Part shown: piece after piece, positions 1 through 44,715 of the stretch
How the letters are laid out: every line of letters starts with the position of its first letter
How positions within the stretch are numbered: position 1 is the stretch's first letter
DNA from: Rhodoferax sp.
GTDB lineage: Bacteria; Pseudomonadota; Gammaproteobacteria; Burkholderiales; Burkholderiaceae_C
NCBI GenBank assembly: GCA_009693325.1
Contig: SHXM01000005.1
Span: forward strand, 1-44,715
Direction of reading: 5' to 3'
DNA: 44,715 nt
Program-made: the position numbers and the translations under genes
Notes under the pieces: model-generated
What the model was told of the DNA's origin: nothing
What the model saw: only the letters and a program-made list of their open reading frames with translations
Databases searched by the model: none

Positions 1-495
1 GGCGTTGCGCCCGTGAGCCAGCGCATCATCCAGCAGTTCGGGCACTACTTTCAAGGTCAGACGCAGGTCGCTGAGCGTGGTTTTCTCAAAGCAGGCGGTG
101 CAGGCCAGCACCGGTACAAACCCATGGCCACAGGGCTTGTGCCAAAGTTGCGCGGGCAGCGCCGTCACGCGGTTGCCCCAGCGTTTCTCCCAGACCCAAA
201 TCATCAGCACATGGTCATACAGCTGGAGTCCGGCCTGCGTCAGGTGGTAGGCATGGCGCTGCGGGCGCTCTTGGTAAATTCTCTTGCGCAGCAGGCCCAG
301 TGAAACCAGCTTGGAGAGCCGCTGTGCCAGCGTCGAGCGGGGAATGTCGAGCCGGGTCTGCCAGTCTTCAAACCGTGTGAGCCCGGTGAAAGAGCCCATG
401 ACCACAGCCACGGTCCAGCGGTCGCCCAGCACCTTCAGGCCATGGTTAAGCGTGCTGCTTTGCAGCGCGTCACGGGTCAGGAGAAGGTCGAGCAT
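1..495 (-). CDS. HxlR-family winged-helix transcriptional regulator (C-terminus runs off window edge)
   Basis: Manual minus-strand translation from ATG at 495: MLDLLLTRDALQSSTLNHGLKVLGDRWTVAVVMGSFTGLTRFEDWQTRLDIPRSTLAQRLSKLVSLGLLRKRIYQERPQRHAYHLTQAGLQLYD..., open to window edge; HxlR wHTH pattern (GDRWT, F.....IP.STL..RL..L...GLL, YxLT..G..L). Confidence 0.85.
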   Translation of the reverse strand, partial: MLDLLLTRDALQSSTLNHGLKVLGDRWTVAVVMGSFTGLTRFEDWQTRLDIPRSTLAQRLSKLVSLGLLRKRIYQERPQRHAYHLTQAGLQLYDHVLMIWVWEKRWGNRVTALPAQLWHKPCGHGFVPVLACTACFEKTTLSDLRLTLKVVPELLDDALAHGRNA

Positions 496-523
496 GTCTT
501 TGTGTGCAACGGCCCTGCCGGGC

Positions 524-1759
524 TCAGGCCGGGCAGGCCACGACAAAGCTCACCACGGTGGCGCATGAGCCGCCGATGTTGAGCGTCTGGACGCGCTGCG
601 CCCCTTCAATCTGGCAGTCACCGGCGCTGCCGGTGACCTGGCGCGCCGCATCAAACAGCATGCGTGTGCCGGTGGCACCCACCGGGTGGCCGCAGCCAAT
701 CAGGCCGCCGCTCATGTTGACGGGGCAGCGGCCGCCAGACTCGATGCTGCCGTCTTCCACCGCCTGCCAGCTTTGGCCGGGCGCGGTCAGCCCCAGATGG
801 TCGATCGCCATGTACTCGGTGGTGGTGAAGCAGTCATGGGTTTCCACGCCTTGCATGGCATCGATCCCCGCCACACCGGCTCGGCGCCAAGCGTCCTCAA
901 TGGTTTGGCGCAGGTGTGGAAAGACATAGCTGGCTTCGGCGCTGCGCTCGAACTTGTCTTTGAGCCGCAGTCCGGCATTGCGGTGGCCCCAGCCGGCGAT
1001 ATGTGGCAGCCGCGCCAGCGTGCTGCCGCGGCGCTGGGCGTGGGCCTGGGCAAAGCTGGCCGAAGCCAACACCACGGCGCAGGCGCCATCCGTGATCTGG
1101 CCGCAATCCTGGCGCCGAGTGCCAGGCTCGATCACCGGGTTGGCCTGGTCGTCATCGGTGAAGCTCAGGGCATCGAAGGCCCACTTGCGGGTTTGGGCCA
1201 ACGGGTTGCGCTTGGCGTGGCTGTAGTTCAGCTCGGCGATCCGGTTCAGGTGTTTGCGGTCCAGCCCATAGCGCCGCTCATACTCCTGGGCCAGCAGGCC
1301 AAAGGCGGCCGGCCACATGAAGGTGCAGTCAATGTCTTCATGGCCCTGCCAGGCAGCGGCGTTCTGGTTTTGGGACGCTACATTGCCGGGCAGGTTTTTG
1401 AACTCCTCAACCCCCAACACCAGCACGCAGTCGTAGCGGCCAGCTTCAATCTCGGCCATGGCGCTGAGCACGCCCAGGGACGACGAGGCACAGGCGCCCT
1501 CATGGCGCATGGCTGGCACGCCCCACAGCTCGGGCACCACTTGCGCCACCATGGCGCCCAAATGCGCCTGCTGGCGCTGCAGCTCGCCAAAGGCATTGCC
1601 CACATGGATGCTTGCGATGGCGGCGGCATCGAGCTCGCAGGCGGCCAGCGCGCCCAGCGTGGCCTCACGCGTGATGTCGGAAATATCCTGGCCCTGGCGG
1701 GACCAAACCTTGGCGAAATCGGTCTGGTAACCGCCTAGCACATACACGGGTTCACGCAT
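524..1759 (-). CDS. thiolase family protein (acetyl-CoA acetyltransferase / SCP2-thiolase-like)
   Basis: 411 aa; EGACASSSLGVLSA active-site Cys region, VETHDCFTTTEYMAIDHLGL, NMSGGLIGCGHPVGATGTRM C-terminal thiolase motif. Confidence 0.9.
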   Translation of the reverse strand: MREPVYVLGGYQTDFAKVWSRQGQDISDITREATLGALAACELDAAAIASIHVGNAFGELQRQQAHLGAMVAQVVPELWGVPAMRHEGACASSSLGVLSAMAEIEAGRYDCVLVLGVEEFKNLPGNVASQNQNAAAWQGHEDIDCTFMWPAAFGLLAQEYERRYGLDRKHLNRIAELNYSHAKRNPLAQTRKWAFDALSFTDDDQANPVIEPGTRRQDCGQITDGACAVVLASASFAQAHAQRRGSTLARLPHIAGWGHRNAGLRLKDKFERSAEASYVFPHLRQTIEDAWRRAGVAGIDAMQGVETHDCFTTTEYMAIDHLGLTAPGQSWQAVEDGSIESGGRCPVNMSGGLIGCGHPVGATGTRMLFDAARQVTGSAGDCQIEGAQRVQTLNIGGSCATVVSFVVACPA

Positions 1760-2744
1760 GTTGGTCTCCTGTGCCCAGCCAGGGCAGTTGTTTGAATCGG
1801 TTCAATGCTTGTTGGTAGTCGCGGGCCAGTTCGTCCACCACCGAGGCCACGCTGGCCACCGATTTGATCGGGCCCAGGCCCTGCCCGGCGGCCCAGACTT
1901 CGGTCCACTTTTTGCCAGCGAACGACTGGTTGCTGTCGTACTGGCGGCCTGGCGCATCGGGCATGTTGTCCGGGTCCAGCCCCTGGGCGCGCAGCGAGGG
2001 TTTGAGCCAGCTGGCGGCGGTGCCGGTGACCCCGGCGCTCACCACCAGGTCGTCGATGCTGCTGTCCACCACCATCTGCTTGTATTCCGCTGGCGCCAGG
2101 CTCTCGGCGGTAGGGATAAAACGGGTGCCCATATAAACCAGGTCGGCACCGCTGGCCACGGCGCCGGCCACACCCCAACCATCGCCGATGCCGCCACCGG
2201 TGATGACATAGCCGTCAAAAAACTCCCGCACGGCGCTAACAAAGGCAAACGGCGACAGGAAGCCGGTATGGCCGCCGGCGCCGGCGCACACGCAGGCCAG
2301 GCCGTCGGCGCCAGCCGCCACAGCCTTCTTGGCCAGTCCGACCGAGATCACATCGGCGATCACCAGGCCGCCATAGCCGTGCACCACCTCGATTGCCGGT
2401 TTCGGGCTACCCAGCGCCGTCACCACCAGTGGCGGCTTGAAGCGGGCCACCAGGGCCAGGTCTTCCGCCAGGCGGGTGTTGGAAGAATGCGTCACCAGGT
2501 TGGCGCACCAGGGGCCGATGGTGGCTACCGGTTGCGCTTCGCGCGCCTGCGCCAGGCCTTCGGTAATCTCGTACATCCAGTCGGCCAGCACCGACACCGG
2601 TCGCGCATTGGGCGTTGGAAAGGCGCCGATGATCCCGGCCTTGCAGGCCGCCAGCACCAGCTCGGGCCCGGAGATCAAAAACATCGGTGCTGCCACCACG
2701 GGCAGGCGCAGGGCAAAGCCGGCAGAGAGATTCAGCAAGCGCAC
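1752..2744 (-). CDS. nitronate monooxygenase / 2-nitropropane dioxygenase-like flavoprotein
   Basis: From GTG start at 2744: VRLLNLSAGFALRLPVVAAPMFLISGPELVLAACKAGIIGAFPTPNARP... GGHTGFLSPFAFV...GGGIGDGWGVAGAVASGADLVYMGTRFIPTAES; TIM-barrel NMO/FabK-like pattern. Start chosen inside the longer ORF 1752..2945. Confidence 0.85.
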   Translation of the reverse strand: MRLLNLSAGFALRLPVVAAPMFLISGPELVLAACKAGIIGAFPTPNARPVSVLADWMYEITEGLAQAREAQPVATIGPWCANLVTHSSNTRLAEDLALVARFKPPLVVTALGSPKPAIEVVHGYGGLVIADVISVGLAKKAVAAGADGLACVCAGAGGHTGFLSPFAFVSAVREFFDGYVITGGGIGDGWGVAGAVASGADLVYMGTRFIPTAESLAPAEYKQMVVDSSIDDLVVSAGVTGTAASWLKPSLRAQGLDPDNMPDAPGRQYDSNQSFAGKKWTEVWAAGQGLGPIKSVASVASVVDELARDYQQALNRFKQLPWLGTGDQHA

Positions 2745-3490
2745 GGTTGTCTTTCTGTAGTTTCCAGGTTCAATTGCCCTGGCTTGGAGAGGATAAAACC
2801 CAACAGCAGCTCGGCCAGTGCCGGTCCCTGCTCGGTGGGCGTTTGGTGGCCTGCACCCTCTACGATTGCCAGTTGGGCGTGGGGAATGAGTTCGCTGAGT
2901 TCCTGCGACAAAGCGAGCGGCGCCACCCGGTCCTCGCGGCCACACACCACCAACACGGGCTGCCTTATTGCGCTGAGCATGGCGCGGTGATCCGAACGCG
3001 CCATGATGGCACGGTTTTGCCGGATGGCGGCCTCAGCACCGACTGAGTGCATCATTTGCCGCATGGTTTGTACACACGCTGCTTCAGCCAGGCTTTTGGG
3101 ATGCAGGCTGAAGGCGATGATGCTCTCCACAGTGCGGGAAAAATTTCGCTCCAGCGCGCTGATAGTTCGCTCGCGAAGCAGCAGCGATTGCGCTGTCTCT
3201 ACAGCCGCCGAGGTGTCAACCAATGCCAGGGCCTGAACCCGCTGACCCTGTTGCGCCAGCATCTCAATTGCCACGTAGCCGCCCATGGAAAACCCGCAAA
3301 CAACCAAGGGCCGGTCTGGTCTCTGGTCAGCGACCAGGTCCCAGGCGCTGTGCGCCATGGCGGCAATGTTGTCCTGTGTCAAAACATCTGCCACCCGAAC
3401 ATCAAGGGCGTTGCCGATCCGGGCGCGCACCGCATCCCAGACCGCTGTGGTGTTGAACATGCCGGGTATCAGCAGGAGCAGGGGCTTCAT
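2732..3490 (-). CDS. alpha/beta hydrolase
   Basis: From ATG at 3490: MKPLLLLIPGMFNTTAVWDAV..., nucleophile elbow VCGFSMGGYVAIEML, C-terminal VEGAGHQTPTEQG; start overlaps the upstream ligase stop by 4 bp. Confidence 0.88.
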   Translation of the reverse strand: MKPLLLLIPGMFNTTAVWDAVRARIGNALDVRVADVLTQDNIAAMAHSAWDLVADQRPDRPLVVCGFSMGGYVAIEMLAQQGQRVQALALVDTSAAVETAQSLLLRERTISALERNFSRTVESIIAFSLHPKSLAEAACVQTMRQMMHSVGAEAAIRQNRAIMARSDHRAMLSAIRQPVLVVCGREDRVAPLALSQELSELIPHAQLAIVEGAGHQTPTEQGPALAELLLGFILSKPGQLNLETTERQPCAC

Positions 3491-5223
3491 ACCTGATCCG
3501 GTGCCAATGCGCGCGCCTGTTGGCGCAGCTCGCGCTTGAGTATTTTGCCCAATGGGTTGCGTGGCAGGGCGGGCAGGGCGAGCAGGTATTCCGGGAGTTT
3601 GAAGGCAGCCACTCGCTGCAGCTTTAAAAACTCGAGAAGCTCGGCCAGGCTGAGCGCCTGTGGCCCTGCGTAGACCACGCAGGCACATAGCTTTTCGCCC
3701 AAAATCCGGTCGGGTACGCCCACCACTGCCACCTCCTTGATGCCGGGACAGCCGGCCAGCAGGCCTTCGACCTCTTCGCTGGAGATGTTCATGCCGCCCC
3801 TGATCACCAGGTCCTTGGAGCGACCGACATGGCGGTAGTACTGCAACTGTTCGCCGCCAATCTCGAACAGGTCGCCGGTGCGGTAAAAACCTTGTTCGTC
3901 AAAGGCGCGGGCGGTCATGTCGGGCGCTCTGAAATAGCCGCTAAAAACGGTCGGCCCCTTGAAGCGTAGTTCACCGGGCTGGCCGGCTTGGGTGATGTCA
4001 GCCCCGCTGGCCAGATCCACCAGCCGGGTCTTGATTTTGCGGGTGGTCGAAACCCGCCAGTCAAAGCCGGCCACGCCGGCGCGCGGAAAATATTGCGCCC
4101 GCAGTGCCGGTTCGGGAATCTCGATATCGCTGCCCGACAGGGCTGCGCCCTCATTGGAGCCGAAGTAGTTGATGATTTGTACGCCGTACTTGTCGGCAAA
4201 ACCCTGCACCATCCAGTCAGACAGCGGCGCCGACCCAGAACCGATGCGGCGCAGGCGCTGAAAATCAATGCCAGCCAAAAGGCTGTCGTCCTGGAGCATC
4301 ATGTTCAAGATGGCCGGTGCCGCCACGGTGTAGTCAATGCGCTCTTCGCGCAACTGCTGCAAAAACACCGGCAGGCTGAATGGGTGGTGCTGCACCACCG
4401 TGCCACCCAACACCAGCCAGGCTGCCAGTGCGGATGACAGGCCCGACATATTCACCAGCGGGAAGGGGTTGAGAAGTCGTGCACCGGGTTCGAGTTGGCC
4501 GGCCTCGATGATGCTGGGGGCGGCGATCAACCACTCGTTGTGGCTACGCGGCACGCCTTTGGGCGCCGCTTCGGTGCCTGAAGTCCAGCAGATGCTGAAC
4601 ACATCATTGGCGGTAACAGCAGCGTCCCGCTCGGCGCGGGCCAGCTGCGCCAGGTGTTCAGGCCTCAGCGCGGCGGGCCAGGCCGACTCAATGTCCAGCA
4701 CACCGTCTGGCAGGTGTGGGCCCCAAGCCAGCACCGAGCGCAGGCTGGGGTGCGCGCTGCTGAGCTGGCGGTACATGGCGGCAGCCTGGTGGGTATGCCC
4801 GGCGCGACCGATCTGGGTGAAGGTGATGGCAGCGGCCGCTTCGGTGATCGACAGAATATGAGCCAACTCGTGTTCACGGTACTGAACTGGCACTGGCGTC
4901 ACCACCAACCCAAGCCGGGCGCAGGCCAAGTACACCAGGTACTGTTCTACGCCGTTGGGCAGGTGCACCACCACGATGTCGTCGCGGCGCAGGCCCTGTT
5001 GCAACAACACCAGGCTGAATCGGTCGGTGTCCTCAGCCAGTTGGCGCCAGCTCAGGCGCTGCTGCGGACCATGGGCGAAATCACTGCGGTTGCAGGCGTC
5101 AACCACAGCCTCGGAATCACCGCGCGTGTTGACCTGCTGCACAAACACATCCCACAGGGTTTGCTGGCCCCACCAGCCTTTCTCGGTGTACTCGGCGATG
5201 GTCTCCGGCTTGACCAGCACCAT
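3487..5223 (-). CDS. class I adenylate-forming enzyme (acyl-CoA / aryl-CoA ligase)
   Basis: From ATG at 5223 (MVLVKPETIAEYTEKGWWGQQTLWDVF...); ICWTSGTEAAPKGVPRSHNE (A3 motif), YFGSNEGAALSG, YRTGDLFEIGG, GRSKDLVIRGGMNISSEEVE, C-terminal NPLGKILKRELRQ. Confidence 0.92.
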   Translation of the reverse strand: MVLVKPETIAEYTEKGWWGQQTLWDVFVQQVNTRGDSEAVVDACNRSDFAHGPQQRLSWRQLAEDTDRFSLVLLQQGLRRDDIVVVHLPNGVEQYLVYLACARLGLVVTPVPVQYREHELAHILSITEAAAAITFTQIGRAGHTHQAAAMYRQLSSAHPSLRSVLAWGPHLPDGVLDIESAWPAALRPEHLAQLARAERDAAVTANDVFSICWTSGTEAAPKGVPRSHNEWLIAAPSIIEAGQLEPGARLLNPFPLVNMSGLSSALAAWLVLGGTVVQHHPFSLPVFLQQLREERIDYTVAAPAILNMMLQDDSLLAGIDFQRLRRIGSGSAPLSDWMVQGFADKYGVQIINYFGSNEGAALSGSDIEIPEPALRAQYFPRAGVAGFDWRVSTTRKIKTRLVDLASGADITQAGQPGELRFKGPTVFSGYFRAPDMTARAFDEQGFYRTGDLFEIGGEQLQYYRHVGRSKDLVIRGGMNISSEEVEGLLAGCPGIKEVAVVGVPDRILGEKLCACVVYAGPQALSLAELLEFLKLQRVAAFKLPEYLLALPALPRNPLGKILKRELRQQARALAPDQV

Positions 5224-5224
5224 C

Positions 5225-6670
5225 TCAGTAGCCGCGCGCCAGGCGTTCGCCGCTGACCCAGGTGGCATGAAAGCCGTTGGGCACGCGTTGCGGCAGGCGG
5301 ATGCGGCAGACCGGGCCCTGGGCCACGTCGTGCGCGTCCAAGATGGTGACCCAGGAGCTCTTGCCTAGGTCGTCCCACATGAAGCCGACCAGGTAACCGT
5401 CGTCTTCGGCCTGCCAGTTGTCTTTAGGTGCGAACGGGGCTTCGCTGAACCACTTGTGCACGCCGGCGTGGTAGGTGCTGCAGCTGTCTTTTTCAAGGTC
5501 ATAGCGGGCGATGCCACAGAAGCGCGGGTCTTCAGCGCGGTTGCTGCGGCCCATCAGCACGCTCCAGGAGTAGCGCGTTTTGTGGCCCTGCATCCAGGAG
5601 TTGATCACCGGGAACTCCTGGTTGATGATGTCGTCAATGACCCTCTCCTTGGTCTGGCCGGTGCGCAGGTTGAAGCGCCACTCGTAGAACATGAAGTCAT
5701 GCTCCAGGTTGGCCAGCATTTTGGGGAAACGCTCCACATCGACCTTGCCACGGATGTCGGTGGGCAGCCGGAACGGGGTGCCTGTCATCACGATCTCGGT
5801 GCCGCCCTGGCCGTCGTCTTCTTCCCAGGCATTTGACGCGTGGTACATATAGGTCGGGTTGGCCTCAAACCAGCGGATTTGGTCCGGTGTGCCGTGGCGC
5901 GGTACCACGCCAAAGCGCGAGGGCAGGGTGTGGTGAAACTTGAGCTTGTGCCGGCCGGCGGCAAATGCGTCCATGTCGTAAAACAGCGGCAGGTCGTGCA
6001 GGATGGTGTAGTTGGGCGTGATCGCCATGTCGTGTGGCAGTCGCGGCCCGGGTAACTGCACCGGCATGAAGGTCTTGAGCTGACCCAGCCGGTCCATCAC
6101 GCCATAGTGCATGTAGGGAGCCTCTTTGCCGTAGGCAAAAAACAGGAACTCGCCGGTGCGCTCATCGACCTTGGAATGGGCCGAGATCGGCAGACCCACC
6201 AGCCGTGGGTCCACCGGCAGCCGGCCCACGGTGGACAGGTCGTTTGGGCGGCACTGGTAGACCGAGCCACCCAGGTACCACATCGAGACCAGGTGGCCCG
6301 CGTAGTACTTGACATCGGTATTCGATGTGTTCTTGACCGGCATATCGGGGCGGTCCTTGCGGGGCGGGTCCTTGATGCCCTGCCACAACGCCGAACCTGC
6401 GCCGAGTTCTTCTTTCAGGCTGTCGGTCATGACCCAGCGGTTTTGGTACTGCGCTTTGCCATTGGCGAAGCGCACTGCGTGCAGCATGCCGTCGCCGTCG
6501 AACCAGTGGTAGCGGCCGGGCGCCTCGAAGCGGCGGTTCGGGCCGTTTCGCACATACATGCCGGTCAGGTCTTTCGGGATTTCGCCCTCGATGTCGGTCA
6601 GGTCTAGCGTCAGCTCTTGCTGCACTGGCGCAAAGCCGCCGCTGAGAACTGGGATGTCGTTGTGGCCCAT
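5225..6670 (-). CDS. carotenoid oxygenase family protein (RPE65 / lignostilbene dioxygenase-like carotenoid cleavage oxygenase)
   Basis: 481 aa: GEIPKDLTGMYVRNGPNRRFE...YHWFDGDGMLHAVRF...AHSKVDERTGEFLFFAYG...HDMAITPNYTILHDLPLFYD...YMYHASNAWEE...GFHATWVSGERLARGY; conserved His-containing motifs typical of the family. Confidence 0.93.
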   Translation of the reverse strand: MGHNDIPVLSGGFAPVQQELTLDLTDIEGEIPKDLTGMYVRNGPNRRFEAPGRYHWFDGDGMLHAVRFANGKAQYQNRWVMTDSLKEELGAGSALWQGIKDPPRKDRPDMPVKNTSNTDVKYYAGHLVSMWYLGGSVYQCRPNDLSTVGRLPVDPRLVGLPISAHSKVDERTGEFLFFAYGKEAPYMHYGVMDRLGQLKTFMPVQLPGPRLPHDMAITPNYTILHDLPLFYDMDAFAAGRHKLKFHHTLPSRFGVVPRHGTPDQIRWFEANPTYMYHASNAWEEDDGQGGTEIVMTGTPFRLPTDIRGKVDVERFPKMLANLEHDFMFYEWRFNLRTGQTKERVIDDIINQEFPVINSWMQGHKTRYSWSVLMGRSNRAEDPRFCGIARYDLEKDSCSTYHAGVHKWFSEAPFAPKDNWQAEDDGYLVGFMWDDLGKSSWVTILDAHDVAQGPVCRIRLPQRVPNGFHATWVSGERLARGY

Positions 6671-6681
6671 GGGGTTTTCCT

Positions 6682-8394
6682 TCAGTTTGGTTCCGTCTTT
6701 TGCTTGGCGCGGGCGGGTCGGCGCGACTGGCTCACGCAGAAGCGGTTGGCCACAAAGGCCAGGTGCGTCAGGGCGGCGTTGCCGGCCGGGTTCAGCCCGG
6801 TGACATGGTAGTCACTGTAGGCGGCTGCAAAATTGAGCGGCATGGCGCCAGTCAGGTTGATGGTGAGTTGAGCGCCAGCTTGCGCGTAGGCGAGTTGTGC
6901 TTGATCGATGTAGGACTCGTCGGTGGAATACACAAAGGCTGTGAGGCCGCCGAACTCACGCACATCGCGGGTGGCCTGGGCCAGCGCATCAGCAGCGTCG
7001 TCGCAGGCGATCACAAAACTGATCGGCCCGAAGCGCTCTTGGCCATACAGATCGCGTTCGGTTTTGCTGACCCGGAGCATCAGCGGCGTGCTGGTGCGGG
7101 CTTGCGGGAACTCGGGGTGCGCATAGGGTTTGGGCGCCAGCAGCACCTCACCGCGCTGCCCGCCTTGGGCCTGCATGTGTTTGAGCAGTGCCAGGGTCTG
7201 TTCTGACTGAACCGCAGCCAAAATCAGGGCTGCCTTGGCGGGTTCGCGCGTCAAGGTCGCAACTGCCGTTGCGAGCCGCTCGCCGACGTCGGCAAAGCCA
7301 ACCAAGCCATCGGGCGTGCGCACCCCGCTTGCCGGGACATAAATGTTTTGCGGGCTGGTGCACATTTGCGCGCTAAACAGGCACAGCGTGGTGGCCAGGC
7401 TGCGCAGCACGGCGTCAAGGTCATCCACCGACTCCAGCAACACCGTATTGCAGCCGGCGGTTTCGGTGAAGCTGAGCGCCGGATGGGCATTGCGCTCGAC
7501 CCATTGGCCGAACTGCACGCTGCCGGTGAAGTCGACCATCGCCGTTTTGGGGTGTTTGACCAGCAGTTTGCCGATCGGCTCGGCGGTGCTGTCAATGGCC
7601 AGAGTCACCAGGTTGGGGTCAAACCCGGCCGCCTGAAGTACCTGTCGGAACACGCATACCGAAATTGCCATCGGCAGCACCGTGGCCGGGTGCGGCTTGA
7701 CGATCACGGCGTTGCCGGTAGCCAGGCTGGCCATCATCGAGGGCCAAGCGTTCCAGGTGGGAAAACTAGCACAGCTAAAGCAGACCGCCACACCGCGCGG
7801 CACCAGCCGGTAGGTTTTTTCCAGCGCGATGTGAGCAGACCCAAACTGGCGCTCCCAGCGGGCCTGGGGAGCCACGGCATGCTGCGCCTGGTGTGCATAG
7901 ACCAGGGTTTCTATCGCCCGGTCAAGCGCATTGACACCCGAGCCGGCATAGGCCATGTTGAAGCTTTGGCCCGTGGTGTGCATGACGGCCTGCGTGATCT
8001 CGAACAAGTGGCCCTGGTAGAGCCGGTCTACCACCTCCATCAGCACACCAATGCGGGTGTCGACGGTCGCGCCAGACCAACTGCCGATGGCCCGCGTAGC
8101 CGCATCAAACAGGGTGTTCGGGTCAGCCTGGGGGTAGACAATGCCCAGCTTTTGACGGGTATACGGGGATACTTCTTCGCCCTGTTCGCCAACCCCGCCG
8201 GGCTGGTCAAGCACAAAGCTTTTGTCCCCTGCGCCGCCGAGGTGGGCGCGGAATGCCGCTAGGCCCAGGGCCTGTGCCGCGGCGGAATCGGGATATTTGG
8301 CGGGCATATCCGGGAAAGGGCTCCAGCATTCCCGCGTCGCGCAGGCGACCTGCGCCCGCTCAAACCGCGCTCGGTGCGTCTCAAAGTGCTTCAT
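6682..8394 (-). CDS. paaN: phenylacetic acid degradation protein PaaN-like aldehyde dehydrogenase
   Basis: From ATG at 8394: MKHFETHRARFERAQVACATRECWSPFPDMPAKYPDSAAAQALGLAAF...; VPRGVAVCFSCASFPTWNAWPSMMASLATGNAVIVKPHP, FTETAGCNTVLLE, SAQMCTSPQNIYVP; resembles the stand-alone PaaN (PaaN2) subfamily. Confidence 0.85.
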   Translation of the reverse strand: MKHFETHRARFERAQVACATRECWSPFPDMPAKYPDSAAAQALGLAAFRAHLGGAGDKSFVLDQPGGVGEQGEEVSPYTRQKLGIVYPQADPNTLFDAATRAIGSWSGATVDTRIGVLMEVVDRLYQGHLFEITQAVMHTTGQSFNMAYAGSGVNALDRAIETLVYAHQAQHAVAPQARWERQFGSAHIALEKTYRLVPRGVAVCFSCASFPTWNAWPSMMASLATGNAVIVKPHPATVLPMAISVCVFRQVLQAAGFDPNLVTLAIDSTAEPIGKLLVKHPKTAMVDFTGSVQFGQWVERNAHPALSFTETAGCNTVLLESVDDLDAVLRSLATTLCLFSAQMCTSPQNIYVPASGVRTPDGLVGFADVGERLATAVATLTREPAKAALILAAVQSEQTLALLKHMQAQGGQRGEVLLAPKPYAHPEFPQARTSTPLMLRVSKTERDLYGQERFGPISFVIACDDAADALAQATRDVREFGGLTAFVYSTDESYIDQAQLAYAQAGAQLTINLTGAMPLNFAAAYSDYHVTGLNPAGNAALTHLAFVANRFCVSQSRRPARAKQKTEPN

Positions 8395-8852
8395 GGCGCG
8401 GGCCTGCGTTGCCACTGGAGTCGGTGGTGTCTGGCGATCTGGGTGCCTGGCAACAGGTCGCTGGCCGACAAGGTCAAGCACCCCGGCACTGACAGATCGA
8501 TGTCCCGTATCTGCTCGGTGCCGACAAAATTGGGATTCAGCGCGTGCGTCACGCTGTGCACCACCCGCTGACCATCGCCCTTGGGTTCAATGCGGTAACG
8601 CCCGGCATATTGAAAAAAGCTCTCGAATGCCGCCAAGCGCTCTGGCACGGGGGCGCTGCGAACACTGGGGGACGACAGCCGGGGGCGCGCTGCTGCGGCG
8701 ATGCAGGCGCTCATGCTGCCATCATGGGTGTAGCAAATCAGGCCCGTGGCGTCAGCGCCGTAGGGCAGGCTGTCCGGCCTGCCATCGCCATATTGGATGG
8801 CCCAACGCACCAAGTGCCAAGTCCCGAGCAGGGGGTTGTCTGTGCCAGTCAA
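8391..8852 (-). CDS. lipocalin-like domain-containing protein
   Basis: MTGTDNPLLGTWHLVRWAIQYGDGRPDSLPYGADATGLICYTHDGSMSACIAAAARPRLSS...YAGRYRIEPKGDGQRVVHSVTHALNPNFVGTEQIRDIDL; lipocalin_5-type LxGTWxL...G.I.YT.DG.M pattern. Confidence 0.85.
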   Translation of the reverse strand: MTGTDNPLLGTWHLVRWAIQYGDGRPDSLPYGADATGLICYTHDGSMSACIAAAARPRLSSPSVRSAPVPERLAAFESFFQYAGRYRIEPKGDGQRVVHSVTHALNPNFVGTEQIRDIDLSVPGCLTLSASDLLPGTQIARHHRLQWQRRPAP

Positions 8853-8991
8853 ATTGTGTCTCGCTTACTTTCTTAACTAGACTAATGTTATCAAGAGACT
8901 CGGGCTTTGGCAAGGCTGAGTGTCGGGAGTGTCGGGAGTAAATGAGTTGTCCGGTTTTTAGCAAGTAATCTGTCCGGTTTGTGGAGGAGCG

Positions 8992-9225
8992 ATGCAACAC
9001 GCCCCCATAAGCCGGGCCCACTTGCTGCAGCATGCTGCGCGACTTGCTGGCATTTTTGAGGAGGTGCAGGCCCGCGCGCTCAATCGGGCACTGACAGAGC
9101 AATTAGACGACGCTATGCGAAGCGGCAATCTCAATAAAGCAAGCATGGCACAGCGCATGGCCACCAGCCGTTTCCAACTGGACCGCGTGCTGGGCCCTGG
9201 CAACTTGTCCATACAACTCGATACC
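8992..9225 (+). pseudogene. remnant of XRE-like HTH antitoxin/regulator (truncated)
   Basis: EEVQARALNRALTEQLDDAMRSGNLNKASMAQRMATSRFQLDRVLGPGNLSIQLDT matches the HTH antitoxin pattern (KA.MA.RM.TSR.QLDR.LDP.N.S..LDT) but the reading then becomes unrelated sequence. Confidence 0.55.
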
Positions 9226-9337
9226 AGGCCGGCGAGCTTTCGGTCATTCAAACCTGAAGTCCAGGGTTTCGCTTTGGTGGTGACGCTGCCCTCGTTATAG
9301 AACACATACGGCGCGCAGACCCCGTCGGGGTAGCGAC

Positions 9338-9799
9338 TCAGCTTTGCAGCCACAAATCCAACGGCATGCCCCCGGTGCCGATGACGAGTGGCTGCGCATG
9401 CCCAAACTGCTGCAAAAACGCGCTCAGGCCCGACACGTTGCCCACGTTGCGCCCGCTTTTGACTTCCAGCGCCTGCAGCGTTGGGCCATCCCGCAGCACG
9501 TAGTCCACTTCCTTTTGGCCGTTGTTCCAGTAATGGATGATGGGGTGGCGGCGGCTGTGCGTGAGGTGCCGGGCCAGTAGTACGGTGCCTACGGCGCTTT
9601 CTGCCAGTCGGCCCCACACATCGGGGCGTAATTGCGCGGCTTTCAGGCCCAAGCCTTGCGCGACCCAGTGGCAGCCCATCAGGGCATTGTTGAACACCTG
9701 CAGCTTGGGACTGGATGCCCGCTGGCGCACCACTTGGCCCATGTATTTGGGCAGGCCGCAGGCCATACCCAACTTAGAGCGCAGTATGCAAGTCGTCAT
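9338..9799 (-). pseudogene. C-terminal fragment of DUF4143 / AAA+ ATPase family protein
   Basis: YMGQVVRQRASSPKLQVFNNALM...WGRLAESAVGTVLLAR...IHYWNNGQKEVDYVLRDGPTLQALEVKSGR = DUF4143 C-terminal pattern; no P-loop ATPase part upstream. Confidence 0.7.
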
Positions 9800-10002
9800 G
9801 GCCGTTGCGGACCAGATCCACTATGACGCTGGCTCCAGCTTTGATGATCAATAGTTCAATGATCAATCGCTGTATAGGCGGCGTCCTTTTCCCGAGCATG
9901 ATGCGAGACGGCTTTGTGGCTGACCCTGGTCATTTGTGCGGGCGTTTTCAGAGATTTTTAGCCGGCGATTGATCGAAGCAACACAGGCACGACAATGTCT
10001 TG

Positions 10003-11070
10003 ATGTCTGCCAAATCGCCTCCCGTCGCACTACATGCCTTCGAGACCCTGACACCAGATCTGGTGATGGACGCGCTGGCCAGTGTGGGTCTGTATGGCGA
10101 CGGCCGGCTGTTGGCGCTGAGTTCCTACGAGAACCGGGTTTACCAGGTGCATCTGGAGGACGCCCAGGCGGTGGTGGCCAAGTTTTACCGCCCGCAGCGC
10201 TGGAGCGAGGCGCAAATACTCGAAGAGCATGCTCTGGCCGTCGAACTGATGGCCGCCGAAATCCCGGCGGTTGGCCCCCTGCTGCTGCAGGGGCGAACCT
10301 TGCACCAATTTGGCGACTTTGCTTTCAGCGTCAGCCCGCGCCGTGGTGGCCGGGCGCCGGAGCTCGATGATGCCGATGTGCTGGAATGGATAGGCCGATT
10401 TTTAGCTCGAATTCACAGCGTGGGCGCAGCGCGGCCTTTTGCTTGCCGGCCGGCCCTGGATTTGCACAGTTTTGGCACCGAGTCGCGCGACTGGCTGTTG
10501 GCCAACGACCGGTTGCCGCTGGACGTGCAGTCTGCCTGGGCGCGTACCGTGCAACAGGCGCTCGAGGTGATAGCGGCCTACCCGGTCCTGCAAGGGGCGG
10601 CGGCCCAGATGTCTGGAGCCCCTAAAGACGCTGGCGGGGCTGCCATCCAGCGCCTGCGCCTGCATGGTGACTGCCACCCCGGCAATATTTTGTGGACGCC
10701 GCTCGATGTGCCTGCCACCGCCGGCCCCGGTCCGCACTTTGTTGACCTCGACGACGCCCGCACCGGCCCGGCCGTGCAAGACCTGTGGATGCTGCTCAGC
10801 GGTGATCGGCAACAACGCAGCCGCCAACTCGGCGCGCTGCTGGACGGCTACGAACAGTTTCGGGAATTTGACCGACGCGAACTCGCCCTGATAGAGCCGC
10901 TGCGCACTCTGCGCTTGATTCATTACAGCGCCTGGCTGGCACGCCGCTGGCAAGACCCGGCCTTCCCTATCAATTTTCCCTGGTTTGGGTCTAGCGACTA
11001 TTGGCAGGGCCAGGTGCAAATGCTCGAAGAGCAGTTGGAAGCCATGCAAGAAGACCCGCTGGCAGCCTGA
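10003..11070 (+). CDS. srkA: stress response serine/threonine protein kinase SrkA (RdoA/YihE family)
   Basis: FETLTPDLVMDALASVGLYGDGRLLALSSYENRVYQV...VVAKFYRPQRWS..QILEEH, RLHGDCHPGNILW, FVDLDDARTGPAVQDLWMLLSGDR. Confidence 0.93.
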   Translation: MSAKSPPVALHAFETLTPDLVMDALASVGLYGDGRLLALSSYENRVYQVHLEDAQAVVAKFYRPQRWSEAQILEEHALAVELMAAEIPAVGPLLLQGRTLHQFGDFAFSVSPRRGGRAPELDDADVLEWIGRFLARIHSVGAARPFACRPALDLHSFGTESRDWLLANDRLPLDVQSAWARTVQQALEVIAAYPVLQGAAAQMSGAPKDAGGAAIQRLRLHGDCHPGNILWTPLDVPATAGPGPHFVDLDDARTGPAVQDLWMLLSGDRQQRSRQLGALLDGYEQFREFDRRELALIEPLRTLRLIHYSAWLARRWQDPAFPINFPWFGSSDYWQGQVQMLEEQLEAMQEDPLAA

Positions 11071-11094
11071 GCGGGCACCAGTCCGCAGCAGTGC

Positions 11095-11841
11095 TCAGGA
11101 GGCCACCGCTTGCACGGCGGACCCGAGCATGCTCAGGCCTGCGACCAACAGCAGGGCGTCCATCAGCAGCTCAAAGCGGGTCGCATCGATGCGCAGCACC
11201 AGTCGTTTGGCGATAAATGCGCCGGCCATCAAGGAGGCGCCAATCACCAGCCCCCGTGTCAGCGTGGCAAGCGGCAGCGCATCAAACGCCCGAAAGGTGA
11301 GGGCTTTGGCCCCGTAAACCGCCAGCGAGCCCATGGCCTCGGTGCCCAGGTAGGCGCCCTTGACCAGCCCGTAGGCCAAAAAAAAGGGTGCGTTGATAGG
11401 CCCGGTACTCACCACCACGCCGGTCACATAGCCGATTACCGCGCCCACGGCGGCCATGTGCCACAGGCGCAGCACCCATTGCTGGCGCGCGATCCAGCGG
11501 CGCAGCCCAATCATGCCGATGAAAAAAAGCCCGATTAGCAGCTCGACCAGGCCCGGCTCCAGGCTCAGCAACGTACGTGCGCCCACAATCGCAGCCGGTA
11601 TGGCGGTGACGCTGTAGGCGGCCGTGACGCGCCAGTCGACGTCTCGCCACCAGGCCAGCACTCGCGCGGCGTTTGCAAGAATCGCCGCAATAGCCATGAT
11701 GGGCACCGCCTCACGCGGGCCGAAAACCAGCACCAGAGCCGGCATCAACATGATCGATGTGCCAAACCCGACCACGCCGCCCACGGTGCCTGCCACCAGG
11801 CCCAGCATCAGCACCGAGGCCAGGCTCATGGCTGAGCCCAT
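11095..11841 (-). CDS. sulfite exporter TauE/SafE (TSUP) family membrane protein
   Basis: 248 aa hydrophobic; LVAGTVGGVVGFGTSIMLMPALVLVFGPREAVPIMAIAAILANAARV. Confidence 0.88.
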   Translation of the reverse strand: MGSAMSLASVLMLGLVAGTVGGVVGFGTSIMLMPALVLVFGPREAVPIMAIAAILANAARVLAWWRDVDWRVTAAYSVTAIPAAIVGARTLLSLEPGLVELLIGLFFIGMIGLRRWIARQQWVLRLWHMAAVGAVIGYVTGVVVSTGPINAPFFLAYGLVKGAYLGTEAMGSLAVYGAKALTFRAFDALPLATLTRGLVIGASLMAGAFIAKRLVLRIDATRFELLMDALLLVAGLSMLGSAVQAVAS

Positions 11842-11842
11842 G

Positions 11843-12295
11843 CTACTTGCCGTTGATGGCCAGTAGTTCTACCTCAAACAACAGGGTTGCCTTTGGAGGT
11901 ATCACGCCGCCGGCGCCGCGCTCGCCGTAGGCAATTTCTGGCGGGCAGGTCAGCTTGGCTTTACCGCCCACTTTCATGCGCTGCACGCCCTCGGTCCAGC
12001 ATTTGATGACCCCGCTCAGGGGAAACTCAATGGCCTCGTTGCGCTTGTAAGAACTGTCAAACTCGCGGCCATCAGGAAAAGTGCCGCGATAGTGAACCTT
12101 GACTTTGTCCGAGGCGCTGGGGCTGGCGCCCGTGCCGTCTTTGAGCGAACGGTAGACCAGGCCTGAGGGCGTCACCACCGCCCCCGCTTCTTTGGCCGCT
12201 GCTGCTGTGACGGTGTTGTCGGCCCAGGCGAGGTTTTGTGTGCACAACAGGCCGGAGGCGAGCGCGAGGGTGGCTAGGCGGGGGATGCTTGTCAT
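11843..12295 (-). CDS. FKBP-type peptidyl-prolyl cis-trans isomerase, secreted
   Basis: Signal peptide then VVTPSGLVYRSLKDGTGASPSASDKVKVHYRGTFPDGREFDSSYKRNEAIEFPLSGVIKCWTEGVQRMKVGGKAKLTCPPEIAYGERGAGGVIPPKATLLFEVELL. Confidence 0.95.
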   Translation of the reverse strand: MTSIPRLATLALASGLLCTQNLAWADNTVTAAAAKEAGAVVTPSGLVYRSLKDGTGASPSASDKVKVHYRGTFPDGREFDSSYKRNEAIEFPLSGVIKCWTEGVQRMKVGGKAKLTCPPEIAYGERGAGGVIPPKATLLFEVELLAINGK

Positions 12296-12489
12296 ATTTG
12301 GGGGGCGTGTCCGGATTTTTGTGTTTGAGGCGCTTGGGTAAGTCAGGATGCATTTTACGATCTAGCTTGGTCGATGGGGCGACAGCCGCGTTGGCTCAAC
12401 ACGCGGGCCTGCTGCTTACCTGCAAACTCGAGCACTTCCAGCCGCTCGGTCTGGCCTGCGTCGCCCCTTTGGCCACTCCAAACCTTGTT

Positions 12490-12687
12490 TTTCTGGCAGA
12501 GCCAGGCAAGCTGGATCACCATTTTCTAGCCCTGACCAAAGACACCGGCCTACCCAGCCGCTGCTGGACGGATGCCTACCTAGCGGCGTTTTCGCTGGCG
12601 ATCCAAGCCCGACTGATTTCGTTTGACAGCGATTTTCAGCGCTTTGGCGGTTTGGACTTTTTGCACCTTAGCGCGTCGCTGTCCTGA
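12490..12687 (+). pseudogene. C-terminal remnant of VapC-type PIN-domain toxin
   Basis: FLAEPGKLDHHFLALTKDTGLPSRCWTDAYLAAFSLAIQARLISFDSDFQRFGGLDFLHL matches the PIN C-terminus (WTDAYLAAFA...RLVTFD.GF..F.GL); no N-terminal PIN domain or antitoxin upstream. Confidence 0.65.
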
Positions 12688-13036
12688 ATTTTTTTGCTAC
12701 CAGTGTGTGCCACTATCGATTTGCCAAATCAGCCTCGAGCCCTGGTAGATACAGCGCAGGGTTTGATCATCCCGCAGCGGCAGCTTGATGCCACAGCAGT
12801 TCACCGGACCGGGCGCGGTGCCAGCCCGCAGCGATTCAGAATCGCCGATTCGTCCCGCAACTATCGGCTGCGCTGATCGACCTCAAAGTCAGTTGCCGGT
12901 TAGATCGCTCCGGTGGTTGGTGGCCCGTCCTGATCGTTGCCCTTGGCTTCTGGCAAATGCCCGCCGGGCCGCAGCCCCAGGCCCTTGTCTGTGCTAGCCT
13001 TTGGTACTCGACCACCAACAACTCAGGAGAACACCT

Positions 13037-14020
13037 ATGTCAACCCGGCGCTTTAGTTTGCTGCAATCTGCGGTTTTTGCGGTTTTTTTAATGCTTGGCA
13101 GTTATCCGGCCTGGGCCCAAACCGACTACCCCAGCAAGCCGGTCAAAGTGGTCGTGGCCTTTCCGCCCGGCGGGACCAGTGATGTGATGGCCAGAATGCT
13201 TGCCGACGAACTCAGCAAGAGCCTCAAGCAGCCCTTTGTGGTGGAGAACATTGGTGGCGCTGGTGGCACCATTGGCATTGAGCGGGCCCTGAAATTGCCG
13301 GCCGACGGCTACACACTGATCCAGACCGGCGTCGGCCAAAGTGCCGTGGCCCACGGGCTCGACCCTAATTTGCGCTACAACTCGATGAGCGACTTCATCC
13401 ACCTGTCACAAGTGCACTCGGGCCCCAATGTGCTGGTGGTGCACCCCGCCACGCCGTACAAGACGGTTGCCGATGTGGTCGACTTCGCCAAGAAGAACCC
13501 CGGCAAGCTGGACTACGGCTTTACCCATGCAGCCTCTGGCCACATGGCCATGGAGCTGTTCAAGCAAACCGCGGGCATTGAGCTCACTGGCATTCCCTAC
13601 AAGGGCGGCGGCCCCATGCTGATCGACCTGCTGGCCGGTGTGATTCCCACCATGTTCATCAACCAGGATGCGGCGCTGGCCCATGTGCGCGCTGGCAAGA
13701 TGCGGGCCATTGCGGTGAGCAGTGTGGCGCGCAACCCGCTCTACCCCGATGTGCCAACCATCGCTGAATCTGGCTACAAAGGTTTTGAGGCGCTGTCCTG
13801 GTCGGGCATGTCGGTGGCCAAGGGCACGCCGCAGGCGGTGGTGGACAAGCTCGAAGCCGCCATCTCGCAGGCCATGCAGTCAGACACCATTCGCCAGCGC
13901 ATGACTTCGGTCGGTTTTGTTGTGCCGCCCCAGGGCAGCAAGCACTACACCACCTTCGTCAAGTCTGAACTCGACACCTGGGTACGAGTGATTAAGACCG
14001 CTGGTATCAAGCCGGAATAA
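13037..14020 (+). CDS. Bug family tripartite tricarboxylate transporter substrate-binding protein
   Basis: RBS aggaga upstream of ATG 13037; signal peptide; YPSKPVKVVVAFPPGGTSDVMARMLADELSKSLKQPFVVENIGGAGGTIG. Confidence 0.95.
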   Translation: MSTRRFSLLQSAVFAVFLMLGSYPAWAQTDYPSKPVKVVVAFPPGGTSDVMARMLADELSKSLKQPFVVENIGGAGGTIGIERALKLPADGYTLIQTGVGQSAVAHGLDPNLRYNSMSDFIHLSQVHSGPNVLVVHPATPYKTVADVVDFAKKNPGKLDYGFTHAASGHMAMELFKQTAGIELTGIPYKGGGPMLIDLLAGVIPTMFINQDAALAHVRAGKMRAIAVSSVARNPLYPDVPTIAESGYKGFEALSWSGMSVAKGTPQAVVDKLEAAISQAMQSDTIRQRMTSVGFVVPPQGSKHYTTFVKSELDTWVRVIKTAGIKPE

Positions 14021-14071
14021 GGCCAGGCCCAGCGTGGCGGATGGCGCTTGCTGGTGCGGGCTTTTTGCGCA

Positions 14072-16054
14072 TCAAACCAGCAGCGCGTTAACCCGTTTCA
14101 CGTAGGCGGCCGGGTCGGCCGGCAGGCCGCCTTCGGCCAGCAGCGCCTGGTCGAACAGGATGTGCGCCAGGTCATGGAAGTGCACCGAGCCGTCGAGCTT
14201 TTTCACCAGCGGGTGCTCGGCGTTGACTTCCAGCACCGGTTTCACCTCGGGGGCGGTCTGGCCGGCCTGCTTGAGCATGCGCGCCAGCTGGGTGCTCATG
14301 CCGTGGTCTTGCACCACCAGGCAGGCCGGGCTGTCCACCAGCCGGGTGGTGACGCGCACGTCTTCGGCCTTGTCTTTGAGCGCCTCTTTCAGCTTGGCAA
14401 GCATGGGCTTGAAGGTTTCGGCGGCTTCTTCAGCCGCTTTTTTCTCGGCCTCGTCCTGCAGCTTGCCCAGGTCGACCGCGCCCTTGGCCACGCTTTGCAT
14501 CGGCGTGCCGTCAAACTCATTGAGGTAGTTCAGCGCCCACTCGTCCACGCGGTCGGTCATCAGCAGCACCTCAATGCCTTTTTTCTTGAAGACTTCGAGT
14601 TGCGGGCTGTTCTTGGCGGCGGCCAGGGTGTCAGCTGTGATGTAGTAGATCGATTCCTGGCCTTCCTTCATCCGCGCCTTGTAGTCGGCCAGCCCCACGC
14701 TCACGGTGTCACTGGTGCTGCTGGCAAAGCGCAGCAACTTGGCCAGCCGGTCCTTGTTGCCGAAGTCTTCGCCCAGGCCTTCTTTGAGCACAGCGCCAAA
14801 CTCGTTGTAAAACTTGGTGTACTTGCCGGCGTTGGCTTCCGCCGCCGCCTTGTCCTCTGCGCTCAGAACGTCGGTGACCTCGCCCTCGGCGGGCACAGGC
14901 ACCTGGTCATGGCGGGCCAGGTCTTCAAGCATGCCGAGCACGCGCTTGGTGCAGCCTTCACGGATGGCCTTCACGTCGCGGCTCTCCTGCAGCAACTCGC
15001 GGCTGATATTGAGCGGTAGGTCGGCCGAATCGACCACGCCTTTGACAAAGCGAAGGTAGGTGGGCATCAGCGCCTCGGCGTCGTCCATGATGAAAACACG
15101 CTTGACGTAGAGCTTGATACCGGCTGATTTGTCGCGGTTGTACAGGTCCATAGGCGCTTTGGACGGGATGTACAGCAGCTGGGTGTACTCGGTGCTGCCC
15201 TCGACCCGGTTGTGGGTGTGGGCCAAGGGCGGCTCAAAGTCGTGGCTGAGTTGCTTGTAAAACTCGGTGTACTGCTCGGCCGAGATGTCTTTCTTGGCCC
15301 GGGCCCAGATGGCATTCGCCTTGTTGACTGCCTCCCAGATCCCGGTCTTGACCATGGCACCAGGCTGGCGGCCGCCTTTTTCGTCGCTTGGGTTGATCAG
15401 CTCGCCGTCTTTCCACTCTTCTTTTTCCATCAGGATCGGCAGGCTGATGTGGTCGGAGTACTTGCCGATAATGCCTTTTAGCTTCCAGGCGCTGGCATAG
15501 TCCAGTGCGTCTTCCATCAGGTGCAGGGTGACGCTGGTGCCGCGGGCGGCGCGCTCAATCGCCTCAACCTCGAAGTCACCTGCGCCGCCGCTCACCCAGC
15601 GCACGCCTTCGCCGATGGCCAGGCCAGCATGGCGTGACTCCACCGTGATTTTGTCAGCCACGATAAAACCAGAGTAAAAGCCCACGCCAAACTGGCCGAT
15701 CAGCTGGGAGTCGGCTTTCTGGTCGCCCGAGAGCTTGGAGACAAAGTCTTTGGTACCGCTCTTGGCAATCGTGCCGAGGTGGTCAATCGCCTCCTGCTGG
15801 CTCATGCCGATGCCGTTGTCGGTGATGGTCAGGGTCTTGGCATCTTTGTCAAAACTGACCCGCACTTCCAGGTTGGGCGCGTCTTCATACAGGCCGCTGT
15901 TGTTAATGGCTTCAAAACGCAGCTTGTCGCAGGCATCTGATGCGTTGGACACCAGCTCCCGCAAAAAAATCTCTTTGTTCGAATAAAGCGAGTGGGTGAC
16001 AAGGTGCAGAAGCTGGGCTACTTCGGCCTGGAAGGAGAGGGTTTGCTTGCTCAT
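14072..16054 (-). CDS. htpG: molecular chaperone HtpG (Hsp90)
   Basis: 660 aa; [50 protein letters not shown]...ITDNGIGMS...[17 protein letters not shown]. Confidence 0.98.
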
Positions 16055-16245
16055 AGGGAATGGGTTGTCTCAAAAAAACGAAATGCGCCGTCAAAGCGCC
16101 TGAGCCGGTTACCCGGACAGGCTGCAATTATGGGCGATAGCGGTGATTTCAAGCCGCGCCACGCCGCCTCGGTTGGGCGGGATTCTTGGCAATCAGCTGG
16201 CGCTGGGTTAGCGCCGGCGTGGCCGGCGCTATTGCCGGGCACTGG

Positions 16246-16482
16246 TCAGATGCCAAGCAGTTTCTTGGCTTCGCCCAGGGCTTTTATGGAGTCGTCGTGT
16301 TTGCCGGCTTTGTGCAATTTTTCGCCCTCGGCGCGCATGGCCTGCACTTTGGTCATGTCCGGGCCAGTCAGCACCGGCTTGGCGGCCAGTTTGGCATCAA
16401 TCGCCTTCATCTCGTTGGGGCAGTTGTGGGCAAAGGCCAGGGTGCTGGACAGAGCCAGCAGGGCGAAGAGGTATTTTTTCAT
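16246..16482 (-). CDS. small secreted/periplasmic protein of unknown function
   Basis: From ATG at 16482: MKKYLFALLALSSTLAFAHNCPNEMKAIDAKLAAKPVLTGPDMTKVQAMRAEGEKLHKAGKHDDSIKALGEAKKLLGI; clear signal peptide. Confidence 0.75.
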   Translation of the reverse strand: MKKYLFALLALSSTLAFAHNCPNEMKAIDAKLAAKPVLTGPDMTKVQAMRAEGEKLHKAGKHDDSIKALGEAKKLLGI

Positions 16483-16560
16483 GGGTGGATTAGCCGAAGA
16501 CACCAGAAAATTCTGGCAAACAATTGTTGTCATGGCGCCAGCCCTGCAAGCCTGGCCAAA

Positions 16561-16580
16561 GCAATACCCTTGGGTATTGC
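16561..16580. other. perfect 9-bp stem hairpin (possible terminator)
   Basis: GCAATACCC-TT-GGGTATTGC. Confidence 0.6.
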
Positions 16581-16586
16581 TGGGTC

Positions 16587-16718
16587 TTTAACCGAGATTG
16601 GCCATGCGGGTTTGGGTGCAGGCGGCTCATTCACGACCATTTTCGCCTCAGTCAGGACAAACTTCCTCGTCACTGCATCTACCTGCACGCCAAACGCTAG
16701 TGGACAAGCTCGGTTAAA
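16587..16718 (-). repeat. MITE-like inverted-repeat element, copy A (about 130 bp)
   Basis: Ends TTTAACCGAGATTGGCCATGCGGGTTTGGGTGCAGG ... CCTGCACGCCAAACGCTAGTGGACAAGCTCGGTTAAA are imperfect inverted repeats; the reverse complement matches copy B over about 75 nt. Boundaries good to about 2 nt. Confidence 0.75.
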
Positions 16719-17661
16719 AACGCTCGTGCGGCGCCAGGTAGCGCCACTGCCCGAGCGGCAGGTTGCCCAACATCACCTGGCCGATGCGCACCCGTTTTAG
16801 CCCCACCACCTTCAGGCCGACCAGCTCGCACATGCGCCTGATTTGCCGCTTTTTGCCTTCGGTCAGCACCACGCGCAACTGTTCGGGGTTTTGCCAGCTG
16901 ATCTTCGCTGCTTTGAGGGCTTGGCCGTCCAGACTCAGGCCGTGTCGCAGTCGCTCCAGCAGGGCCGGCGGAAACACCGCCTGCACGTTGGTGCTGATGG
17001 GGTCGTCGTCGTCCATGCGCAGCAATTGGCCGGGCTGCGGGTCGGCATTGGCTTGGCCGCTCTTGTCCAGCCCCAGGTAGACCACCCGCACCAGGTATTC
17101 TTTCTCCATCACCGAGTTTTCGCCAATCAGCTGGCGCGCTACCCGGCCGTCTTGCGTGAGCACCAGCAGGCCAATCGAGTCGATGTCGAGCCGGCCCGCC
17201 GGCACCAGGCTTTGCAGCTGTTTGGGGTGAAAGAAAAAGCGCGCATTGTCCTCGGCCCAGCGGTTTTGCGGCTGCACCAGGGTGATGGCCGGCAGGTGCC
17301 CGTCTTCGGCCTGGCCGCTGACAATGCCCATGGGCTTATTGACCAGGATGGTGACCTGATTGGCCTGCTGGCCCTGTGCTTGCGGGCTGACCTCGATGCG
17401 CACATCGGGTGCCACCTGCATGCCCATGGTGGCCACCAAGCCGTTGACCTTGACCCAGCCCTTGCCGATCCAGTCGTCAGCCTCGCGCCGCGAGGCCAGC
17501 CCCAGTTCGGCCATGCGCTTGTTCAGCCTCAGCGTGCCGTTGGGCCCGATGGCCGCGGTATTGGTCTGCCCAGCCGGGATCGGCGGCCGATTGGCTGGCG
17601 GCGCAGCACGCCGGAAGACGGGCGCTGCCGATGCGGTTCCGGACGGGTCGGATTGGGTCAT
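16714..17661 (-). CDS. RsuA/RluF-family rRNA pseudouridine synthase (S4 domain)
   Basis: RLNKRMAELGLASRREADDWIGKGWVKVNG (S4), NKPMGIVSG, LVPAGRLDIDSIGLLVLTQDG, EKEYLVRV, EGKKRQIRRMCELVGLKVVGLKRVRIG. Confidence 0.93.
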   Translation of the reverse strand: MTQSDPSGTASAAPVFRRAAPPANRPPIPAGQTNTAAIGPNGTLRLNKRMAELGLASRREADDWIGKGWVKVNGLVATMGMQVAPDVRIEVSPQAQGQQANQVTILVNKPMGIVSGQAEDGHLPAITLVQPQNRWAEDNARFFFHPKQLQSLVPAGRLDIDSIGLLVLTQDGRVARQLIGENSVMEKEYLVRVVYLGLDKSGQANADPQPGQLLRMDDDDPISTNVQAVFPPALLERLRHGLSLDGQALKAAKISWQNPEQLRVVLTEGKKRQIRRMCELVGLKVVGLKRVRIGQVMLGNLPLGQWRYLAPHERF

Positions 17662-17892
17662 TTGCTATAAATTCAGGAGCTTTGGCACCTGATTTTACAA
17701 GTGCTGAAGACTCAATAGCTGTTGATGACTGCAGGCCAACAGCCATGGCCTGAACCCCTCCTCTAGCCGCCCGGCCTCAGCGGTAGCGCGGTTCGGGCGC
17801 GGTGCTGTGCACCGGCCGCCGCAGTGGAGCCTTGCAGCCCGCCTCGGTGCCATTTTGTTGACGTGATGTGATCTGTCGTACCTGGCCGAGAA

Positions 17893-18074
17893 TTCAACCG
17901 AGATTGTTCATGAGGGTTTGGCGTGCAGGCCGATGCAGTGACGAGGCAGTTTTGTCCTGACTGAGGCGTCCATAGCTTGGGCTTTGGACAAGGAAGAAGG
18001 GCGGATGTGACTGTCAATGCGCGGCCTGCATCCAAACAGCACCGCAGGTGCGCCTCATGGACAATTTCGGTTCA
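17893..18074 (+). repeat. MITE-like inverted-repeat element, copy B (about 180 bp)
   Basis: Left end TTCAACCGAGATTGTTCATGAGG and right end CCTCATGGACAATTTCGGTTCAA are near-complementary; GTTTGGCGTGCAGGCCGATGCAGTGACGAGGCAGTTTTGTCCTGACTGAGGCG matches the reverse complement of copy A. Confidence 0.75.
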
Positions 18075-18785
18075 ACCTGCAAACACCTGGGTCCGCAGCG
18101 CGCCCAGGTCCAGCACCCGCAGGCCGCCGTACTCGATCCGGATCGAGCCCTCTGCGGCCAAAGCGCTTAACGCCTCGTTGACGCGCTGGCGTGACAGGCC
18201 GACCAAGTAGGCCAGCTCCTGCTGTGTGATGCTGAGCACCTCGCCCACGCCGGGATAGAGAACCGGGTTGAACAGCGCCGCCAGGCTGCGCGCCACGCGC
18301 AGGTTCGGACTGGGCATACGGTCAATCTCGCGTGCTGCGATGAACTGACCCAGGCGCTCGTTGAGCTGATTCATCACAAACCGGTTGAAGGCAATGGAGT
18401 TGTCTAGCAGCCAGTGAAAGGTCTCGACATGCAGACCTGCAACCCGGCTTTTGCGCAGGGCCTGCATGTTGTAGCGGTAGCTTTCGCGCTTGAGCGCCGT
18501 ACCCTCGCCAAACCAACCCCCTGGCGGAATGCCGGTGAAGGTCATGGTTTGTCCCTGCGCGCTGTCGCTGCTCATCTTGAGCAGGCCGTCGATCACGCCA
18601 AACCAGTAGGTGGCGGGGCGGCCCGCACGGCACACAAACTCACCGGCTTGCGCGTCGGCTATTTTTAAGTCTTGTGCGGCGCGTTCATGCTCGGCCGGCG
18701 CCAGCAGTGCCATCCAGGGGATGGCATGGGTCTCGGCCTCGGTGGGGCGGCGTTGGCGATGGTACAGGGGTGCCTGGGATCTCAT
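18072..18785 (-). CDS. Crp/Fnr family transcriptional regulator
   Basis: From ATG at 18785: cNMP-binding-like domain (DAQAGEFVCRAGRPATYWFGVIDGLLKMS...) and HTH LSITQQELAYLVGLSRQRVNEALSALAAEGSIRIEYGGLRVLDL. Confidence 0.93.
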   Translation of the reverse strand: MRSQAPLYHRQRRPTEAETHAIPWMALLAPAEHERAAQDLKIADAQAGEFVCRAGRPATYWFGVIDGLLKMSSDSAQGQTMTFTGIPPGGWFGEGTALKRESYRYNMQALRKSRVAGLHVETFHWLLDNSIAFNRFVMNQLNERLGQFIAAREIDRMPSPNLRVARSLAALFNPVLYPGVGEVLSITQQELAYLVGLSRQRVNEALSALAAEGSIRIEYGGLRVLDLGALRTQVFAG

Positions 18786-18843
18786 GGTGTCGCGCGGCTG
18801 TAAGTTGAACCGAAGGGAAAACACCTAGCAAATAGGCGTCAAA

Positions 18844-18861
18844 TTGTCGTTCAAACGACAA
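18844..18861. promoter_or_regulatory. perfect palindrome in divergent promoter region, candidate Crp/Fnr operator
   Basis: TTGTCGTT-CA-AACGACAA between the divergent starts at 18785 (-) and 18949 (+); flanked by two copies of GGCGTCAAA. Confidence 0.7.
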
Positions 18862-18948
18862 CATGGCGTCAAACAGATGCCTATCATTGGGCGTATTCAC
18901 GCTGGCAGTGCCACGCAGCGCGCTTGCACAAAAAGCCAAGGTTACGGG

Positions 18949-20895
18949 ATGCAGACCACTTTCCCTCAATTGTTATTTCAGCATGCCGTCCAGCGCCCGG
19001 GCGATGCGGCCATGCGCGAAAAAGAATACGGTATTTGGCAGGCCCTGAGCTGGGCCGATCTCGCCACCATGGTGTCGCACCTGGCCTGCGGCCTGCACCA
19101 AGCCGGTCTGCGCCGGGGGCAGCACATGGTGGTGGTGGGAGCCAACCGACCGCGCCTGTACGCAGCCATGCTGGCCGCGCAGTCCCTGGGTGCGGTGCCG
19201 ATCCCGCTGTACCAGGACGCAGCCGCTGCAGAGTGCGTGTTCCCAATCAACAACGCCGACGTGGCCTTCGCCTTTGCCGAGGACCAAGAGCAGGTCGACA
19301 AACTGCTGGAGGCACGTGCCCAGTGCCCAGGCCTGGCGCACATTTATTTTGATGACCCCCGCGGATTACGGAATTACGACGAGCCGGGTCTGGCCTCGCT
19401 GGATGAATTGTTGGCGGCCGGCCAGGCCTTCGCCGCGCTGCACCCGGATTTCGTCAAGAGTGAGGTGGCGCTGTCGCAGCCCCACGATGTGGCAGCCATG
19501 TTCTTCACCTCGGGCACCACTGGCAACCCCAAGGGCGTGGTGCACACCCACAACTCTTTGCTCGACCGGGCCCGTGCTGGCGCCGAGTTCGACCATTTAA
19601 CGCACCGCGAAGAGGTGCTGGCCTATTTGCCGCCAGCCTGGATCGGGCAGAACATCTTCAGCTATGCGCAGTGGCTGTCCTGTGGCTATGTGGTCAACTG
19701 CCCTGAATCGCCAGCCACGGTGACGATCGACCTCAAGGAAGTCGGGCCCACCTATTACTTTGCCCCGCCCAGGGTGTTTGAAGGCCTGTTGACCAGCGTG
19801 ATGATTCGCATGGAAGACGCCGGCACCCTCAAGCGCCATTTGTTTCATGCCTGCATGGCCTTGGCCAAGCGGGTTGGCCCGGCCTTGATGGACGGCGCGC
19901 CAGTCGGCTTGACCGACCGGCTCTTGTATGCGCTGGGCAATCTGCTGGTCTACGGCCCGCTGCGCAACACCCTGGGCTTGAGCCGGGTGCGCGTGGGCTA
20001 CACCGCAGGCGAGGCCATAGGCCCAGACCTGTTCACCTTCTACCGCTCGATTGGCATCAACCTCAAGCAACTCTACGGCTCGACCGAGACCGCCGTGTTT
20101 GTCTGCCTGCAGCCCGACCATGAAGCCCGCGCCGATACCGTGGGCGTGCCGATTGCCGGGGTTGAGATCAAGGTGTCTGACAACGGCGAAATCCTGGTCA
20201 AGTCACCCGGGCTGCTCAAGGAGTATTTCAAGAACCCGCAGGCCACGGCCGAGGTGCTCACCGCCGATGGCTGGTACCACACCAGCGACGCCGGTTTTCT
20301 GGATGCGCACGGCCACCTGAAGATCATCGACCGCGTGAAAGACGTCGGTCGCATTCGCGGCGGCGCCAACGACGGCGCCATCTTCGCGCCCAAATACGTG
20401 GAGAACAAGCTCAAGTTTTTTCCGCACATCAAGGAGGTGGTAGCCTACGGAGACGGTCGCGAGAAGGTCTGCGTCATGATCAACATCGACTTTGACGCAG
20501 TGGGCAATTGGGCCGAACGCCGCAACCTGCCCTACGCCGGCTACACCGACCTGGCGCAAAAGCCCGAGGTCTACCAGCTGATCAAAGACTGCGTGGAAAA
20601 AGTCAATGCCGACCTCAGCGCCGACACCCTGCTGGCTGGCAGCCAGGTCAGCCGCTTTCTGGTGCTGCACAAGGAACTCGATGCCGACGACGGCGAGCTG
20701 ACCCGCACCAACAAGGTCCGTCGCGGCTTTATTGCCGACAAATACCTGCCACTGGTCGACGCCTTGTACGGCGGCGCCAGCAGCCAGTTCATCACCACCC
20801 AAGTCAAGTTTGAGGATGGGCGCACCGGCAGCGTTAGCGCCACCCTGCGCATCGATGACGCCAAAACCTTCGCCCCGGTAAAGGCAGCTGCATGA
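18949..20895 (+). CDS. AMP-dependent acyl-CoA synthetase (long-chain fatty-acid-CoA ligase-like)
   Basis: From ATG at 18949: MQTTFPQLLFQHAVQRPGDAAMREKEYGIWQALSWADLA; AAMFFTSGTTGNPKGVVHTHNSL; QLYGSTETAVFV; GWYHTSDAGFLDAHGHLKIIDRVKD. Confidence 0.94.
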   Translation: MQTTFPQLLFQHAVQRPGDAAMREKEYGIWQALSWADLATMVSHLACGLHQAGLRRGQHMVVVGANRPRLYAAMLAAQSLGAVPIPLYQDAAAAECVFPINNADVAFAFAEDQEQVDKLLEARAQCPGLAHIYFDDPRGLRNYDEPGLASLDELLAAGQAFAALHPDFVKSEVALSQPHDVAAMFFTSGTTGNPKGVVHTHNSLLDRARAGAEFDHLTHREEVLAYLPPAWIGQNIFSYAQWLSCGYVVNCPESPATVTIDLKEVGPTYYFAPPRVFEGLLTSVMIRMEDAGTLKRHLFHACMALAKRVGPALMDGAPVGLTDRLLYALGNLLVYGPLRNTLGLSRVRVGYTAGEAIGPDLFTFYRSIGINLKQLYGSTETAVFVCLQPDHEARADTVGVPIAGVEIKVSDNGEILVKSPGLLKEYFKNPQATAEVLTADGWYHTSDAGFLDAHGHLKIIDRVKDVGRIRGGANDGAIFAPKYVENKLKFFPHIKEVVAYGDGREKVCVMINIDFDAVGNWAERRNLPYAGYTDLAQKPEVYQLIKDCVEKVNADLSADTLLAGSQVSRFLVLHKELDADDGELTRTNKVRRGFIADKYLPLVDALYGGASSQFITTQVKFEDGRTGSVSATLRIDDAKTFAPVKAAA

Positions 20896-21677
20896 GTGCC
20901 AAAAAGACCGGCGATGTGGTGCTCGATGCCAAGAACATCTCCCTGAGTTTTGGTGGCGTCAAGGCGCTGACCGACATCTCCTTTGATGTGCGTGAACACG
21001 AGGTACGCGCCATCATCGGGCCCAACGGTGCTGGCAAGAGCTCCATGCTCAATTGCATCAATGGGGTGTACACGCCGCAGCAGGGCACCATCAGCTTCAT
21101 GGGTCAGACCTTTGACCATATGGACAGCCATCAGGTGGCGGTGATGGGCATTGCCCGCACCTTCCAGAATCTGGCGCTGTTCAAGGGCATGAGCGTGATC
21201 GACAACATCATGACTGGGCGCAACCTGTGCATCAAGAGCAATCTATTTTGGCAAGCGCTGCGCATCGGACCGGCCCAACGCGAGGAAGAGCGACACCGCG
21301 AGTTTGTGGAGCACATCATTGATTTTTTAGAAATCCAGGCTTACCGCAAAACGCCGGTGGGCCAATTGCCCTACGGCTTGCAAAAAAGGGTCGACCTGGG
21401 CCGCGCGTTGGCCATGGAGCCCCGGGTGTTGCTGCTTGATGAGCCCATGGCCGGCATGAACGTGGAAGAAAAACAGGACATGTGCCGCTTTGTGCTCGAC
21501 GTGAACCAAGAGTACGGCACCACAGTGGTGCTGATCGAGCACGACATGGGGGTGGTGATGGACATCTCTGACCGGGTGGTGGTGCTCGACTACGGAAAAA
21601 AAATTGGTGACGGCACATCGGATGAAGTACGCAACAGCGAGGAAGTGATCAGCGCCTATCTGGGCACCAGCCACTAA
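20892..21677 (+). CDS. livG: branched-chain amino acid-type ABC transporter ATP-binding protein LivG
   Basis: NISLSFGGVKALTDISFDVREHEVRAIIGPNGAGKSSMLNCINGVYTPQQG; signature QLPYGLQKRVDLGRALAMEPRVLLLDEPMAGMN. Confidence 0.93.
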   Translation: MSAKKTGDVVLDAKNISLSFGGVKALTDISFDVREHEVRAIIGPNGAGKSSMLNCINGVYTPQQGTISFMGQTFDHMDSHQVAVMGIARTFQNLALFKGMSVIDNIMTGRNLCIKSNLFWQALRIGPAQREEERHREFVEHIIDFLEIQAYRKTPVGQLPYGLQKRVDLGRALAMEPRVLLLDEPMAGMNVEEKQDMCRFVLDVNQEYGTTVVLIEHDMGVVMDISDRVVVLDYGKKIGDGTSDEVRNSEEVISAYLGTSH

Positions 21678-21682
21678 AGCAC

Positions 21683-22612
21683 ATGGCATTCTTTCTTGAA
21701 ACTTTGTTGGGCGGCCTGATGGCCGGCATGCTGTATTCACTCGTGGCGCTGGGCTTTGTGCTGATTTACAAGGCCTCGGGCGTGTTCAATTTTGCGCAGG
21801 GCGCCATGGTGCTGTTTGCGGCGCTGGCCATGGCCCGCTTTGCCGAATGGATTCCAGCCTGGACCGGCCTGAGCAGCCCGGTCTTGGCCAATGTGCTGGC
21901 CTTTATGGTGGCGGGGGCGATCATGTTTGTGGTGGCCTGGCTGATCGAGCGTCTGGCCTTACGCCATCTGGTCAACCAGGAGGGCACCACCCTGCTGATG
22001 GCCACCCTGGGCATCAGCTACTTTCTGGACGGCATTGGCCAGACCCTGTTTGGCAGCACCATTTACAAGATTGACATCGGCATGCCCAAAGACCCGATCT
22101 TTGTACTCGACACGGTGTTCCCCGGCGGTATTTTGATCAACAAGGAAGACCTGTATGCAGCCCTGATCGCGGCCCTGCTGGTGACGGGACTCAGCCTTTT
22201 CTTCCAAAAAACCGCCACCGGCCGTGCCCTGCGCGCGGTGGCCGACGACCATCAGGCGGCGCAAAGCATCGGTATTCCGCTCAACCGCATTTGGGTGATC
22301 GTCTGGTGCGTGGCCGGGGTGGTGGCGCTGGTGGCCGGCATGATCTGGGGCAGCAAGCTGGGCGTGCAGTTTTCCCTGACCACCGTGGCGCTGCGTGCCC
22401 TGCCGGTGGTGATTCTCGGCGGTCTGACCTCGGTGCCCGGCGCCATCATCGGCGGACTGATCATCGGCGTGGGCGAGAAACTCTCCGAGGTGTTCCTGGG
22501 CCCCTATGTGGGCGGCGGCATCGAGATCTGGTTCGCCTACGTGCTGGCCCTGGCGTTTTTGATGTTTCGCCCCCAGGGACTGTTTGGTGAAAAAATTATT
22601 GACCGAGTATGA
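21683..22612 (+). CDS. livH: branched-chain amino acid-type ABC transporter permease LivH
   Basis: 309 aa; LETLLGGLMAGMLYSLVALGFVLIYKASGVFNFAQGAMVLFAAL; SIGIPLNRIWVIVWCVAG. Confidence 0.94.
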   Translation: MAFFLETLLGGLMAGMLYSLVALGFVLIYKASGVFNFAQGAMVLFAALAMARFAEWIPAWTGLSSPVLANVLAFMVAGAIMFVVAWLIERLALRHLVNQEGTTLLMATLGISYFLDGIGQTLFGSTIYKIDIGMPKDPIFVLDTVFPGGILINKEDLYAALIAALLVTGLSLFFQKTATGRALRAVADDHQAAQSIGIPLNRIWVIVWCVAGVVALVAGMIWGSKLGVQFSLTTVALRALPVVILGGLTSVPGAIIGGLIIGVGEKLSEVFLGPYVGGGIEIWFAYVLALAFLMFRPQGLFGEKIIDRV

Positions 22613-22615
22613 AAC

Positions 22616-22726
22616 CTTGCGGGACAGACCAAGATTTGCGCAGCGAATTTGCTCTGTCCCCAACTAAGCAGACGAACTTGCGGGACAGACCAAGATTTGC
22701 GCAGCGAATTTGCTCTGTCCCCAACT
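22616..22726. repeat. doublet of about 50-bp direct repeats, each a hairpin (REP-like)
   Basis: CTTGCGGGACAGACCAAGATTTGCGCAGCGAATTTGCTCTGTCCCCAACT at 22616-22665 and 22677-22726 (identical, period 61); each carries the stem GGGACAGA...TCTGTCCC. Confidence 0.85.
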
Positions 22727-22754
22727 GAATAGATGGAAGAAAAGAAAGATTTCG

Positions 22755-23831
22755 ATGTTTTACAGAGAAAACGGCCAGTTCAGAACCACTTACCGGGCCG
22801 ACCAGCAAATATTTCCGATCAGCCAAGACCGCTGGGCGATTTTTGCCCTGCTGGTGGTCGCGGTTGTTGGTGTGCCCTTGTTCGCCGATGAATATATGTT
22901 GCGCGCAATTTTCATCCCCTTCCTGATTTTGTCCCTGGCTGCTTTGGGCGTGAATATTTTGGTGGGCTATTGCGGCCAGATTTCACTTGGTTCTGGCGCC
23001 TTCATGGCTGTTGGTGCCTACGCTGCGTACAACATGTATGTGCGCATTGATGGCATGCCAGTCATCCTGGCCTTGCTGACTGGCGGCTTTTTCGCGACTT
23101 TGGTGGGAATCTTGTTTGGCATTCCCAGTTTGCGTGTGAAAGGCCTTTATTTGGCACTGGCCACGCTTGCCGCACAGTTTTTTTGCGACTGGGCGTTTTT
23201 GCGCGTGAATTGGTTTACCAACAACAGCACCTCGGGTTCGGTGGCTGTCGCCGAATTCAATGTCGCAGGCTGGGCGATTACCTCGCCCGCGAGCCGGTAT
23301 TTGTTTTGTCTGGGATTTGTGTTGGTATTCGGCGTGTTGGCCAAAAACCTCGTGCGAGGTGCCATAGGGCGTGAATGGATGGCGATTCGAGACATGGACG
23401 TGGCCGCCGCGGTGATCGGCATCCGTCCGATGTATGCCAAGCTCAGTGCTTTCGCCGTAAGTTCATTCATTGTGGGCGTCGCTGGAGGGCTGTGGGGCTT
23501 TGTCCACCTCGGCGCCTGGGAGCCAGCAGCGTTTTCGATAGATCGATCCTTTCAAATGCTCTTCATGGTCATCATCGGCGGGCTGGGCTCTATCATGGGC
23601 AGCTTTTTTGGTGCCGCCTTCATCGTCGCGCTGCCAATTTTTCTGAATCAATTTTTGCCTCTCTTGGGTGTGCCTTTTGGCCTCACTGTGTCTACCGCTT
23701 TTCTCTCCCATGCCGAATCGATGGCCTTTGGCGCCTTGATTGTCTGGTTTTTGATCGTCGAGCCGCACGGCCTGGCGAAACTGTGGAGCGTGGGTAAGCA
23801 AAAAATGCGGCTTTGGCCTTTCCCCCATTGA
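22755..23831 (+). CDS. livM: branched-chain amino acid-type ABC transporter permease LivM
   Basis: From ATG at 22755: IPFLILSLAALGVNILVGYCGQISLGSGAFMAVGAYAAYNM; FAVSSFIVGVAGGLWGF; MLFMVIIGGLGSIMGSFFGAAFI. Confidence 0.93.
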   Translation: MFYRENGQFRTTYRADQQIFPISQDRWAIFALLVVAVVGVPLFADEYMLRAIFIPFLILSLAALGVNILVGYCGQISLGSGAFMAVGAYAAYNMYVRIDGMPVILALLTGGFFATLVGILFGIPSLRVKGLYLALATLAAQFFCDWAFLRVNWFTNNSTSGSVAVAEFNVAGWAITSPASRYLFCLGFVLVFGVLAKNLVRGAIGREWMAIRDMDVAAAVIGIRPMYAKLSAFAVSSFIVGVAGGLWGFVHLGAWEPAAFSIDRSFQMLFMVIIGGLGSIMGSFFGAAFIVALPIFLNQFLPLLGVPFGLTVSTAFLSHAESMAFGALIVWFLIVEPHGLAKLWSVGKQKMRLWPFPH

Positions 23832-23902
23832 TTAGGCCAGGCAAGTGGTTGTTTTGTTCGTTAACCAAAGGTGCGTCCGCACCGCTATTTGAGGAGACTG
23901 TC

Positions 23903-25219
23903 ATGAAAATACGTAACATCGCGATGGCCGGGTTGCTGGCTGCCACTGGCGCCACAGCCCTGGCGCAGGCTAAGGAGCAGTTTTTCCCGGTTCTAACCGG
24001 TCGAACTGGCCCGGTTGCGCCCAATGCTGCCCCCTGGGCAAATGGACATAACGACTACATGAAGCTGGTCAACGCGCGGGGCGGCATCAATGGTGTCAAG
24101 ACTTTGCTGGAGGAGTGTGAAACCGCTTACGACACCGCCCGCGGTGTGGAGTGTTACGAGCGCCTCAAGGGCAAACACGGTGGCGCCACGGTGTTCCAGC
24201 CCTTGTCCACTGGCATCACATTTGCGCTGACCGAAAAGATCCCCGGCGACAAAATTCCCATTATTACCTCGGGCTATGGCCGAAGTGATTCAGCGGATGG
24301 CGGCATTTTCAAGTGGAACTTCCCCCTGATTGGGCACTACTGGGTAGCTGGGGATGCCGTGCTCAAGCACATTGGCAACAAGGTCGGCGGCATGGAAAAC
24401 CTCAAAGGAAAGAAAATTGGCGTCGGCTATCACGACAGCGCTTTTGGCAAAGAGGTCCTGCCAATTTTGCAGGAGCGGGCAGCGCAATATGGTTTCTCTT
24501 TGCTGTTGTTGCCCATTGCGCCTCCCGGCGTTGAGCAAAAAGCTACATGGCTCCAAGTGCGCCAGCAGCAACCTGACTACGTGATTTTGCAGACCTGGGG
24601 TGTGATGACGGCGGCTTCCGTGAAAGAGGCGCAGGCGGTGGGCTACCCTAGAGAAAAAATGTTTGGTACCTGGTGGTCGGGCGCTGAGCCTGATTTGAAG
24701 GATGTTGGGCAGGGTGCCAAGGGCTACAACGCGGTCATGATGCAGCATGGTGCCGAGCCGCAGTCGGCCGTGGTCAAGGAAATTTTGGAGAAGGTGCATG
24801 CCAAGGGGCAGGGAACCGGGGCCAAGGAGGAGGTTGGTGAGGTGCTCTACATGCGCGGTGTAATCGGAGCCATGTTGGCAACGGAAGGTGTTCGTGCAGC
24901 CCAGGAGCGTTTTGGAAAGGGCAAGGTTGTCACGGGTGAGCAGGCCCGCTGGGGCTATGAAAACCTCAACCTGACCCAGGCCAAACTCGACACCCTGGGT
25001 TTCAAGGGCGTGATGCGACCGGTTTCCACCAACTGCGTTGACCACATGGGTGCGGCCTGGGCGCGGGTGCACACCTGGGACGGGGCCAAGTTTGTCTGGA
25101 GTTCCGATTGGCTGCAGGCCGATGAACAAGTGATCAGGCCCTTGGTCAGGAATTCGGCAGACAAATACGCCGCCGAGAAAAAACTGACACGCCGCACCCC
25201 GGCGGACTGCCAGTCCTGA
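23903..25219 (+). CDS. ABC transporter substrate-binding protein (branched-chain amino acid/aromatic-type)
   Basis: RBS gaggag; signal peptide MKIRNIAMAGLLAATGATALAQA; periplasmic-binding fold type I pattern; located between livM and livF. Confidence 0.9.
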   Translation: MKIRNIAMAGLLAATGATALAQAKEQFFPVLTGRTGPVAPNAAPWANGHNDYMKLVNARGGINGVKTLLEECETAYDTARGVECYERLKGKHGGATVFQPLSTGITFALTEKIPGDKIPIITSGYGRSDSADGGIFKWNFPLIGHYWVAGDAVLKHIGNKVGGMENLKGKKIGVGYHDSAFGKEVLPILQERAAQYGFSLLLLPIAPPGVEQKATWLQVRQQQPDYVILQTWGVMTAASVKEAQAVGYPREKMFGTWWSGAEPDLKDVGQGAKGYNAVMMQHGAEPQSAVVKEILEKVHAKGQGTGAKEEVGEVLYMRGVIGAMLATEGVRAAQERFGKGKVVTGEQARWGYENLNLTQAKLDTLGFKGVMRPVSTNCVDHMGAAWARVHTWDGAKFVWSSDWLQADEQVIRPLVRNSADKYAAEKKLTRRTPADCQS

Positions 25220-25227
25220 TGACCGAT

Positions 25228-25260
25228 CTGTCAGTCCGGGCAGCTTGCCCGGACTGACAG
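25228..25260. repeat. perfect 15-bp stem hairpin
   Basis: CTGTCAGTCCGGGCA-GCT-TGCCCGGACTGACAG. Confidence 0.85.
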
Positions 25261-25261
25261 T

Positions 25262-25297
25262 CCAACCGGCAGCGCTGCGCGCAACGCTGCCGGTTGG
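25262..25297. repeat. perfect 13-bp stem hairpin adjacent to the previous one
   Basis: CCAACCGGCAGCG-CTGCGCGCAA-CGCTGCCGGTTGG. Confidence 0.85.
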
Positions 25298-25313
25298 CAA
25301 ACAGCAAGGATTT

Positions 25314-26123
25314 ATGGACACCCCCACAACAGTGCTCAACGTCAATGGCATTGAGGTCATCTACAGCCATGTTATTTTGGTGCTCAAGGGTGTTTCCCTG
25401 CAGGTGCCCGATGGCAAAATTGTGGCTATTTTGGGAGGCAACGGCGCGGGGAAAACCACCACGTTGCGCGCCGTGTCCAACCTGCTGCGCGGCGAACGCG
25501 GCGCTGTGACCAAGGGCTCGATTGAGCTGCGCGGCGAGCGCATCGAGAACCTGTCGCCGGCCGACCTGGTGCAGCGGGGCGTGGTGCAGGTGATGGAGGG
25601 GCGGCACTGCTTTGCCCACCTGACCATCGAAGAAAACCTGCTCACCGGCGGCTACACCCGTAAAGACAGGGCCGAGATTGCCCGCAACCTGGAAAAGGTG
25701 TACGCCTACTTTCCGCGCCTCAAAATGCGCCGCACCAGCCAGGCCGCCTACACCTCGGGTGGCGAGCAGCAGATGTGTGCCATCGGCCGGGCCCTGATGG
25801 CCAGCCCGAGCATGGTGCTGCTCGACGAGCCCTCGATGGGCCTGGCACCGCAGATCGTGCAAGAGGTGTTCGAGATCGTCAAAGACCTCAACCAAAAAGA
25901 GCGGGTCACCTTTTTGCTGGCCGAGCAGAACACCAACATGGCGCTGCGCTACGCCGACTACGGCTACATCATGGAATCGGGTCGGGTGGTGATGGACGGC
26001 GTGGCGAGTGACCTGGCCAACAACGAAGACGTCAAGGAGTTCTACCTGGGCGTGGGCGGTGGCGAGCGCAAGAGCTTTAAAGACGTGAAGAGTTACAAGC
26101 GGCGCAAGCGCTGGCTGGCCTGA
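25314..26123 (+). CDS. livF: branched-chain amino acid-type ABC transporter ATP-binding protein LivF
   Basis: From ATG at 25314: VPDGKIVAILGGNGAGKTTTLRAVSNLL; YTSGGEQQMCAIGRALMASPSMVLLDEPSMGLAPQIVQEVFEIV. Confidence 0.93.
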   Translation: MDTPTTVLNVNGIEVIYSHVILVLKGVSLQVPDGKIVAILGGNGAGKTTTLRAVSNLLRGERGAVTKGSIELRGERIENLSPADLVQRGVVQVMEGRHCFAHLTIEENLLTGGYTRKDRAEIARNLEKVYAYFPRLKMRRTSQAAYTSGGEQQMCAIGRALMASPSMVLLDEPSMGLAPQIVQEVFEIVKDLNQKERVTFLLAEQNTNMALRYADYGYIMESGRVVMDGVASDLANNEDVKEFYLGVGGGERKSFKDVKSYKRRKRWLA

Positions 26124-26134
26124 GGAAGACGCCC

Positions 26135-27391
26135 ATGACGACTTTTTTTGACATGCTAGAAACCCGCGAGCCAGCCCAGCGCGAGGCCGCACTGATGGCC
26201 GCCTTGCCAGCGCAGGTGGCCCATGCCAAGCAGGCCGCGGCCGCGCTGGCACAAATTCTGGCGGCGGTGGATCCTGCCGCCGTGACCAGCCGGCAGGCCC
26301 TGGCGCAGCTGCCGGTGACGCGCAAGCACGAGCTGCTGGAGCGCCAGCAGGCCAGCCGTGCCGTGGCCGGCGGCGATGTGTTTGGCGGCTTCAGCACCCT
26401 GGGCTATGGCGCGCAGATGCCGCGCCTGTTTGCCAGCCCGGGCCCGATTTACGAGCCCGAAGGCGCGGGCCGTGACTACTGGCGCATGGCGCGGGCCATT
26501 TTTGCCGCGGGGTTTCGCCCGGGTGAGCTGATTCACAACTGTTTCAGCTACCACTTTGTGCCGGCCGGCTCGATGATGGAGTCGGGCGCCCATGCGTTGG
26601 GCTGCACCGTGTTTGCGGGCGGCACCGGCCAGACCGAGCAGCAGGTGCAGGCCATGGCGCAGTTGCAGCCGGCGGGCTACATCGGCACCCCGAGCTTTTT
26701 GAAAATCATTGTCGACAAGGCCGCCGAGATGGGCGTGGCCCTGCCCAGCGTCACCAAGGCCATGTTTGGCGGTGAGGCGTACCCGCCCTCGCTGCGAGAC
26801 TGGTTTGCCGCGCGCGGGATTGCCGGCTACCAGTGCTATGCCACCGCCGATGTCGGCTCGATCGCGTTTGAGACCGCCGCCCGAGAGGGTCTGGTGCTCG
26901 ACGAGGGCGTGATTGTGGAGATCGTGCGCCCCGGCACCGGCGACCCGGTGGCCGACGGCGAAGTTGGTGAGCTGGTGGTGACCAGCCTGAACCCGGCCTA
27001 CCCGCTGATCCGCTTTGGCACGGGCGACCTGTCGGCGGTGCTGGCCGGACCCTGCCCCACGGGGCGTACCAACACCCGCATCAAGGGCTGGATGGGTCGG
27101 GCCGACCAGACCACCAAAATTCGCGGCATGTTTGTGCACCCGGCTCAGGTGGATGCTATTGCCAAGCGCTTCCCAGAGGTCGTCCGGGCGCGGCTGGTGG
27201 TCACCGGCGAGATGGCCAACGACGCCATGACGCTCAAGGTCGAGACGGCGGGCGAGCCAGCGGCGCTGGCCAGCCGCATTGGGGAGGCCATTCGCGACAT
27301 CACCAAGTTGCGCGGCGATGTCGAACTGCTGCCACTGGGTAGCCTGCCCAATGACGGCAAGGTGATTGAGGACGCCCGGAGTTACAAATAG
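26135..27391 (+). CDS. phenylacetate-CoA ligase (PaaK)-like AMP-binding protein
   Basis: 418 aa; LPVTRKHELLERQ, FHxVPAGSMMESGA, GGEAYPPSLRDWF, GEVGELVVTSLNPAYPLIRFGTGDLSAVL, GWMGRADQTTKIRGMFVHPAQV. Confidence 0.9.
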   Translation: MTTFFDMLETREPAQREAALMAALPAQVAHAKQAAAALAQILAAVDPAAVTSRQALAQLPVTRKHELLERQQASRAVAGGDVFGGFSTLGYGAQMPRLFASPGPIYEPEGAGRDYWRMARAIFAAGFRPGELIHNCFSYHFVPAGSMMESGAHALGCTVFAGGTGQTEQQVQAMAQLQPAGYIGTPSFLKIIVDKAAEMGVALPSVTKAMFGGEAYPPSLRDWFAARGIAGYQCYATADVGSIAFETAAREGLVLDEGVIVEIVRPGTGDPVADGEVGELVVTSLNPAYPLIRFGTGDLSAVLAGPCPTGRTNTRIKGWMGRADQTTKIRGMFVHPAQVDAIAKRFPEVVRARLVVTGEMANDAMTLKVETAGEPAALASRIGEAIRDITKLRGDVELLPLGSLPNDGKVIEDARSYK

Positions 27392-27525
27392 GTGAGATGC
27401 AAGTTGGAAGGCTTGACTTGCGATAAGCTCGCGTCAATCCGTCGTCGGCCTAGGTAGTTTCCGCATTGCGCGCAAGGCCTGGCCCCGCTACCCTTTGCTG
27501 TGTTTGTTTAAATTGGAGACTTGAA

Positions 27526-28509
27526 ATGAAACGTTTGCTAGTTCTTGCTGCTGCCACCGCCGCCCTGTTTGCCCAGGCCCAAACCTACCCCGGCAGCAAG
27601 CCCATCACACTGGTGGTGCCTTTTGCAGCGGGCGGCCCCACCGACCTGGTGGCGCGCCAGCTTGGCGAGGCCATGCGCAAAACCCTGCCGGGCAGCAACT
27701 TTGTAGTTGAAAACGTCAACGGTGCTGGCGGCACCATCGGTGCGACCAAGGTGGCCAAGGCAGCGCCCGATGGCCACACGCTGCTGGTTTGGCACATTGG
27801 CATGGCGGCTACTGCCGGCCTGTACCGCAAGCTGCAGTACAAGCCGCTGGAAGACTTTGAATACCTGGGCATGATCAACGATGTGCCCATGACCCTGGTT
27901 GGCAAGCCGCAACTGCCGGCCAACACCTACCGCGACTTTGAGAACTACATCCGTGCCAATGGCGGCGCGCTCAATATTGCCCATGCCGGTTTGGGCTCTG
28001 CCTCGCACCTGTGCGGCCTGATGTGGCAGTCAGCGGTGAACGCCAAAGAGGCCATGACCACCATACCTTACAACGGCACTGGCCCGGCCATGATCGCGCT
28101 CATCAGCGGGCAGGTCGATTTGATGTGCGACCAAACCACCAACACCACGCAGCAAATCGAGACTGGCCGGGTCAAGGCCTTTGCTGTCACCACGGCCGGG
28201 CGTCTGAACAACCACAAGTTGCTCAAAGACTATCCCTCGCTGCAGGAGATGGGCCTCAAGGGCTTCAACTTGACGGTCTGGCATGGCATGTATGCGCCCA
28301 AGGGTACGCCGCCGGCGGTGCTCAAGCAACTCAACGAGGCCATGAAGGCCGCCCTGAAAGACCCCGAGTTTCTCAAAATGCAGGAAGCCCTGGGCGCGGT
28401 GGTGGTCACCGACAAGCGCGTGGACCCCGAAGGCCACAAGGCTTTTGTAACCGCCGAGATCGCCAAGCTCAAGCCAGCCATCGAAGCTGCTGGCAAATTT
28501 GCGGACTGA
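27526..28509 (+). CDS. Bug family tripartite tricarboxylate transporter substrate-binding protein
   Basis: [52 protein letters not shown]...[20 protein letters not shown]. Confidence 0.94.
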
Positions 28510-28513
28510 CGCC

Positions 28514-29530
28514 ATGCAAACCTGTCTCAGGGCTCAGGGGTTCAAGGCGCTCGCCCACGCCAGTGTTCTTGCAGTTGCCGGGCTCTGCCTGGCGGCCTCG
28601 GCATTGGCTCAGGGCAGCTGGCCGAGCCGGCCGGTGAAGATCGTGGTGCCGTTTGCGCCAGGTGGCACCACCGACATCCTGGCCCGGGCGGTTGCGCCTG
28701 AGCTGGCCCGGGCCTTTGGACAATCCTTTGTGGTGGAAAACCGGGGTGGTGCTGGCGGCAATATCGGCGCCGAGCAGGTCGCCAAAGCGCCAGGCGATGG
28801 CTACACCCTGTTGATGGGTACGGTTGGCACGCACGGCATCAACAAGTCGCTGTATGCCAAGCTGGCCTACGACCCGCAAAAAGACTTTGCCCCGATCACC
28901 CTGGTGGCCGGCGTACCCAATGTGATGGTCATGAACACCGAGCGGGCCCGACAACTGGGCATCAACAGCGTGCCAGACTTCATCAAGTATGCGCGCAGTC
29001 ATCCCGGCGAGTTCAACATGGCCTCTAGCGGCAGTGGCACCTCCATCCACCTGGCCGGCGAGTTGTTCAAGTCGATGACTGGTGTCAGCATGACGCACGT
29101 TCCCTACACCGGCTCCGGGCCGGCACTGCTGGGTCTGGTGGCGGGCCAGGTCGATGTCATGTTTGACAACCTACCCTCCTCAATGGCGCTAATCAAGGGC
29201 GGCAAGCTCAAGGCTTTTGCGGTCACCAGTGGCTCGCGCTCGCTGGCTATGCCGGACCTTCCGACGATCGAAGAGGCCGGCCAACTCAAAGGCTTTGAGG
29301 CAAGCAGCTGGTTCGGTTTGCTGGCACCGGCCGGCACGCCCGCTGAGGTAGTGAGCCGCCTGCAGCAAGAAACTGCCAAGGCCCTGAACTCCCCCGACAT
29401 GAAAGAAAAACTGCTGCTCCAAGGCGCGATTCCCAGCGGCAACACGCCACAAGAGTTTGCCGCACTGATCGAGGCTGAAATCAAAAAGTGGGCTCTGGTG
29501 GTCAAGGCCTCTGGCGCCCGGGTGGACTAA
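28514..29530 (+). CDS. Bug family tripartite tricarboxylate transporter substrate-binding protein
   Basis: From ATG at 28514: signal peptide, [58 protein letters not shown]. Confidence 0.94.
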
Positions 29531-29548
29531 AAATATCAGCCTGAGGCG

Positions 29549-30505
29549 ATGGCCATGAAAGCCCAAGCTATTGTTTTCCATGCCCCCCAGTCCCTCTCGG
29601 TCACCGCCCTGGAGATCGCCGATCTTGGTGACCCGGATGTTGAGGTAGAAGTCGACTTCACCGGCATCAGCACCGGCACCGAGCGCCTGCTGTGGGACGG
29701 CACCATGCCACCTTTTCCAGGACTGGACTACCCATTGGTGCCTGGCTACGAGGCCGTGGGCCGGGTGGTGCGGCGCGGTGCTGCTGCCCTTGAGCTCGAC
29801 CTTGGCGCTCAGGTTTTTGTACCCGGCTCTTACAGCTTCAAGGGTGTGCAAAATATTTTTGGCGGCTCGGGCGCACGCTTGATCGTGCCGCAGGAGCGGG
29901 CGGTCAAGGTGCCGGCCGAGCTCGGTGCCAAGACAGTCCTGATGGCCTTGGCGGCCACCGCCTACCATGCGCTGTCTTTGGGCGGCCAGCGCGACCCCAT
30001 CATCGCGCCGGACTTGATTGTTGGCCATGGCGTGATGGGACGCCTGCTCGCCCGCCTGGTGCTGGCGCTTGGCCTGCCTGCACCGACCGTGTGGGAAACC
30101 CAGGCCATCCGGCAGCAGGGTGGGCAGGGCTATTCGGTCATTCATCCGCGAGACGACGAGCGCAAGAATTACTGCGTGATTTACGATGTCAGCGGCGACG
30201 CAGGCATCCTCAACGCGCTGATCGCCCGCTTGCAATCAGGCGGTGAGGTGGTGCTGGCCGGTTTTTACAAGCAAGACCTCAGCTTTGCCTATGCCCCGGC
30301 TTTCATGCGGGAGGCCCAGATCCGGGTGGCCGCCCAGTGGAAAAAGTCAGACCTGCTGGCCGTGAGCGATTTGATTCACAGTGGCAAACTGGCACTGGAC
30401 GGTTTGCTCACCCACAGCCAGACCCCGGGGCAGGCCCGGCAGGCTTACGAGCAGGCTTTTGCCGATCCGCAGTGCCTGAAAATGACCATTGATTGGCGCA
30501 CCTGA
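29549..30505 (+). CDS. bchC: BchC-like oxidoreductase (bacteriochlorophyllide a dehydrogenase family)
   Basis: MKAQAIVFHAPQSLSVTALEIADLGDPDVEVEVDFTGISTGTERLLWDGTMPPFPGLDYPLVPGYEAVGRVV...LIVGHGVMGRLLARLVLALG; FSGISTGTERLLWDG.MP.FPG.GYPLVPGYE is a BchC hallmark. Alternative ATG at 29555. Confidence 0.85.
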   Translation: MAMKAQAIVFHAPQSLSVTALEIADLGDPDVEVEVDFTGISTGTERLLWDGTMPPFPGLDYPLVPGYEAVGRVVRRGAAALELDLGAQVFVPGSYSFKGVQNIFGGSGARLIVPQERAVKVPAELGAKTVLMALAATAYHALSLGGQRDPIIAPDLIVGHGVMGRLLARLVLALGLPAPTVWETQAIRQQGGQGYSVIHPRDDERKNYCVIYDVSGDAGILNALIARLQSGGEVVLAGFYKQDLSFAYAPAFMREAQIRVAAQWKKSDLLAVSDLIHSGKLALDGLLTHSQTPGQARQAYEQAFADPQCLKMTIDWRT

Positions 30506-30609
30506 GATGCGCTTTGCTGTTGAGTGACTGGGCCCAGCAAGACCTGATGCAGGGTTTGTCTGTCACACTGCACTGATCTCTTTGGCTGCGGCCCCGTAAC
30601 CCGGGCAGC

Positions 30610-30945
30610 CTAAACACCCCACATCACCGCCTCACCCGCCTGCTCGCAGCGCCGCAGCATCTCGATGAAGGGGTGGGCGCGTAGGCGTAGGCTGATGCCG
30701 CCCGACTGGGGCGGCCCTGTGTGTTGAGCCAGGGCCTCTGCGACCGCGGCCTGCTGCTGGGCCTCCTCTTGGGCCACAGCCGCTTGCAGCGCCGCAATCG
30801 CGCCGGGTATTTGCTCGGGCAGCAGGATGCCTTGGCCGCTCGGTGTGCCAGGTTTGTCCAGGCCGATGATGCGCAATATGCGTTGGCCATTAGGTTGCAA
30901 CATGATCAAGTCGCCGGTGACTCGGGATTTGAATTTATAGAGCAT
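30610..30945 (-). CDS. DUF1840 domain-containing protein
   Basis: MLYKFKSRVTGDLIMLQPNGQRILRIIGLDKPGTPSGQGILLPEQIPGAIAALQAAV... HPFIEMLRRCEQAGEAVMWGV. Confidence 0.85.
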   Translation of the reverse strand: MLYKFKSRVTGDLIMLQPNGQRILRIIGLDKPGTPSGQGILLPEQIPGAIAALQAAVAQEEAQQQAAVAEALAQHTGPPQSGGISLRLRAHPFIEMLRRCEQAGEAVMWGV

Positions 30946-30959
30946 TTGCCAACTCTGCT

Positions 30960-31820
30960 TTAGCTTGCCATCTGCATGCGCAAACGACGCGCTGCATCCT
31001 CGGCCCGCGCGTCGTCAATTTCTCGGATCAGGCCGCGCACATCCACCGCGCCAGCCTGAGGCGTGAACTGGCCGTTGAGCAGCACATCGGCGCTGAGTAC
31101 ACCGCGCTGGTACAGGGCCCAGATTTCTGGCCCGTAGTGGGTCTGTAGCAGGCTGGGCGCAAAGCGGCCAAAGAAGTCGCGCAGCTTGGCCACATCGCGC
31201 AGCAGCATGCGCTGGGCATGGTTGTTTCCGGCGGCGTCCACCGCTTGGGGCAGGTCGATGATCACCGGCACCGCTTCGCCTGCGTCTTGCCCGAGCAGGA
31301 TGTTGAACTCGGAGAGGTCGCCGTGCACAATGCCGGCGCCCAGCATGCGGACCACCTCGCCAATCAGGGTGGCATGGTGGACTTCAGCCTGCTCTGCGCT
31401 GAAGGCAACATCATTCAGGCGCGGTGCGGCATCGCCGTTGGCGTCGGTCACCAGCTCCATCAGCAGCACGCCCTCAAAGAAGTTGTAGGGCTTGGGCACC
31501 CGCACGCCGGCGTTGGCTAGACGGTACAGCGCATCCACCTCGGCACTCTGCCAGGCCGCCTCCTGTGCCTGGCGGCCAAATCGCGTGCCCTTGGCCATGG
31601 TGCGGGCCTGGCGCGAGTTCTTCACCTTGCGGTTCTCGGTGTAGTCCACCGCCTGCCGAAAACTGCGCTGGTTCGCCTCCTTGTAAATCTTGGCGCATCG
31701 GGTCTCGCTGCCGCAGCGCACCACAAACACCTCAGCCTCCTTGCCGCTCATCAGTTGGCGCACCACGCTGTCAATGAGGCCTTCCTCCACCAGGGTTTGC
31801 AGTCGGGCGGGGGCTTTCAT
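30960..31820 (-). CDS. RIO-type serine protein kinase
   Basis: From ATG at 31820: MSGKEAEVFVVRCGSETRCAKIYKEANQRSFRQAVDYTENRKVKNSRQARTMAKG; GIVHGDLSEFNILL; PVIIDLPQAVD. Confidence 0.9.
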   Translation of the reverse strand: MKAPARLQTLVEEGLIDSVVRQLMSGKEAEVFVVRCGSETRCAKIYKEANQRSFRQAVDYTENRKVKNSRQARTMAKGTRFGRQAQEAAWQSAEVDALYRLANAGVRVPKPYNFFEGVLLMELVTDANGDAAPRLNDVAFSAEQAEVHHATLIGEVVRMLGAGIVHGDLSEFNILLGQDAGEAVPVIIDLPQAVDAAGNNHAQRMLLRDVAKLRDFFGRFAPSLLQTHYGPEIWALYQRGVLSADVLLNGQFTPQAGAVDVRGLIREIDDARAEDAARRLRMQMAS

Positions 31821-32239
31821 CGATCGCCCCCCAGCAGCTTTACCTGCGGGTTCCAACTCGCCGTGCCGGCGCGTCGGGCAAACCGCTTGTCGTCAAACGT
31901 GACCATGCTGGTGCAATGGCGGCACGAGGCATGGTGCAGCGCGTCGGCAAAGTCAAAGCCCTGCGCCAACGCGGCGGTGGCCAGGTCCAGTGCCACCCGG
32001 TCTTCAATGTCCACGTTGGGCATGCCGAGCAGGTGGTTCATCACGGCCTGCACCTCGTCCGGCGCGTTCTTGTAGTAGCCGCGCAGCACCCATTCAAGTT
32101 CCAGCAGCACGGTTTTGCTGACAAACAGGCGTTTGCCGCTTTCGAGCAGTTGCCGGGCAGACTCGCTTTCCTGCCTGGACGGCGCGTCGCTGCTGGCCAC
32201 AAAGTAGCGGGCCAAGACGTTGGTATCCAGGCCGATCAT
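31817..32239 (-). CDS. vapC: PIN-domain toxin (VapC family)
   Basis: MIGLDTNVLARYFVASSD...ELEWVLRGYY...GFDFADALHHASCRHCTSMVTFDDKRFARRAG: PIN acidic residues D, E, D, D. Confidence 0.93.
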   Translation of the reverse strand: MIGLDTNVLARYFVASSDAPSRQESESARQLLESGKRLFVSKTVLLELEWVLRGYYKNAPDEVQAVMNHLLGMPNVDIEDRVALDLATAALAQGFDFADALHHASCRHCTSMVTFDDKRFARRAGTASWNPQVKLLGGDR

Positions 32240-32472
32240 GGTTCTGTCGCCAACAGAGTGGCAACGTCAAAATCAGGCGCAATGGCCGGGCGGCGGCTTG
32301 GAATCAAGCCAAAACCGCTGGTGCCCGGCAGGCGTAGGGCTGCCGCTGGGCGCAGGGCAATGTGGTCGCCCTCCACGGCAAATGTCACGGCCATGCCCTG
32401 CTTCAGGCCGAACTGCTGGCGCACATCGCGCGGGATGGTGACCTGCCCCTTGCTGGTGATGGTGGTTTGCAT
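32236..32472 (-). CDS. vapB: AbrB/MazE-type (VapB) antitoxin
   Basis: From ATG at 32472: MQTTITSKGQVTIPRDVRQQFGLKQGMAVTFAVEGDHIALRP; overlaps the toxin start by 4 bp. Confidence 0.93.
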   Translation of the reverse strand: MQTTITSKGQVTIPRDVRQQFGLKQGMAVTFAVEGDHIALRPAAALRLPGTSGFGLIPSRRPAIAPDFDVATLLATEP

Positions 32473-32545
32473 GGTGGACTCCAATGGTATTACCCGGTAA
32501 TACTAGCATGAAACCACGCGACGGACCTGTTCGAGCAGTCCGCCC

Positions 32546-32576
32546 TTGACAGTAAATAGTTTAGGTCTAAACTATT
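32546..32576 (+). promoter_or_regulatory. putative -35 (TTGACA) with overlapping perfect palindrome, candidate MarR operator
   Basis: TTGACA at 32546-32551; AATAGTTTAG-GT-CTAAACTATT at 32555-32576; start codon at 32582. Confidence 0.75.
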
Positions 32577-32581
32577 GCCTC

Positions 32582-34894
32582 ATGAATATTCTGTGCATAG
32601 GCGGGGGTCCCGCCGGTTTGTATTTTGCGCTGCTCATGAAGCTGCAAAACCCCGCCCACCGCATCACCGTGGTGGAGCGTAACAAGCCCTTTGACACCTT
32701 TGGATGGGGCGTGGTGCTGTCGGACCAGACCTTGGACAACATGCGCGCGGCCGACCCGGTCACCGGCCAGCTGATTGGCGATGCGCTCAACCACTGGGAC
32801 GACATCGAGGTGTTTTTCAAGGGCCGCAGCGTGCGCTCCACCGGCCACGGCTTTTGCGGCATAGGGCGCAAGCACCTGCTCAACATCCTGCAGGAGCGCT
32901 GCCTGGCGCTGGGTGTGGAACTGGTGTTTGAGGTCGATGTGTCGGACGACCAGGCGCTGGCGCAGCAGTACGCGGCTGATTTGGTGATTGCCAGCGACGG
33001 CCTCAACAGCCGGATCCGCAGCCGCTACGCCGAGGTGTTCCAGCCTGACATCGACACCCGCGACTGCCGCTTTGTCTGGCTGGGCACGCACAAAACCTTC
33101 GATGCCTTCACCTTTGCTTTTGAGCAGACCGAGCATGGCTGGTTTCAGGCCCATGCCTACAAGTTTGACGCCCACACGTCCACCTTCATTGTCGAGACGC
33201 CCGAGGCCGTTTGGCAGGCGCACGGCCTGGCGGCCATGAGCCAGGAGGAGGGTATTGCCTTTTGTGAGCGCCTGTTTGCCAAGTACTTGGACGGCCAGGC
33301 GCTGGTCAGCAATGCGAAGCACCTGCGCGGCTCCGCGCAGTGGATCCAGTTTCCGCGCGTGGTCTGCAACACCTGGGTGCACCAGCTGCCGCTGCCCGGG
33401 CGCCCGGTGCCGCTGGTGCTGATGGGGGACTCGGCCCACACCGCGCACTTTTCGATTGGCAGCGGCACCAAGCTGGCGGTCGAAGACGCGATCGACCTGT
33501 TCAATGAGTTCGCGGCCAGCACCGACGAGCTGGTGGCCGGCGCCGACCTGCTGCCGGTGTTGCAGCGCTACGAGGCGCGCCGCAGTGTCGAGGTGCTCAA
33601 GATTCAGAACGCCGCGCGCAATTCGACCGAGTGGTTCGAAAACGTTACGCGCTACACCGGCATGGCCATCGAGCAGTTTGCCTATTCGCTGCTGACCCGT
33701 TCGCAGCGCATCAGCCACGAAAACCTGCGCCTGCGCGACGCCGCCTGGCTGGGCGGCTACGAGGCCTGGCTGGCCGGCGGTAAACCGGTAGCACCCATGC
33801 TGCTGCCGCTGACGGTGCGCGGCCTGACCTTAAAGAACCGCATCGTGGTCTCCCCCATGGCCACCTACAGCGCGGTGGATGGTCTGGTGCAGGACTTTCA
33901 CCTGGTGCACCTGGGTGCCCGCGCCCTGGGTGGCGCCGCGCTGGTGATGGTGGAGATGACCAGCCCCAGCCCCGAGGGGCGCATCACCCCGGGCTGTACC
34001 GGGTTGTGGAGTGCAGCCCAGGAGGTAGCGCTGAAACGGGTGGTTGATTTTGTGCACGGCCAGAGCAGCGCCGCCATCGGGCTGCAGTTGGGCCACAGTG
34101 GCCCCAAAGGCTCGACCCAGGTGGGCTGGGCGCAGGCCGATGAGCCGCTGCCCGAGCCCGGTGCCAACTGGCCGCTGCTGGCCGCCAGCGCCCTGCCCTA
34201 TGGCCTGCAGAACCAGGTGCCGCAGGCCATGAGCCGGGCCGACATGGACCGGGTGCGCGACGAGTTTGTCGCCGCCACCCGGCGTGCTGTTGCCGCTGGT
34301 TTTGACTGGTTGGAGCTGCACTGCGCCCACGGCTACCTGTTGTCGTCTTTTCTCACGCCCCTTGCCAACCTGCGCAGCGACGATTACGGCGGCAGCCTGG
34401 CCAAGTGCTGCCGCTACCCGCTCGAAGTGTTCGCCGCCATGCGTGCCGTCTGGCCGGCGGCCAAGCCGATGAGCGTGCGCATTTCGGCGCACGACTGGGC
34501 GCCCGGCGGCAACACGGCCGACGACGCGGTGGCCATGGCCCGGCTGTTCCAGGCCGCCGGCTGCGACGTGATCGACGTGTCTTCGGGCCAGACCAGCCGC
34601 GCCGCCCGACCGGTCTACGGCCGCATGTACCAGACGCCGTTTTCCGACCGCATCCGCAACGAGGTCGGTATCCAGACCATCGCAGTGGGCGCCATCACCG
34701 ATGCCGACCAGGCCAACAGCATCATTGCTGCCGGCCGGGCAGACCTGTGTGCCATTGCCCGACCGCACCTGGCCGACCCGGCCTGGACACTGCACGAAGC
34801 CGCCAAGCTACAAAGTCGCGCCATCGACTGGCCGCGCCAGTACCTCAGTGGGCGCGACCAGCTCTACCGCGAGATCGCCAAGCAGCATGGATAA
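32582..34894 (+). CDS. bifunctional FAD monooxygenase / Old Yellow Enzyme-type reductase (salicylyl-CoA 5-hydroxylase-like; 2-aminobenzoyl-CoA monooxygenase/reductase-like)
   Basis: N-terminal [34 protein letters not shown]...[26 protein letters not shown]-terminal [26 protein letters not shown]...[18 protein letters not shown]...[29 protein letters not shown]. Confidence 0.92.
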
Positions 34895-35408
34895 AGAAGC
34901 CCGCCTCCAGGGCACCACAAAGGCCGAACACCCGCAGGCGCTGCGTTTGTGGCTGCGCATGCTGACCTGCACCCAGTTGATCGAGACCCATATTCGGGCC
35001 GACTTGCGCGAGCAATTTGACACCACCCTGCCGCGCTTTGACCTGATGGCGCAACTCGAACGTGCGCCCGATGGTCTGAAAATGAACGAGTTGTCGCGCC
35101 GCATGATGGTCACCGGCGGCAATGTCACTGGCATCACCGACCAGCTGGTCAGCGAGGGCCTGGTGCAGCGGCTGGAGGTGGCTGGCGACCGGCGGGCCTA
35201 CCGGGTACAGCTCACGCCGTCCGGGCGCGCGCAGTTCGGCGCTATGGCGCAGCAGCACGAGGGCTGGATTGTTGACGCCTTCTCTGCCCTGGACGACAAA
35301 GAAGTGGCAACCCTGTACCGGCTGCTTGGCCGGGTCAAGGCGCACAGCCAGGCCCAGTCCGCCCAAACAACCCAGCCGCCTAATCTCACCCAAACCGACA
35401 CCCCATGA
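34887..35408 (+). CDS. MarR family transcriptional regulator
   Basis: From ATG at 34887: [68 protein letters not shown]; overlaps the upstream stop. Confidence 0.94.
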
Positions 35409-36259
35409 AGCATTACATCGCCGCCAACAACCCGATGCACAGCCAGTTCGAGGCCACCGCGGGCTACCAGGCCCGCCACTTTGCCTGGCAGTACCAGGCC
35501 GGCGTGGGCACCATCATCCTGAACCGGCCCGAGCGCAAAAACCCGCTCACCTTTGACTCTTACAACGAACTACGCAGCCTGTTCCACGGCCTGCGCAGCA
35601 GCACCGACGTCAAGGCGGTGGTGGTGAACGGTGCCGGCGGAAATTTTTGCTCTGGCGGCGATGTGCACGAGATCATCGGTCCACTCACCCGCATGAGCAT
35701 GCCCGAGCTGCTGGCGTTTACCCGTATGACTGGCGACCTGGTCAAAGCCATGCGCGACTGCCCGCAACCGGTCATTGGCGCCATTGACGGCATTTGCGCC
35801 GGTGCCGGCGCCATGATGGCGCTGGCCTGCGACATGCGGCTGGGCACGCCCAGCGCCAAAACCGCGTTTTTGTTCACCCGGGTCGGGCTGGCTGGTGCCG
35901 ATATGGGCGCCTGTGCCCTGCTGCCAAGGCTGATTGGCCAGGGCCGCGCTTCTGAGCTGCTGTTCACCGGGCGCGCCATGACCGCGCCTGAGGGCCTGGC
36001 CTGGGGCTTTTTCAACGCCCTGCACGAGCCGGCCGAACTGTTGGAAAAGGCGCAGGCACTGGCCAGCGAACTCGCCCGCGGTCCGACCTTTGCGCACGGC
36101 ATGACCAAGACCATGCTGCAGCAGGAATGGGCCATGACCATCGAGCAGGCGATTGAGGCCGAGGCGCAGGCCCAGGCCATTTGCATGCAAACACAGGATT
36201 TTCGGCGTGCCTATGAGGCCTTTGCGGCCAAGCAAAAACCTCTTTTCGAGGGCGACTAG
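35405..36259 (+). CDS. enoyl-CoA hydratase family protein
   Basis: [24 protein letters not shown]...[18 protein letters not shown]...[27 protein letters not shown]. Confidence 0.93.
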
Positions 36260-36260
36260 G

Positions 36261-37514
36261 ATGGCCCCCACCGACCACCTGGCGCTGCCGTTTTTTGACG
36301 CGGCGCACCGCAGCCTGGGCGCTGCACTGATCGACTGGGTGCCACAGCAGCAGATTGACGAGCAGGACGACCGCGCCGCCTGCCGCGCCTGGGTGCGTGC
36401 CCTGGGAGACGCAGGTTGGCTGCGCTACTGCGTGCCGGCGGCCTTTGGCGGGGCCTTGGCGCAACTCGATTCGCGCGCCCTGGTGGTGCTGCGCGAGACC
36501 CTGGCCTACCACTCGCCGCTGGCTGACTTTGCCTTTGCCATGCAGGGCCTGGGCAGTGGCGCCATCACCCTGGCCGGCAGCCCGGCGCAGCAGGCTGCTT
36601 ACTTGCCGGCGGTGGCCCGGGGCGACAAGATTGCCGCCTTTGCCCTGAGCGAGCCGGACGCCGGCTCTGATGCCGGCGCGATGAAAACTGTCGCCTCTCA
36701 GACCCATGCCGCGCGGGCCGGGGGTCAGCCTGATGCCGCGGCGACAGGTTTTGTGCTGGACGGCAGCAAGACCTGGATCAGCAATGGCGGCATCGCCGAC
36801 TACTACTGCGTGTTTGCCAAAACCGCGCCCGAGGCCGGCACGCGTGGCATCAGCGCCTTCATCGTGGATGCCAGCACGCCCGGGCTGGATGCCTCAGAGC
36901 ACATTGCCGTGATGGCGCCGCACCCGCTGGCCACCCTGCGTTTTGCCCAGTGCCAGTTGCCGGCCCACGCCCTGCTGGGCGAGCTGCACGGCGGCTTCAA
37001 GCTGGCCATGCGCACCCTCGACATCTTTCGCGCCTCGGTGGCTGCCGCCGCGCTGGGCATGGCGCGCCGGGCGCTGGCCGAGGCGGTGGCCTACGCCCGT
37101 GCCCGCCCGATGTTCGGCCAGCGGCTGGCGGATTTTCAGTTGACGCAGGCCAAGCTCGGCGAGATGGCGGCGCTGGTGGACGCGGCCGCCGTGCTGACCT
37201 ACCGCGCCGCCTGGCTGCGCGACTGCGTCGGCACCGATACACCCGCGCAGGCGCAGGCCTACACCGCCGCTGCCGCCATGGCCAAGATGACCGCCACCGA
37301 AAACGCCCAGCGCGTGATCGACATGGCCCTGCAGATGCACGGCGGCATGGGTGTCAAGGTGGGCACCAAGGTGGAGAGCCTGTACCGCGACATTCGCTCG
37401 CTGCGCATTTACGAGGGGGCCACCGAAGTGCAGCAGCTCATCATTGGCAAATCGGTGTTGAAAACCCTGCCGCCCAGTGCCGTGTCGTCCGGTCCCCGGG
37501 CGCCTGCTTGCTAA
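36261..37514 (+). CDS. acyl-CoA dehydrogenase family protein
   Basis: From ATG at 36261: KIAAFALSEPDAGSDAGAMKT...LDGSKTWISNGGIADYYCVFAKT...ALQMHGGMGVKVGTKVESLYRDIRSLRIYEGATEVQQLIIGK. Confidence 0.94.
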   Translation: MAPTDHLALPFFDAAHRSLGAALIDWVPQQQIDEQDDRAACRAWVRALGDAGWLRYCVPAAFGGALAQLDSRALVVLRETLAYHSPLADFAFAMQGLGSGAITLAGSPAQQAAYLPAVARGDKIAAFALSEPDAGSDAGAMKTVASQTHAARAGGQPDAAATGFVLDGSKTWISNGGIADYYCVFAKTAPEAGTRGISAFIVDASTPGLDASEHIAVMAPHPLATLRFAQCQLPAHALLGELHGGFKLAMRTLDIFRASVAAAALGMARRALAEAVAYARARPMFGQRLADFQLTQAKLGEMAALVDAAAVLTYRAAWLRDCVGTDTPAQAQAYTAAAAMAKMTATENAQRVIDMALQMHGGMGVKVGTKVESLYRDIRSLRIYEGATEVQQLIIGKSVLKTLPPSAVSSGPRAPAC

Positions 37515-37536
37515 GCCCCTTTCCACGAGGATTTGC

Positions 37537-39168
37537 ATGAGCTACTCCGCCCAGACCGACCGCTTTGTGCATGACCGACTGCCGCCGCCCGAGCAGTGGC
37601 CCCGGATCAGCTACGACTTGAGCGAGTTGCAGTTACTGGCGCGAGTGAACCTGGTGCAGGCCTTGTTTGAGGGCGTGGCCCGGCGTGGCCTGGGCGACCG
37701 GCCGCTGCTGCGCTCGCCCCGCCGCACCTTGAGCTACGCGCAGGCCCGGATCGAGGTGGCGCGCCTTGCGCAAGCCCTGGTGGAGGACTACGGCCTAGTG
37801 CCGGGCAACCGGGTGCTTCTGCGCGGCGGTAATTCCATCGGCATGGCGCTGGCCTGGCTGGCGGTGGCGCAGGCCGGGGCGGTGGCAGTGGCCACCATGC
37901 CGCTGCTGCGCGCCAAGGAGCTGATTGAGATCATCGACAAGTCGCAACCCACGCTGGCCCTGTGCGACGAGCGCCTGCTAGGAGAGTTGCAACAGGCCCA
38001 GGCCCAGCAGCCCGTGCTAAAGACCCTGGTCAGCTTTGATTCGCTGCACCAAAGCGGCCAACTGGCGCTCGCCGCCGCCCGCTACGACGGCCAGCACCCA
38101 GCCTGCGCCACCGCCGCTGATGACATCGCGCTGCTGGCCTTCACCTCGGGCACCACCGGCAAACCCAAAGCCGCGGTGCACACCCACCGCGACGTGCTGG
38201 CCGCCTGCGAAACCTGGCCGCGCCATGTGTTGCGCGCCACCCCAGATGACATCGTGATGGGCTCGCCGCCGCTGGCTTTCACCTTCGGCCTGGGCGGGTT
38301 GCTGATCTTCCCCATGTGGGCGGGTGCCTCGGTGTACTTCCCCGACATTCCCTACACACCGGAGGCGATGGCGCAGCTGATTTTTGACACCGGCGCCACC
38401 ATCGTCTTCACCGCGCCCACCTTTTACCGCCAGATGGCGCCCTTCATGCAGGAGCAAGCGGCGCAGCGGGGCCGGGCCGCGGCGCTGCGCCTGAGCGTCA
38501 GCGCCGGCGAGGGCCTGCCCGATGCCACCCGCCAACTGTGGAAAAACGCCACCGGCCTGGAGATGCTCGACGGCATTGGCGCCACCGAAATGTTCCACAT
38601 CTTTGTTTCGGCTGCGCCCGAGCAGGTTCGCCGCGGCGCCATCGGGCGCGTGGTGCCGGGTTACTCCGCCCGCGTTGTTGACGAACAGGGGCAGGAGCTG
38701 CCGCGCGGCAGCGTCGGCCGCATCGCCGTGATCGGGCCCACCGGCTGCAAGTACCTGGACGATGCGCGCCAGACCAACTATGTGAAAGACGGCTGGAACT
38801 ACCCCGGCGACGCCTTTGTGCAGGACGCGGATGGTTACTTCTTTTACCAGGCCCGCACCGACGACATGATCATTACCTCGGGCTACAACGTCGGCGCCCC
38901 CGAGGTCGAGGACGCCCTGCTGGGCCACCCGGCGGTGGCCGAGTGCGGTGTGATCGGCCAGAGCGACCTGGAGCGCGGCATGATTGTCAAGGCCTTTTGC
39001 GTGCTGCGCCCCGGCGCGGTGGGCGATGCCGCGCTGGTTCGGGCCCTGCAAGACCATGTCAAGGCCAGCATTGCCCCCTACAAATACCCGCGCGAGATCG
39101 AATTCCGCGACAAGCTGCCGCGCACCGAAACCGGCAAACTGCAACGCTTCAAGCTGAAAACCCCATGA
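37537..39168 (+). CDS. 2-aminobenzoate/benzoate-CoA ligase family AMP-dependent synthetase
   Basis: From ATG at 37537: MSYSAQTDRFVHDRLPPPEQWPRISYDLSELQLLARVNLVQALFEG; LLAFTSGTTGKPKAAVHTHRDVLAACETWPRHVL; DGIGATEMFHIFVS; TDDMIITSGYNVGAPEVED; KLPRTETGKLQRFKLK. Confidence 0.9.
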   Translation: MSYSAQTDRFVHDRLPPPEQWPRISYDLSELQLLARVNLVQALFEGVARRGLGDRPLLRSPRRTLSYAQARIEVARLAQALVEDYGLVPGNRVLLRGGNSIGMALAWLAVAQAGAVAVATMPLLRAKELIEIIDKSQPTLALCDERLLGELQQAQAQQPVLKTLVSFDSLHQSGQLALAAARYDGQHPACATAADDIALLAFTSGTTGKPKAAVHTHRDVLAACETWPRHVLRATPDDIVMGSPPLAFTFGLGGLLIFPMWAGASVYFPDIPYTPEAMAQLIFDTGATIVFTAPTFYRQMAPFMQEQAAQRGRAAALRLSVSAGEGLPDATRQLWKNATGLEMLDGIGATEMFHIFVSAAPEQVRRGAIGRVVPGYSARVVDEQGQELPRGSVGRIAVIGPTGCKYLDDARQTNYVKDGWNYPGDAFVQDADGYFFYQARTDDMIITSGYNVGAPEVEDALLGHPAVAECGVIGQSDLERGMIVKAFCVLRPGAVGDAALVRALQDHVKASIAPYKYPREIEFRDKLPRTETGKLQRFKLKTP

Positions 39169-39557
39169 AACACCTCCATCCCCCCGGCTGGGTGCCCGCC
39201 AAGGGCTACGCCAACGGGGTGGCCGCGCGCGGCACCCAGATTTTTGTGGCCGGCCAGATTGGCTGGAACGCCCAGCAGCAGTTCGAGAGCGATGATTTCA
39301 TCGCCCAAACTGCGCAAACCCTGCGTAATGTGCTGGCGGTGCTGGCTGAGGGTGGCGCCGGGCCCGAGCACATGGTTCGCATGACCTGGTACATCCTGGA
39401 CCGCAGCGAGTACAAGGCCCGTCTTAAAGAGCTGGGCCAGGTCTACCGCGAGGTGATAGGACGCCACTTCCCGGCCATGAGCTGCGTTCAGGTGGCCGGC
39501 CTGGTCGAGGCTCGGGCCAAGGTGGAAATTGAGGTGACGGCGGTGTTGCCGGATTGA
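39165..39557 (+). CDS. RidA family protein (enamine/imine deaminase-like)
   Basis: MKHLHPPGWVPAKGYANGVAARGTQIFVAGQIGWNAQQQFESDDFIAQTAQTLRNVLAVLAEGGAGPEHMVRMTWYI; ATG overlaps the ligase TGA. Confidence 0.92.
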   Translation: MKHLHPPGWVPAKGYANGVAARGTQIFVAGQIGWNAQQQFESDDFIAQTAQTLRNVLAVLAEGGAGPEHMVRMTWYILDRSEYKARLKELGQVYREVIGRHFPAMSCVQVAGLVEARAKVEIEVTAVLPD

Positions 39558-39603
39558 ATCGTCCAACAAAGCACGACAAAGCAATTGCTCCTGTGGGGAT
39601 CAC

Positions 39604-39690
39604 GCTGGCATGGCATCCGGCTTTGCGGCTGTCACCCGCCCTGCGGGCTCCTTCTTGATGCCGCTGCGCCGAATGCCATGCCATGCCAGC
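39604..39690. repeat. long interrupted inverted repeat downstream of ridA
   Basis: GCTGGCATGGCAT (39604-39616) ... ATGCCATGCCAGC (39678-39690), 13-bp perfect arms with further partial complementarity inside (TCCGGCTTTGCGGC / GCCGCTGCGCCGA). Confidence 0.75.
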
Positions 39691-39764
39691 CTGATCTGGC
39701 AAGGTGGTTGGCGCGCCAGAAATGAACATCCCCCTTTGGGCTTCGGGCGCGTAAACTGCCCATC

Positions 39765-40847
39765 ATGCGCATGCTCCGCTCGCTGCTTCCCCTGCTATTG
39801 GCTGCCCTGCTGGCCGGTTGTGCCGACACGCGTTATTACTACCAGTCGGTCAGCGGTCACCTGCAGCTGATGCAGGCGGCGCGGCCGGTGGGAGATTGGC
39901 TGGCCGACCCGCAGACCAGTGCAGAGCTCAAAACTCGGCTGATTCTGACCCAGCAAATTCGGGCATTTGCAGTGGCTGAGCTCAAGCTACCTGACAACGC
40001 CAGCTACCAGCGTTATGCCGACCTGCAGCGCCGCGCGGTGGTCTGGAACCTGGTGGCCGCGCCCGAGTTTTCGCTCAAGCTCGAGACCTGGTGTTTTCCG
40101 GTGGCTGGCTGCGTCGGTTATCGCGGCTACTTTAGTGAGGCCGAGGCGCGCACCCAGGCCGCTGCGTTGCAGCAGACCGGGCTGGAGGTCAGCGTCTATG
40201 GTGTGCCGGCCTATTCCACGTTGGGCTGGCTCAACTGGGCGGGCGGCGACCCGCTGCTCAACACCTTCATCCGTTACCCCGAGGGCGAACTGGCGCGGCT
40301 GATTTTTCATGAGCTGGCGCACCAGGTGCTGTATGTGCCTGACGACACCGCTTTCAATGAATCATTTGCCACTGCGGTGGAGCGTCTGGGCGCGCAGCGC
40401 TGGCTGGCGCAAGCGCTGACACCGGCAGCGCGGCAGGACTACACCGAGTCGGAACTGCGCCGCCGCCAGTTTCGGGCCCTGACGCTCGCCACCCGTGAGC
40501 GGCTCGCCCTGATTTACAAGAACCATTCGGCCCCAGGTCGGCAACAAGAGCTGGCACTGGCCATGAAAAAAATGGCCATGCAGGAGTTTCGTACCAGCTA
40601 CGCCGCCTTGCGCCAGGCCTGGGGCGGTTATGGTGGCTACGACACCTGGGTGGCCGAGGCCAACAATGCTACCTTTGGTGCGCAGGCCGCGTACGATGAA
40701 CTGGTGCCCGCCTTTGAGGTCCTGTTTGAACGCGAGTCACAGGACTGGCCGCGGTTCTATGCGGCGGTGCGCCGCTTGGCGCAGTTGCCGGAGCCCGAGC
40801 GCAACAGGGTCCTCAAGCAATTTATTCCCGGGGCTCAGAGTGGCTGA
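39765..40847 (+). CDS. predicted aminopeptidase, lipoprotein (zinc metallopeptidase-like)
   Basis: MRMLRSLLPLLLAALLAGCADTRYYYQSVSGHLQLM (lipobox LAGC) ... LIFHELAHQVLYVPDDTAFNESFATAVERLG (HExxH plus downstream E). Confidence 0.9.
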   Translation: MRMLRSLLPLLLAALLAGCADTRYYYQSVSGHLQLMQAARPVGDWLADPQTSAELKTRLILTQQIRAFAVAELKLPDNASYQRYADLQRRAVVWNLVAAPEFSLKLETWCFPVAGCVGYRGYFSEAEARTQAAALQQTGLEVSVYGVPAYSTLGWLNWAGGDPLLNTFIRYPEGELARLIFHELAHQVLYVPDDTAFNESFATAVERLGAQRWLAQALTPAARQDYTESELRRRQFRALTLATRERLALIYKNHSAPGRQQELALAMKKMAMQEFRTSYAALRQAWGGYGGYDTWVAEANNATFGAQAAYDELVPAFEVLFERESQDWPRFYAAVRRLAQLPEPERNRVLKQFIPGAQSG

Positions 40848-41154
40848 AATCCATCTGGCACGAGACCACGGCCTGGGCCTGCCCCGAGCCCGGGAAGTCG
40901 CCTTGGTCTGGGTGGCACAGGCCAGGCATGAGTTTGGCCTGCGCTGCACTTACCAAGAGACAGAGCAGGAGGACCTGGCCGATTTCAGCCGCCCGGGTGT
41001 GAGCGGCACGCTGCGAGTCAGCCGCACACAATTTGAGCTGACCGCCAAACTCGGTTTTCTGCTGAGTGCTTTCAAACACCGCATTGAGGCCGACTTGCAA
41101 AAAAACCTTGACCAGCTGCTGGCTGTCACACCAGACCGGCAGGACCTTCTTTAG
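40840..41154 (+). CDS. polyhydroxyalkanoic acid system family protein
   Basis: GTG start at 40840: (V)AEIHLARDHGLGLPRAREVALVWVAQARHEFGLRCTYQETEQEDLADFSRPGVSGTLRVSRTQFELTAKLGFLLSAFKHRIEADLQKNLDQLL. Confidence 0.82.
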   Translation: MAEIHLARDHGLGLPRAREVALVWVAQARHEFGLRCTYQETEQEDLADFSRPGVSGTLRVSRTQFELTAKLGFLLSAFKHRIEADLQKNLDQLLAVTPDRQDLL

Positions 41155-41405
41155 CTCAGGGATTCGATCAAATCGACATACTGCTGCATGGCATCGTCTG
41201 CAGCTGTGCCCTTCAAGCCGTTCCACGCCTCCCACTTGGCGCGGCCCACCATCTCGCTGAAGCCGGGCCTGGTTTCGTTGTTATCGCCCAGACTGGCCTG
41301 CTTGTACAGACCATAGATTTTGAGCAGGGTCAGGTTATCCGGGCGTTCGCTCAGGTCTTTTGAGTTGGCGACGGCGGCGTTGAATTGGGATTTAAGGTCA
41401 GACAT
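41151..41405 (-). CDS. acyl-CoA-binding protein (ACBP)
   Basis: From ATG at 41405: MSDLKSQFNAAVANSKDLSERPDNLTLLKIYGLYKQASLGDNNETRPGFSEMVGRAKWEAWNGLKGTAADDAMQQYVDLI. Confidence 0.95.
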   Translation of the reverse strand: MSDLKSQFNAAVANSKDLSERPDNLTLLKIYGLYKQASLGDNNETRPGFSEMVGRAKWEAWNGLKGTAADDAMQQYVDLIESLS

Positions 41406-41439
41406 GGTGGCTTGCGGATAGGTGGATGGACAGCCCAAG

Positions 41440-41473
41440 AACCGGGCCGGCGAGAATTATCGCCAGCCCGGTT
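41440..41473 (-). terminator. hairpin downstream of tetR, possible terminator
   Basis: AACCGGGCCGGCGA-GAATTA-TCGCCAGCCCGGTT, 13/14 stem pairs; no strong U tract. Confidence 0.5.
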
Positions 41474-41497
41474 GTTGGACGCTGGCAAGGCGCACCT

Positions 41498-42166
41498 TCA
41501 GGCCTGGTCGGTTTGGGCCTGGTAGGCCTGGGCCAGGGTGCGCAAATGCAGGCGCTGATCGGGCTCGAGGTAAGGCAGCAAGAGGTTGAGCACATGCAGC
41601 GCACCCCGCACCAGCGCTGCTTGCCCCCTGTCTGGCTCAAGTGCGCTGCGAGGGTTTTGCACGTATTCAAAACTCAGCCAGTAGCTCAGCACCACCACCA
41701 TGCACTGCGCTGTGGTGTCAACCGAAGACCCATCAATCTGCAGCGCGCCGGCGCGCGACATACCTTGCAGCAGAGACTTGAAGGCAGCTGTCTTGTGGTT
41801 AAGAACCGACTTTAGATGGGTCTCGAGCCGCCGGTTTTTGCTCAGCAGGTCATTGAGATCGCGGTATAAAAACCGGTATTGCCAGATCAGCTCAAACAGG
41901 CTGTGCAAAAAAAACCAGGCGTCCTCGACATTTTGCACGCCATCACTCGCCCCAAGCAGCGCATCAATGTCCCGCTCGAAACGATCAAAGAGCGCATTGA
42001 CCAGCGCCTCTTTGGCCGGGTAGTGGTAATACAGGTTGCCCGGGCTGATGCTGAGTTCGTGAGAGATCAGCGAAGTAGAAACATTGGGCTCGCCAAAGCG
42101 GTTGAACAGCGCAAGCGAGACCTCCAGAATACGCTCAGCCGTGCGCCGGGGTGCTTTCGTGGCCAT
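41498..42166 (-). CDS. TetR/AcrR family transcriptional regulator
   Basis: RRTAERILEVSLALFNRFGEPNVSTSLISHELSISPGNLYYHYPAKEALVNALFDRFE. Confidence 0.95.
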   Translation of the reverse strand: MATKAPRRTAERILEVSLALFNRFGEPNVSTSLISHELSISPGNLYYHYPAKEALVNALFDRFERDIDALLGASDGVQNVEDAWFFLHSLFELIWQYRFLYRDLNDLLSKNRRLETHLKSVLNHKTAAFKSLLQGMSRAGALQIDGSSVDTTAQCMVVVLSYWLSFEYVQNPRSALEPDRGQAALVRGALHVLNLLLPYLEPDQRLHLRTLAQAYQAQTDQA

Positions 42167-42175
42167 GGTCGGCCA

Positions 42176-42676
42176 TCACACGCGGCCACTGCCCGTACCC
42201 CGCGGCGGCGCCCCGCGTCTGGCCGCCACTTTTTTGGCTGGCGCGCTGCGGCCAGTCCTGGCCGACAAGGCCTGTACTGCGCGGCTAAGCTCGTCGAGCC
42301 GGGCCGCCAGAGCATTGAGGTCTTGGGCTGAGGGCATACCCAGCTTGTGCATGGCCCGGGCCACCCGGTCTTCAAAAATGCTCTCCAACTTGCCCCATTG
42401 GCCAGAGGCTTTGGAGGACACCTCAGCAGCCAACTCGGACGCCCGACTGCTGGCCTCGGCCAGCTTGGCCTGCGCCGCAGATTGGGTTTTGCGCTGCATG
42501 GCAACGCCCTCGTTGACCAGGACCTCAAAGGCCTTGCTGCCCTCGGCCTGGGCACGGTGAAAGGCGCCCAGGCCGGCCTGCCAAATTTGCTGCGCCGAGT
42601 CGCGCACGGCATCGCCCAGAGGGGGGTCGGCGGCTTGGGTTTTTGCAGTGCCGGATTTTTGTGCAGATTTGGCCAT
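42176..42676 (-). CDS. phasin family / polyhydroxyalkanoate granule-associated protein
   Basis: VRDSAQQIWQAGLGAFHRAQAEGSKAFEVLVNEG...EDRVARAMHKLGMPSAQDLNALAARLDELSRAVQAL then a Lys/Arg-rich tail. Confidence 0.88.
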   Translation of the reverse strand: MAKSAQKSGTAKTQAADPPLGDAVRDSAQQIWQAGLGAFHRAQAEGSKAFEVLVNEGVAMQRKTQSAAQAKLAEASSRASELAAEVSSKASGQWGKLESIFEDRVARAMHKLGMPSAQDLNALAARLDELSRAVQALSARTGRSAPAKKVAARRGAPPRGTGSGRV

Positions 42677-42876
42677 GGGGGCATCTCCAAGTGTTTAGGT
42701 GTTGGGCGGGGTGTCTAGGCCTGCTTGTGTGCGGCTGACTTTACCCCTTGCCGGGCCCCGGCGGTAGGGGCGCCGGCCTAATCTGTTGGCCCTGGTCCGC
42801 CTGCCCCCTCGGTGATAATCTCGGCTCAAATTACCCCCTGTCAGGCGGGCTTTGTCAACCTTCAAGTGTGTAACAA

Positions 42877-43950
42877 ATGATTTTGGTCACCGGCGGCGCC
42901 GGCTTCATCGGTGCCAATTTTGTGTTGGACTGGCTCAGCGTGTTGGATGAGCCGGTGCTCAATCTGGACAAACTCACCTACGCTGGCAACCCGGAAAACC
43001 TGGCCGCGCTGCAGGGGGATGCCCGACACGTGTTTGTGCAGGGTGATATCGGCGACGCAGCCTTGTTGCCCCAGCTGCTGGCGCAGCACCAACCGCGTGC
43101 CGTGCTCAACTTTGCCGCCGAAAGCCATGTCGACCGCTCCATCCACGGCCCGGAAGACTTTATCCAGACCAATGTGGTGGGCACCACACGCCTGCTGCAA
43201 AGCGTGCGCGCCTACTGGCAGGGCCTGGGTGATGCGCAGCGCGCCGCCTTCCGCTTTTTGCATGTCTCCACGGACGAGGTCTACGGCAGCTTGGGGCCGG
43301 GGGATGCGGCATTTACCGAAACCCACCGCTATGAGCCCAACAGCCCCTACTCGGCCAGCAAGGCCGCCAGCGACCATTTGGTGCGGGCCTGGCAACACAC
43401 TTACGGCCTGCCGGTGCTCACCACCAACTGCAGCAACAACTACGGCCCCTACCACTTCCCAGAAAAACTTATTCCTCTGATGATCGTCAATGCGCTGGCG
43501 GGCAAGCCGCTGCCGGTGTACGGCGACGGCCAGCAAATCCGTGACTGGCTCTATGTGACAGACCATTGCAGCGCCATCCGCCGCGTGCTGAAGGCGGGCC
43601 GGGTGGGCGAGGTTTACAACGTGGGCGGCCGGAACGAAAAGCCCAACCTGGAGATCGTTCACACCGTGTGCGCCCTGCTGGACGAACTGCGCCCGCGCGC
43701 CGACGGACATAGCTACCGCAGCCAGATCAGCTTCGTCAAAGACCGCCCGGGCCACGACCGCCGCTACGCCATCGACGCCCGTAAGATTGAACAAGAGCTG
43801 GGCTGGCGCCCGGCCGAAACCTTTGAGACTGGCATCCGCAAAACCGTGCAGTGGTACCTGGCGCATCCCGACTGGGTGGCCCATGTGCAAAGTGGGGCGT
43901 ATCGTGATTGGGTGGCCAAGCAATACGACCCGCAGACCAACAACGCATGA
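42877..43950 (+). CDS. rfbB: dTDP-glucose 4,6-dehydratase
   Basis: [20 protein letters not shown]...[13 protein letters not shown]...[26 protein letters not shown]...[10 protein letters not shown]...[17 protein letters not shown]. Confidence 0.97.
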
Positions 43951-44715
43951 AAATCCTGCTGCTCGGCAAAAACGGACAGGTTGGCTGGGAACTGCAGCGC
44001 AGCCTGGCGCCGCTGGGTGAACTGGTGGCGCCAGGCCGTAGCGATGCGGACCTGTGCGGCGACCTCAGCAATTTGGACGGCCTGGCGCGCACCGTACAAG
44101 CCGTGCGGCCAGATGTGATCGTCAATGCGGCCGCGCACACGGCGGTGGATCGGGCCGAGAGCGAGCCTGAGTTGACCCACACCCTCAATGCCTTGGCGCC
44201 CGGCGTCTTGGCGTGCGAGGCCGCGAAAATTGGCGCCTTGCTGGTGCACTACAGCACCGACTATGTGTTCGACGGCAGCGGCAATCGCCCCTGGACCGAA
44301 ATCGATACGCCGGCCCCCTTAAGCGTCTATGGCCACAGCAAGCTCGAAGGTGAGCGTCTGATCCAGGCCGCCTGCCCGCAGCACCTGATTTTTCGCACCA
44401 GCTGGGTCTATGCAGCGCGCGGCACAAACTTCGCCAAGACCATGCTGCGCCTGGCCCAGGAGCGCGAACGCCTGACCGTCATCAACGACCAGTTTGGCGC
44501 ACCTACGGGTGCCGAGTTGATTGCCGACATCACCGCCCACGCCCTGCGCCAGTGCCTGCGCCAGCCCCATGATGCCGGCCTGTACCACCTGACCGCCAGC
44601 GGCGAGACCAGCTGGCATGGCTATGCCAACCAGGTGCTGGCCTGCAGCCGGCTAATGCACAGCGCCATAAAAATCAAAGCAACAAAGGTGGTGCCAGTGC
44701 CCAGCAGTGCCTTTG
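43947..44715 (+). CDS. rfbD: dTDP-4-dehydrorhamnose reductase (truncated by window edge)
   Basis: Starts 43947 overlapping the rfbB stop: [42 protein letters not shown]...[17 protein letters not shown]...[10 protein letters not shown]...YGHSKLEGE. Confidence 0.96.

Follow-up and report, generated by a model that had tools for sequence, protein, structure and literature searches.

A gene cluster in Rhodoferax sp. centred on a distinct clade of carotenoid-oxygenase-family proteins, with a possible role in isoprenoid catabolism

The enzymes and pathways closest to the locus described here differ from it in sequence or in gene context. Plant CCD1 (the carotenoid 9,10-dioxygenase of Osmanthus fragrans, PDB 9m6z/9m3e/7vud) has its superfamily and fold in common with CCD1 of the locus, a carotenoid-oxygenase-family dioxygenase (CCD). 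Both carry Ile at the position of Tyr101 in lignostilbene dioxygenases (LSDs). However, plant CCD1 retains a second-shell Glu that the clade of our protein does not have, it lies on a separate branch of the tree, and it is a plant enzyme without the cluster's gene context. The LSDs themselves (LsdA of TMY1009, LSD4 of SYK-6, and the P. brassicacearum LSD, 5v2d) share the fold, the four iron histidines, and Phe59 with our clade, and a catabolic role might be common to both. In contrast, Tyr101, Lys134, and Glu135 of the LSDs are all replaced in the clade, and LSDs are not known to be accompanied by a comparable set of CoA ligase and thiolase genes. Synechocystis ACO (2biw) has the same fold, metal site, and LALW stretch. 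In ACO, Trp149-Glu150 lie within LALWEGG, whereas our clade reads W-Y-[LQRM], with one residue inserted and no Glu.

At the pathway level, the phenylacetate (Paa) and steroid C/D-ring (Ipd/FadA6) routes follow a similar logic of ligase, oxygenation, CoA-linked redox steps, and thiolase. The oxygenase of our cluster, in contrast, is a CCD, and its nitronate-monooxygenase/FabK-like flavoprotein (NMO) may have a role like that of IpdC.

Gene content, extent, and distribution of the cluster

The window, that is, the whole 44,715-nucleotide stretch of Rhodoferax sp. DNA that was analysed, begins with a dense run of eight consecutive minus-strand genes (8852-1). An earlier note on this DNA had described such a run, and gene calls and domain matches bear it out. 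The host is a freshwater-type bacterium. From 5' to 3', the features are:

8885..8913, minus strand: promoter-like site, TTGCCA-17-TAACAT with extended -10, 33 bp 5' of the first gene
8391..8852, minus strand: LIPO, lipocalin-like protein, 153 aa, TTG start (Pfam Lipocalin_5, E 9e-29)
6682..8394, minus strand: ALDH, PaaN-type aldehyde dehydrogenase, 570 aa (NCBIfam PaaN_2)
5225..6670, minus strand: CCD1, carotenoid-oxygenase-family dioxygenase, 481 aa (RPE65, E 1.3e-118)
3487..5223, minus strand: LIG, AMP-forming acyl-CoA ligase, 578 aa (AMP-binding and AMP-binding_C domains)
2732..3490, minus strand: ABH, alpha/beta hydrolase, 252 aa (Abhydrolase families)
1752..2744, minus strand: NMO, nitronate-monooxygenase/FabK-like flavoprotein, 330 aa, GTG start (Pfam NMO, E 4e-22)
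524..1759, minus strand: THIO1, SCP2-type thiolase, 411 aa (PRK06289)
1..495, minus strand: N-terminal half of a tandem HxlR-HxlR regulator (HxlR, E 7.5e-16)

The promoter-like site is a consensus match only, with one found against 0.2 expected from shuffles. The first seven genes had been said to overlap or to lie about 0-12 bp apart. Their tight packing stands, and the junctions in the sequence range from a 13-bp overlap to an 11-bp gap. They are, from LIPO to ABH, a 4-bp overlap, an 11-bp gap, a 1-bp gap, and a 4-bp overlap, followed by overlaps of 13 bp (ABH/NMO) and 8 bp (NMO/THIO1), while a 28-bp gap separates THIO1 from HxlR. Judged from the sequence, the shared direction and spacing of -13 to +28 bp are consistent with a single operon.

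Base 1 of the window coincides with the terminus of its contig (C53), and the HxlR gene is therefore incomplete. The eighth gene does encode an HxlR domain, as claimed, but only as the first half of a tandem regulator cut at the contig end. The remainder lies on a second contig of the same genome, C131 (L139:10783-10163): the two contig ends overlap by 192 bp at 97.4%, and the reading frame runs on into the second HxlR domain. Beyond HxlR, C131 carries CCD2 (a paralogue of CCD1), a DUF1295 protein with a weak steroid-reductase match, an SDR, a second thiolase, four LIV-type ABC-importer genes (LivHMGF), and a second acyl-CoA ligase. Because these nine co-oriented genes continue the series, the cluster comprises about 17 genes rather than the eight first reported, and the window holds one half of it. 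In another genome (G083), the entire series is collinear, in the same order, on a single contig, and includes four CCD genes. The earlier note had not recognised the truncated dual HxlR or the altered second shell described below, nor had it reported CCD2, the importer genes, and the additional thiolase and ligase.

No paaABCE-like oxygenase genes are found among the 17 genes, nor any IpdAB-like genes in the cluster. The examined part of the cluster also contains no enoyl-CoA hydratase, and so genes outside it would have to complete any beta-oxidation cycle.

The neighbourhood is conserved in relatives and across genera and phyla, and so the arrangement reflects more than chance. NMO and THIO1 have identical orthologue sets: of the family's 201 genomes, the same 14 carry both, and every one of these has a CCD. 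Of the 72 CCD loci that span 9 kb or more, 62 have a partner gene near the CCD. Some CCD orthologues (L014, L016, L019, L021, and L022) have no ligase, NMO, or thiolase nearby, and such loci count against reading the cluster as a pathway. Looser versions are present in other phyla and occurrence is patchy; the cluster has probably spread horizontally. In relatives, a TctC binding protein, porin, MFS protein, or TonB receptor is also found near the CCD, and the Sphingopyxis version includes a Rieske oxygenase. Cultured bearers include Variovorax sp. E3 (locus L007) and Cupriavidus necator C39, in which the cluster has a plasmid form (L134).

The earlier note would have been refuted by a neighbourhood not conserved in relatives or by an already published operon of identical composition. 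It survives on both counts: the neighbourhood is conserved, and a search of the open literature turned up no published cluster with matching gene content. The isoflavone ifc cluster of Variovorax was considered since Variovorax sp. E3 bears our cluster, and was set aside: carotenoid, nitronate, thiolase, and HxlR are absent from that paper (PMC11069340). The M. massiliense island MmGI-1, with one mention of carotenoid, is a general beta-oxidation/mce island (PMC4263727).

Fold, active-site residues, and phylogeny of the oxygenases

CCD1 matches Pfam RPE65 with 397 bits (cut-off 27). Its fold model (pLDDT 87) has only CCDs as its nearest solved folds, which identifies a seven-bladed beta-propeller, and its best match is plant CCD1 by both sequence (E 1.6e-69) and fold (TM 0.85, 31% identity). 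The iron-binding residues His165, His213, His277, and His468 are invariant across all aligned rows. Two of the three second-shell acidic residues are kept, Glu352 and Glu410 being the likely equivalents. The third (Glu135 in LSD4, Glu150 in ACO) is replaced in 110 of the 114 aligned proteins. This Glu has been described as conserved in characterised CCDs (PMC8191317). Superfamily membership nevertheless stands, because the fold and the iron histidines are present. The clade also offers a natural test of whether this Glu is necessary for the oxygenase chemistry.

In LSDs, Tyr101 and Lys134 bind the 4-hydroxyphenyl ring (PMC8191317). The Tyr101 position is Ile in CCD1 and Leu in CCD2, and the Lys134 position is Tyr, or Trp in the phmmer alignment; Phe59 is kept. 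Curated NCBIfam LSD models score CCD1 far below their cut-offs (211.5 bits against 800, and 174.3 against 650). The top-scoring CCD model, NF052295 (8'-apo-carotenoid 13,14-cleaving dioxygenase), also falls short, at 252 bits against 675. A phylogeny of the oxygenase, a check proposed at the outset, places the cluster CCDs in one supported clade separate from the lignostilbene enzymes (including LsdA and the P. brassicacearum LSD, 5v2d), plant CCD1/NCED, and the cyanobacterial enzymes. On the residues, curated models, and tree, we reject an LSD or isoeugenol-oxygenase identity.

Partner enzymes, candidate pathway, and alternatives

The partner enzymes support the earlier description of a catabolic-type cluster in which a carotenoid oxygenase is accompanied by an ALDH, CoA ligases, and thiolases, and this combination is conserved. 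The LIPO model is a confident beta-barrel (pLDDT 94.8) with lipocalins as nearest solved folds at a TM of about 0.5, a match that indicates the general lipocalin fold only. ALDH scores narrowly above the PaaN_2 equivalog cut-off (593.6 bits against 578.75) and has candidate catalytic Cys and Glu motifs; its nearest solved chain, 5uju, is an uncharacterised NAD-dependent ALDH. LIG has the TSGTEAAPKG and NPLGK motifs and attains no curated equivalog. ABH is nearest to PcaD/BioH, below cut-offs, and is the fastest-evolving enzyme of the set (41-69% identity where CCD has 82-97%). The nearest solved chains to NMO are FMN enoyl-ACP reductases, and its GAGGHTG motif is invariant. THIO1 scores 591.5 bits against a PRK06289 cut-off of 375 and contains candidate Cys, His, and Cys motifs.

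We observed directly which genes are present, how they are ordered and conserved, their linked presence, the clade of the CCDs, and the residues of the active site; from these we infer the reactions, their order, their regulation, and the substrate. We give about even weight to the view that this patchy cluster encodes a catabolic route for a C=C-containing compound from outside the cell, which combines LIV import, CCD cleavage, and CoA steps, and whose substrate is most likely a polyene or alicyclic isoprenoid. The LIV-type system would import the compound, and the lipocalin-like protein may hold it. CCD1 and CCD2 would cut C=C bonds to give aldehydes or ketones, the PaaN-type ALDH would convert aldehyde to acid, and the two AMP-forming ligases would turn acids into CoA thioesters. 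Redox steps could fall to NMO, the SDR, and the DUF1295 protein, with acetyl- or propionyl-CoA then set free by the two thiolases. Control of the operon might lie with the tandem HxlR protein, responding either to the substrate or to a reactive aldehyde. A precedent for flavoprotein steps on CoA esters is an assay mix that contains IpdC, depends on FMN, and acts on CoA-linked steroid intermediates (PMC5380842).

The substrate class proposed is an apocarotenoid or norisoprenoid, perhaps an acid. The four CCD genes in G083 suit repeated cleavage of a polyene, and the proximity of the clade to plant CCD1 in sequence and fold searches, together with its lack of the LSD residues for 4-hydroxystilbenes, also favours this reading. 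Two points count against it: membership of the ligase and thiolase families does not point to a particular substrate, and sequence identity to plant CCD1 is no higher than about 31%. More tentatively, the cluster may encode an undescribed, CoA-dependent pathway, present in several phyla, that fully degrades polyene isoprenoids (apocarotenoids, norisoprenoids, or an abscisic acid (ABA)-like acid) and is started by a distinct clade of CCDs able to function in the absence of the second-shell Glu. Carotenoids are produced in very large amounts, and we found no description in the open literature of a bacterial CCD-plus-CoA route that degrades them or their fragments. Such a route, if confirmed, would supply named genes with which the turnover of carotenoids and apocarotenoids could be tested in lakes, in soils, and at sea. 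It might also supply genes for steps that have none assigned, for example the one that shortens the ABA side chain.

It is rather unlikely that the substrate is some other alicyclic or terpenoid acid (ABA-like, resin, or cyclic terpenoid) and that the CCDs have a subsidiary task, for instance trimming a single unsaturated side chain. The TctC and LIV importers by the CCD do suggest a soluble acid, and the weak steroid-reductase match of the DUF1295 protein and the Rieske oxygenase of the Sphingopyxis version also favour this alternative. Bacteria also shorten ABA, giving dehydrovomifoliol, a C13 ketone, and the enzymes responsible have yet to be named (PMC7996341). However, that link is one of chemistry alone, with no gene known for the step, and since the ABA papers name no genes, ABA catabolism is a lead only.

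We consider it unlikely that the cluster follows a phenylacetate-like order, in which LIG makes a CoA ester, the CCD cleaves the CoA-bound C=C, ALDH oxidises a CoA-linked semialdehyde, and thiolysis follows. Ligase, oxygenase, ALDH, and thiolase would then play the same sequence of roles as in phenylacetate degradation, and the PaaN family, whose cut-off ALDH exceeds, is named for a ring-opening step that comes after CoA ligation. The score is barely over that cut-off, however, and a free-acid route explains the genes equally well. The known substrates of characterised CCDs, moreover, are lipophilic and free of CoA.

Catabolism of a lignin-derived stilbene, phenylpropene, or dilignol, with aromatic aldehydes from an LSD- or isoeugenol-type CCD then oxidised and degraded, is improbable. 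LSDs of the same superfamily do serve dimer pathways in sphingomonads (PMC12607616, PMC12997858), an ALDH would follow naturally, and LSD folds are close matches to CCD1. Nevertheless, the ring-binding Tyr and Lys, the model scores, and the tree all disfavour the stilbene or phenylpropene substrate first suggested, and an aromatic aldehyde does not need two thiolases and two ligases.

It is very improbable that the cluster serves turnover of the cell's own carotenoids or the synthesis of apocarotenoids. CCDs elsewhere produce retinal and apocarotenoid signals (PMC5133782), and the genome has two SQS_PSY-family genes, but it has no rhodopsin match (a weak point, as the search's control also gave none). 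In addition, the two ligases, the two thiolases, and the importer genes speak for uptake and breakdown, and presence in so few genomes of the family fits an accessory trait.

The gene cluster and its continuation

The eight-gene set of the earlier note is borne out at the claimed place and strand, with gene ends refined from the sequence.

Genes of the set on contig C53
8852-8391, minus: LIPO, lipocalin-like
8394-6682, minus: ALDH, PaaN-type aldehyde dehydrogenase
6670-5225, minus: CCD1, carotenoid-oxygenase-family (CCD) enzyme
5223-3487, minus: LIG, AMP-forming acyl-CoA ligase
3490-2732, minus: ABH, alpha/beta hydrolase
2744-1752, minus: NMO, nitronate-monooxygenase/FabK-like flavoprotein
1759-524, minus: THIO1, thiolase
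495-1, minus: HxlR, running off the contig end

From LIPO to HxlR, the junctions measure -4, +11, +1, -4, -13, -8 and +28 bp, and 33 bp upstream of LIPO the consensus alone picks out a promoter-like sequence whose -10 is extended. ALDH, LIG, ABH, NMO and THIO1 all carry the motifs expected of their families, which are putatively catalytic. Upstream of the cluster (9338-9799, minus), a DUF4143 fragment matches positions 63-160 of 160, the C-terminal portion alone, and is probably the remnant of an ATPase gene.

These genes are real, but the set is incomplete. The window covers the opening 44,715 bases of contig C53 in a 2.77-Mb genome (190 contigs, 89% complete), which also includes a contig, C131, whose 192-bp terminal stretch matches the window end at 97.4% identity; the five mismatches are what strain variation across an assembly break could produce. 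The HxlR domain is present, but its gene is cut by the contig end: the reading frame carries on across the overlap into a second HxlR domain on C131 (tandem regulator, dHxlR). We infer the join from this overlap, with synteny in support: single contigs of two relatives (L024 and L004) each bear THIO1-dHxlR-CCD2-DUF1295-SDR-THIO2, and one contig of genome G083 bears the entire series, LIPO through the last ligase. The earlier note thus covers the leading half of a cluster that runs to about 17 genes.

Genes on C131, all in the same direction
CCD2, downstream of dHxlR, about 42% identical to CCD1
DUF1295 gene, then SDR
THIO2, second thiolase, nearest PRK08242 but below its cut-off
Two LIV-type permeases and two LIV-type ATPases
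FadD11-like ligase, last of the series

A distinct oxygenase clade

CCD1 is a carotenoid-oxygenase-family protein on sequence, residues and fold; against the three curated functional models for CCDs, its scores all stay below cut-off. In a tree of 62 sequences (a quick build without bootstraps, with two reference rows stitched together from aligned pieces around a gap), one clade (SH-aLRT 98) unites CCD1, CCD2 and relatives from multiple phyla and lies apart from plant CCD1/NCED, LsdA, a cyanobacterial homologue and the P. brassicacearum lignostilbene dioxygenase (LSD). CCD1 and CCD2 occupy distinct supported subclades and are thus old paralogues, not a recent duplication.

The LSD residues touching the guaiacyl ring are Phe59, Tyr101 and Lys134, and the seven metal-site residues are reported to be remarkably conserved in all CCDs characterised up to that study (PMC8191317). 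In our alignment, the clade retains Phe alone: almost every member has I, L or V at the Tyr101 position, and the Lys134 position is Tyr in 106/114 and, by phmmer alignment, Trp in the window protein. Compared with five reference enzymes, 110 of 114 aligned proteins have L, Q, R or M plus a one-residue insertion in place of the second-shell Glu (LSD4 Glu135); the Synechocystis apocarotenoid oxygenase (ACO), unlike the window clade, has this residue as Glu150, within LALWEGG. Glu is retained in L083 and L101, both outside the clade, and in L075, the clade's single exception. A third CCD of the source genome (L140:8843-10513, contig C178), nearest ACO and outside the clade, also retains it; no partner genes adjoin.

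Distribution

Among 80 CCD loci, the nearest relatives from species genomes, 72 span at least 9 kb. At least one of LIG, THIO1, THIO2, NMO, ALDH and HxlR lies near the CCD in 62 of these 72 (a plain count, not a test against a matched background). Outside Comamonadaceae-type genomes, the group in which the earlier note proposed a neighbourhood search, the gene set turns up in several phyla and on plasmids of Cupriavidus and Sphingopyxis.

Examples of conserved neighbourhoods
L028 and L029, Rhodobacterales: CCD2-CCD-LIPO-ALDH-NMO-THIO1-THIO2-dHxlR-Liv (LIV-type importer)
L036, Chloroflexota: NMO-CCD-LIG-LIPO-THIO1-THIO2
L040, Bacillota: THIO1, NMO-CCD-LIG-THIO2
L065, Nocardia: dHxlR-CCD-luciferase-like flavoprotein-THIO2-LIG-THIO1
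L079, Paraglaciecola: TonB receptor, NMO-LIG-CCD-THIO1-THIO2

A survey of 201 genomes from the window's family places NMO orthologues (68-100% identity; next best 48%) and THIO1 orthologues (74-100%; next best 58%) in one identical set of 14, each with a CCD of the cluster kind. Of these 14, 11 also have an ALDH orthologue (63-100%; next best 45%), which no other genome of the survey has. Since the genes are neighbours, their co-occurrence does not amount to independent observations. The set is absent from the sole other same-genus genome in this sample, and four further family genomes (G016, G036, G046 and G108) have a CCD match without it. Such a distribution is typical of an accessory trait moving between lineages.

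Of the 72 longer loci, 31, Actinomycetota included, pair the CCD with the dHxlR fusion of about 316 aa (e.g., L004, L024, L045, L065 and window 1-495). At L014:3037-9797 and L016:8616-13109, CCD1-type genes (71-73% identical) are directly followed by LIV-type importer genes, and at L014 also by a ligase, with no LIG, NMO or THIO1 nearby; perhaps these are a split or reduced version. Some family genomes hold five or six CCD genes, mostly in one region (L118, L117, L116; G148, G187).

Proposed role and substrate

Because ligases, thiolases, ALDH and an ABC importer occur together, uptake and breakdown are favoured over synthesis, and the cluster is very probably catabolic. That the substrate is some polyene or alicyclic isoprenoid has an even chance or slightly better, shared between our best explanation and a terpenoid-acid rival; confidences for the various explanations overlap, since the phenylacetate-like step order suits more than one substrate. 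With several CCD genes in one cluster (four in G083), a chain may well be cut repeatedly at different double bonds, which favours a polyene. From the TctC and LIV components, the substrate would seem to be soluble and perhaps an acid, a profile that a short apocarotenoid or abscisic acid-like acid would fit better than an intact carotenoid. LIPO, a lipocalin-type barrel by structure model and fold search, may serve to carry something lipophilic. For NMO the nearest matches are FMN enoyl-ACP reductases; a possible precedent by analogy for its chemistry is the FMN-assayed step of IpdC, whose steroid substrate is linked to CoA (PMC5380842). The lignin-derived stilbene or phenylpropene of the earlier note is improbable: such a substrate has one cleavable bond, which multiple CCD genes suit less well than they suit a polyene, Tyr101 and Lys134 are replaced, and the clade stands apart from LSDs.

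The open literature, to which the search was confined, yielded no paper with this gene combination, although one may exist elsewhere. We class the cluster as a putative catabolic system, started by CCDs of a distinct clade and dependent on CoA.

Elsewhere in the window, plus-strand genes at 18844-28509 (FadD11-like ligase, LIV-type permeases and periplasmic binding protein, partial AMP-binding protein, TctC protein) form another importer-plus-ligase set, distinct from the CCD cluster. Those at 32546-39168 (plus) encode a bifunctional salicylyl-CoA 5-hydroxylase/oxidoreductase (PRK08255, 1322.6 bits versus 1078) with enoyl-CoA hydratase (PRK08258), acyl-CoA dehydrogenase-like and benzoate-CoA-ligase-like proteins, and suggest that a 2-substituted benzoate is processed by an aerobic, CoA-dependent pathway. 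Two tandem SQS_PSY-family genes on contig C107 of the source genome (2523-4152) are perhaps HpnC/HpnD of hopanoid synthesis, or else phytoene synthase.
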